A DNA stretch of 43,762 nt from contig SXRM01000087.1 of assembly GCA_005792545.1 (NCBI GenBank), forward strand, positions 1 to 43,762, in the 5' to 3' direction. The notes beneath the pieces are model-generated. The model did not search any database and was not told the origin of the DNA. It saw only the letters and a list, made by a program, of their open reading frames with translations. Below, piece by piece: positions 1 to 43,762 of the stretch. How positions within the stretch are numbered: the first letter of the stretch is position 1; every line of letters begins with the position of its first letter. Origin of the DNA: Pseudomonadota bacterium (GTDB lineage: Bacteria > Myxococcota_A > UBA9042). A program made the translations under genes and the position numbers.

Positions 1-153
1 CAACTTCAGGGACAATGCGAGCGCACAGGTGCACACAGCGCCAGAGGCCAGCGCCAGCTCGGTAACTACAGCGCAGCCCGACTCCACTGGCGACCGGACT
101 GGCATCCCATCGCTTCGTGGTTATGAATACACCCTCTAAGGGCCCCGCCAAGA

Positions 154-260
154 ACTACTCGTTCTTTTCGGTGCCCGTTTGCTGGCTGGGTGGGTCGCAA
201 GCTCGCGTCATTGCAAGCCGACTCGCCGCTGCCGTGTATCCACAGCGATCGAGTATTATT
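154..260. repeat. Dispersed intergenic repeat, copy A
   Basis: 191-230 (tgggtcgcaagctcgcgtcattgcaagccgactcgccgct) matches 9721-9760 at 38/40 positions; weaker similarity extends on both sides. Confidence 0.8.
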
Positions 261-416
261 GGGCAGGCTCCTAAGCCTTTGATGACGCCACTGCGGGCGC
301 TAGCCCAAGCTTGCAGGGTCCGCGATTTCGTGTAGCTTGAGCACGCCGCCGCGCCGCCCCCTTGGCGTTGCACGCGAGACGCGGCATCAGCCACAACGGC
401 AGGCTTGGAGGTCGAG

Positions 417-2075
417 ATGGTGACGGCGCGGATGGTCCTTGCGCGTGCAGTCGCGGTTGTGGCGACGGCACTGGTCGGCGCTGTCGCCACGACGCCCGCT
501 TTTGCCGAAAAGGTCATCTGGCACTACGACTCGCTGCCGTCGATCATGGACGAGCTGGCCACCGGCATGAAGCTGCACCCGATGTACGCGCATCCCGGGT
601 TTGTCAAAGGCGAGGGCTGGGGGGTGCTGTTCAAGCCCAAGCCGACGGACTACCCGGTCAAGATCCTGACCGTCGAATTCGTGATGGCGCAGGCCGAAGG
701 TGCGCAGCCGCAAAAGGGCGACTTCGCCATTGAATTCTACAACGACGATGGGGTTGGGCCTGCGCCCAAGGGCCCGCCCATCTGGACGATTACCACCAAG
801 GACTTCGCCAACGGCGGCAACATCGGCCAACCGGTGGTCGGCAACACGGGCATGGTCTACCAGTTCGACTGGACCAAGCCCGAGAATCACCCGCCGCTCA
901 TCGACAAAGGCAACATCTACCTCGTCATCCGGTATCTGGGCGAGTCGGCGAGCCTGGAGGCGATGTGGGGCAAGCTTGAGTGCACCAAGGTCAGTCTGGG
1001 CGCGGGTCTGGATTTGTGCGGCTGCCAGCCACTGGCGGCATTGACTGAGCAGAAGGCCACCATCAAGGGCGTGAACCTGATGAACATCGTGTGGCCCATC
1101 GGCACCTGTGCCGGCGCCAAGCAGTGGAAGTTCGTCGAGCAGGTCAGCACCACCAACCTGGACATGAAGGGCAATTTCGTGCTGCGCATGGGCGTGGACG
1201 GCGTGGCGCCCATCGACACCGATGCCGGCAGCACCGGCGGCGATACCAGCGCGGCCGACGCCGGCGGCACCACCACCGATGCAGGCAGTACCGTCAAAGA
1301 CACGCTCGTTCCGGTGCAACCGCCCGAAATCACTGGCGTGACCCCAGCGTTCGGCCCAGTGGACAAGCCGGTGTCGATCGACATCTACGGCAAGAACTTC
1401 CAAAAGGGCCTGGTCGCCAAGCTCGGCACCGAAGCCATCAAAGTGCAGGACGAGACGGTGACGGCGACTGGCTTTTCAGCCGTCGTGGTCGGCGTACCCG
1501 TCGGTACCTACGACCTGGTGGTCAAGAACCCCGACGGCCAGGTCGCCTTCAAGACCGCCGCGTACACCGTCAAAGCCGTTGAAGCCGCCGACGTCCAGGA
1601 GACCACAGCCACGCCGGAAGTGACGTCGGCGCCGGAGATCACGCCCGAGGCGGCGTCGGCCGGGCCGTTCACTGTCGAAAACGTGGCGCCGTCGTGCGTC
1701 GAGAACCGCCAGGATGCGCAGTTGGTGGTGTACGGCACCGGCTTTGTCAAAGGCCTGCAGCTCAAGGTGGGTACGACTGCGCTGGTCGCCGTCGACGTCG
1801 TCAGCACCGGCAAGGCTACCGGGCTTTTGCCCAAGGGCGTGGAGCCCGGCACCTACTCCCTGTTCGGGACGTTGCCGGGCGGCGAACAGAAAGCGCTCGC
1901 CAACGCCGTGCGCGTGACCACCAATTGCAGTCCGGCAGTGGTGGGCGCGCCTGCCAGCAGCGGCTGCAGCGCTGGTTCACGTGGCAACCCGTTTCTTGCC
2001 GGCCTGGTGGCGCTGTTCGTTGGGCTTTTGGTGGCGTTTCGTGCGCGGCCGGCGTCGGCGCGAATCCGGCGGTAA
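417..2075 (+). CDS. Secreted protein with two IPT/TIG-like domains and a C-terminal Cys/TM/Arg tail
   Basis: Signal peptide (MVTARMVLARAVAVVATALVGAVATTPAFA); 'PEITGVTPAFGPVDKPVSIDIYGKNF' is TIG-like; C-terminus GCSAGSRGNPFLAGLVALFVGLLVAFRARPASARIRR. Confidence 0.8.
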   Translation: MVTARMVLARAVAVVATALVGAVATTPAFAEKVIWHYDSLPSIMDELATGMKLHPMYAHPGFVKGEGWGVLFKPKPTDYPVKILTVEFVMAQAEGAQPQKGDFAIEFYNDDGVGPAPKGPPIWTITTKDFANGGNIGQPVVGNTGMVYQFDWTKPENHPPLIDKGNIYLVIRYLGESASLEAMWGKLECTKVSLGAGLDLCGCQPLAALTEQKATIKGVNLMNIVWPIGTCAGAKQWKFVEQVSTTNLDMKGNFVLRMGVDGVAPIDTDAGSTGGDTSAADAGGTTTDAGSTVKDTLVPVQPPEITGVTPAFGPVDKPVSIDIYGKNFQKGLVAKLGTEAIKVQDETVTATGFSAVVVGVPVGTYDLVVKNPDGQVAFKTAAYTVKAVEAADVQETTATPEVTSAPEITPEAASAGPFTVENVAPSCVENRQDAQLVVYGTGFVKGLQLKVGTTALVAVDVVSTGKATGLLPKGVEPGTYSLFGTLPGGEQKALANAVRVTTNCSPAVVGAPASSGCSAGSRGNPFLAGLVALFVGLLVAFRARPASARIRR

Positions 2076-2093
2076 TTCAAGGCTTGCGTACAG

Positions 2094-2795
2094 CTAGGGA
2101 TCCATCGTGTCTGCACCAGACGGCCCGTCCCCTGCAAACTGACCCGCGCGCAAGAACTGCGCAACCCGCTCCCGCACCGCTGGATCGTCCATGATCCAGG
2201 TGTGGGTGGCAGGTACTTCCAAATAGTGGTGTGCCAGGTCGGGCCGCGTCTCCGCAGCGGCCACCGTGCCGTCGCTCGCCAGATCGGCAGGCAGTACGCC
2301 CAGCGCACGCGTCGCCCACGACACCGGGTTTCCCCAGTGCAGACCGGCCGTGCCCGCGATGACACCAATAGACGCAATCGTGCCCGGCGGATGCCAATCG
2401 TCTGGCGGTTGCGCCACTTGCCCGCCAGCAGGGCCATAGAACCACTGGAATAGCCGCCAGTCTGCGAACGCGCGCGCCACTCGGCTGCCGCGCACCGGAG
2501 GCGCCAGCATCACCAGATGGCCGATCGGCAGGTGGCGAGCCAGGTGTAGCGCGACGATGCCCCCGAGCGAGTGCGTTACCGCGTGCACCGGCCGCGTCAG
2601 TACTGCCGCGCCATGTGCCGCCACCAAGCCGTCCCGCACCGCCAGCGCCGCCTCGGCAACGGGTACGCGCCGCGACGGCCAGGTAAAGTTCCACGTCGCA
2701 TAGCCGCGTCGACGCAGATCGGTATCAAGCCCATCCATCGACAGCGCCGTCCGCGCCAGGCCATGCAGCAACACGACTAGTGGTTGAGTTGCCAA
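2094..2795 (-). CDS. Alpha/beta hydrolase (lipase-like)
   Basis: N-terminal 'LVVLLHGLARTALSMDGL' oxyanion region and 'VTHSLGG' nucleophile elbow. Confidence 0.85.
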   Translation of the reverse strand: MATQPLVVLLHGLARTALSMDGLDTDLRRRGYATWNFTWPSRRVPVAEAALAVRDGLVAAHGAAVLTRPVHAVTHSLGGIVALHLARHLPIGHLVMLAPPVRGSRVARAFADWRLFQWFYGPAGGQVAQPPDDWHPPGTIASIGVIAGTAGLHWGNPVSWATRALGVLPADLASDGTVAAAETRPDLAHHYLEVPATHTWIMDDPAVRERVAQFLRAGQFAGDGPSGADTMDP

Positions 2796-2798
2796 TCC

Positions 2799-4154
2799 CT
2801 AGGCGTCCTTCGGCGCTGGCCGCTCGAACAGCGGCACCATGTCGGCCGGTCGGTACTTGTCGACCAGCCGCACGACTTCGTCTTGCAGACGGTCGCGAGT
2901 AGCCCGCAGCGCCACCAGTTCGCGGCGCAGCACCGCGATGCGGCCGGCGGTCTGCAGCATCTCCCACACGCGCAGTCCAGTCTCCAGCGCCCGCAGCGCT
3001 GCCCAACCGCTGACCGGCAGCAGCACGGCCAACGCCAGCGCCCACGGCCAGCCCACAAACCAGCCGACCAGGCCAATCATGCAAGCGTGCAGCAGCGGCA
3101 CCAGCACCAGGCCCATCATCAGCTTGGTGGTGCCAATCACATCCTTGCGCGGCGAAAACCGCACGCCAAACAGGCCAATGACCAACGCCACCGGCCCCTG
3201 CAGCACCAGCCCCGGCAGCGCTAGCGGTGCCCACACCAGGGCGTCGAGCAACCGCAGTGCGCACTTGCCCGCGACCTCCCACGGGCCGACATGGCGCAGC
3301 ACGTCGCCGTCGTCGAGGTCCAGCTGGCGCAGCCGCTCCAGGTAGGCGCGCACTTGCACCAGCAACGCCTGCACGTCTGGCAGATCTTTGACCTTGGGGT
3401 ACGCGGCGTTGAAGCGCCGTGCCAGCTCGACCCGCTGCCACAGGGCGATGTCTTGCGGCTGGTACAGCCGGCGCACGGCGTTGAGCAGGCGCGCCGTGTC
3501 CCAGTCTTCGGCGTTGACGGTCAGCTCGCGTAGCGCCGTGTCGATGTCCGTTGTCAGCTGGCGCGCCGCCAACTTGTCGTCGCGCAGGTAAGCATGGCGC
3601 CACTCTTCGCCGACTTCGATCGGCGCACCGTACTGCACCACCACCCGGCTGCGAAAGCGCTTGGGGTGCAAGTAGGTCAGACCGACTGGCACCACATCGA
3701 CCACCTGATCGTGGCGGTGGGCGGTGTCGAGCGCGATGCGTGCCGCACCGGTCTTGAGCTTTTGCAACTGTGCTTCGTCGTGGCTCAAACCCTCGGGAAA
3801 GATCCCCATCGCTCCGCCGCCGGCCAGCACCTGCGACATGGCGTCAAACATCGAGGCATTGTCGACGTTGGCGTGGTCGCTTTTGCGCTGCACGGGCACC
3901 GCGCCAACGCCGCGCAGCAGCAGACGCATCGGCAGCGTCTTGAACAACACGTCCTTGGCCGCCAGTTGCACCGGCCGCGGACAGGTGACGATAATCAGCA
4001 GCGGATCGATGAGCGAATTTGGGTGGTTGCCACACAGCAGCGCCGCACGCGCCCCTTCGTCGGGCACGTTCTCGCGGCCGATGACCTCGACCTGGCGAAA
4101 GAACACGCCGACCGGCACCTTCAAGATGGCGCGCAGGATGTGGTAGAGCAGCAC
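2799..4154 (-). CDS. PlsC-type 1-acylglycerol-3-phosphate acyltransferase with C-terminal membrane region
   Basis: NHPNSLIDP (NHX4D-like) and FPEGLSH motifs; hydrophobic C-terminal segments. Confidence 0.85.
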   Translation of the reverse strand: MLLYHILRAILKVPVGVFFRQVEVIGRENVPDEGARAALLCGNHPNSLIDPLLIIVTCPRPVQLAAKDVLFKTLPMRLLLRGVGAVPVQRKSDHANVDNASMFDAMSQVLAGGGAMGIFPEGLSHDEAQLQKLKTGAARIALDTAHRHDQVVDVVPVGLTYLHPKRFRSRVVVQYGAPIEVGEEWRHAYLRDDKLAARQLTTDIDTALRELTVNAEDWDTARLLNAVRRLYQPQDIALWQRVELARRFNAAYPKVKDLPDVQALLVQVRAYLERLRQLDLDDGDVLRHVGPWEVAGKCALRLLDALVWAPLALPGLVLQGPVALVIGLFGVRFSPRKDVIGTTKLMMGLVLVPLLHACMIGLVGWFVGWPWALALAVLLPVSGWAALRALETGLRVWEMLQTAGRIAVLRRELVALRATRDRLQDEVVRLVDKYRPADMVPLFERPAPKDA

Positions 4155-4265
4155 GTCGCCCTCGCCGGCCGGCGGGATCGCGTCAGGTCGGGTTGGTCAA
4201 GTAGCCTGAAACGCGCCGCGGCGCAAGGCGGCCACAACCGGGCAAGACGGACTCAGGCTGATAGG

Positions 4266-5387
4266 CTAGAACGACCGCGAAGCCTGCAGGCCGATGCTGC
4301 TGAAGTTGTCGGCCGTTGAGCGGAAGTCAAAGAACGGAAAGCGGTAGGTCTTGCCGTCGGCCGAAAACGGCGGCGACGCGGTAAAGCTGTACAGCGACGC
4401 GCTCCAGATGCCGTCGGCGTCGATGTTGTAATTGAGCGAAGCGATGCCCCACTGGGTGTCGACGCGGCCGCGGCCGACCCGGGCGTATTTGCCGGTGTAC
4501 TCGTCTTGCCGTGCATCGAAGTAGCGAAAGCCGTTGAACAGCATGTAGGTCAGGCCGCACGACCAGCGGTCGTTGATTTGAAAGTTGGCGACGGCCAGCG
4601 AACGAAACGCGAAGGAGGTCAGGTTCGAGCCCGTGGCAATGTTGCCGTTGGACAGCGCCTCGGCACCGCCCGTGCGGGTCAGCGCCAGGGCGACGTCGTT
4701 GGTGCCCACTGGCTCGGTCGACGATTGGGTGTACTTGTTGAAGTTGTTCAGCACACCGATGCCGGCCACCAGTAACAGCTTGCCGCCTAAGAGGCCGCCT
4801 TTGTTGAAGTTCATGGTGGGCGTCAGCGACGTGTAGCGGCCGACGTACTTGCTGGCACGCGATACCGGAATGTTGCCGACCAGGCCCAGGCTCATGCCGA
4901 TGCCACCCGGCAACCGAAAGGCCTTGGTGCCGCCCTTGCCGTCGCTGACCCGCGGTGACCAACCCAGGTTGACAATCATGTCTGAGACCGAGGTGTCGTA
5001 GGGGCGCGAGGCGCCAGAATCCGCGTTGGTGACAAGATTCTTGTTCACATTTTGGGTCGCTGTCAGGTTCAGACCCGGCATGATCGCGTAGGTGGCCGAC
5101 AGCGTTAACGTCATGTCCAGCCCGGTACGATTGGCCTCGCCGGTCACGAGCGCGCCGCTGGGAATCGACGGCGCCAGTGCCACAGACCCGGTTAGCGGAA
5201 ACGCCTCAGAAGGTTTGGACTTCTTCTTGGCGCTGCCGGCGGTCTCCAGGCCGGCCGCTGCCGCGGCGGCTGCTTGCGCATGGCCGTCGGCGGCTTGCAG
5301 GCCCGCCGTCACCACCGTGATCGCGACCGCAGCGACACGCACCGACGGTATCTGGAAGAACAAGGGAAATCGTGAAGAAATCTGCAT
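4266..5387 (-). CDS. Predicted outer-membrane/secreted protein, function unknown
   Basis: Start taken at MQISSRFPLFFQ (ATG 5387) with signal peptide; alternating hydrophobic pattern and C-terminal aromatic 'QASRSF' typical of beta-barrels. Confidence 0.65.
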   Translation of the reverse strand: MQISSRFPLFFQIPSVRVAAVAITVVTAGLQAADGHAQAAAAAAAGLETAGSAKKKSKPSEAFPLTGSVALAPSIPSGALVTGEANRTGLDMTLTLSATYAIMPGLNLTATQNVNKNLVTNADSGASRPYDTSVSDMIVNLGWSPRVSDGKGGTKAFRLPGGIGMSLGLVGNIPVSRASKYVGRYTSLTPTMNFNKGGLLGGKLLLVAGIGVLNNFNKYTQSSTEPVGTNDVALALTRTGGAEALSNGNIATGSNLTSFAFRSLAVANFQINDRWSCGLTYMLFNGFRYFDARQDEYTGKYARVGRGRVDTQWGIASLNYNIDADGIWSASLYSFTASPPFSADGKTYRFPFFDFRSTADNFSSIGLQASRSF

Positions 5388-5601
5388 CGCTACACTCCGC
5401 GCCCGATTCTGCGCTGTCGCTGCGGGCAACGGCTGCGGACCGGGCGTGTGGCGGCCAAGGCCGCGCGACCAAAGGGAGAATCTGCCGCACCACCTAGAAG
5501 TGGGCAGGCAAAGGCGTCGGACGCTAACAGAAACCAGTGGGCGTGACAATCGAAATTACCGGAGGTCAACCGTCGCTTGACACGCCTGCGCCACGGCCGA
5601 T

Positions 5602-5973
5602 TTGCGCGTGTCCCACGGGTGGTCGCGGTGCTGTTGGTGCGCGCTCCAGCGGGCCTTTGGACGCAATTGTCAAGCGCTTCGCAGGCTTTTTCGACTTGTC
5701 GCGGTCTGGCTGGTGTGCCTCGCCGCGGCAGAAGCGCTTGCCGCGCCAGCGTTCCCGCTGGCGCCCGATGCCCAGCACGACGCCCAACCGCTGGAAAGCG
5801 GAACGGACATCGACGAACTCGACGACGAGCGCCTGCCGCCGAGCCGTCTGCGCGCCGATTTGCTGGCCGACACACCGCTGCACAGTCGGCGCGGCCACGG
5901 CTGCCGGGGTGACGACCAGCCCGTACTCAATTCGAGCGCGGTGGATCGCCTGTTGAGGCCGCTGCGCAGCTAG
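5602..5973 (+). CDS. Small secreted hypothetical protein
   Basis: Hydrophobic stretch LVAVWLVCLAAAEALAAPAF followed by a charged region; start uncertain. Confidence 0.35.
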   Translation: MRVSHGWSRCCWCALQRAFGRNCQALRRLFRLVAVWLVCLAAAEALAAPAFPLAPDAQHDAQPLESGTDIDELDDERLPPSRLRADLLADTPLHSRRGHGCRGDDQPVLNSSAVDRLLRPLRS

Positions 5974-6237
5974 CCCGATTCGACCGGCGCGGTGGCGGGC
6001 GGCAAACCGTGCTCTCCTGGCGCGCGAGTTGACCGGACTCCGTCCCCAAGATTGCCTTTGCGATGCCCGCAGCGCGGCCCTGACCGCCTGCGCTCGCAAG
6101 CCGCGTCGTCAGTCCCTTCCTTCCCAACGAAACTGCGCCGGCTTGTCCGCCCTGGGCCCACATCGCCCGTGACCGCAAATGCAAGCGCGACGCCGCCCGC
6201 CAGTGCGCACAGCGCCGGGCGACGACGGAGACCCAAC

Positions 6238-6635
6238 GTGATCAAGAAACGCCTGCTGCATTTTGTGGACATGCACGGCGACGGTCGCTACGTAGACCTG
6301 CTGCGCGGGCGCTTTGCGATCAATGCCTTGCGCGACGTGGCAGCGGGCCCCGTGGTCGCCATCCCGCTGGCCAAGGGTTTGCGATCGCTTCGGGGCTGCG
6401 GCCGGAGCAGGGCATCGTCGGCGGTGCCGTGGCGGGCCTTGTCGGTGCGCTGGTCGGCGGCAGCAAGTACCAGGTCTACGGCCCGACCGCAGCCTTCATT
6501 TCAGTCATCGCCGGCGCAGGGCATGCCCACCACCAGCAGGTCGAAGGCCGCCGTGCCACGGTCATCGCCGACATCTTCGTCGAACTGCGGGTGCTGGACC
6601 CGGTCAAGGCCGTCTTCACGCCGTGCCGGAGCTGA
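6238..6635 (+). pseudogene. SulP-family anion transporter remnant (frameshifted, truncated)
   Basis: Frame 1: INALRDVAAGPVVAIPLAKG; frame 3: FAIASGLRPEQGIVGGAVAGLVGALVGGSKYQVYGPTAAFISVIAG. Together they give the contiguous SulP N-terminal signature, interrupted by a shift near 6373-6380. Confidence 0.75.
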
Positions 6636-6652
6636 CCACCGCCCTGTAGCGG

Positions 6653-7234
6653 CTACCCGCCTTTGTTCGGCACGGGATTGGCCCGACTGTGGCGCTTGTC
6701 TTTCGCTGCCGCCTTGCCCGTCGCCGCGCCGCCGAGCGCCTTGGCTTTCTGCATCGACGCGATCAAGAACTCGGGTCGGCTCGGTTGGTAGTAGTACGGA
6801 AAGCCGCCATTGTTGCTGACGATGTCGTCGACCGTTGAACCGTCGGGCCGCAAGAACACGATGCGCGGCACGTAATTGCCAAACCTAGCGAATCGATTGA
6901 CGATATCCATGGGCGCCGTGCCGCTGTTGACGTGGACCATCACCAGGCCGCTGGCCAGCTTGTGCACATCTTTGTTCGACTTGAACACCTCGCCGAGCAA
7001 CGTGCACTTGGGGCAGGCGTCGGTGTAGAGCAGCAGCAGCACCAGCTTCTTCTTGGCCGCAGCCTGCTTGAGGCCCGCCTGCCACTCATTCCAGTGAATC
7101 GGACCCTCAAACCGGATCTCAGCCTGCGCCTCACTTGCATGGGTCAACAGGCCGACAACCGAGGCTATCAAAGCCACAACTGCAAGCCAGACCCGACCAA
7201 ATGTGCTGGTCTGCAACAAATCTGCCCTTGTCAT
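6653..7234 (-). CDS. Thioredoxin-like secreted protein
   Basis: Signal peptide from MTRADLLQTS; 'KKLVLLLLYTDACPKCTLLGEVF' thioredoxin-fold CxxC region. Confidence 0.7.
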   Translation of the reverse strand: MTRADLLQTSTFGRVWLAVVALIASVVGLLTHASEAQAEIRFEGPIHWNEWQAGLKQAAAKKKLVLLLLYTDACPKCTLLGEVFKSNKDVHKLASGLVMVHVNSGTAPMDIVNRFARFGNYVPRIVFLRPDGSTVDDIVSNNGGFPYYYQPSRPEFLIASMQKAKALGGAATGKAAAKDKRHSRANPVPNKGG

Positions 7235-7367
7235 GGTGCGCGTGCGCCCGCCCGTGCCGCCCGTGTGCGGCCGCTGGTAGTGTAGTCGCTGCCGTGCTTG
7301 CACGGTAGGGGCTGTTGCGCCGGCCGCGCGGCTTGCCTCGCACCCGCCTTTTGCGCAAGATGCCGCC

Positions 7368-8651
7368 ATGCAGCGCGCACTTTGTTTGGTGTTTGTCCTT
7401 CTTGTCCTGGCGGCGGCGGCTTGTTCGCCCACGCAGACCTTTGGCACCGTGGACGGCATGCGCTGCTCTAATTTCGGCGACGAGGTTTGCTCGCAAGAAA
7501 GCGGCTTTCCGCGGGCACGCTGCGACTTCGACAGCACCTGGCACATCCTGGAGCACTGCGGCGCTGCCACCTGTATCGTCGAGAACCTGAGCGGCGGCCA
7601 GCACCGCACGCGTTGCGGCAACAGTCCCTCGACCGGCGGCGGCAGGCGCGTCGTCGACGCCAACGGCGGCCCGCAAGACGCCTCCGAGGATGTCGACATC
7701 GCTGCTGGCAACCCCTGGGATGCCGCGGTTGAGCCCAAGAAGGATGTCGCTGCGCCAACGCTGGTGGCCTGCGGCGGGTACAGCTGCGACGGCAAGGAAA
7801 TGTGCACGTTTGTCGGCACCTGCGAGTCCAAGGCCTGTCCGGCGACCTGCACGCATGGCCAGCGCTGTATCTTTGGCACTTGTCAGACCCACTGCTACGG
7901 GACTTGCGCAAGCACCGAGTTCTGCAAATTCGCCACCGACAGCAAGTCCGCCGACGAGTGCAGCAAGCTCGGCTGCACCCCGCCGCTGGACCTCGGCACT
8001 GCGGTCGCCGCCGTCGAGCTGCTCCTGCCCTCCACGCCAACGGCCGCGTGCGCTCACCTCAAAGCGGCGACGTTGCCGCTCAACAAGACACTTGCTGGGG
8101 TCCAGATCACCGCCACCGATCTCGAGGCGGGCATCAAATACGGGCAGGAAACGCTGGCCTTCGCGGATCTCGGCGGCCTCGCCGACGTCGCCATGGTCGC
8201 CCGCGAGACCAACGGCAAGGCGTGCGACGGCAAGACGCCCTGCGGCCTGGTGCTCAGCAAGGGTGAGAACCTGCACCCCAGCGTCACGGCAGTTCCAGGG
8301 GCCTGCAAGCTGCGCTGGAACGCCGACGCCAAGGGCCGATACGCGCAGCTGCCGGTTCCCCTGCGCCTGGGCCTGCTGCGCGTGCCGCTGGTTGTCCGCG
8401 ATGCCCAGGTCGACATCGCCTCTGACCTCAAAAGCGCCGAAGTGTGCGGCGTCGTGACGCAGGCCGACCTGGACGCCGCATTGTCCGGTCTGTCGAGCAC
8501 CAGTGGGCCGGGCTTTCAGCTTAAGCAGGTCGCGCTAACCAGCGCCGGCAAGGCCGACATCGACACGGACGGCGACGGCAAGCTCGACGCCCGCTCGGTG
8601 GCGCTGACGTTCAAGCTGCAGAGCGCTATCTTGACCAAGTGGAGCCCGTGA
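7368..8651 (+). CDS. Cysteine-rich lipoprotein
   Basis: Signal peptide with lipobox-like LAAAAC; many cysteines (CTFVGTCESKACPATCTHGQRCIFGTCQTHC). Confidence 0.75.
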   Translation: MQRALCLVFVLLVLAAAACSPTQTFGTVDGMRCSNFGDEVCSQESGFPRARCDFDSTWHILEHCGAATCIVENLSGGQHRTRCGNSPSTGGGRRVVDANGGPQDASEDVDIAAGNPWDAAVEPKKDVAAPTLVACGGYSCDGKEMCTFVGTCESKACPATCTHGQRCIFGTCQTHCYGTCASTEFCKFATDSKSADECSKLGCTPPLDLGTAVAAVELLLPSTPTAACAHLKAATLPLNKTLAGVQITATDLEAGIKYGQETLAFADLGGLADVAMVARETNGKACDGKTPCGLVLSKGENLHPSVTAVPGACKLRWNADAKGRYAQLPVPLRLGLLRVPLVVRDAQVDIASDLKSAEVCGVVTQADLDAALSGLSSTSGPGFQLKQVALTSAGKADIDTDGDGKLDARSVALTFKLQSAILTKWSP

Positions 8652-9667
8652 CCGCGCGCCTGCCGCCAGCCCCCGCTACGCTGTTCAGCCCCGCCGGCCA
8701 CTTGCTCGACGGCGTCTATGCGGGTGGCGTGGCCGACCCGGACATCGGCGTCCGCGGTGCGCTCGGTTGCCTGCGCCAAAAAGAGTGGCATTACCTCTCG
8801 GTGTGCACCACGACCCACTTCGTTGCCGTGGCCGTCGTGCAGTTGGGGTACCTGGCCAATGCGTTTGTGTATGCGGTCGAGTTGGGCGACCGGACCAGCG
8901 GCCCCTGGCAGTGGGAGGCGCTGAGTCCCCTGGGTCGCGCCGCGTTGTTTGCATCGGCCGCAGACCGCGGGGTGACCGACTGGCAGAGCCGGCACGGCCG
9001 CATCGTTATCGCCGGCGACCGCAGCGGCTGGCAAGTCGACCTGGACGTGGCGCTGCGCAACCGCGGCGAGTCGCGGCCTTTGCGCGGCCGAATCAGCGTA
9101 GCGCGTGCCGAACCGCTGGCCCTGGTGCACAGGCTGCCGACCGGCAAGCCGGCCTACACCGAAAAGGAGGCGGGGCTGCGCGCCGACCTCGACCTGCGCT
9201 TGGGCGACCAGACGCTGCGCGAATCGGGCCTCGCGACCAGCGACTGGACCCGCTCGTTGGCGCAGCGCGAGACGCGCTGGAAGTGGGCGTCGATGGTTGC
9301 GCAATTGCCCGATGGCCGGCGACTAGGGCTCAACTTGTCGGCCGAAGTGTATGACGACGCGCGCGGGCACGGTCGCGAAAACGTGGTGTGGCTTGATGGC
9401 GCGCTGCAACCCCTTGGCGGCGTGCGCTTCACTGTGCCAGCTGCCGCGGATCAACACACCTGGCGCATCGACAGTCTGGATGACGGCGCCGTGGCGTTGC
9501 GCTTCGAGCCGGCGGGTGCGCGCCGCCAGGACCTGGATCTCTTGGTGGTCGCCAGTCAGTTCGTGCAGCCGTTCGGTCGTTTCTTTGGCCAACTGGCGGT
9601 CGGCGGCGAAGTCATCGCCGTGGACGGCGCATTTGGTGTCGTCGAAGACCATCGGGCACGTTGGTAG
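8639..9667 (+). CDS. DUF2804-like protein
   Basis: 'LFSPAGHLLDGVYAGG...RQKEWHYLSVCTTTHFVAVAVVQLGYLANAFVYAVEL' and 'WASMVAQLPDGRRLGLNLSAEVYDD...ENVVWLDGAL' match the family as remembered. Confidence 0.75.
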   Translation: MEPVTARLPPAPATLFSPAGHLLDGVYAGGVADPDIGVRGALGCLRQKEWHYLSVCTTTHFVAVAVVQLGYLANAFVYAVELGDRTSGPWQWEALSPLGRAALFASAADRGVTDWQSRHGRIVIAGDRSGWQVDLDVALRNRGESRPLRGRISVARAEPLALVHRLPTGKPAYTEKEAGLRADLDLRLGDQTLRESGLATSDWTRSLAQRETRWKWASMVAQLPDGRRLGLNLSAEVYDDARGHGRENVVWLDGALQPLGGVRFTVPAAADQHTWRIDSLDDGAVALRFEPAGARRQDLDLLVVASQFVQPFGRFFGQLAVGGEVIAVDGAFGVVEDHRARW

Positions 9668-9681
9668 GGGCTCGCAAAAAA

Positions 9682-9790
9682 TCTACTCGATTTTCTACGG
9701 GCGCCCATTTGCCAGCTCGGTGGCTCGCAAGCTCGCGTCTTTGCAAGCCGACTCGCCGCTCCGCCGTCTGCCGAGGTCGACTGAGTTATT
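9682..9790. repeat. Dispersed intergenic repeat, copy B
   Basis: Counterpart of 154-260; contains imperfect hairpin arms GGCTCGCAA / TTGCAAGCC. Confidence 0.8.
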
Positions 9791-9913
9791 CTTTGACATG
9801 CTCCACGCGGTTCTCGCCCCAAGATTGCCGGATCGCGCAATTTCCTTGGGGGGTTCAGCAAACTGTGATAGATTGTGAACGTCGGCGCCGCCCTGTCGGC
9901 GTACGAGGTTCCG

Positions 9914-10624
9914 ATGAGTACCAGCGGGCCCCCCCGTCAGCCCGGGCCGCCCATGCGGCACATTGCCGGTGTCGGCTATCAGGCACCCGGTGCGAGTCAA
10001 GCCGCGTTTCGATCGGAGAGCAGCCGTCAGCCATCAGAGCGCGCCAGCGGCGAGCACACGGCCACGCCACGCCACGGTCACGTTGTGGTGCCGTCGCCCG
10101 GCGCCGCGCCGCCGCCGCGCGCCGTCGGTCGCGTGTCGGGTGCGTTCCATGCGCCCGCGCCGGCGCTGGAGGTGCCGCCGGCCGTCATCGTCGAGCACAC
10201 CGACTTTCTGTCGCTGATCGGTCAGCTCGGTGTGCGGCCGACCCTGCAGGAGCGCGAGCTCGCCGTCATCGCCACCCTTCTGCTGCGCTGCTCCGCCGCC
10301 GAGGGCCGGGTGATGGTCGCGGAAGGACAACCGGCGGACCATGCTTTCTTTCTCATCGTCGGCATTGCCGAGGTGTCGCAACCGGGTCAGGGGCGGTCAG
10401 CCGCGTTCGACGTCATCCAGCCCGGGTCGTTCTTCGGCGAAGGCGCGGTGCTCGGTGACACCGTTCACGGCTACACCGTCACCGCTGGCCCGGGCTGCGT
10501 GCTGTTTGCGCTGAGCAAGGCGGCGATGGCGGATTTGTGGCAACGCGACCGGTTGCTGGGCCAGCGCGTTCACGCCGCGTTTGCAGCGCAATTGACCTAC
10601 CGGCTGCGCCAGCGCGGCTGGTAG
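9914..10624 (+). CDS. Cyclic-nucleotide-binding (Crp-like effector domain) protein without obvious HTH
   Basis: 'VMVAEGQPADHAFFLIVGIAEVSQPGQGRSAAFDVIQPGSFFGEGAVLGD' cNMP-binding jelly-roll signature; start could be GTG 9875. Confidence 0.75.
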   Translation: MSTSGPPRQPGPPMRHIAGVGYQAPGASQAAFRSESSRQPSERASGEHTATPRHGHVVVPSPGAAPPPRAVGRVSGAFHAPAPALEVPPAVIVEHTDFLSLIGQLGVRPTLQERELAVIATLLLRCSAAEGRVMVAEGQPADHAFFLIVGIAEVSQPGQGRSAAFDVIQPGSFFGEGAVLGDTVHGYTVTAGPGCVLFALSKAAMADLWQRDRLLGQRVHAAFAAQLTYRLRQRGW

Positions 10625-10777
10625 CCCCAGTCGACCCCAGACCCCGCGACTGCCCCAGTACCAGAACGCCAACTGCGGCCGCCGTCGGTGGCCAGCGCGG
10701 GCTGCGGGCTGCGCGCGCGGCCGACGTTCCGTGCAGCTTTGCCGGCAGACCATGGACCGCGCGACCACGGTGGCCCT

Positions 10778-12820
10778 ATGCTTGCGCGCCTTCCGGCCCG
10801 GCCCGGCCCGACCAACGCCTTGACCGACCCCGCTCGCCCGCAACTGTCGCCCGACCGCTGGGTACTGGCCTGGTGGCTGCTTGTCGCTTTTTGCGCCGGC
10901 CTCGCGGTGTGGCCGCTGTGGGCCGGCCACTGGCTGCCGCTGCACGACGCCGCGCAGGTCGCGCACCAGGCGTCGGTCATCTGGGACTGGAACGTCGAAC
11001 CGGTGTTCCGCCGCGACTTTGTGCGCGCGCCGTTTCCGACCCCCAACTTCTTGGGCATCGCGCTGCTCACCGCCCTGGCCCCGTTGGGTGGTGTGCTGCT
11101 CGCCCATAAGGTGGTGCTGACTTTGTGCGTGCTCGGCGTCATTGCGGCGTCGGGCTGGCTCCTGCGCGCTGCCGGTCACAGCCGCTGGCTGCTGCTGGCT
11201 GCGCTGCCCTGGGCCTGGCACCAGGAGATGTACATTGGTCACCTGGCGCACAGCGTCGGACTGCCGCTGTTTTTGGCGGCGCTGGCGGCGCACCTGGGGC
11301 TAGTTCGCGCCCCCGGGCCTTGGCGGGCCCTGCTGGTCGCGCTGCTGATAGGCGTCCTGGCGATTACGCACCTGCTGCTGTGGGTTGTAGCGACGCTCAT
11401 GCTGCCCGTGCTCGGTTGCGCCAGTGGCTGGACGCCGGGGCGCTGGCGCGGGGCTGCCACCGGTCTAGTCCGCGACTTGGGGCTGGGCATGCCCGGCTGG
11501 GCGCTGGTGGTGCCGTGGTACATGCGCGACGTGGCGCCGACGGGGCATCTGGCCGAGCTTGCCGGCGAGTGGCGCCTGCCCATCGACAACCTGCGCACGG
11601 TGTTCGGCCAGATGTTCGATGTGTTCGCGCCGCGCGGTGGCGCGCTCGACAGCCTGCCGGACCTGCTGTTCAACCGGCCCGGCGACCTCATCAGCGCGCT
11701 GTGGTGCATCGGCATCGGGCTGTGGGTGCTGGCGACGATTCGGCAGCCCCGCGACGGCGCGCCAAGCCTGGGCTCGCGCTATCTGGCACTGGCGACCGGT
11801 GGGCTGGCCGTAGCGTTTTTCGTGTTTCCCGTCCACGTGTTTCGGCCCGTATGGATCCACGGCCTCGGCGGGCGGCTGGTGGCGCCGCTGCTGCTGGTGG
11901 CCGCGCTGGCCCTGCGCTTGGACCCGACGCGGCCGGCGCCCAATGCGAGGCTGCGCGCCTGGGCCGGCTCCGCGGCACTTCTGGCCGCCGCGGTGTGGCT
12001 GCCGATCTCGACCGTGCGCTCGGCGGTGCTGGTGCAGCCCGAATTCGACCACATGGCCGAGGCGCTGGCCACCATCCCGCGCGGCAAGGCGGTGCTGGTC
12101 CTGCGGCCGGATTTCGAGAGCCACTGGATGCAGATGCACATCTTTGCCGACGTCGGCCAGTACGCGGCGGTGCTGCGCGGCGCCGCCGTGCCACAGGTGT
12201 TCATCGACCCGGTACTGCAGCCGGTGCGCACCGCCGCCGGCCGCATTCGCCCCGCGCCGCCGGGCGACGACCATGAGCGCTTCAACTGGCACGATCACGG
12301 CCGCTACTACGACTACGTGGCACTGTTTCGCAATCCGTTCGCCGCCGAGCCGCGCTACGAGGCGCTGCTGCGCAGTTGGCCGCGCGTGTACCAGCGCGGC
12401 AAGTGGCAGGTGTTCCAGAACCTGCACCCCGAGTCGTGGCCGCCGCCGCCGCCGGCCGTCTCGCCGCCGCGCGACCCCGACGCCCAGATCGCCGAGTCGA
12501 TTGCCGACACCGTCGGGTCGATGATGGGCTTGGGCTGGACGCTGCCGTACGCGCTGGACCCCGAGTTGGTGCAGCGCGACGAGACGCTGCGCGCGATGCT
12601 CGGCCTGCCGTCGCGCAACCCAGGCGCCGACTTGCCAGCACCGCAAGCCGTCACCGAGACCGGGATGGAGCGGCAACTGGCGCCACTGCCCGAGCCGGTG
12701 ACGACCGATGTCGCTCCTGCGCCGTCGCCGCTGTTCGTGCCCAGGGCGCTGGCATTGCCGCCGTCGATCGTCGCGCCGGTGCCAGTCACCCCGCCGGTAC
12801 GCCCTGACCCGTCGCGGTAG
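10778..12820 (+). CDS. Multi-pass membrane protein
   Basis: Many hydrophobic segments over the first ~450 aa; proline-rich C-terminus. Confidence 0.7.
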   Translation: MLARLPARPGPTNALTDPARPQLSPDRWVLAWWLLVAFCAGLAVWPLWAGHWLPLHDAAQVAHQASVIWDWNVEPVFRRDFVRAPFPTPNFLGIALLTALAPLGGVLLAHKVVLTLCVLGVIAASGWLLRAAGHSRWLLLAALPWAWHQEMYIGHLAHSVGLPLFLAALAAHLGLVRAPGPWRALLVALLIGVLAITHLLLWVVATLMLPVLGCASGWTPGRWRGAATGLVRDLGLGMPGWALVVPWYMRDVAPTGHLAELAGEWRLPIDNLRTVFGQMFDVFAPRGGALDSLPDLLFNRPGDLISALWCIGIGLWVLATIRQPRDGAPSLGSRYLALATGGLAVAFFVFPVHVFRPVWIHGLGGRLVAPLLLVAALALRLDPTRPAPNARLRAWAGSAALLAAAVWLPISTVRSAVLVQPEFDHMAEALATIPRGKAVLVLRPDFESHWMQMHIFADVGQYAAVLRGAAVPQVFIDPVLQPVRTAAGRIRPAPPGDDHERFNWHDHGRYYDYVALFRNPFAAEPRYEALLRSWPRVYQRGKWQVFQNLHPESWPPPPPAVSPPRDPDAQIAESIADTVGSMMGLGWTLPYALDPELVQRDETLRAMLGLPSRNPGADLPAPQAVTETGMERQLAPLPEPVTTDVAPAPSPLFVPRALALPPSIVAPVPVTPPVRPDPSR

Positions 12821-12887
12821 CGCTGCGCCGCCCGCCGAACGTGTTACATTGCACCATGCGGGCGCTCCGCTCGCTTTCGGTTCAATC

Positions 12888-13907
12888 GTGGAACGCAGCG
12901 GCCTTTCGCTCTTTGGCATCCCGATCACGGTCTCGCTGTGGCACTTCGTGTGGATGCTGGTGCTGCTGCACAACGTCGATGTCGGCGACATGGGCTTTGC
13001 CGGCACCGCGCTCTTCATCCTGATGGCCAGCTTCTCGGTGCTGGCTCACGAACTCGGGCACGCTGGCGTGGCCAAAGCCCTGGACCTTGACCCCGAGATT
13101 CATCTGGTCAGCCTGGGCGGCATCACCCGCCACGCCCCGGCGCGCAAGCCCTGGCAAGAGTTCGCGATCGTGCTAGCTGGGCCGATGATGAACTTTGCGC
13201 TGGCCGCGGCCTTGTACCTGGGCCGCAGCGTGCTGCCGCCCAATGCGGCGCTGCTGACCAGCTTGGTGGTGGACATCAATGTGGTGTGGGGCATCTACAA
13301 CCTGCTGCCGGTGTGGCCGATGGACGGCGGCCAGCTGATGCGCATCGCGTTCAAGAAGTTCCTGCGGCCGCTGCTGGCGGATCGCTTGACCCACGGGATT
13401 TCCATCGCGGTCGCGCTGGTGATTGGCCTGCTGTTGGCGCGGATGGGGTTCTTTATCGCCGCGATCTTTCTGGCGATGTCGCTTTTGCAGAACTGGCGCA
13501 TGCTGCAAGACGTCAACGACAGCCACGACGCCAAAGTGCAGCAGAAGCACAGTCGCGTGCGCGAACTGGTGACTGAGGCGCGTAGTGCCTTCGAGCAGGC
13601 TGACTTCGCGACGGCGACGCGCCTGGCCCACCTGGCCAAAAGCGAGCCCTACCTGTCGCAGGAAGAACTCGACCACATCTGGCATCTGCTGGCCCTGTGC
13701 GAGGTGCGCGTCGGCCACTATGAGCAGGCCATTCGCTACGCGGAGCGGTTGCCGCAGTCCGCGGACATGGCCGCGGTGCAGGCCTACGCGCTGCAAGCGC
13801 TGGGGGACGGCAGCCGTATCAAGCGCTTCTTGGCCTCGCCGTCTGCGGTGCTGCTGAGTGCTGAACGCATCGAGCAACTGCAAGACCAGGCGCGCGTCAC
13901 CGCGTAG
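12888..13907 (+). CDS. Site-2 protease (M50 family) membrane protein
   Basis: HELGH zinc motif and 'LLPVWPMDGGQLMR' second motif; GTG start at 12888. Confidence 0.85.
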   Translation: MERSGLSLFGIPITVSLWHFVWMLVLLHNVDVGDMGFAGTALFILMASFSVLAHELGHAGVAKALDLDPEIHLVSLGGITRHAPARKPWQEFAIVLAGPMMNFALAAALYLGRSVLPPNAALLTSLVVDINVVWGIYNLLPVWPMDGGQLMRIAFKKFLRPLLADRLTHGISIAVALVIGLLLARMGFFIAAIFLAMSLLQNWRMLQDVNDSHDAKVQQKHSRVRELVTEARSAFEQADFATATRLAHLAKSEPYLSQEELDHIWHLLALCEVRVGHYEQAIRYAERLPQSADMAAVQAYALQALGDGSRIKRFLASPSAVLLSAERIEQLQDQARVTA

Positions 13908-14031
13908 CTGCGGCTGGACCGCGGCGGCCCAATGCGCCGTGAAAGAAGGTAAACCCAGCTTGCGATCGCCGCAGGCATGGGCATCGTGTGTCTGACGACT
14001 GCGCGCAACCAGGCTGCGCGCGCGAGCCGCG

Positions 14032-14334
14032 ATGCCGCATCCCCCGCGACCGCCTCCCGCACCCCGACCCGGCGCCCGGCCGCCTGAGCGCGAGTTGTGC
14101 GTTATCGAAATCGGTGACGGCTGGGCCATCCGCTGGCGCGGCGAGCTGCGGCTGCTGGCGACGTTTGAGACCATGCGCCAAGCCCTCAATGCCGCGCTGC
14201 ATCAGGCTTGGCAAGCCAAGGTCGATGTGCTGGTGCAGCAGCGGGACGGCAGCATGCACCGCATGCGCCCGCTGCAGCCGGTCGAGCCCGAGCCCCGGCG
14301 TCGGCGCGGCGGCGGGAGCAGTACAGAGCGCTAG
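14032..14334 (+). CDS. Small hypothetical protein (DUF2188-like)
   Basis: Compact ORF 'WAIRWRGELRLLATFETMRQALNAALHQAWQAKVDVLVQQRDGSMH'. Confidence 0.45.
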   Translation: MPHPPRPPPAPRPGARPPERELCVIEIGDGWAIRWRGELRLLATFETMRQALNAALHQAWQAKVDVLVQQRDGSMHRMRPLQPVEPEPRRRRGGGSSTER

Positions 14335-14454
14335 CTCGGCAGTACCTTGCACCCACGGGCCCACTGCGGCCCGCCCGACACATTGACACCATCGCCCCTT
14401 GCACCGATCCTTGCGGCCCCTTGGCGGCAGCAAGGCCGCAGCATCAGGTGTCCC

Positions 14455-16347
14455 ATGCGCGCAGCCCGCTTGTCGTTGCCCTGCCTCGCCGTCGCCGTCG
14501 TCTGCAGCCTCCCCGCGGTCGCGGTCGTGGCGGCTCCGCCGGCCAAACCCGTCAAGGTGGACCCCAAGCTCAACGCCGCGGTGGTGCTCAAGTCCGGCAT
14601 CAAGTCGGCCGATTTCGTCGCGCGCGGCATGGCGTATCGCGGCCTGCAGTTCGAGAAGGACCGCGAAGGCGCCAAGAAGCTGCTTGAAGACGGCGCGACC
14701 GACCCGCAATGGGTGGTTCGCGCAGGCGTGGCCCAGGCCTTCTACGCCCTCAAAGACGTCCGCTGGCGCAAGGTCGTGCACGACGCGCTGGTGATGCCGG
14801 TGCTCAGCCCCCTGGAGGTGCTGCCGGTGCTCGACGACATGCTCGACAAGGACCAGCTGGCGCTGATTTTCGAGGTGCTCGGCGACAAGGAGCATGAGCA
14901 GCACGACAAGGTGATGGCGGCACTGCTTCGTCGCGACCGGCCGCACCTGGTGCCGCTGTTCGTGCAGGGCCTGGCCAGCAAAGACGCTCTGGTCGCCCAG
15001 ACGCTGCTCAAAGGCCTGGTCAAGCTCAGCCCGGTGTTGCAGGTCAAGATCCTGGATGCCATCGCCAAGGCGCACGCGGCGAACGATGTCGTGACCAAAG
15101 CCCTGCTCGAAGTCGCCGCGGCCAGCCACGAAAAGCTGCCGACCAGCTACCTGAACCTGGTCAAGACCAAGGACGGAGCGCTGCTGGACAAGGTCACGGT
15201 CATGCGCGCCCGCCATGGCGATCGGGCTGTTGCCAAGGCCATGGTGGCGATGTGCTTGCGTCTCAAGGACAAGGAACAGTTGGCGGCCTTGCAGGCGCTC
15301 AAGCCCATTTCGAGCAAAGAGGACGCGGTCCTGCTCAAGCCCATCTTGGAGCAGGGGCCGTCACACGAGACGTTGTTTCAGGTGTACGAGTTGCTGGCGC
15401 GTGCTGGCGATCGCTCGATGCAAAAAGAGGCCGAAAACCTCGCGGAATCGACCGACGTCGATGTGCGCGCGACGGGCGTGTTCTACCTCGGTTGGGTCGG
15501 TGGCGCCGGTCGCATCGGCGACATGCACCGCTACCTGCAAGACGGCATCCCGGCTGTGCGCATCGCCGCCGCGCGCGTGCTCGGCTACATCGCCAGCCAC
15601 ATCTCGGTCGGGCCGCTCAAAGAGGGTATCGAGCTGGAAAAGGACGAGCGGGTGCGCATGGAGATGGTCCGCGCGCTGGCGGGCATCCGCCACAAGGATG
15701 CGTACCAGGCGCTGATGTTCTTTACGCGCGAAAAAGACCCAGAATTGCGGCGGGTGGTGGTGCGGGCGCTCGCCGATTCGGGCGATGCTGTGGTGCGGCA
15801 GGGGTTGCAAAATGCGCTCAACGACAACGATCCGCGCATCCGCAGCGAGGCGGTCCGCGGCTTTATCCTGAGCGATGTCGCCAAGGCCGTCGACGTGTGG
15901 AAGCGCGCCATCCGCTGGCTGCCGCCGGGCGTGGTCCTGGACCTGACCCGCGAGATGAGCAAGACCATGGAAGGCTTTATCGAGCTCGCGCTCGCCGACG
16001 GTGGCAAGGACGACAATGGCGTAGCGGTGCGCGAAGAGGCGCTCGTCGCGCTGCACCTGCTGCCCGAGGCCGAGACGCGCATCCTGTTCAAGCTCTTGGA
16101 GCAGACGCAGGAAGAGGACTTGAAGATCCGCATCTTGCGCGCGCTGTTGGACCTGGACAAGGCCAAGGTTGCCGTCGCCATCAAGTCCACGGCGCTGCAG
16201 TCCAGCCCGCGGGCGCGGATGGCGGCGATTCGCATGCTCGGCAAGCTCAAAGGCGACAAGGAAGCGCAGGAATTCCTGGTGCGCTTCTTGGACGAAGCCG
16301 ACGAGCGCATTCGCATCGCCGCGGCGCTGACCATTTTGGGCGGCTGA
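14455..16347 (+). CDS. HEAT-repeat secreted protein
   Basis: Signal peptide MRAARLSLPCLAVAVVCSLPAVAVVAA; repeated alpha-helical units such as 'GIPAVRIAAARVLGYIAS' and 'DPELRRVVVRALADSGD'. Confidence 0.8.
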   Translation: MRAARLSLPCLAVAVVCSLPAVAVVAAPPAKPVKVDPKLNAAVVLKSGIKSADFVARGMAYRGLQFEKDREGAKKLLEDGATDPQWVVRAGVAQAFYALKDVRWRKVVHDALVMPVLSPLEVLPVLDDMLDKDQLALIFEVLGDKEHEQHDKVMAALLRRDRPHLVPLFVQGLASKDALVAQTLLKGLVKLSPVLQVKILDAIAKAHAANDVVTKALLEVAAASHEKLPTSYLNLVKTKDGALLDKVTVMRARHGDRAVAKAMVAMCLRLKDKEQLAALQALKPISSKEDAVLLKPILEQGPSHETLFQVYELLARAGDRSMQKEAENLAESTDVDVRATGVFYLGWVGGAGRIGDMHRYLQDGIPAVRIAAARVLGYIASHISVGPLKEGIELEKDERVRMEMVRALAGIRHKDAYQALMFFTREKDPELRRVVVRALADSGDAVVRQGLQNALNDNDPRIRSEAVRGFILSDVAKAVDVWKRAIRWLPPGVVLDLTREMSKTMEGFIELALADGGKDDNGVAVREEALVALHLLPEAETRILFKLLEQTQEEDLKIRILRALLDLDKAKVAVAIKSTALQSSPRARMAAIRMLGKLKGDKEAQEFLVRFLDEADERIRIAAALTILGG

Positions 16348-16352
16348 ATTCC

Positions 16353-17144
16353 TTGATAGCTGGCCGTGCAATTGCCTTGGGCGGTGCGCTGCTGTGGGCC
16401 GCGCTGGCCAGCAGCTGTGCCGCGCCCGCTGGCGACCCGGTCCGCGATGTTGCGGGCGAAGCACGGGCCCTGGTGCATGGCCTGGGTTCGGCTCGCAACT
16501 GCCTCGGCGACCAACACTGCACCTTTGGCGCCACCCGTGGTGTTTGCGCGCTCGGCACTTGCATGGGCCTACTGACCGCCGACCAGCGGCCGCAGCGGCA
16601 GGTGGTACTGGAGCGCATCGGCGCGGCCGACGACAAGCTGGCAGCGGCGATTGCCGACCTGGTCCGGCCGATGGTCGACAAGGCCGAACTGTCTGCGCCC
16701 TCGCAACTGGCGGTCGCCGAAGCGATGGGCGCGCTGTGGCGGCGCGCAGGCTGTGGGGAGGGGCCGTGGCAGTCGCCGCTGCGTGCGGCGGCAGCTGGGC
16801 GCGAGCCCGCCGTGGCCGCTACAGCGCGGATCCAGCTCGGTCGCTGCGGCGACGTGACGGTGCTGCCTGACTTGCAAGAGGATGCCGCGACAGGCAGCGA
16901 GCTGTTGCGCGCGGAATCTTGCGCGGCACTTGCGGGTTATGCGCGCGGCCCGGACCAGGCCAAGGCGCACGCTGCGCTGCTGGAACGGCTAGCCGATCCC
17001 TCGCCCGTGGTGCAGCGGGCGGCCGTGCTGGCGCTGCGGCGCTGGCCCACGCCGTTGCCGGCCACCGCGCTGGCAGCGCTGCACGCGCGCGCGCCCCATC
17101 TCGCCTACCTGCTCGGCACCAGCGACGCCGAAAAGATGCCATGA
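16353..17144 (+). CDS. Lipoprotein with HEAT-like repeats
   Basis: TTG start; 'GALLWAALASSCAAP' lipobox; helical repeats; stop overlaps next start (ATGA). Confidence 0.65.
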   Translation: MIAGRAIALGGALLWAALASSCAAPAGDPVRDVAGEARALVHGLGSARNCLGDQHCTFGATRGVCALGTCMGLLTADQRPQRQVVLERIGAADDKLAAAIADLVRPMVDKAELSAPSQLAVAEAMGALWRRAGCGEGPWQSPLRAAAAGREPAVAATARIQLGRCGDVTVLPDLQEDAATGSELLRAESCAALAGYARGPDQAKAHAALLERLADPSPVVQRAAVLALRRWPTPLPATALAALHARAPHLAYLLGTSDAEKMP

Positions 17145-17842
17145 ATCGACTGCTTGCCTGTTGCCTGACCATCGTAGCGCTCGCGTGCGGCAAGGCCGCC
17201 GACGACGAATCCGCCCAAGCCGCGCCGGCAACCATTCCGCCGCCGCCGGCCGTCGGTGACGCCGCTGGTCCGTACGTCTTGCGCTACTTCGCACCCTCGT
17301 CCGGTCTGCTGGTGCCCGTGCGCACGGTTGCCGAGGTGCCCGAAGGCGCACGCGGCCAGGTGGTGGTGACCTACGAAGATCCGGCGCTGCAAGGCCCCTG
17401 GCTCTACGTCGCGGACCTGACTCAAAAGCAGGGCGCCGGGTTCGCCGTGCGCAGCGTCGACCGGCAGGAACTCGAAGCGGCCATGGCGGCAGCCCAGCCA
17501 AAGCCTGCGTCTGTGCAAGCTGCCGCGCCAACAGCGCCCGGCGCCGCCTCGCAACCCGCAGCACCGGCCGCCGCCGCAGCCGCCGACCAGGACGTCATCA
17601 TCTACCGCACCGTCTGGTGCGGCTATTGCAAGAAGGCGGCCGAGTACCTGCGGCTCAAGGGCGTGCCGTTTGAAGAAAAGGACCTGGAACGCGACCCAGG
17701 TGCGCGTGAGGACATGCTGGCGCGGGCCAAGAAGGCCGGCGTGCCCGAGTCGCGGCTGCAGGGCGTGCCGATTCTTTCGGTCAGGGGCAAGATCATCAAC
17801 GGATTCGACCGCGCGGGCATCGACCGGGCGTTGGGCGGCTAG
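17141..17842 (+). CDS. Lipoprotein with C-terminal glutaredoxin domain
   Basis: Lipobox IVALAC; 'VIIYRTVWCGYCKKAAEYLRLKGVPFEEKDLERDPGA...GVPILSVRGKIINGFDRAGID'. Confidence 0.85.
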   Translation: MNRLLACCLTIVALACGKAADDESAQAAPATIPPPPAVGDAAGPYVLRYFAPSSGLLVPVRTVAEVPEGARGQVVVTYEDPALQGPWLYVADLTQKQGAGFAVRSVDRQELEAAMAAAQPKPASVQAAAPTAPGAASQPAAPAAAAAADQDVIIYRTVWCGYCKKAAEYLRLKGVPFEEKDLERDPGAREDMLARAKKAGVPESRLQGVPILSVRGKIINGFDRAGIDRALGG

Positions 17843-17943
17843 GTCCGAGATAGCGCCAAAAGGCCTTGCAATCCGTTGCACACGCAGGCATTATTCCGCG
17901 CCCGCGACCCCAGGTCGGTCGCCAAACCGTGGAGTTCCTGACC

Positions 17944-19515
17944 ATGCGCCGTACGATTTCGATTGCCGCCTTGACTTCTTTGTGCCTTGCTTCGATCGCC
18001 GCGTGCGGCGAGACCGGTGGCGGCACCACCGCAGCGGCGACGACCGACGTTGCTGCGGAGACCACCGCCAGCGCCGACGCCGCCAAGACCGACGGCAGCC
18101 TGGACAGCAAGACTGCGACCGACGGCACCACCACCGGGACCACGGACGCCAAGGCCGACACCGGCAGCACCGACCTGCCCAAAGTCGACGCCAAGAAAGA
18201 CACCGCGGCGCCCGCCGACGATAAGATGGAAGGCGCGACCATGCTCGATCCGGCCGCGCCCGCTGAAGACGAACTGGAGCCGACCGACGACGTCGACTGG
18301 TACTGGTTCGAGGGCAAGAAGGGCGACCTGGTGATCCTGTCGATCGAAGCCCAGGCCAAGGGCGGCGCCGGCGCGGCGTTCGCGGCCGACAGCATTGACT
18401 CAATCATCACGCTCTACGGCCCCGATAAGGCCATCTACGCCTTCAATGACGACCCGGTGCCACGCGACAACAACGACTCGCAGCTCTATACGATCCTGCC
18501 GGCCGACGGCAAGTACTGGGTCAAGGTCGAAGAGTGCAACACCTGGATCGCCGGCGCCGTCAACGTGCCGCAGGGCGCCTCGTGCGCCAAGCCGCTCGAA
18601 AAGAACATGACCGGCTACTCGCTGTACTTCACGGTGCTCGACCCGACCAAGGCCGCAGTGGTCCAGGACAGCGAAAAGGGCAACGACGACAAGGCCGCCA
18701 ACGAGGTCGCCTACAAGAAAAATGCCCAGGGCAACTACATTGCGCCGCTGCTCTACGGCTACTTCACCGACGCCAGCGACACCGACGTGTTCCTGTTCAA
18801 GCTGCCGGCGGGCATCCCGGTTACCGAGGGCAAGCGCTTGTCGGCCTCGTTCGAGGGCTTCGTCGGCGGCGCGCTCGGCAACGGCTCTACGACTTCGGCG
18901 GGCATGGTCGGTCTGTCTAGCGCGGCGACGCCGGCGCAGTGGATTGCGCTCTCCGACTTTGGCAACGAGGCGGCGGATCTTTCGGTGCCGGTCACGGCCG
19001 ACAGCGGCTATCTGTTGTACGTGCCGCACAAGGGCGACAAGAAGGGCACCAACGACTTCTACATCCTGGTGCACACCTTTGGCCCCGGCAACCCGGTAGA
19101 GCAGAAGGACACCGAAAACAACGCCGCGGCGACGGCCGAAGAGCTGGCCAATCAGCAAAAGGACGGTCTGCCCAAGTACTTCGTCGAAGGCAACCTGACC
19201 GACAAAGACGTGGACCACTTCTCGCTGTCGGTCGAGAACGTGCCTGCGGCGGCGAACCAGATTTCGGTGGCCTGCGCCGCGCAGTTGGACGGCTCGGGTA
19301 TTCGCGGCCTGTCGGCCGAATTGCTCGACAAGGACGGCAAGGCCTTTGCCTTCGCGTCGGAATCCGACAAGACCGCGCTGCAGGTCAAGGCTACGGCCTT
19401 GCCGTCGGGCGCGAAGAAGGTGGTGCTCAAGCTCTCGTTCGACAAGCAGGACGCCAAGGTCTCGGGCAACTTTTACCGCTGCGGCGTGCACATCAGCGAG
19501 CCCCAGCCCAAGTAG
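17944..19515 (+). CDS. Lipoprotein with PPC-like (pre-peptidase C-terminal) domains
   Basis: 'LASIAACGE' lipobox; 'DDVDWYWFEGKKGDLVILSIEAQ' and 'KDVDHFSLSVEN' PPC-like motifs. Confidence 0.75.
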   Translation: MRRTISIAALTSLCLASIAACGETGGGTTAAATTDVAAETTASADAAKTDGSLDSKTATDGTTTGTTDAKADTGSTDLPKVDAKKDTAAPADDKMEGATMLDPAAPAEDELEPTDDVDWYWFEGKKGDLVILSIEAQAKGGAGAAFAADSIDSIITLYGPDKAIYAFNDDPVPRDNNDSQLYTILPADGKYWVKVEECNTWIAGAVNVPQGASCAKPLEKNMTGYSLYFTVLDPTKAAVVQDSEKGNDDKAANEVAYKKNAQGNYIAPLLYGYFTDASDTDVFLFKLPAGIPVTEGKRLSASFEGFVGGALGNGSTTSAGMVGLSSAATPAQWIALSDFGNEAADLSVPVTADSGYLLYVPHKGDKKGTNDFYILVHTFGPGNPVEQKDTENNAAATAEELANQQKDGLPKYFVEGNLTDKDVDHFSLSVENVPAAANQISVACAAQLDGSGIRGLSAELLDKDGKAFAFASESDKTALQVKATALPSGAKKVVLKLSFDKQDAKVSGNFYRCGVHISEPQPK

Positions 19516-19548
19516 CCCGCTCGGACCAGCTCTAGGACGCTGCCAGCT

Positions 19549-19881
19549 TTGCAGCCGCCCGGACCCTGCCTGCACTGCGGCTTGCGATTCTCGCCCGAGG
19601 CGCGCCGCGCCGGTGGCATCTCGGTCCTGGTCACCGGCGACGAAGCGATCTTTTCGTACTTTCGCTGTGGCGCGTGCGGCTGGTACTCCATCGAGGAGTA
19701 CTACGACGCCTTCATGGGCGACAGCACGGTTCGCTGGGGACCGGTGGTGCCGCCCGACGTCGGTGACCGTGCACTGCGCTGGATTGCGCAATGCCCCGAC
19801 CCGCACGACAAGTGGTGTGAGTGCGACGGCCACCGCGCGATGGCGACCGGCGTGCCCGTGTGGCCGGACGAACCCAGTTGA
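19549..19881 (+). CDS. Cysteine-rich hypothetical protein (zinc-ribbon-like)
   Basis: CLHCG...CGACGW pairs; TTG start. Confidence 0.5.
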   Translation: MQPPGPCLHCGLRFSPEARRAGGISVLVTGDEAIFSYFRCGACGWYSIEEYYDAFMGDSTVRWGPVVPPDVGDRALRWIAQCPDPHDKWCECDGHRAMATGVPVWPDEPS

Positions 19882-19890
19882 GGCGCGCGG

Positions 19891-22086
19891 TCAGGGCGCT
19901 GTCGGCGTCGGCGCCAGGGCAACCCACACGGTGACATCGACCGGCAAACCCAGCGCAACTGCGGTCTCGGGGACCTGTACGGTCGCCCGTCGATCGCCGC
20001 ACGCGGCCTCGATGCCCAGCACGCGCACCCCCGCGCTCGCAAAGGCGCTGGCGTAGGGCAGGCGGACGCCAAAGCCGCCGCTCGGCCCGGCAAGCGCCGA
20101 CACGATCCAGTTGTCGCCGCCGTCGCCGATCTGCAAGCGCACGGTGACTGTGGCGGAGCTGGACGCGGGGCAACCACCGCCGCGGACCAGGGCACCGGGC
20201 ACGCGCTCGAACACCTTGGCGCGCAGATCAGCGCTGGCAAACCGCAGGCGCCAGTTAGTGCGGGCGCGGCAGCTGCCGTCCGGGCTCTGGCTGCCATTGC
20301 CGTAGTGCAGGCTGTGGGCGTTGATACACGAACCCGCGGGGGTCAGCGCCAGGCGATCCTGATCGTCGCGCACGGCCAGCTTGTCGGGTTCGCGGCCCAG
20401 CGCCTCGGCGTAGCTGCGCATGGCCGACATCGCCAGAGGAGACGTCAGCCAATAGCGCACCCCATGACGGTCGAGCAGCGCGTCGTTGGGGCCCGCGCCG
20501 TCGTCCAGGTGCAGCATCAGGCAGGCGTCGAGACCCGCGGTCTGGCCCGGCGCGATGTGCGGGCTGCAGACGTTGGGCAGGTCGCCCAGCGCCCGGATCT
20601 CGTGGCCCAGCGCCCAACTGGCCATGACTGCTGGCGGCTTGCCGTCGCGCACGGTTCTGTCGGCGTGGGCCCGCAGCCAGTCGAGCGCCTCCCAGACCCG
20701 GACCCGCTTGGCGAGCGGCGGCGTGCGCACATCCAGCGCCACCAGACCCAAAAGCGCGGTCACCACCAGCGCGCCCCGCGACAGCCGGCGACCCCAAGCG
20801 CCCGCATCGTGGGCCTGGGCCAGCAGCGCCCCGGCGACCACCGCCAGCGGCACGGCCTGGAGCGTCGAAAACCTTGACTGCGCCACAGTCAGCAGCCAGC
20901 CAAGCGCCAGCGCCGCCGTCCAAGTGCGCACCGCGGGCCGATTTTCGCTGCCACGCCAACCAAACCAGGCCAGCACCGGCACCAACGGCAGCGACCAGCT
21001 GGCCAGATCGGGGGTCAGGCGCCAGCCGGCATCGAACAGCGACGCCGACTCGTGGATGATCGCCACGTGGTTGCGGCCGGCGACGAATTCCGAGCCGCCG
21101 AGCAGCGCGCCGCGACCGGCTGGCCACAGCAACAGGCCACCCGCCCCCAGGGCAACCGTGACGCCAAGCGCCCGCCAACGTTCGGCCGTCCGCGCCCCGG
21201 CCGCAAATGCCGCCGCGCCCACCAGCGCCGCCACCGGCTGCAGCCAACTGGGTGCGTGGGCGACCGCGGCGCCACCTTGAGCGAACGGCGACTGCAAGGC
21301 CAGTGGCTGGCTCAGCAGGCCGGCAACGGCCAGGGCCAGGCCCCACGCGCGGGCTGCGTTCGGGTGCTCACCAGGCTGGGCGACCGACATGCGCACCAGC
21401 CCCAGGCTGCCGACCAGGCCCAGCGTCAGCGCCGACGACGGCAGGCACCAGACGGCCGCCGCCAGCGCCAGACCCGCGGCTGCTGCCCAAGGCCGCCAGC
21501 GCGCCGAATCGCTGGCGGTCAGCAGGCATCCCAGCGCCGCGAACGTCAGCAGCGGCTCCACGGCGTGGTGGTCGACCTTGCCGGCTTGCAGGTAGTTGTG
21601 CAGGCCGCCGTGCACGGCGGCGACCACGCCGGCCATCAGCGCGCCCAGCGCCAGGCCTGGACCTCCGCGCAACCGGGACGAGGCCCACACCGCCAGGACC
21701 GTGGTCAGCGCCGCACACACCGCGACCACGGCCATGCCGGCCACAATCGCGTCTTGCTGCGTCGCGCCGCCGAACAAGCTGGCGCTGCGGGCCACCAGCC
21801 AGTCGAAGCCCGGTGGCCACACCCAGGTCAGGCCGTCAGGCGTATGGCTGAGCGGATCGCGCCAGGGCACGTCGCCGCTAAGGGCCGCCTGGATGCGGCG
21901 GACGTGCCCCCACGAGTCGCCGCTGGTCAGCCACCAGCGGTCGCCGCGGTGCAGCGCGTCGAGGTGGCGGGTGCGCAGCCACACTGTGGCCAGTGCCGAG
22001 GCGATGGCGATCGCCCACAGCAGGTGCCGCGGGTTAGCGCTGGGGGGCCGGGGCGGCGGTTGGGGCGTCTGCGGCGGAGCGTCCAC
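19891..22086 (-). CDS. STT3/oligosaccharyltransferase-like membrane protein
   Basis: First loop 'TSGDSWGHVRRIQAALSGDVPWRDPLSHTPDG', 'LQAGKVDHHAVEPLLTF' (DHH) and 'VMASWALGHEIRALGDLPNV' resemble STT3/PglB/AglB landmarks; start uncertain (GTG 22086 proposed). Confidence 0.65.
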   Translation of the reverse strand: MDAPPQTPQPPPRPPSANPRHLLWAIAIASALATVWLRTRHLDALHRGDRWWLTSGDSWGHVRRIQAALSGDVPWRDPLSHTPDGLTWVWPPGFDWLVARSASLFGGATQQDAIVAGMAVVAVCAALTTVLAVWASSRLRGGPGLALGALMAGVVAAVHGGLHNYLQAGKVDHHAVEPLLTFAALGCLLTASDSARWRPWAAAAGLALAAAVWCLPSSALTLGLVGSLGLVRMSVAQPGEHPNAARAWGLALAVAGLLSQPLALQSPFAQGGAAVAHAPSWLQPVAALVGAAAFAAGARTAERWRALGVTVALGAGGLLLWPAGRGALLGGSEFVAGRNHVAIIHESASLFDAGWRLTPDLASWSLPLVPVLAWFGWRGSENRPAVRTWTAALALGWLLTVAQSRFSTLQAVPLAVVAGALLAQAHDAGAWGRRLSRGALVVTALLGLVALDVRTPPLAKRVRVWEALDWLRAHADRTVRDGKPPAVMASWALGHEIRALGDLPNVCSPHIAPGQTAGLDACLMLHLDDGAGPNDALLDRHGVRYWLTSPLAMSAMRSYAEALGREPDKLAVRDDQDRLALTPAGSCINAHSLHYGNGSQSPDGSCRARTNWRLRFASADLRAKVFERVPGALVRGGGCPASSSATVTVRLQIGDGGDNWIVSALAGPSGGFGVRLPYASAFASAGVRVLGIEAACGDRRATVQVPETAVALGLPVDVTVWVALAPTPTAP

Positions 22087-22593
22087 TTGGGCCTGGGCGC
22101 CGGGGGCGGGCGCGGTGCGGGCAGTGTAGATCAGGTGGGCGGTTTGCGGTGCCTGTGGCAGCCACACGGCCTGTGAGGGGCAGTGCGGTCTATCTTCTGA
22201 GTAGATACCCTTTCGCCTCGGCCACGCGGCACGTTCATCATCGCCGCAAATGCGACGCCTTGTACGGCACCAAGGCGGCGTACGCGCATCAGGGCTGGGA
22301 GGGACCGGGTGCCGACGTCGGTGCGCGGTTGAAGCCTGATTCGGGTGCGTCGATGGGCCTGAGGTGGTGTTCTTAGCCACGTGCCTGCTGCACGGCGGCG
22401 ATCTTGACGCCCCGGTGCATGCGGTGACGTGGCGTGTGGGGTAGTGGCTCTGCGCGCGATCAGGGTTCGGCCCGGGGCCCGAATTCTCGTGCAGCGCCGC
22501 CACGCCGCCATGCAACTCGCAACGCCACCTTGCTGCCGCCGGGCCGTCGGCGAGGTTGTTTACGGCAACTACAAGATTTCTTATCATTGCCAA

Positions 22594-24111
22594 ATGCGCT
22601 ACCTGTTTGCATGGATCGGAATTGCGGACCTCAAGTCGACCGGCGCAGCGGCAGGCGATTCTGTTGGCCCGATTGCACAGGCCCTAGATACGGGATGGTT
22701 TGACGCGGCCGTCCTGCTCGACGACCACGGCGCGGCCAAGTCTGGTCCGTGGCGGGCTTGGATTGCCAATCGCTTTCAAGGAGCGTTGTCGGTTTGCGAC
22801 GTCGCATTGGCAGGTCCGACTGATTTTGGCGACATCTACCGCGCTGCCGTGGCCGCTGTCTGTGACGTCGTCAGCGATGGGCGAGTGGCGACCAGCCACA
22901 ACCTGACGTTTCACTTGAGCCCAGGTACACCGGCGATGGCCGCTGTTTGGTTGCTCCTGGCAAAGGCTCGCTTTGGCGCATCGCTTATCGAGTCGTCACG
23001 CGACCACGGTGTTCGGCGAGTAGACGTACCTTTTGATATCGCGGCAGACTTTTTGCCGGACTTGCTTCGACAATCGGATCGTCGTCTGGCCGTCGGCGCT
23101 GCCGCGCAGTCCAGTGTCCTAGCCCAATTCGGCGACATCGTCTTCCGCGCCGAGTCGATGCAGCGCCTGGTCCAGCGCGCTCAAATGGCAGCCGTGCGTT
23201 CCGTGCCCGTACTCATTCTCGGTGAAACTGGGACCGGCAAAGAACTCCTTGCGCGCGCCATACACGCAGCTAGCCCTCGCTCAACCAAGCCCTTTGTGGC
23301 GGTGAATTGCGGAGCAATTCCAGCAGAGCTTGTCGATACCGAGCTTTTTGGCCACGAACGAGGCGCGTTCACCGGCGCCGTGCAGGCGTCAGCCGGCTTC
23401 TTTGAGCAGGCGCACTGTGGCACGCTCTTCTTGGACGAGCTTGGCGAACTGCCCTTGCACGCCCAGGTACGCCTGCTTCGGGTGCTGCAATCTGGCGAGG
23501 TACGCCGGGTCGGCGCGCGCGATGTGCGGCATGTCGACGTGCGTGTGATCGCAGCCACCCACCGCGACCTGCTGCAAGACGTGGCGGCCGGTCGATTTCG
23601 GGAGGACTTGTTCTTCAGGTTAGCTGTCGCGGTACTGCGGATTCCGCCCCTTCGCGACCGGCGGGGCGACGTGGGGCTGCTGGTCGACCGGCTTTGGATG
23701 CAGGTTTGCATCGAAGTGAAGGGCGATCCGAACTGGCTGGACAAGGAAATTTCTGTCCCCGCAAGAAATCGTCTGCTGGCGCACCAATGGCCCGGCAACG
23801 TCCGTGAACTGCTGAACACGCTACGCAGAGCCGCGTTGTGGTCAACTGGACCGGTCGTCACAGCCGAGGATGTTGAAGACGCACTGCTTTCGGTGCCAGC
23901 GTCCTCGGTGGGCGACGTTCTCAACCGCCCAATTGGAAACGGGTTCTCGCTCCCAGAGACCATCGCAGAGGTAGCGCGGCACTACCTTACACGCGCACTG
24001 AACGAGGCCTCAGGTAACAAGACCAGTGCTGCCGGACTAGTTGGGTTGGCAAGCTATCAAACCCTGACCAACTGGCTTGCGCGCTACGAAGTGACAACAG
24101 AAATGGAATGA
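22594..24111 (+). CDS. Sigma-54-dependent enhancer-binding activator with CARF-like N-terminal sensor domain (RtcR-like architecture)
   Basis: Walker A GETGTGKE, GAFTGA motif, Walker B GTLFLDELGELPLHAQVRLLRVLQ, Fis-like HTH C-terminus; N-terminus carries 'NLTFHLSPGTPAMAAVWLLLA', like the SxGTxxM loop of Csm6/CARF proteins. Confidence 0.9.
   Translation: MRYLFAWIGIADLKSTGAAAGDSVGPIAQALDTGWFDAAVLLDDHGAAKSGPWRAWIANRFQGALSVCDVALAGPTDFGDIYRAAVAAVCDVVSDGRVATSHNLTFHLSPGTPAMAAVWLLLAKARFGASLIESSRDHGVRRVDVPFDIAADFLPDLLRQSDRRLAVGAAAQSSVLAQFGDIVFRAESMQRLVQRAQMAAVRSVPVLILGETGTGKELLARAIHAASPRSTKPFVAVNCGAIPAELVDTELFGHERGAFTGAVQASAGFFEQAHCGTLFLDELGELPLHAQVRLLRVLQSGEVRRVGARDVRHVDVRVIAATHRDLLQDVAAGRFREDLFFRLAVAVLRIPPLRDRRGDVGLLVDRLWMQVCIEVKGDPNWLDKEISVPARNRLLAHQWPGNVRELLNTLRRAALWSTGPVVTAEDVEDALLSVPASSVGDVLNRPIGNGFSLPETIAEVARHYLTRALNEASGNKTSAAGLVGLASYQTLTNWLARYEVTTEME
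24037..24080. promoter_or_regulatory. Candidate upstream activator site with dyad symmetry
   Basis: AGTTGG (24039-24044)/CCAACT (24068-24073) and GCAAGC (24049-24054)/GCTTGC (24075-24080); 8-mers CTAGTTGG and GCAAGCTA recur at 24144-24156. Lies within coding sequence. Confidence 0.3.
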
Positions 24112-24153
24112 TCCCAATTGACTATCGTCGTCCTCCGGTCGCCGCAAGCTAGT

Positions 24154-24169
24154 TGGCACGCCATTTGCA
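24154..24169 (+). promoter_or_regulatory. Sigma-54 (RpoN) promoter, -24/-12 elements
   Basis: TGGCACGCCATTTGCA fits the consensus TGGCACGNNNNTTGCW at every specified base, between the sigma-54 activator gene and hsdR. Confidence 0.88.
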
Positions 24170-24214
24170 GTGCTTCCAAGCGTCGCGTGTCGCCGCCGAA
24201 TCCGGCGGGTGCGG

Positions 24215-27200
24215 ATGGCGACCCCCCGGTTGGACACAATGCCCCACGCTGCCGCAGAATCGCGTTCCCTGTCGCCCGAGGCGGTCGTGGCACTTTCGGT
24301 CCACTTTGAATTCCTGCGCAAGCGGCACCCCGACTTGGCCGATCTTGGCGGACTCGCGGAGCGGTACGCATCGGCAGATCCGCAGAGTGCGCTGCTCAAG
24401 TTGCGCACATTCGCAGAACGCGGCGTCGATGTGGTCTTTGCGGAGTACGCACTGCCGACGACGCTCGACGGCGGCAACCTCAATGACCGGCTAAATGCGC
24501 AGGTATTCCGGGATCTTGCGCCAACCGTAATCCTGGACAAATTGCACGTCTTGCGGCGCAGGGGCAATCGGGCTGCGCATGCGAATGAGGGCACGGCGGC
24601 AACGGCGATTGCCGCGTTGCGCGATGCCTTTGACGTCGGCCGGTGGCTGTATGCTTTCGTGGACGACGGCAACGTAGGCGGGATCAAGCCGTTTGACCCG
24701 GCGAGCTTGCCTGTCGAGGACTCAAAGACGCAGTTGCAGCGCGAGCGCAAGTCGCTGAGAGAACAACTGGCCCAGCAAGAGTTTCTTGTCACAGATCTGA
24801 TGCAACGTCTGGACGGTGAACGCGCCGCGCGTCAAAGTGCAGAAGCAACGGTCATCGAACTTGAGGAGTACCGGCAGCGTGCAACTGCGGCCGCAAGCAT
24901 TCTGCTGCTCAATGAGCGTGATACACGGCGGCAGCTCATCGACGTGATGCTGGCTGAAGCGGGATGGGACGTTGGGGCCAACGGCGCGGATTCGGCGCAG
25001 GTGCTGCAAGAGGTCAAGCTGTCTCTGGTGCCAGACGAAAATGGCAATGGATTTGCCGACTATGTCTTGTTGGGTGAGGACGGCAAAGCGCTGGCGGTCG
25101 TTGAGGCGAAACGGACAGCAAAGGACCCAGCGGCGGGCGCGACTCAAGCCTGGCTCTACGCCAACGCGCTGGAGCGAAAGTATGGCAAGCGGCCTGTGCG
25201 GTTTTGGACAAATGGCGTCGAGGTTTGGTTCTGTGATGACGTTGCACCGGCCAGCCAGCCGCGCAAGCTATTCGGGTTCTACAGCAAAGCGAGCTTGGAC
25301 TATGTCGTGTTTCAGCGCAGTCAGCACGCCGACGGGCAGCAGTTGATCGCTACGCCGACCAAGGACGTGATTTGCGACCGAATCTACCAGAAGGAGGCGA
25401 TCAAAGCAGTAGCCGAGAGCTTTGCCCTGGGTCACCGCAAAGCGCTGCTTGTACTGGCAACCGGCACGGGCAAAACCCGCGTCGTAGTGGCCATTGCCGA
25501 TGTGATGATGCGGGCCAACTGGGCCAAGCGCATCCTGTTCTTGTGCGACCGCAAGGAGTTGCGCAAGCAGGCCGACGAGGCGTTCAACGAATTCTTGCCC
25601 GACGCGCCGCGGGCCATAGTGTCGCGGGCTACCGCCGGAGACCGCGATCAGCGCATCTATATGGCCACCTATCCGGCTATGGATCGTTGCTACCGGGCCT
25701 TTGACGTCGGCTTTTTCGACTTGATCATCGCTGACGAGTCGCACCGCAGTATTTACAATCGCTACAGCGACTTGCTGAAGTGGTTCGACGCGATGCAGAT
25801 TGGTCTGACGGCAACGCCGCGCGAGGTCGTCAGCCACGACACGTTTGCCTTGTTTGGCTGCAACGGTCGCGATCCGACCTACGAGTACACGTACCAGCAG
25901 GCCATTGCCGCAGTCCCGCCGTATTTGGTGCCGTTTCGCGTGATCGCCCACACGACACAGTTCCTGCGCCAAGGGATTCGTTTTGCCGAACTGAGCGACG
26001 ACGACAAGCGCAAGTGGGAAGCGCAGGATCCCGACGCAGCGACCGGCGCGCTCGACGTTGCCCAGCAGAACCTCGACCGGCAGGTCCTAAGCGTCGACAC
26101 CACCCGCGTCATTCTGCGAAACCTGATGGAGCGCGGCATTCGCGACGCCAGCGGCAGCCGGCCCGGCAAGACCATCGTGTTTGCGCGCAGCCACGACCAC
26201 GCTGTGCTGCTCGCGCGGACGTTTGGCGACTTGTTCCCGCAGTACGGCGGCGATTTCTGTCAGGTCGTCGACAGCCACGATGAGCGCGCGGAGACCTTGT
26301 TGACGCGGTTCAAGGATCCGACCGACAACCTCACTGTTGCGATTTCCGTCGACATGCTCGACACCGGCGTGGACGTGCCGCAGGTGGTCAACCTGGTGTT
26401 TGCCAAGCCGTTGCGGTCATTCGTCAAGTTCTGGCAAATGATTGGTCGCGGCACGCGGCTGTGCCCCAACCTGTTCGGGCCGGGCAACGACAAGAAAGAG
26501 TTCCTGATTTTCGACCACTGGGGCAACTTCGAGTGGTTCGGGGTCGAGCGGCGCGAGACGGACGACCCGCCGCCGAAGTCGCTGTGCCAGCAGTTGTTCG
26601 AGGCGAGGCTGGAATTGGCGCACGCCGCGCTCGACCGCTTCGACCAGGCTGCCTTCGATAGTACAGCCGACCTGCTGCACGAGGATCTGGTTGCGCTAAA
26701 CCGCACGCGGTCGATTCGCGTCGTTGAGCGATTCCGCGACCTCAATCCGCTGTGCAACCGCCAGCGGGTTCAGCAGTTTGACGCCGCGACGGTGGCGCAA
26801 ATTCGGCTAGTTGCTGCGCCATTGATGGGTGAACTCGACGCCCGGAAGGACGAGCCGGCGCTCCGCTTTGACCTGCTGGTGGCGCAGACGCAATTGGCGG
26901 CCATCACGCAGGCACCTCGGCTGGCTACTTTGGCTGCGCGGGTGCAGGACGACGTCCAGCGATTGCCGAAGAATCTGGCGCCGGTCAAGGCGCAGGCGGC
27001 GACCATTCAGCAGGCGCGCGCGGCGGCGTTCTGGCAGGCGCCGACGTTTGGCGAGTTGGAAGCGGTGCGCGGCAACTTGCGCGGATTGTTGCAGTACAGG
27101 GTTGCGGCGGTGTCGACTCGGGCAGTGACAACGAAAGTTGTTGATTTTGTAGATGGCGATGAGATGCACGCCGAGATCGTGCCGACACTTGCCGGCCAAG

Positions 27201-27697
27201 AACTCGTGGCGTACCGGCAGCGGGTCAAAGAGGTGCTGGACCAGCGACTGGCTGGCGACCCGGCTATCGTCAAGATTCGCAATGGGCAAGCCGTGACAGA
27301 AGGTGAACTGGGCGGACTGGCGTTGCAAGTCCAGCGCATTGACCCGCTAATCGACCTACTGAAGTTGCCGCGGCAGTTGCACATGCACGTCGACTTGGCG
27401 CGCGTGCTGCGTGGCTTGGTGGGCTTGGACGCAAGCGCTGTCGAGACCGAATTCAAGGCGTTTACCAGCAAGTATCCAACGCTGACTGCGCAGCAATTGC
27501 AGTTCTTGCGCACGATTCAGCAGCACATTGCGCTAGGCGGTGGCCTGGAAATCGACCAGTTGTACCAGGACCCGTTTACGCGCCTGCATCCCGAGAGTGT
27601 CGACGGGATGTTCGGAGACGCCGCACAGGTTGACGACCTGCTCACCATTTTAGCGCGCTTCAATGCGGGCGAGTTGCCTGCCGAGCGCGCGGCCTAG
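24215..27697 (+). CDS. hsdR: Type I restriction endonuclease R subunit
   Basis: Nuclease core 'NGFADYVLLGEDGKALAVVEAKRTAKD', Walker A ATGTGKT, DESHRS, GLTATP; N-terminal DUF4145-like segment. Start 24215 or 24239; the longer ORF start at 24170 abuts the promoter. Confidence 0.93.
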   Translation: MATPRLDTMPHAAAESRSLSPEAVVALSVHFEFLRKRHPDLADLGGLAERYASADPQSALLKLRTFAERGVDVVFAEYALPTTLDGGNLNDRLNAQVFRDLAPTVILDKLHVLRRRGNRAAHANEGTAATAIAALRDAFDVGRWLYAFVDDGNVGGIKPFDPASLPVEDSKTQLQRERKSLREQLAQQEFLVTDLMQRLDGERAARQSAEATVIELEEYRQRATAAASILLLNERDTRRQLIDVMLAEAGWDVGANGADSAQVLQEVKLSLVPDENGNGFADYVLLGEDGKALAVVEAKRTAKDPAAGATQAWLYANALERKYGKRPVRFWTNGVEVWFCDDVAPASQPRKLFGFYSKASLDYVVFQRSQHADGQQLIATPTKDVICDRIYQKEAIKAVAESFALGHRKALLVLATGTGKTRVVVAIADVMMRANWAKRILFLCDRKELRKQADEAFNEFLPDAPRAIVSRATAGDRDQRIYMATYPAMDRCYRAFDVGFFDLIIADESHRSIYNRYSDLLKWFDAMQIGLTATPREVVSHDTFALFGCNGRDPTYEYTYQQAIAAVPPYLVPFRVIAHTTQFLRQGIRFAELSDDDKRKWEAQDPDAATGALDVAQQNLDRQVLSVDTTRVILRNLMERGIRDASGSRPGKTIVFARSHDHAVLLARTFGDLFPQYGGDFCQVVDSHDERAETLLTRFKDPTDNLTVAISVDMLDTGVDVPQVVNLVFAKPLRSFVKFWQMIGRGTRLCPNLFGPGNDKKEFLIFDHWGNFEWFGVERRETDDPPPKSLCQQLFEARLELAHAALDRFDQAAFDSTADLLHEDLVALNRTRSIRVVERFRDLNPLCNRQRVQQFDAATVAQIRLVAAPLMGELDARKDEPALRFDLLVAQTQLAAITQAPRLATLAARVQDDVQRLPKNLAPVKAQAATIQQARAAAFWQAPTFGELEAVRGNLRGLLQYRVAAVSTRAVTTKVVDFVDGDEMHAEIVPTLAGQELVAYRQRVKEVLDQRLAGDPAIVKIRNGQAVTEGELGGLALQVQRIDPLIDLLKLPRQLHMHVDLARVLRGLVGLDASAVETEFKAFTSKYPTLTAQQLQFLRTIQQHIALGGGLEIDQLYQDPFTRLHPESVDGMFGDAAQVDDLLTILARFNAGELPAERAA

Positions 27698-27704
27698 GAC
27701 CATC

Positions 27705-29222
27705 GTGATTACTACCCAAGCTAAGCAGCAGATCGACCAACTCTGGGATGCGTTCTGGACTGGCGGCATCAGCAACCCGTTGACGGTCATCGAGCAGGTC
27801 AGTTACCTGTTTTTCATGCGGCTGCTCGACATCACCGAGACCAACAATGAACGCGTGCAGCAGCGCACTGGCAAGGCCTTTCGTCGGTTGTACGATGGCG
27901 CTGACGATGTGCGGCGCTGGTCGGTGTTCAAGCACCAAAAGCCAGAAGAGATGCTGCGCACTGTGCGCGATGTCGTTTTCCCCCACCTGCGCGACAGCAT
28001 CGGAGCGCGGTCGACGATGGGCACGTACCTCAAGGACGCGCAGTTTGTGATTCCGACTCCCAACTTGTTGGCGCGGGCCGTCGAGTCGGTGGACCGGCTC
28101 AAGTTGGTCGGCGATGCCAAGGGCGACCTGTACGAGTACTTGCTGAGCCGGTTGTCGACCGCTGGCATCAACGGCCAGTTTCGCACGCCGCGGCATATCA
28201 TTCGGGCGATGGTCGAGGTGATGGAGCCCAAGCCGACAGAGGTTATCGGCGACCCGGCGTGTGGCACGGGTGGCTTTCTGGTCGGCACGATGGATTGGAT
28301 GCTGCAGCGGTACACGTCGGAGGCGGGCAAACTCAAAGACGAGGAGGGTGGCGAGCTCTACACCGGCGACTTGCTGCAGCCGCACCGCGAGCACGTGCAG
28401 AGCGGGATGCTGCACGGGTTTGATTTTGATTCGACGATGCTACGGATTGCGGCGATGAACTTGATGCTTCACGGGATCGAGACGCCCGATGTGCATTACG
28501 CCGATGCCCTATCCAAGGCCTTCGGCGAGAAGTTCAGCCAGCATCGCCACGGCTTTTTCGACGTCATCCTGGCCAATCCGCCGTTTAAGGGCAGCTTGGA
28601 TGCGACGACAGTGCATGCGTCGTTGTTGGCCAAGGTCAAGACCCGCAAGATGGAGTTGCTGTTCGTGGCGCTGATGCTGCAAATGCTCAAGGTTGGCGGC
28701 AGGTGTGCCACGATTGTGCCCGATGGCGTGCTGTTTGGTAGCTCCGGGGCGCACAAGGACTTGCGCAAGCTGCTGGTCGACGACAACCAGTTGGAGGCGG
28801 TGATTTCGCTGCCGGGCGGGGTGTTTCGGCCGTATGCGGGGGTGTCGACGGGGATTTTGGTGTTCGCGCGCGGGGGTAGGACGGGCGAGGTGTTTTACTA
28901 CGACGTGAGAGAAGACGGGTTTACGCGCGACGATAAGCGCACACCGCAGCCGGCGGGCACGAGTGACCTGCCGCGGATGGTCGAAGCGTGGCGGCAGTGG
29001 AAGGCGACTGGAAAGGTAGTGGGCGCGGACCGGAAAGCGCAGTGCTTCTTGGTGTCGGCGGAGGAGATCCGCGAGAAGGAGTACGACCTTGCGTTGAACC
29101 GGTATCAGGAGGTCGTGCACGAGAAAGTGCAGTACGAGAAGCCGGAGGTGATTTTGGAGCGGTTGATTGGGTTGCAGGGGGAGATTTTGAGGGAACTTGA
29201 GGGGTTGAGGGGGATCGCGTGA
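27705..29222 (+). CDS. hsdM: Type I DNA methyltransferase M subunit
   Basis: DPACGTGGFLVGTMD (motif I) and ILANPPFKG (NPPF motif IV); start GTG 27705. Confidence 0.94.
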   Translation: MITTQAKQQIDQLWDAFWTGGISNPLTVIEQVSYLFFMRLLDITETNNERVQQRTGKAFRRLYDGADDVRRWSVFKHQKPEEMLRTVRDVVFPHLRDSIGARSTMGTYLKDAQFVIPTPNLLARAVESVDRLKLVGDAKGDLYEYLLSRLSTAGINGQFRTPRHIIRAMVEVMEPKPTEVIGDPACGTGGFLVGTMDWMLQRYTSEAGKLKDEEGGELYTGDLLQPHREHVQSGMLHGFDFDSTMLRIAAMNLMLHGIETPDVHYADALSKAFGEKFSQHRHGFFDVILANPPFKGSLDATTVHASLLAKVKTRKMELLFVALMLQMLKVGGRCATIVPDGVLFGSSGAHKDLRKLLVDDNQLEAVISLPGGVFRPYAGVSTGILVFARGGRTGEVFYYDVREDGFTRDDKRTPQPAGTSDLPRMVEAWRQWKATGKVVGADRKAQCFLVSAEEIREKEYDLALNRYQEVVHEKVQYEKPEVILERLIGLQGEILRELEGLRGIA

Positions 29223-30358
29223 ACGTACGAAGCCTCGGCCAAGTTGCGGACATTGAGCGCGACGGTGTTGACCCAAATGCCCTGGTGGAAGGCACGCCCT
29301 ATTTGGGCATGGAAAACGTCACAAGCGACGGCGAGTTGGTCGACGTGCGCACCGTTGCGGCGGGCGAGCTGGACTCTGCGAAATTCACCTTCGGTCCCGA
29401 ACACATCCTCTTTGGCAAGCTTCGACCCTACTTGAAGAAAATCGCTCAGCCTGGCTTTGCTGGGATTTGCAGCACGGAACTCGTACCAATCAGGCCCAAG
29501 TCCGGGATAACTACCAGATATCTTTATCATTTTTTGCGCTGGCAAAAGACAGTTGATTGGGCGACAAGCCTATGCGCCGGCGCGAACCTGCCCCGCCTAA
29601 ACCCAAGTATGCTTGCAACGTTGCCTGTTCCGGTGCCAGAGCTCGCGGTTCAGGAAGCATTCGCCACCACCCTCGACCACCTCGACTCCGTCCGCCGCAA
29701 ACAACGCCAGGCCCTCGCGCTCATCGACGAGCTTGTGCGGGCGACGTTTTTGGAGATGTTTGGGGATCCGGTGGCGAATCCACGACGCTGGGGCGTTGCC
29801 CGCCTCGGAGAAGTCGGAGTTCTCGATCGCGGGAAGTCGCAGCATCGGCCACGCAACGACCCGGCCCTGCTCGGCGGCGCCCATCCGCTCATTCAGACAG
29901 GCGAAGTAGCGAATTCAGAAGGAGAAATCACAACCTTTACACAGACGTACTCAGATCTTGGGCTTGCTCAAAGCCGGATTTGGCCCGCCGGAACGCTGTG
30001 CATCACGATCGCAGCGACGATCGCCAAGACCGGTGTTCTGAAGTTCGACGCCTGCTTTCCAGATAGCGTCGTTGGCTTCCGACCGGCCGAGCGAGCGACT
30101 ACGGAATTCGTCCAAGCCTGGTTGTTCTTTCTGCAGCCCATCATCGAGGCACGGGCGCCGCAGGTTGCGCAGAGGAACATCAACCTTGAGATTCTGCGCG
30201 AGCTTGAACTGCCGGTGCCGCCAATTGAAATGCAAAGACAATTCGCGCGACATGTCATGGCGATCCGGGAGGCAAAGCGCAGGCTGCTCTCACTTACCGA
30301 TTCCGCCGAAGCCCTCTTCGCCAGCCTGCAAGATAGGGCATTCGCCGGTAGCCTGTAG
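29219..30358 (+). CDS. hsdS: Type I specificity subunit S
   Basis: Two target-recognition regions separated by 'QEAFATTLDHLDSVRRKQRQALALIDELVRATFLEMFGDP'; GTGA overlap with hsdM. Confidence 0.92.
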   Translation: MNVRSLGQVADIERDGVDPNALVEGTPYLGMENVTSDGELVDVRTVAAGELDSAKFTFGPEHILFGKLRPYLKKIAQPGFAGICSTELVPIRPKSGITTRYLYHFLRWQKTVDWATSLCAGANLPRLNPSMLATLPVPVPELAVQEAFATTLDHLDSVRRKQRQALALIDELVRATFLEMFGDPVANPRRWGVARLGEVGVLDRGKSQHRPRNDPALLGGAHPLIQTGEVANSEGEITTFTQTYSDLGLAQSRIWPAGTLCITIAATIAKTGVLKFDACFPDSVVGFRPAERATTEFVQAWLFFLQPIIEARAPQVAQRNINLEILRELELPVPPIEMQRQFARHVMAIREAKRRLLSLTDSAEALFASLQDRAFAGSL

Positions 30359-30366
30359 GAGTTCAC

Positions 30367-30777
30367 ATGCCAGCGCTGCGCCAATATCGCATCTTCATCA
30401 GCCACGCCTGGGCCTACAACGACCACTACCACTCGCTGGTCGGGTGGTTCAACAACGCGGCGAACTTCTGGTGGTTCGACCACTCCGTGCCTGAACACGA
30501 CCCGCTCCAGGTCAACTCCGACACCGCGCTGCGGCGCAAGTTGGACGATCAAATCAAGGGCTGCCACGCCGTGGTCATCATGGGCGGCATGTATGTCAAC
30601 TACCGACGCTGGATTCAAGCCGAAATCGACCTCGCGTTGCGGTACAACAAGCCCATCATCGTCGTCAGGCCTTGGGGGTCGCAGGTGCTGCCGAAGGTTC
30701 TCCAAGATGTGGCGCACGAAATCGTCGCCTGGCAATCTGCCAATGTGATCGACGCCATCAGGAGCCACGCGCTGTGA
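30367..30777 (+). CDS. TIR-like (DUF1863/MTH538, ThsB-like) protein
   Basis: 'YRIFISHAWAYNDHYHSLVGWFN...VVIMGGMYVNYRRWIQAEIDLALRYNKPIIVVRPWG'; candidate catalytic Glu in WIQAEID. Confidence 0.85.
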   Translation: MPALRQYRIFISHAWAYNDHYHSLVGWFNNAANFWWFDHSVPEHDPLQVNSDTALRRKLDDQIKGCHAVVIMGGMYVNYRRWIQAEIDLALRYNKPIIVVRPWGSQVLPKVLQDVAHEIVAWQSANVIDAIRSHAL

Positions 30778-31226
30778 CCGAGCAGGTGGACCAGCAAGCT
30801 TGGGACCGCCAATCCCGGCTGGAGCAGTACAAGCTCTGCGTCGAGATGGCCGACCGTGTGTCGCAACGGCGCATGGTCGCCAACACATTGTTCGCCACGC
30901 TGACGACATCCATCATCGGCGCGTTGGTAGTATTGGGCAGCAAGCCGGAAGCGCGATCGTTCGAGGTCGGGCTCTGCCTCGTCGGCATCTTGCTGGCGGC
31001 CGCGTGGCGCGTTCATGTGGTGCACTCGCAACGGCTCAATTCGGCAAAATTCCAAGTGATCCAAAAGATAGAGTTGGAACTGCCATGTCAGCCCTTCGCC
31101 GAAGAGTGGACGCTGGTGCGAACCCATCCCGCGGGCTACATCGGCCACAGCCGAATCGAGGCATGGGTGCCTGTCGTTGCGGCTCTCGTTTTTGCTGGGA
31201 TTCTATTGACATTGGCCAAGTTCTAA
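30774..31226 (+). CDS. Small two-TM membrane protein (SLATT/RipA-like)
   Basis: 'LEQYKLCVEMADRVSQRRMVANTLFATLTTSIIGALVVLG', 'RQLNSAKFQVI'-type motif (SQRLNSAKFQVIQKIELELP); GTGA overlap with the TIR gene. Confidence 0.7.
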   Translation: MTEQVDQQAWDRQSRLEQYKLCVEMADRVSQRRMVANTLFATLTTSIIGALVVLGSKPEARSFEVGLCLVGILLAAAWRVHVVHSQRLNSAKFQVIQKIELELPCQPFAEEWTLVRTHPAGYIGHSRIEAWVPVVAALVFAGILLTLAKF

Positions 31227-31247
31227 CGCGGGAATGCGAGGGCCAAC

Positions 31248-33167
31248 ATGCTCGAAGATCTCGTCGAATCCCATGACTTTGAAGCCAAGCTCGCCCACGG
31301 TCGCGATGGTCAAGGCGAGGTGCCGCGTTCGCTGTGGGAGACCTACTCGGCATTCGCCAACACCGACGGCGGCGTGATTCTGCTCGGCGTTCACGACAAC
31401 CACGGCAATCTTACGCCTGCTGGCCTCGGCAACCCGCAACGCCTAGTCGACCACTTGTGGAGCGATGTCAACAACAGATCCTGTATCAGCGCCAACCTGT
31501 TGCGCAATCAGGACGTCTCGATTCATGACGAGAATGGCCTCGCGCTGGTCCGCGTCCTGGTGCCTCGCGCAGCCCGCGCGAGCCGGCCGGTGTACGTCGG
31601 CGCGAACCCGCTAGATGGCACTTATCGTCGCCGCGGCTCGGCCGACCAAAAGTGCTCGGCAGAAGAAGTGCGGCGGATGCTGGCAGAGCAAGTGGAGGCA
31701 AGCCGCGACGAGCGCATCTGCGTCGGCCTGCACGTGCACGACCTCAATGAGGCGACGGTTCGACGCTACCGCCAGCGGTTCCAGGCCCACGCGCCCGGCC
31801 ACCCGTGGAACAACGTGGACGACCATGAGTTCCTGCGCAGCATCGGCGCCTGGCGGCGAGACCGCGAAACTGGCAATGCCGGCGTGACGCTGGGCGGGTT
31901 ACTGATGTTCGGGCAACAGTCCGACATCATCGACGAATTTCCCAATTACTTCCTGGATTACCAGGAGCGTGCCGAAGCGCGGACGGAACTTCGCTGGGTC
32001 GACCGCGTTTGGTTGGATGGGACATGGTCCGGCAATCTCTATGATTTCTACACCATCGTCACTGGCAAACTTGGTGAGGGTATCGGTGCCGGTTGGCAAC
32101 TGCGCGGCGACCAGCGGATTGACGATTCTGCGGTGCATCAAGCGCTGCGAGAAGCGTTGGTCAACACCTTGATCCATGCCGACTTCACCGGGCGCACCTC
32201 TATCCTGGTGGTCAAGCGGCCAGACCTGTTCGGCTTTCGTAACCCGGGTGCGTTTCGCGTGCCGTTGGCGGATGCGCAGCGCGGCGGCGACTCCGACTGC
32301 AGAAACCGGCGGCTGCAAGGCATGTTCCGGTTCGTCGGCTTTGGCGATCAGGCGGGTGCCGGATTGCCCAAGATTCTCGACGCTTGGCGCGGGCACCAGT
32401 GGCGGCTGCCAAAGTGGACCGAACTCGTGGGTCCGAATGAGCAGACGCAGTTGGAGCTGCCGCGGGCAAGTCTGCTGAGTCCCAAAACCGTTACCGCTTT
32501 GCGAGAGCAGCACGGCCTCCAGTTCGACAAGCTGCCGCCGGCAGAGCGGTTGGCGTTGGCGCTGGCGGTCGAGGAAGGCGAGGTCACCCACACCCGGCTG
32601 ACGGCCATGTCCGGCGAGCATTCGCGCGATGCAACCTTGGCGCTGCAGCATTTGGTCCAGCGCGGCCTGCTCGCAGCGGTCGACAGGCGGCGTCCAGTCA
32701 CCTATGTGGTTGCCGAGCACGCACTTCAGGGCAAGAAGACGATTCAAGTGAGCTTGTTCGCCGACGCTGGTAGCGACGCTGCGGGTGTTGAAGCGAACTT
32801 GCCCGGTAAGACAGCGAGCATGCATGAAGAGGCCGCTACCATGCATGCTGTCGACGTGACCATGCATGCACCGGCCGAAAACGTGCAAGCTCCACTTTTG
32901 GGCCAATGTAGAACAACGCAAGGCGATCGCAGGCGCAGCAAGAGCGAGGGCTTGCAGGCGGCAGTTGTTGCAGCATGCATGGTGGCTTGGCGGACAGTGG
33001 CGGAAATCGCAGCCGCGGTGGGGCGTACACCGAACCATTTGCGCAATGGCGTGATTCCGGGCCTGCTGGGCCAGGGCCTGTTGGTGGCGCGATTTCCCAA
33101 CGCGGCGCGGCACCCACGGCAGGCTTATCGGGCGGCGGGGTCGAAAGCTGTTGGAGAGAACGAATGA
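31248..33167 (+). CDS. AlbA_2/Schlafen-like ATP-binding protein (RecG-C/HATPase_c_4 type)
   Basis: 'ETYSAFANTDGGVILLGVHD' AlbA_2 motif; 'ALREALVNTLIHADFTGRTSILVV...FRNPG' C-terminal domain motif. Confidence 0.85.
   Translation: MLEDLVESHDFEAKLAHGRDGQGEVPRSLWETYSAFANTDGGVILLGVHDNHGNLTPAGLGNPQRLVDHLWSDVNNRSCISANLLRNQDVSIHDENGLALVRVLVPRAARASRPVYVGANPLDGTYRRRGSADQKCSAEEVRRMLAEQVEASRDERICVGLHVHDLNEATVRRYRQRFQAHAPGHPWNNVDDHEFLRSIGAWRRDRETGNAGVTLGGLLMFGQQSDIIDEFPNYFLDYQERAEARTELRWVDRVWLDGTWSGNLYDFYTIVTGKLGEGIGAGWQLRGDQRIDDSAVHQALREALVNTLIHADFTGRTSILVVKRPDLFGFRNPGAFRVPLADAQRGGDSDCRNRRLQGMFRFVGFGDQAGAGLPKILDAWRGHQWRLPKWTELVGPNEQTQLELPRASLLSPKTVTALREQHGLQFDKLPPAERLALALAVEEGEVTHTRLTAMSGEHSRDATLALQHLVQRGLLAAVDRRRPVTYVVAEHALQGKKTIQVSLFADAGSDAAGVEANLPGKTASMHEEAATMHAVDVTMHAPAENVQAPLLGQCRTTQGDRRRSKSEGLQAAVVAACMVAWRTVAEIAAAVGRTPNHLRNGVIPGLLGQGLLVARFPNAARHPRQAYRAAGSKAVGENE
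32820..32882 (+). repeat. Three 21-bp in-frame repeats (ATGCATN15)
   Basis: ATGCAT at 32820, 32841 and 32862, encoding a 7-aa period (MHEEAAT/MHAVDVT/MHAPAEN). Confidence 0.75.
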
Positions 33168-34735
33168 TTACAGGGATCTCTATTGAGAACTTCAAGGTCT
33201 TTCGCAAGCGCATTGACCTTGAGCTCGCGCCAATCACGCTGCTTTTCGGCCGTAACAGTGCCGGCAAGAGCACGGTCCTGCAAGCCCTTGGCTATGCGCG
33301 GGAAATGGTCGTTCACGGCAACGCAACTGCGACGCACGATGAGTGCGGCGGATTCCGCAATGTGTTGCCCGGCCAAGGCGGCCCGACCGAGATTGCCATT
33401 GGTCTGCGGACGCGCCCAACAAACGCCCAACTACTTCAGCACTTTGCCAGCTTCGGGGGCAGTGTCGACGAAGGCCTCGCTTCGCGCATTCGCGACATCG
33501 GACTTGAAGTCTGCGGCAAGTGGGATCTGGAGGAGCGCCCGCATGTGGGCCGCTGGGCGCTCACCGCCGACGGCGGCTACGTGGTGCGCATAGAGACGCA
33601 GCCAAACCGCGAGCCAATCTTGTGGACCGATTTCGCGACGCAATGGCTGTCGCACGCGGTGCGAGAGAACCTGGTGCCGAGTTTGCGGCCGGCAGCAGAT
33701 AGGCCGGACTTCGGCGTCTGGAAGCATTTGCACCCTAAGTTGAGCAACGACGTCCGCGCCTACTACTGCATGCCAGGTCGCAAGTCGGCGCTGCCGGTCG
33801 CGGGCCTCGGTCTCGACATGGCCGGAGTCGACAACGACCCGCTGGCGGCCGAGGCGGCGACAGAGGTCGATCACCTCGTCTTGGGCTCACGGAGCCTGTT
33901 TTCGCAGTATTTGACGGGTATTCGCCATGTGGGCCCAATACGCGTCGTTCCACCGCGCGGCCTTGTCGATCATGGCTGGCCCACTTCGGCCGGTTGGTAC
34001 GATGGCAGCGCTGCTTGGGCATTGCTGCAACGACAGCCAAAGTTCGCGACACATCACGTGGGGCCAGCATTGACCATGGCCCAAACAGGCCACGGTTTGC
34101 GTGCACTCGAGGTTGCGTTGACGCGGGATCCTGTTGGCTTGGCAACAGCAATCGGTCTCGAAATCCGCGACGGACTCAACGAGGACTGGCTAGCTGGCGT
34201 TGCGGACAACCTTGCCGCAACCGAGAGGCATGTTTTGCTCGAGATCACTAGCCTTGGCGGTACGCGAACGGCGCATCCAAAGGACGTGGGCGTGGGCGTT
34301 TCTCAACTAATCCCTGTAATTGCCGCTGCGCTGTCGCGCGCCGACCCGCTTGCAGACGGCGGTGAGTTGCCTATCGGCTTGGTCGCTATCGAACAGCCAG
34401 AACTGCACGTTCACCCAGCAGTTCAGTCGGAAATCGCCGACTTGTTCGTCGAGACCATCCACGACCTCGACACAGGCGAGTTGTCAGGTCGCCAATACCT
34501 CATCGAAACCCACAGCGAGCACTTGGTCCTCCGGCTCCTCCGCCGTATCCGCGAAACCACCGAAAACCCAGATGTGCCCATCGACCGCCGCCTCCGTCCC
34601 GAAGACATCGCCATCTACTACTTCGACAACGTCGACGGCGAGGTCAAGGTCACCCGTATCGGCGTTGACGAAGACGGCGAATTCACCGACAAGTGGCCCC
34701 ATGGATTCTTCCCCGAACGCTTGAAGGAACTCTAG
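33164..34735 (+). CDS. AAA family ATPase (DUF3696/OLD-like)
   Basis: FGRNSAGKST Walker A, 'GLVAIEQPELHVHPAVQSEIADLFV' Walker B, 'WPHGFFPERLKEL' DUF3696-like end; ATGA overlap with previous gene. Confidence 0.88.
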   Translation: MITGISIENFKVFRKRIDLELAPITLLFGRNSAGKSTVLQALGYAREMVVHGNATATHDECGGFRNVLPGQGGPTEIAIGLRTRPTNAQLLQHFASFGGSVDEGLASRIRDIGLEVCGKWDLEERPHVGRWALTADGGYVVRIETQPNREPILWTDFATQWLSHAVRENLVPSLRPAADRPDFGVWKHLHPKLSNDVRAYYCMPGRKSALPVAGLGLDMAGVDNDPLAAEAATEVDHLVLGSRSLFSQYLTGIRHVGPIRVVPPRGLVDHGWPTSAGWYDGSAAWALLQRQPKFATHHVGPALTMAQTGHGLRALEVALTRDPVGLATAIGLEIRDGLNEDWLAGVADNLAATERHVLLEITSLGGTRTAHPKDVGVGVSQLIPVIAAALSRADPLADGGELPIGLVAIEQPELHVHPAVQSEIADLFVETIHDLDTGELSGRQYLIETHSEHLVLRLLRRIRETTENPDVPIDRRLRPEDIAIYYFDNVDGEVKVTRIGVDEDGEFTDKWPHGFFPERLKEL

Positions 34736-34737
34736 AA

Positions 34738-35685
34738 GTGATCCACGAATTCGCAGTCGATCCAGCGCTCTTGCCGAAATGGCGCGGCCGCAGCTCGTTT
34801 GACTACTGGCGAAGCGCGTTTGGCCTTGGCCAACCGAGGGTTGTCTCAGCGCACCCGACCGCAAAGGCCTGGCGCAAACTTGTTCGCAAAGCGCTGAGCG
34901 ATGCGGCCCCGACGTTGGAAGGCCTGGACCAGGCTCGGGTCGAGGGCCTAGTCAAGCTGCTGACCGAAGAACAGCCGCTGGTCGACCGCGCCGACCAAAA
35001 CCGGATTATTGAATTGGGCGGCTGGCTCGAAAGCGCTTTGGCCGCTCACAGACCACAACCATTTCAAGGTGTCTTGACACATCGCGAGGATCGGGCAGAG
35101 GCGGCTATCTTACAAGCCACAGACCACCCGCCGGAGGGCCCAGCGTGGCAGTTGCCATCGACAGGGCCTGTGGCGCGCAACGCAGCCGATCTCGTTGCCC
35201 GGCTTTCTCCGATGCTGCGCGCCGCGCGCCAACTCGTCATTGTGGATCCCTACATTGACTACCACAATCGACGATTTTCACAACCACTTTTGGCGCTGAT
35301 GGATGCACACGCAGTGGGCGGCAGCGACGGCGTGCGAATTGTCCACGGCGAGATCTCGAATCGCGAAAAGCCTCTTACCGCCGAAGTACATGAAGCACGG
35401 TTTCAAAGGCCTGCCAATCAATGGGTGCCCTCGTTTCGAGACGAACTACCGGCGGGACTTGGTGTTCAAGTCGCGGTCGTCGAACAGCAATCCGGCGGCG
35501 AGCGCTTGCACGAACGATTTGTGTTAACTGAGCTTGGTGGCGTGGGCATTCCTGGCGGCATCGACAACGGTGATCCCGGCGAAACAACGCCGACAAACTT
35601 GCTCAGCGAAGCAGATTGGGCGCACCAGTGGCGGTGCTACGGTGATCCGTTGGCGTTTAGGGTCTTGCGACGGTGGACGCGCTGA
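34738..35685 (+). CDS. PLD-like phosphodiesterase-fold protein (degenerate HxK)
   Basis: 'RQLVIVDPYIDYHNRRFSQPLLALM' and 'ERLHERFVLTELGGVGIPGGID'; GTG start 2 nt after the AAA stop. Confidence 0.6.
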   Translation: MIHEFAVDPALLPKWRGRSSFDYWRSAFGLGQPRVVSAHPTAKAWRKLVRKALSDAAPTLEGLDQARVEGLVKLLTEEQPLVDRADQNRIIELGGWLESALAAHRPQPFQGVLTHREDRAEAAILQATDHPPEGPAWQLPSTGPVARNAADLVARLSPMLRAARQLVIVDPYIDYHNRRFSQPLLALMDAHAVGGSDGVRIVHGEISNREKPLTAEVHEARFQRPANQWVPSFRDELPAGLGVQVAVVEQQSGGERLHERFVLTELGGVGIPGGIDNGDPGETTPTNLLSEADWAHQWRCYGDPLAFRVLRRWTR

Positions 35686-35708
35686 GGCACCGCTATTTGG
35701 AGGCATCG

Positions 35709-36866
35709 ATGAAGGCAAGCGAAGTAATTGAGGTGGATGCGGCCGGCCGCTCGTGGACTGTCGCCGTTGCTAGCGGGCGCAAGCACCCCGCCTTGGTCCT
35801 CGCGCCCCACGACGACGACCACCGACGGTTCTGGAAGGCGATCCAGAGCACCGAAAGAGCGAGGTACAAGGAGACGGACCATTGGATTGCAACTTTCACG
35901 TTTTCAACGCCCGCAGGACAGGCTGAGCGGACTGGAGAGGTCTGGTTCAACAGCGGCTCTGCCAACTTGGATTCCGAAACGGCTGCAGCATTTGCGCGTG
36001 CCCAAGGCAGCCTTCCCGCCCTCAACCTCAAAATCACCCTCCTGCGCCGAACCGACGCCTCTGCGGCCGCCTATGCCGAGCAACAAGCCCAAGCAGAGCG
36101 CCAGCGACTTGCACGGGTCGCCAAGTTCACGGCCACCGCAGGCACGGCCATGCCCGCAAGACCTCCCGCGGCGGTCGCGCCTGCCGCGCCCGACTCGCCG
36201 ATCTCTTTCGCCATGCTCGATGACGTCCTCCGCGCAATGCGCACCGAATTCGACCGCGACATCCGCGCCCCCGCCGACAACCGGCGCCGTGGCACTTTCG
36301 GGATCGGCTGGCGCGAGGCCGTTGCAGGCCACGACTATGGCGAAAAAGCGCTGGTCGAACTCACCTGGCAAAACCTGGGCTACCGTCTGGGCCAGAAGTT
36401 GGGTGAACTGCCTGATCCTGCAATCGAAACGGCATTTGAGTACTGCGCAGCACACTTCGCGCCGCCAGTGCCGCCGATTGCCCGCGAAGCAGACGTCCCC
36501 GAAGAAGTGGAAGACGACGCGCTTGACGTCGACCCCGCCGCCGCCATTGAGGGTGCAGCTAAGACCGTGATGCAAACCCGGTACGAACGCAGCCCGCACA
36601 ACCGCGCCGCTTGCCTTTCCTACCACGGCCACGCGTGTGCCTGTTGTGGCGTGGACTTCGGCAAGTCGTTCCCGTGCGTCGCCGCTGCGCAGGGCTTTAT
36701 CCACGTACACCACTTGCGCCCGCTTGCGCTGGTGGGCGGCGCCCATGGAATTGATCCGGTCGCTGACCTGGTTCCGCTGTGCCCGAATTGCCACGCTGTC
36801 GCACACATGGGCCGCCCAGCGCCGTATTCCCTCGAAGAGTTGCGGCGGTTGCGGTGCTCCGAGTAG
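35709..36866 (+). CDS. HNH endonuclease with uncharacterised N-terminal region
   Basis: CACC...FIHVHHLRPLALVGGAHGIDPVADLVPLCPNCHAVAH. GTG 35673 is an alternative start. Confidence 0.88.
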   Translation: MKASEVIEVDAAGRSWTVAVASGRKHPALVLAPHDDDHRRFWKAIQSTERARYKETDHWIATFTFSTPAGQAERTGEVWFNSGSANLDSETAAAFARAQGSLPALNLKITLLRRTDASAAAYAEQQAQAERQRLARVAKFTATAGTAMPARPPAAVAPAAPDSPISFAMLDDVLRAMRTEFDRDIRAPADNRRRGTFGIGWREAVAGHDYGEKALVELTWQNLGYRLGQKLGELPDPAIETAFEYCAAHFAPPVPPIAREADVPEEVEDDALDVDPAAAIEGAAKTVMQTRYERSPHNRAACLSYHGHACACCGVDFGKSFPCVAAAQGFIHVHHLRPLALVGGAHGIDPVADLVPLCPNCHAVAHMGRPAPYSLEELRRLRCSE

Positions 36867-36945
36867 GTATGGGTGGGCGCGGGCGCACGGCTGAGTACCT
36901 CAGGCTCTGGCCCGGCCTCACCAAACCGACACGAGGACCATTCTG

Positions 36946-37926
36946 ATGACAAGTGCCTTCCAAGAAACGGCCCGCCACCACCAAATCGCGCTCCACCGCA
37001 CCCGCCCAGACCTATTCGACCACACCCCGACCGGCGGCCGCTTCCTCGGCAAGCCCCGCGATTTCGTCCTGCGCGACGGCGCCGCCAACCTGCACCCGTC
37101 GATTCGCGCCGACGTGCTCGCCTATTTCGCCGCCAACCGCATCCAGTGGTGGGGCGGCGCGGGCCCGAGCGGGCACCTGCTGTCGTCGCAGATTGCGTGC
37201 CTCAACCACCTTTACCCGCTGCGCAATGACGCCTTGGGGGCCAGAGAAGCGCTGCGCCGCCTTGACCCCGGTTTCGTGGAGGCATTGCCAGTCCCTTGCG
37301 ACACGGACTCCGGGTACATCGCGTTTGAGGCCACCAGCGACGTCGATCGCCTCACCGACGGCACGGTCCAACGCGGCGCCAACAATACCTCGCTCGACGC
37401 TGTGATGCTGGGCCGGCGCAGCAATGGCCAGCGGGTGCTGGTCGCCATCGAGTGGAAGTACACTGAGCACTACGACGACACCGACAAATCCGCGCAAGGC
37501 CCGGCGTCGGCAGGCGCGCAACCCAAAGGTCAAGTGCGCCGAGCACGCTATGACCATCTGATCGCGGCAAGTGGCCAACTGCGCGGCGACGTGCCCGACG
37601 ACCTCTACCGAGAGCCCTTCTACCAACTGATGCGGCAAACGCTGCTGCTCGAGCAACTGGTCGAGCACCGGCAAACGGAGTGCCTTGGCACCGACGAATT
37701 CCTGCATGTGCACGCAATCCCGCCCGACAACGCCGCATTGCTCGACAAAGCCTACCTGCCGCACGGCCTGGGCCTGGAGGCGCACTGGAATCAGGTGCTT
37801 GCCGATCCCGCGCGCTACCGCGTAATCGATGCCCACGATTGGCTGTTGGGCGGCGACGGGGCGCCAATCGGCGGGCCGGCTGCCGCATATCTGGCCGCAC
37901 GGTACTGGCCGACAGCGCCGGGCTGA
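36946..37926 (+). CDS. PGN_0703-like PD-(D/E)XK restriction-endonuclease-fold protein
   Basis: 'LLSSQIACLNHLYPL', 'NNTSLDAVMLGRRSNGQRVLVAIEWKYTEHYD' (D...ExK), 'FLHVHAIPPDNAALLDK'. Confidence 0.75.
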   Translation: MTSAFQETARHHQIALHRTRPDLFDHTPTGGRFLGKPRDFVLRDGAANLHPSIRADVLAYFAANRIQWWGGAGPSGHLLSSQIACLNHLYPLRNDALGAREALRRLDPGFVEALPVPCDTDSGYIAFEATSDVDRLTDGTVQRGANNTSLDAVMLGRRSNGQRVLVAIEWKYTEHYDDTDKSAQGPASAGAQPKGQVRRARYDHLIAASGQLRGDVPDDLYREPFYQLMRQTLLLEQLVEHRQTECLGTDEFLHVHAIPPDNAALLDKAYLPHGLGLEAHWNQVLADPARYRVIDAHDWLLGGDGAPIGGPAAAYLAARYWPTAPG

Positions 37927-38006
37927 CGATCCCGTGGGATGGGCGCACCAGCTGGCACGTCGGCCGGCCCTTGCCCCCACCCGCCGCCCCCCCGTAAGCT
38001 CAAAGT

Positions 38007-38258
38007 ATGAGCACCCTCACACGCATCACCGTTACCGCCCCAGCCCAAGCGATCGCAGACCTCGATGCCGTCTGCGACCGCGTCAGCGCATCACGCAGCG
38101 CGCTGGTGGCACGCGCCATTGCCGAATTCCTCGATCGCAACCGTGACGCCGACCTGGATGCCGCCTACACGGCGGCCTATCTGCGGCAACCAGAAAGCAG
38201 CGCTGCCAATGCGGCTGTAGCTGCCGCTGCGACCGCAGCCTGGGATGCCTGGCCATGA
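38007..38258 (+). CDS. Ribbon-helix-helix antitoxin (CopG/MazE-like)
   Basis: 'TRITVTAPAQAIADLDAVCDRVSASRSALVARAIAEFLD' RHH; overlaps toxin start. Confidence 0.8.
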   Translation: MSTLTRITVTAPAQAIADLDAVCDRVSASRSALVARAIAEFLDRNRDADLDAAYTAAYLRQPESSAANAAVAAAATAAWDAWP

Positions 38259-38578
38259 AGCGCGGAGAGGTCTGGTGGGCCAATCTGCCGCCGCCTGCTG
38301 GCCGCAGGCCGGTGGTGCTGCTGTCGCGCGACGCTGCCTATGCCGTGCGCAGTTCGGTAACGATCGCGGAGGTTTCCTCCACGATCCGTCTGATTCCTTC
38401 CGAGCTTGCGTTGGGGCCAGCTGACGGCCTGCCGCGGGCATGCGTGGCCAACGCCGACAACCTGGTCACGATCCCAAAGGCGTGGTTGGATGGCCGTATC
38501 GCGGCGCTGTCGCCGGCCAAACTGGCGGCGGTCGAGGCCGCCATCCAGTTTGCGCTAGCCCTGCCCTCGGGGCATTGA
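38255..38578 (+). CDS. MazF-family toxin (PemK-like)
   Basis: 'MKRGEVWWANLPPPAGRRPVVLLSRD' and 'ACVANADNLVTIPKAWLDGRIAALSPAKLAAVEAAI'; ATGA overlap. Confidence 0.9.
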   Translation: MKRGEVWWANLPPPAGRRPVVLLSRDAAYAVRSSVTIAEVSSTIRLIPSELALGPADGLPRACVANADNLVTIPKAWLDGRIAALSPAKLAAVEAAIQFALALPSGH

Positions 38579-38593
38579 CGCTCGCTCCATTGG

Positions 38594-39937
38594 CTACGTT
38601 GGTGCTCCGTCCAAAACCGCCATCACCGCCCGCGCCAGGTCGTCTCGATGCCTGCGCACCTCGGCCGCCACCTCGGCCCGCACCCCGCGCAGCCACGCCA
38701 ACCGCAGCACCTGGCGCCGTCGCTGCCACCGCTCCGACCAACGCAGCGCCATCCAGCCGGTGAGCGGCCCGGCGGCCGCCACCGCCAGCGCCATCGGCCA
38801 GCCAAACAGTGCACCGGCCAGCCACGCCTGCGCGCCCCAATACGCCGGCATGCCCACCAGCCCCAGCAGCACCTTGACCGTGCCGACCAGATCGGTCTCG
38901 GTGCCGGCGATGACCACCGACAACGGCCGGATCGCCCGGTACGCCGGCCAGCCGAGCAGCGTGCCCAGCACCGCAAACGGCAGCAGCGCCATCAGCCCCA
39001 TGCTGCCGCGGGCCACGGCGCCCGGAGCGGGCAGGGCGGCGTCGACCTGCCAAGGGTCGTCGATGCCGAGTTCGCTCAGCTGGGCGGCAAACGCCACAGC
39101 CTGACTTTGCAGGGCATGCGCGCGCTCGGGTTCGCGGTCGAGCAGCGAGCGCCATGCCGCCGCCAGTTGCTGCGCCAGGGCCTGCTGCGCCGCCAGATCG
39201 CGGGCGGCGCCCTGATGGACCCACCCAGCCACGGCCACAAAGCCGCGCAGCAGCGTCTGGTCATCGGCTTGCAAGACCACCTGCGATAGGTCGTGGTTCA
39301 GTTCGTGGGTCAGCTGCCGCGCAGCGTCGAAGTCCACGCCGTGGCGCGTCACGAACGGGCCAACCCCGGTCGGCTCGCCAATCTGCACCGCCACCCGCGA
39401 CCGAAAGGTCTCTTTGGCCTCGTAGAGCAGCCCGCAAGGCACCAGATACAGCGGCAGGCCCGGATACCCTTCGACATACGACAGCGCCAGCCGCGCCGCG
39501 CCGGTCTTTAGCGGCCGCATCGCCGGATCGCTGTGGCTGGTGCCCTCCGGAAACAGCGCCAGCCAGCAGCCGCTGGCCAGCCGTTGCCGGGCCAGGTCGA
39601 AGGTGCGCTCATTGTGGCTGGTGTCGGCGCCGTCGCGCGGCCGAAACACCGGCAGCCCGGCAAAGGCGTCGAGCGCCAGCCGGCCAAACGGGTTGCCGAA
39701 CAGCGTGGACTTGGCCAGAAAGCCGACCGGCCGACCGACCGCCAGCCGCAGCACCACCGGATCCAGTAGCCCGTTTGGGTGGTTGGCGACCAGGATCACC
39801 GCGCCGTCTTTGGGCAGGTTGTCCAGCCCGGATACCGCGATCTCGCGGTAGAACAGCCGCACCAGGCCAAGACACACCGCGCGCGCGGTGCGCGTGAGGC
39901 CATCGTTTGGCACCTCCGCGGTCACAGCCGGCGCCAT
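38594..39937 (-). CDS. PlsC-type acyltransferase with C-terminal membrane region
   Basis: NHPNGLLDP and FPEGTSHSD motifs; same layout as 2799-4154. Confidence 0.85.
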   Translation of the reverse strand: MAPAVTAEVPNDGLTRTARAVCLGLVRLFYREIAVSGLDNLPKDGAVILVANHPNGLLDPVVLRLAVGRPVGFLAKSTLFGNPFGRLALDAFAGLPVFRPRDGADTSHNERTFDLARQRLASGCWLALFPEGTSHSDPAMRPLKTGAARLALSYVEGYPGLPLYLVPCGLLYEAKETFRSRVAVQIGEPTGVGPFVTRHGVDFDAARQLTHELNHDLSQVVLQADDQTLLRGFVAVAGWVHQGAARDLAAQQALAQQLAAAWRSLLDREPERAHALQSQAVAFAAQLSELGIDDPWQVDAALPAPGAVARGSMGLMALLPFAVLGTLLGWPAYRAIRPLSVVIAGTETDLVGTVKVLLGLVGMPAYWGAQAWLAGALFGWPMALAVAAAGPLTGWMALRWSERWQRRRQVLRLAWLRGVRAEVAAEVRRHRDDLARAVMAVLDGAPT

Positions 39938-41154
39938 CCCACCCCCCAGATCGCCGCGCCGATGGCCAGCGTCGCGGGCACGGTCCACAGCGCGGCCGCC
40001 AGCCCGAGGCCGCTATCGGCCAGTAGCCCCACGATCGGCGGCGAGATGGCGTCGCCCAGCAGGTGGATGGCCAGAATCGACAAGGCGAACGCCCGAGCGC
40101 ACAAGTTGGCGGGCACGCTGTTGACGATAATCGCGTTGATGGGGCCGTTGTAACACCACAGGCAGAACTGCGCGGCCACGATGGCCGCGGTGACGGGCCC
40201 GGCGCCATCGACGTGCAGCGCCACGACGGCGAGTCCGGCCGCTAGCGTCATCGAGACGGCGCTGAGCCAGAAGTAGGGGTTGTTGAGACGGCCCGTGAGC
40301 CAATCGCCGAGATAGCCGCCGGCCAGCGTGCCGCCGAGGCCCCCCAGCACCGTCCCCGCACCGACTATGCTGCCGGCCTCGGCGAGGTCGAAGCCGCGGT
40401 GGCGCGCCAGAAACGTCGGATACCAGTCGGCCAGCGCACCGGAAGCAAACGTCACCGCTACGTAGCCGCCCACCGCGTAGACGTACGGACGATTGGTGCG
40501 CAGTAGCCGCAAGGCCGTGGGCCAGTCGGGTGGCGCAACCACGGGTTCGTCGCCGCGCGGCGGCTCGCGCAAGAACCACACCCAGGCTGCGGCCAGCAGT
40601 CCCGGCAGGCCGACTGCGACAAAGGCAGTGCGCCACCCGAATTGCTGACCGAGTGCACCGCCCACCGCGAACCCCACCGCCGCGCCAACCGGAATCGCCA
40701 CGTAGAACCAGGTCAGCGCTTTGTTGCGCCGCTCGGGCGGATAGTAGTCGGCGATGAGGCCGGGGCTGAGCGTCGCATATGCCGCCTCACCCACGCCGAC
40801 CAGCGCACGGGCAAACAAGAACGACCAGAACCCCTGCGCCAGCGCCGCCGCCGCGGTCGCCAGCGACCACAGGCCTACGCCAAACGCGATGACCTTGCGC
40901 CGCGCAAAGCGGTCGGCCAGCGTGCCGAACAGCGGACTCGCCAGCATGTACACCACCACGAACGCCGTCAGCGGCCAGCTGGTCTGGGCGTCGTCCAGCT
41001 GCAGGTCGGCCTTGAACAGGTCCTTGACCGCGCTCGGTACATAGCGGTCCACGTAGTTCAGCAGGTTGAGCAGCGTCAGCGCCAACAATGCTCGGCGGGC
41101 ACCGGCGGCAAGGGCTTGCGGCGGCAGGTCAGCGGTTGGCTCAGTTGGGGACAT
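39922..41154 (-). CDS. MFS transporter (Spinster-like)
   Basis: 'NLLNYVDRYVPSAV', 'GTLADRFARRKVI' and 12-TM pattern. Confidence 0.9.
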   Translation of the reverse strand: MSPTEPTADLPPQALAAGARRALLALTLLNLLNYVDRYVPSAVKDLFKADLQLDDAQTSWPLTAFVVVYMLASPLFGTLADRFARRKVIAFGVGLWSLATAAAALAQGFWSFLFARALVGVGEAAYATLSPGLIADYYPPERRNKALTWFYVAIPVGAAVGFAVGGALGQQFGWRTAFVAVGLPGLLAAAWVWFLREPPRGDEPVVAPPDWPTALRLLRTNRPYVYAVGGYVAVTFASGALADWYPTFLARHRGFDLAEAGSIVGAGTVLGGLGGTLAGGYLGDWLTGRLNNPYFWLSAVSMTLAAGLAVVALHVDGAGPVTAAIVAAQFCLWCYNGPINAIIVNSVPANLCARAFALSILAIHLLGDAISPPIVGLLADSGLGLAAALWTVPATLAIGAAIWGVGWRRL

Positions 41155-41295
41155 GTAACCTTGGGGCGTCGGAGCGGCGGGCGCTAGCGTAGGGGCGGCA
41201 CTTCACGACGGCAAGCAGTGGCAGGCGCAACGGGTGCGGTTCCTGAAATGGGGGCGATCGCTGGCATGGTACCTACACGGTCCTGGTAGATACTG

Positions 41296-41420
41296 CCGGC
41301 GGCTGAAGCCGCGGCCTGTGGGTGCAAAGCCTTGCCTTCGCAAGGCTAGATCATCACAAGGGAAAAATAGCCGGGCGCAGGCCGGGCTTCGTACAGCAAG
41401 CCTGCCGCTTTAGCCGCCGG
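41296..41420. repeat. Structured intergenic element with nested inverted repeats
   Basis: Outer arms CCGGCGGCTGAAG (41296-41308) / CTTTAGCCGCCGG (41408-41420), 12/13 complementary; inner perfect hairpin AGCCTTGC-CTTC-GCAAGGCT (41328-41347). Confidence 0.7.
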
Positions 41421-41519
41421 GTCCAACCTGAACGCCATGCGTATTGACTGGTTCCACGCGCCTCGCCGTAGACCCCAAAGCGCGATCCGCACCCATGCGC
41501 AACCCGCGACCTTGCCCGG

Positions 41520-42404
41520 TCAGGGCGGCAGCGCCTCCAAAGCGTTGAAGTGGTGCACGGCGACACCGCCAAACCCCGCCTCGGCGCCAAGGGCAGCGCG
41601 CACGGCGTCCATGGCTTTGCGCAGCGCCGCGGCACCCTCCTGGCAATAGGTCTCGTCGGCCGCCACGCCACAGGCTGCCTCTGACGCCACCACCACGGGC
41701 TTACCGGTCGCCCGACCGTACGCGAGTTCCTGCTTGACGAGCTCGAGTTGCACCGCCGGGTCGTCGCGGTAGTCCATCACCACCACGCGGTCGACGGCGT
41801 CGGCGATCCATAGCGACAGTGGCCGCGCCTGCCCGTTACGCGTGACCACCACGTCGTCGTACCAGTTGGGCATGTCATAGACCAGCGCAAGGCCGCGCCC
41901 GGCTACCAGCGGCCGCACCGCCGCCAGCAGGTCCAGCAATTCGCCGGCCAATTGTGCCTGGCTGGTCGGCCAGTCGGGCAGGGCGTGCGGCTCAATGTTC
42001 AGGTGGATTGCGGTGGGCCGCGGCTCGCCGCTGTCGGCGACGAACTGCGTGAGATCGCTAACGATTTTCACGCACTGGCCGTGGTTGGCGCTGCGCGCCC
42101 AACTGTGGTTGCCGGCCAGCAGTTCGACCGCAATCTTCCGATCGGCTGCCGCCACCACCAGGTCGCGCAGCGCCAGCGGGTTGTCGTAGACCAGCGTCTG
42201 GGCTTGGGCGTACCAGGTGTCCAGCTTGAAGCGCTCGGTCTGCGACAACAGAGCCTGGCGGGCGCCGGGATCGAACGCGGGCAAATTGTTCCACACCCAC
42301 AGGCCGCGCTGCTTGGGATGGGTTGGCACGCTCGGCGGGGTAGATGCGGCGCACGCCGCCACTACGGCGGCAAACACCAGCACACCGAGCCGACGCCAGG
42401 TCAC
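41520..42404 (-). CDS. Lipoprotein, possibly TIM-barrel glycoside-hydrolase-like
   Basis: 'VLVFAAVVAACAAS' lipobox; 'RGLWVWNN', 'AIHLNIEPHALPDW', 'VVVMDYRDD'. GTG 42404 or TTG 42410 start. Confidence 0.65.
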   Translation of the reverse strand: MTWRRLGVLVFAAVVAACAASTPPSVPTHPKQRGLWVWNNLPAFDPGARQALLSQTERFKLDTWYAQAQTLVYDNPLALRDLVVAAADRKIAVELLAGNHSWARSANHGQCVKIVSDLTQFVADSGEPRPTAIHLNIEPHALPDWPTSQAQLAGELLDLLAAVRPLVAGRGLALVYDMPNWYDDVVVTRNGQARPLSLWIADAVDRVVVMDYRDDPAVQLELVKQELAYGRATGKPVVVASEAACGVAADETYCQEGAAALRKAMDAVRAALGAEAGFGGVAVHHFNALEALPP

Positions 42405-42406
42405 GT

Positions 42407-43693
42407 TCAATCGCTGTGCGTAACCCGGCCGCCGTACACCGTCAGCAGCGCTCGGCCGACCAGTTGTTTGCCCCAGACTGGCGAATTGCGGCACTTGCTC
42501 AGGTTGGTGGCGTTGTCGAGCGTCCACGCCCGATCCGGGTCGAGCAGCGCAAACGTCGCCGGCTCGCCTATGCGCAACATCGGCGCCGGCAGACCGAGGA
42601 TGGCACGCGGCATGGTCATGGTGGCACGCACCAGCGACGTGTCGTCCAGTTCGCCGCGGCGGACCAGATCGCACAGCAGCGGCCACACCGTCTGCAGCCC
42701 GATGGCGCCCGGCTGCGCGCGATCGAATTCGACCTCTTTGTCCGCCACGCTCCACGGCTGGTGGTCGCTGCAGACGGCATCGATGGTACCGTCGCGCACC
42801 CCGGCGAGCAGCGCCTCGCGATCCTGCCGCTCGCGCAGCGGCGCCACGAACCGCAGGTTGGCGTCGTAGTCGCACAGCGCCGAATCGGTCAGCAGCAAGT
42901 GCCACGGCGTCACCGCAGCCGTCACCGCGATGCCGTCGCCCTTGGCGCGCCGCACGTGATCGACCGACCGCGCCGCGCTCAGCCGTGCCAGGTGCAGGCG
43001 GCCCTGCGCCAGCTGGCACACGGCGATGTCGCGGGCTACGGCGATGTGCTCTGCCGCTGCCGGGATGCCGCGCAGCCCCAAGCGGGTCGACCACGGTCCC
43101 TCGTGCATCACGCCTGCGCCCGCCAGATCGAGGTCGAGCGGCTGCGTCACCACGCCGCGGCCAAAGCTGCGCGCGTACTCCAGGGCCCGCCGCAGCATGC
43201 GCGACGAGCGCACCGGTCGATCGGCATCGCCAAACGCCACCGCGCCGGCCTCGGTCATCTCGCCCATCGGCGACAGCGTCTCGCCCTGCAGCCGGTGGGT
43301 CAAGGCGCCAATCGGCAGCAGCTCACACAGGCCGATGTCGCGCGCGCGCCGCACGATGAGCTCGGTGACCGCGTGGTCGTCGTTACTGGGCTGGGTATCT
43401 GGCCCCACCGCCACCGCCACGTACCCGCCGGCCGCCGCGCAACGCGACAGCGACAGCAAATCCTCGTCCTGCTCCTGGCCCGGCTCGCGACCGGCAGCGC
43501 CCAGATCCACGAGGCCGGGCGTCAGCCAGCAACCGCGGCCATCGACGCGCTGCGCCCCCGGCACATCAAGCCGCTGACCGACGGCAGCGAAGTGGCCACC
43601 CACCAGCAGCACGCTGCACGGACCGGGAGGCAGGTTGGCCCAGCCGCGCAGATCCGCATCTTCAATGAGCAGGTTGTCGACGATCGGCAGCAT
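42407..43693 (-). CDS. pyrC': Dihydroorotase-like protein lacking the HxH motif (PyrC'-like)
   Basis: 'GCWLTPGLVDLGAAGREPGQEQDEDLLSLSRCAAAGGY' aligns to FVDLHVHLREPG with HxH lost; 'AVCSDHQPW' retained; directly downstream of the pyrB end. Confidence 0.8.
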   Translation of the reverse strand: MLPIVDNLLIEDADLRGWANLPPGPCSVLLVGGHFAAVGQRLDVPGAQRVDGRGCWLTPGLVDLGAAGREPGQEQDEDLLSLSRCAAAGGYVAVAVGPDTQPSNDDHAVTELIVRRARDIGLCELLPIGALTHRLQGETLSPMGEMTEAGAVAFGDADRPVRSSRMLRRALEYARSFGRGVVTQPLDLDLAGAGVMHEGPWSTRLGLRGIPAAAEHIAVARDIAVCQLAQGRLHLARLSAARSVDHVRRAKGDGIAVTAAVTPWHLLLTDSALCDYDANLRFVAPLRERQDREALLAGVRDGTIDAVCSDHQPWSVADKEVEFDRAQPGAIGLQTVWPLLCDLVRRGELDDTSLVRATMTMPRAILGLPAPMLRIGEPATFALLDPDRAWTLDNATNLSKCRNSPVWGKQLVGRALLTVYGGRVTHSD

Positions 43694-43696
43694 TGG

Positions 43697-43762
43697 CTAC
43701 GCCCCCTGGCTTTCCAGGCCGCGCGTCGCTGCTACGGCGTACAGCACGGCCATGCGCACCGC
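43697..43762 (-). CDS. pyrB: Aspartate carbamoyltransferase, 3' end (partial)
   Basis: Reverse strand encodes AVRMAVLYAVAATRGLESQGA*, resembling the ATCase C-terminal 'VRMAVLYALL'; adjacent to pyrC-like gene. Confidence 0.7.
   Translation of the reverse strand, partial: AVRMAVLYAVAATRGLESQGA

Follow-up and report, generated by a model that had tools for sequence, protein, structure and literature searches.

A DUF3696 ATPase and an HxR PLD-like protein form a candidate portable effector pair at the end of a type I restriction-modification operon under probable RtcR-like/sigma-54 control

RtcR-like proteins near restriction-modification (R-M) systems were noted earlier (Makarova 2014, PMC4012209), and superoperons that join RtcR and type I R-M with other effectors were described in the CoCoNuT paper (PMC11090510). 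In these superoperons, a 5' gene for an RtcR-like CARF-AAA-HTH protein is followed by co-directional hsdRMS genes and then by extra effectors. The same layout was found in the window, the whole 43,762-nucleotide stretch of DNA that was analyzed (contig SXRM01000087.1, forward strand). However, CoCoNuT consists of McrBC-like proteins with HEPN, whereas the effectors here are an ATPase and a PLD-like protein with an HxR motif, and this ATPase-PLD pair, unlike the CoCoNuT superoperons, was also found without R-M and beside CRISPR and pAgo. The RtcR/R-M superoperons are known already, but the literature searched, which did not include the Menshen polymorphism paper (PMC12065111), has no account of this effector pair or of its portability.

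Septu (PtuAB), the PtuA-PtuB proteins of retron Ec78 and PARIS (AriAB) likewise combine an SMC/OLD-like ABC ATPase with a nuclease, or putative nuclease, encoded by a separate gene. In these systems PtuB is an HNH protein and AriB is a TOPRIM-like effector, whereas the partner in the window is PLD-like and tied to RtcR and R-M; in PADLOC it matched none of PtuB, AriB and GajB, the partners that define Septu, PARIS and Gabija. The ATPase also resembles NsnB of Menshen (NsnA/B/C) and has DUF3696, and the NsnC model (305 positions) is similar in length to the partner. Menshen includes a DUF262 component (PMC10952713). The window genes scanned included no DUF262 protein, and of the Menshen set (DUF262 protein, NsnB and NsnC) the locus held an NsnB-like ATPase only. 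NsnC was rejected as the identity of the partner, as NsnC-type proteins lack the VDP and HxR motifs and the hhalign probability was 0.2%. The PADLOC systems HEC-03 and PDC-M55 likewise have a related ATPase adjoining a one-gene effector. PDC-M55B, which is TOPRIM-like by eye, was also rejected (hhalign probability, 0.1%), and HEC-03A, which is PIN-like by eye, was set aside. The preliminary description of a candidate defense pair belonging to no named system was therefore borne out: the partner had no convincing Pfam or PADLOC match and no detectable homology with NsnC or PDC-M55B.

MADS and DISARM are likewise methyltransferase-linked defenses; MADS has MAD3, an AAA ATPase, and DISARM has DrmC, a PLD nuclease. 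In contrast, the window had no DrmA or DrmB and contained a complete hsdR instead. The MAD3 model matched residues 1 to 56 only, with 26.6 bits against a cut-off of 420, and a complete hsdRMS set stood in place of a MADS system. That unrelated immune systems can take up one two-gene effector time and again has been described for a portable nuclease-protease pair (Science 2025, PMC12799240); that pair is an MBL nuclease activated by a trypsin-like protease, whereas here an ATPase is paired with a PLD-like protein.

The preliminary description dealt with the ATPase and its partner and overlooked the larger unit: a type I R-M operon under RtcR-like/sigma-54 control, which starts about 10 kb upstream of the pair and has it as its tail. 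All features of the operon are on the + strand. The first gene (22594 to 24111) encodes a 505-aa RtcR-like regulator with a CARF-like N terminus, a sigma-54 AAA+ domain (PF00158, 1.4e-67) and a Fis HTH (HTH_8); its ATG start at 22594 was picked from the starts of homologues. The sigma-54 (-24/-12) promoter TGGCACGCCATTTGCA (24154 to 24169) lies 43 nt past the stop of this gene. It is followed by hsdR, the type I restriction subunit (24239 to 27697; PADLOC REase_I, 1.3e-248; ResIII, EcoEI_R_C and HSDR_N), whose ATG at 24239 is downstream of the promoter in an open reading frame that opens earlier, at GTG 24170. With the methyltransferase hsdM (27663 to 29222; PADLOC MTase_I, 8.4e-163) and the specificity subunit hsdS (29219 to 30358; PADLOC Specificity_I, 4.4e-74), the window contains a complete type I R-M system. 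Between hsdS and the pair are optional inserts: a TIR protein (ThsB_TIR; 30367 to 30777; PF08937, 1.2e-17), an 8xMP membrane protein (30774 to 31226; PF24838, 1.4e-32) with a GTG start that overlaps the TIR stop, and an AlbA_2/Schlafen + HATPase_c_4 protein (31248 to 33167; PF04326, 4.8e-9) that overlaps the ATPase gene by 4 nt. The ATPase (33164 to 34735) and its partner (34738 to 35685) then follow on the same strand, spaced by 2 nt as first described. From hsdR to the PLD-like gene, the spacing consists of overlaps or gaps of no more than 21 nt. An HNH endonuclease gene (35709 to 36866; PF01844, 7.5e-5) begins 23 nt after the PLD-like gene and is possibly co-transcribed with it; no HNH relative was found in the other loci, and the gene is not a conserved part of the operon.

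The hsdS-ATPase junction is an insertion point for additional genes. The TIR-8xMP-AlbA_2 insert of the window was shared with the same-family locus L077 only. The TIR (ThsB-type) and 8xMP genes (30367 to 31226) overlap by GTGA, the couple is kept with AlbA_2 in L077, and the two look like a TIR + membrane effector pair of their own. In L077 (5916 to 7865), HsdM is apparently fused to an HsdS-like C-terminal part, and a separate hsdS was not detectable. Extra junction genes were also seen in L015, L030, L033 (between hsdS and the ATPase gene), L038 and L035 (weakly GIY-YIG-like, DUF4917/SIR2-like and DUF5655). Farther downstream in the window, a REase-ARP nuclease gene (36946 to 37926; PF22558, 6.6e-36) adjoins the HNH gene, two genes past the PLD-like gene, and is followed by an RHH/PemK toxin-antitoxin pair (38007 to 38578).

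The best NCBIfam model for the RtcR-like protein was RtcR (NF038308, E 3e-91), and the match spanned residues 123 to 540 (numbered from GTG 22429), taking in part of the N-terminal region. With a CARF domain, a sigma-54 AAA domain and an HTH, the protein belongs to the RtcR family. However, it is not the RtcR equivalog that regulates rtcBA, as it scored 307 bits against a cut-off of 650 and its gene sits on hsdRMS. PF06956 matched the RtcR-like relatives in L012 and L054, and the window copy had no match to it at an E value of 0.01. The genome carries rpoN, and its only such CARF domain is that of the RtcR-like gene. Full-length RtcR-like relatives (45 to 54% identical) adjoin other copies of the pair loci; because the search of the R-M-linked genomes also gave many unrelated sigma-54 activators, near-full-length matches at the locus coordinates were kept. 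The RtcR-like gene adjoins hsdR in L011 (divergent), L013, L017, L026, L048, L078 and L079, and also in L031 and L032, as read from coordinates. In L044 and L057, it is not upstream but immediately follows the PLD-like gene, in convergent orientation on the opposite strand.

The promoter in the window is a perfect -24/-12 element between the RtcR-like gene and hsdR and the sole exact match to TGGCACN5TTGC in the window. Sites of at least 13/15 were found within 150 nt past the RtcR-like stop in 15 of 18 loci, compared with 0.7% of random 150-nt stretches (binomial P about 5e-30, without correction for relatedness). The sites differ in position and occur across different phyla; a convincing site was absent in L027, L050 and L054. 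In L010 and, as judged from coordinates, in 16 other genomes, the gene immediately before hsdR encodes a WYL-domain regulator. It takes the place of the RtcR-like regulator in alphaproteobacterial operons, with two of the 16 genomes being from other groups, and the switch between the two regulators is one change on the tree. The CARF domain of RtcR binds 5' tRNA halves with a 2',3'-cyclic phosphate, after which sigma-54 transcription is activated (PMC7790460), and RtcR CARF domains mostly lack the usual ligand-binding K/R (Makarova 2014, PMC4012209). By analogy with RtcR, a sensor that responds to broken RNA appears to turn on the operon in the window.

In about 85,000 species genomes, scanning with four alignment rows turned up 52 loci; the complete set of nine rows was too diverse to serve as the query. 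An intact ATPase gene was directly upstream of the PLD-like gene on the same strand in each of the 49 non-redundant loci that have the two genes, with the stop and start mostly overlapping. The exceptions (L008, L049, L051, L055 and L059) were contig edges and remnants. The idea of a pair was to be given up if the two genes were rarely adjacent elsewhere; they adjoin each other, far more often than chance would allow, in essentially all loci that retain the two, and the ATPase-PLD pair is near-obligate. Phage records gave no matches, and only three plasmid records had matches. Tandem duplications of the pair were seen in L022, L028, L050 and L054 (Acidobacteria/Vicinamibacteria).

Type I R-M was directly before the pair in 31 of the 49 loci, always on the same strand and with the hsdS side toward the pair, often within about 20 nt; the hsdR-hsdM-hsdS order was judged as far as the contigs extend. 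All four IMG/VR contigs that matched had the R-M arrangement (4/4). On the ATPase+PLD tree, which covers the 49 non-redundant loci, R-M linkage took 6 changes, compared with 14.8 when the labels were shuffled, and a single clade was R-M-linked in 27 of 28 rows. Since the starred branches force at least four changes, the linkage was gained or lost several times.

In eleven loci, the pair was found with an RtcR-like gene and without R-M. In L062 (Oscillochloris, 1 to 9530), the pair is located between type III-D RAMP genes (Csx10 and Csx7) and a CRISPR-associated gene of the CARF-type TIGR02619 family. In L009 (a Deinococcus plasmid, 6138 to 10897), a 585-aa Piwi/Argonaute-like protein is encoded directly before the pair, which may represent a new type of pAgo effector. 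One locus each showed the CRISPR and the pAgo context. None of these sensors was directly upstream of the pair in five loci (L034, L039, L052, L057 and L080). Downstream of the pair in L080 (1295 to 5254) is a gene for a 1319-aa HIT + PLD (HxK type) + helicase protein, which recalls HsdR/SauUSI-type restriction helicases.

It was considered that the ATPase and the PLD-like nuclease may act alone, as in Septu or PARIS, the R-M, RtcR, CRISPR and pAgo genes being co-regulated neighbors in an island. The RtcR-only loci, the five loci without a recognized sensor and the duplications, which comprise the pair alone, are consistent with such autonomy. However, in the 31 R-M loci the pair keeps its strand, its side and often its close spacing to hsdS, and random island neighbors would vary in both side and strand. 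Together with the phylogenetically stable R-M linkage of the one clade, this makes an autonomous pair rather improbable.

The ATPase (523 aa, ATG start) is of the SMC/OLD-like ABC type and carries DUF3696 as its tail. It matched PF13175 (AAA_15, E 2.7e-22), PF13304 (AAA_21, 2e-16) and PF12476 (DUF3696, 5.3e-7) in Pfam and PDC-M55A (8.7e-42), NsnB (3.7e-41) and HEC-03B (8.8e-29) in PADLOC. The Walker A motif (GxNxxGKS), the glutamate (E410) of the Walker-B-like EQPE and the ETHSEH switch are invariant across 27 ATPase relatives. The AF2 model (pLDDT 83.5) matched JetC, the SMC and Rad50 heads, retron ATPases, PtuA and GajA in Foldseek. Domain search, conservation and fold matches revealed no TOPRIM domain, so the protein is not an OLD nuclease, in which the ABC ATPase is fused to TOPRIM; the preliminary description of an OLD-like DUF3696 ATPase holds for the ATPase part only. 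Related DUF3696 ATPases have other partners, namely PIN-like (HEC-03A), TOPRIM-like (PDC-M55B) and NsnC proteins. It seems that effectors are exchanged within the ATPase family, and sensors within its ATPase-PLD version.

The partner (315 aa, GTG start) contains the strings VDPYID and LHERFVLTELGGVGIPGGID, to which attention had been drawn at the outset. Its N-terminal domain (residues 1 to 139; 34738 to 35154) is mostly helical and has the motif M-x-x-E-Y-A-[VI]-[ED]-P, and its C-terminal PLD-like domain (residues 140 to 315; 35155 to 35685) has H-x-R-x4-[DE]. Neither the partner nor any of the 49 relatives scanned had a convincing Pfam or PADLOC match, no PADLOC match among the 50 members exceeded the chance level, the partner and three relatives had no NCBIfam match, and a PDB sequence search with the PLD-like profile returned chance matches only. 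An AF2 model built from 48 sequences (pLDDT 87.5, pTM 0.86) placed the partner in the PLD superfamily, as had been suspected from the letters: the best PDB matches in Foldseek were Streptomyces PLD, Moritella PLD, TrmBL2, SauUSI, MITD1, PLD3 and PS synthase (prob 0.9 to 1.0), with low TM-scores against the PLDs (about 0.3 of the query, roughly the PLD half).

The replacement of HxK by HxR is a property of the family and not a local oddity, as both the histidine and the arginine were present in 50/50 homologues. Instead of the catalytic HKD motif, HxK(x)4D, the family has HxR(x)4[D/E], the lysine being absent in 50/50. D170 (35245), H258 (35509), R260 (35515) and G274 (35557) never vary among the 50 homologues, and position 265, that of the HKD aspartate (E265 in the window, 35530), is D or E in 48/50 (40 D and 8 E). 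That relatives sharing about 20 to 37% identity with the window protein retain these residues speaks for an active or binding site. We infer that the partner may be a nuclease and go no further, because the HKD lysine is always arginine. With this substitution throughout, and with the non-catalytic TrmBL2 and MITD1 high among the closest folds, the partner could be a binding protein, a catalytically dead nucleic-acid sensor or adaptor for the ATPase, while HsdR, HNH or TIR does the killing or cutting. We regard this as unlikely: the histidine, the arginine, the acidic residue and the downstream glycine are kept at 96 to 100% even where identity falls to about 20%, a pattern that favors an active site, and the RtcR-only loci have no other recognized nuclease in the immediate gene set.

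It is very doubtful that the pair is a guard which stays silent with intact HsdRMS and fires only once the type I enzyme is blocked by a phage anti-restriction protein, for although EcoprrI/PrrC is a precedent and the pair has a fixed place at the 3' end of hsdRMS operons, no anticodon-nuclease domain was found and the RtcR-only, CRISPR and pAgo contexts would be left unexplained.

The order of an RtcR-like activator, a sigma-54 promoter, hsdR-hsdM-hsdS, the ATPase and the HxR PLD-like protein points, with reasonable though not high probability, to an inducible, layered restriction operon with a plug-in ATPase-PLD second-line effector, portable to RtcR-only, type III-D CRISPR and pAgo loci. 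In such an operon, infection or nucleic-acid damage would produce RNA ends (in RtcR, by analogy, tRNA halves with a 2',3'-cyclic phosphate) that may be bound by the CARF domain, and, once bound, the RtcR-like activator would have E-sigma54 transcribe the complete operon, after which HsdRMS, the type I enzyme, would attack unmodified DNA. The ATPase probably binds DNA ends or stalled or cleaved DNA, like the SMC, Rad50 and PtuA heads, and would hold and license its PLD-like partner. The activated partner, with H258 and R260 paired across a dimer, may cut nucleic acid as a second-line or abortive effector. Judged by the company it keeps in different genomes, the pair has the look of a reusable module, for killing or cutting, on which various immune systems can draw.

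More speculatively, the pair may be a general-purpose cassette fed by unrelated recognizers of nucleic acid (type I R-M, type III-D CRISPR, pAgo and the RNA-end-sensing RtcR), and the R-M operon, methylase included, may be silenced through sigma-54 control and serve as a suicide switch and not a standing barrier. Should hsdM stay silent until induction, the chromosome of the host would be unmethylated, and induction would be suicidal because the cell would restrict its own DNA; a basal promoter for hsdM, if present, would remove this consequence.

These results assign a two-gene effector, the second protein of which is covered by no Pfam, NCBIfam or PADLOC model, to a definite position as the last part of regulated restriction operons and also to a role as an interchangeable output of several immune systems. 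The R-for-K PLD family provides material for testing whether HxR supports catalysis. Two questions become testable: what the RtcR-like CARF regulators beside R-M systems turn on, and whether the genome of a cell with an inducible R-M operon stays unmethylated before induction.
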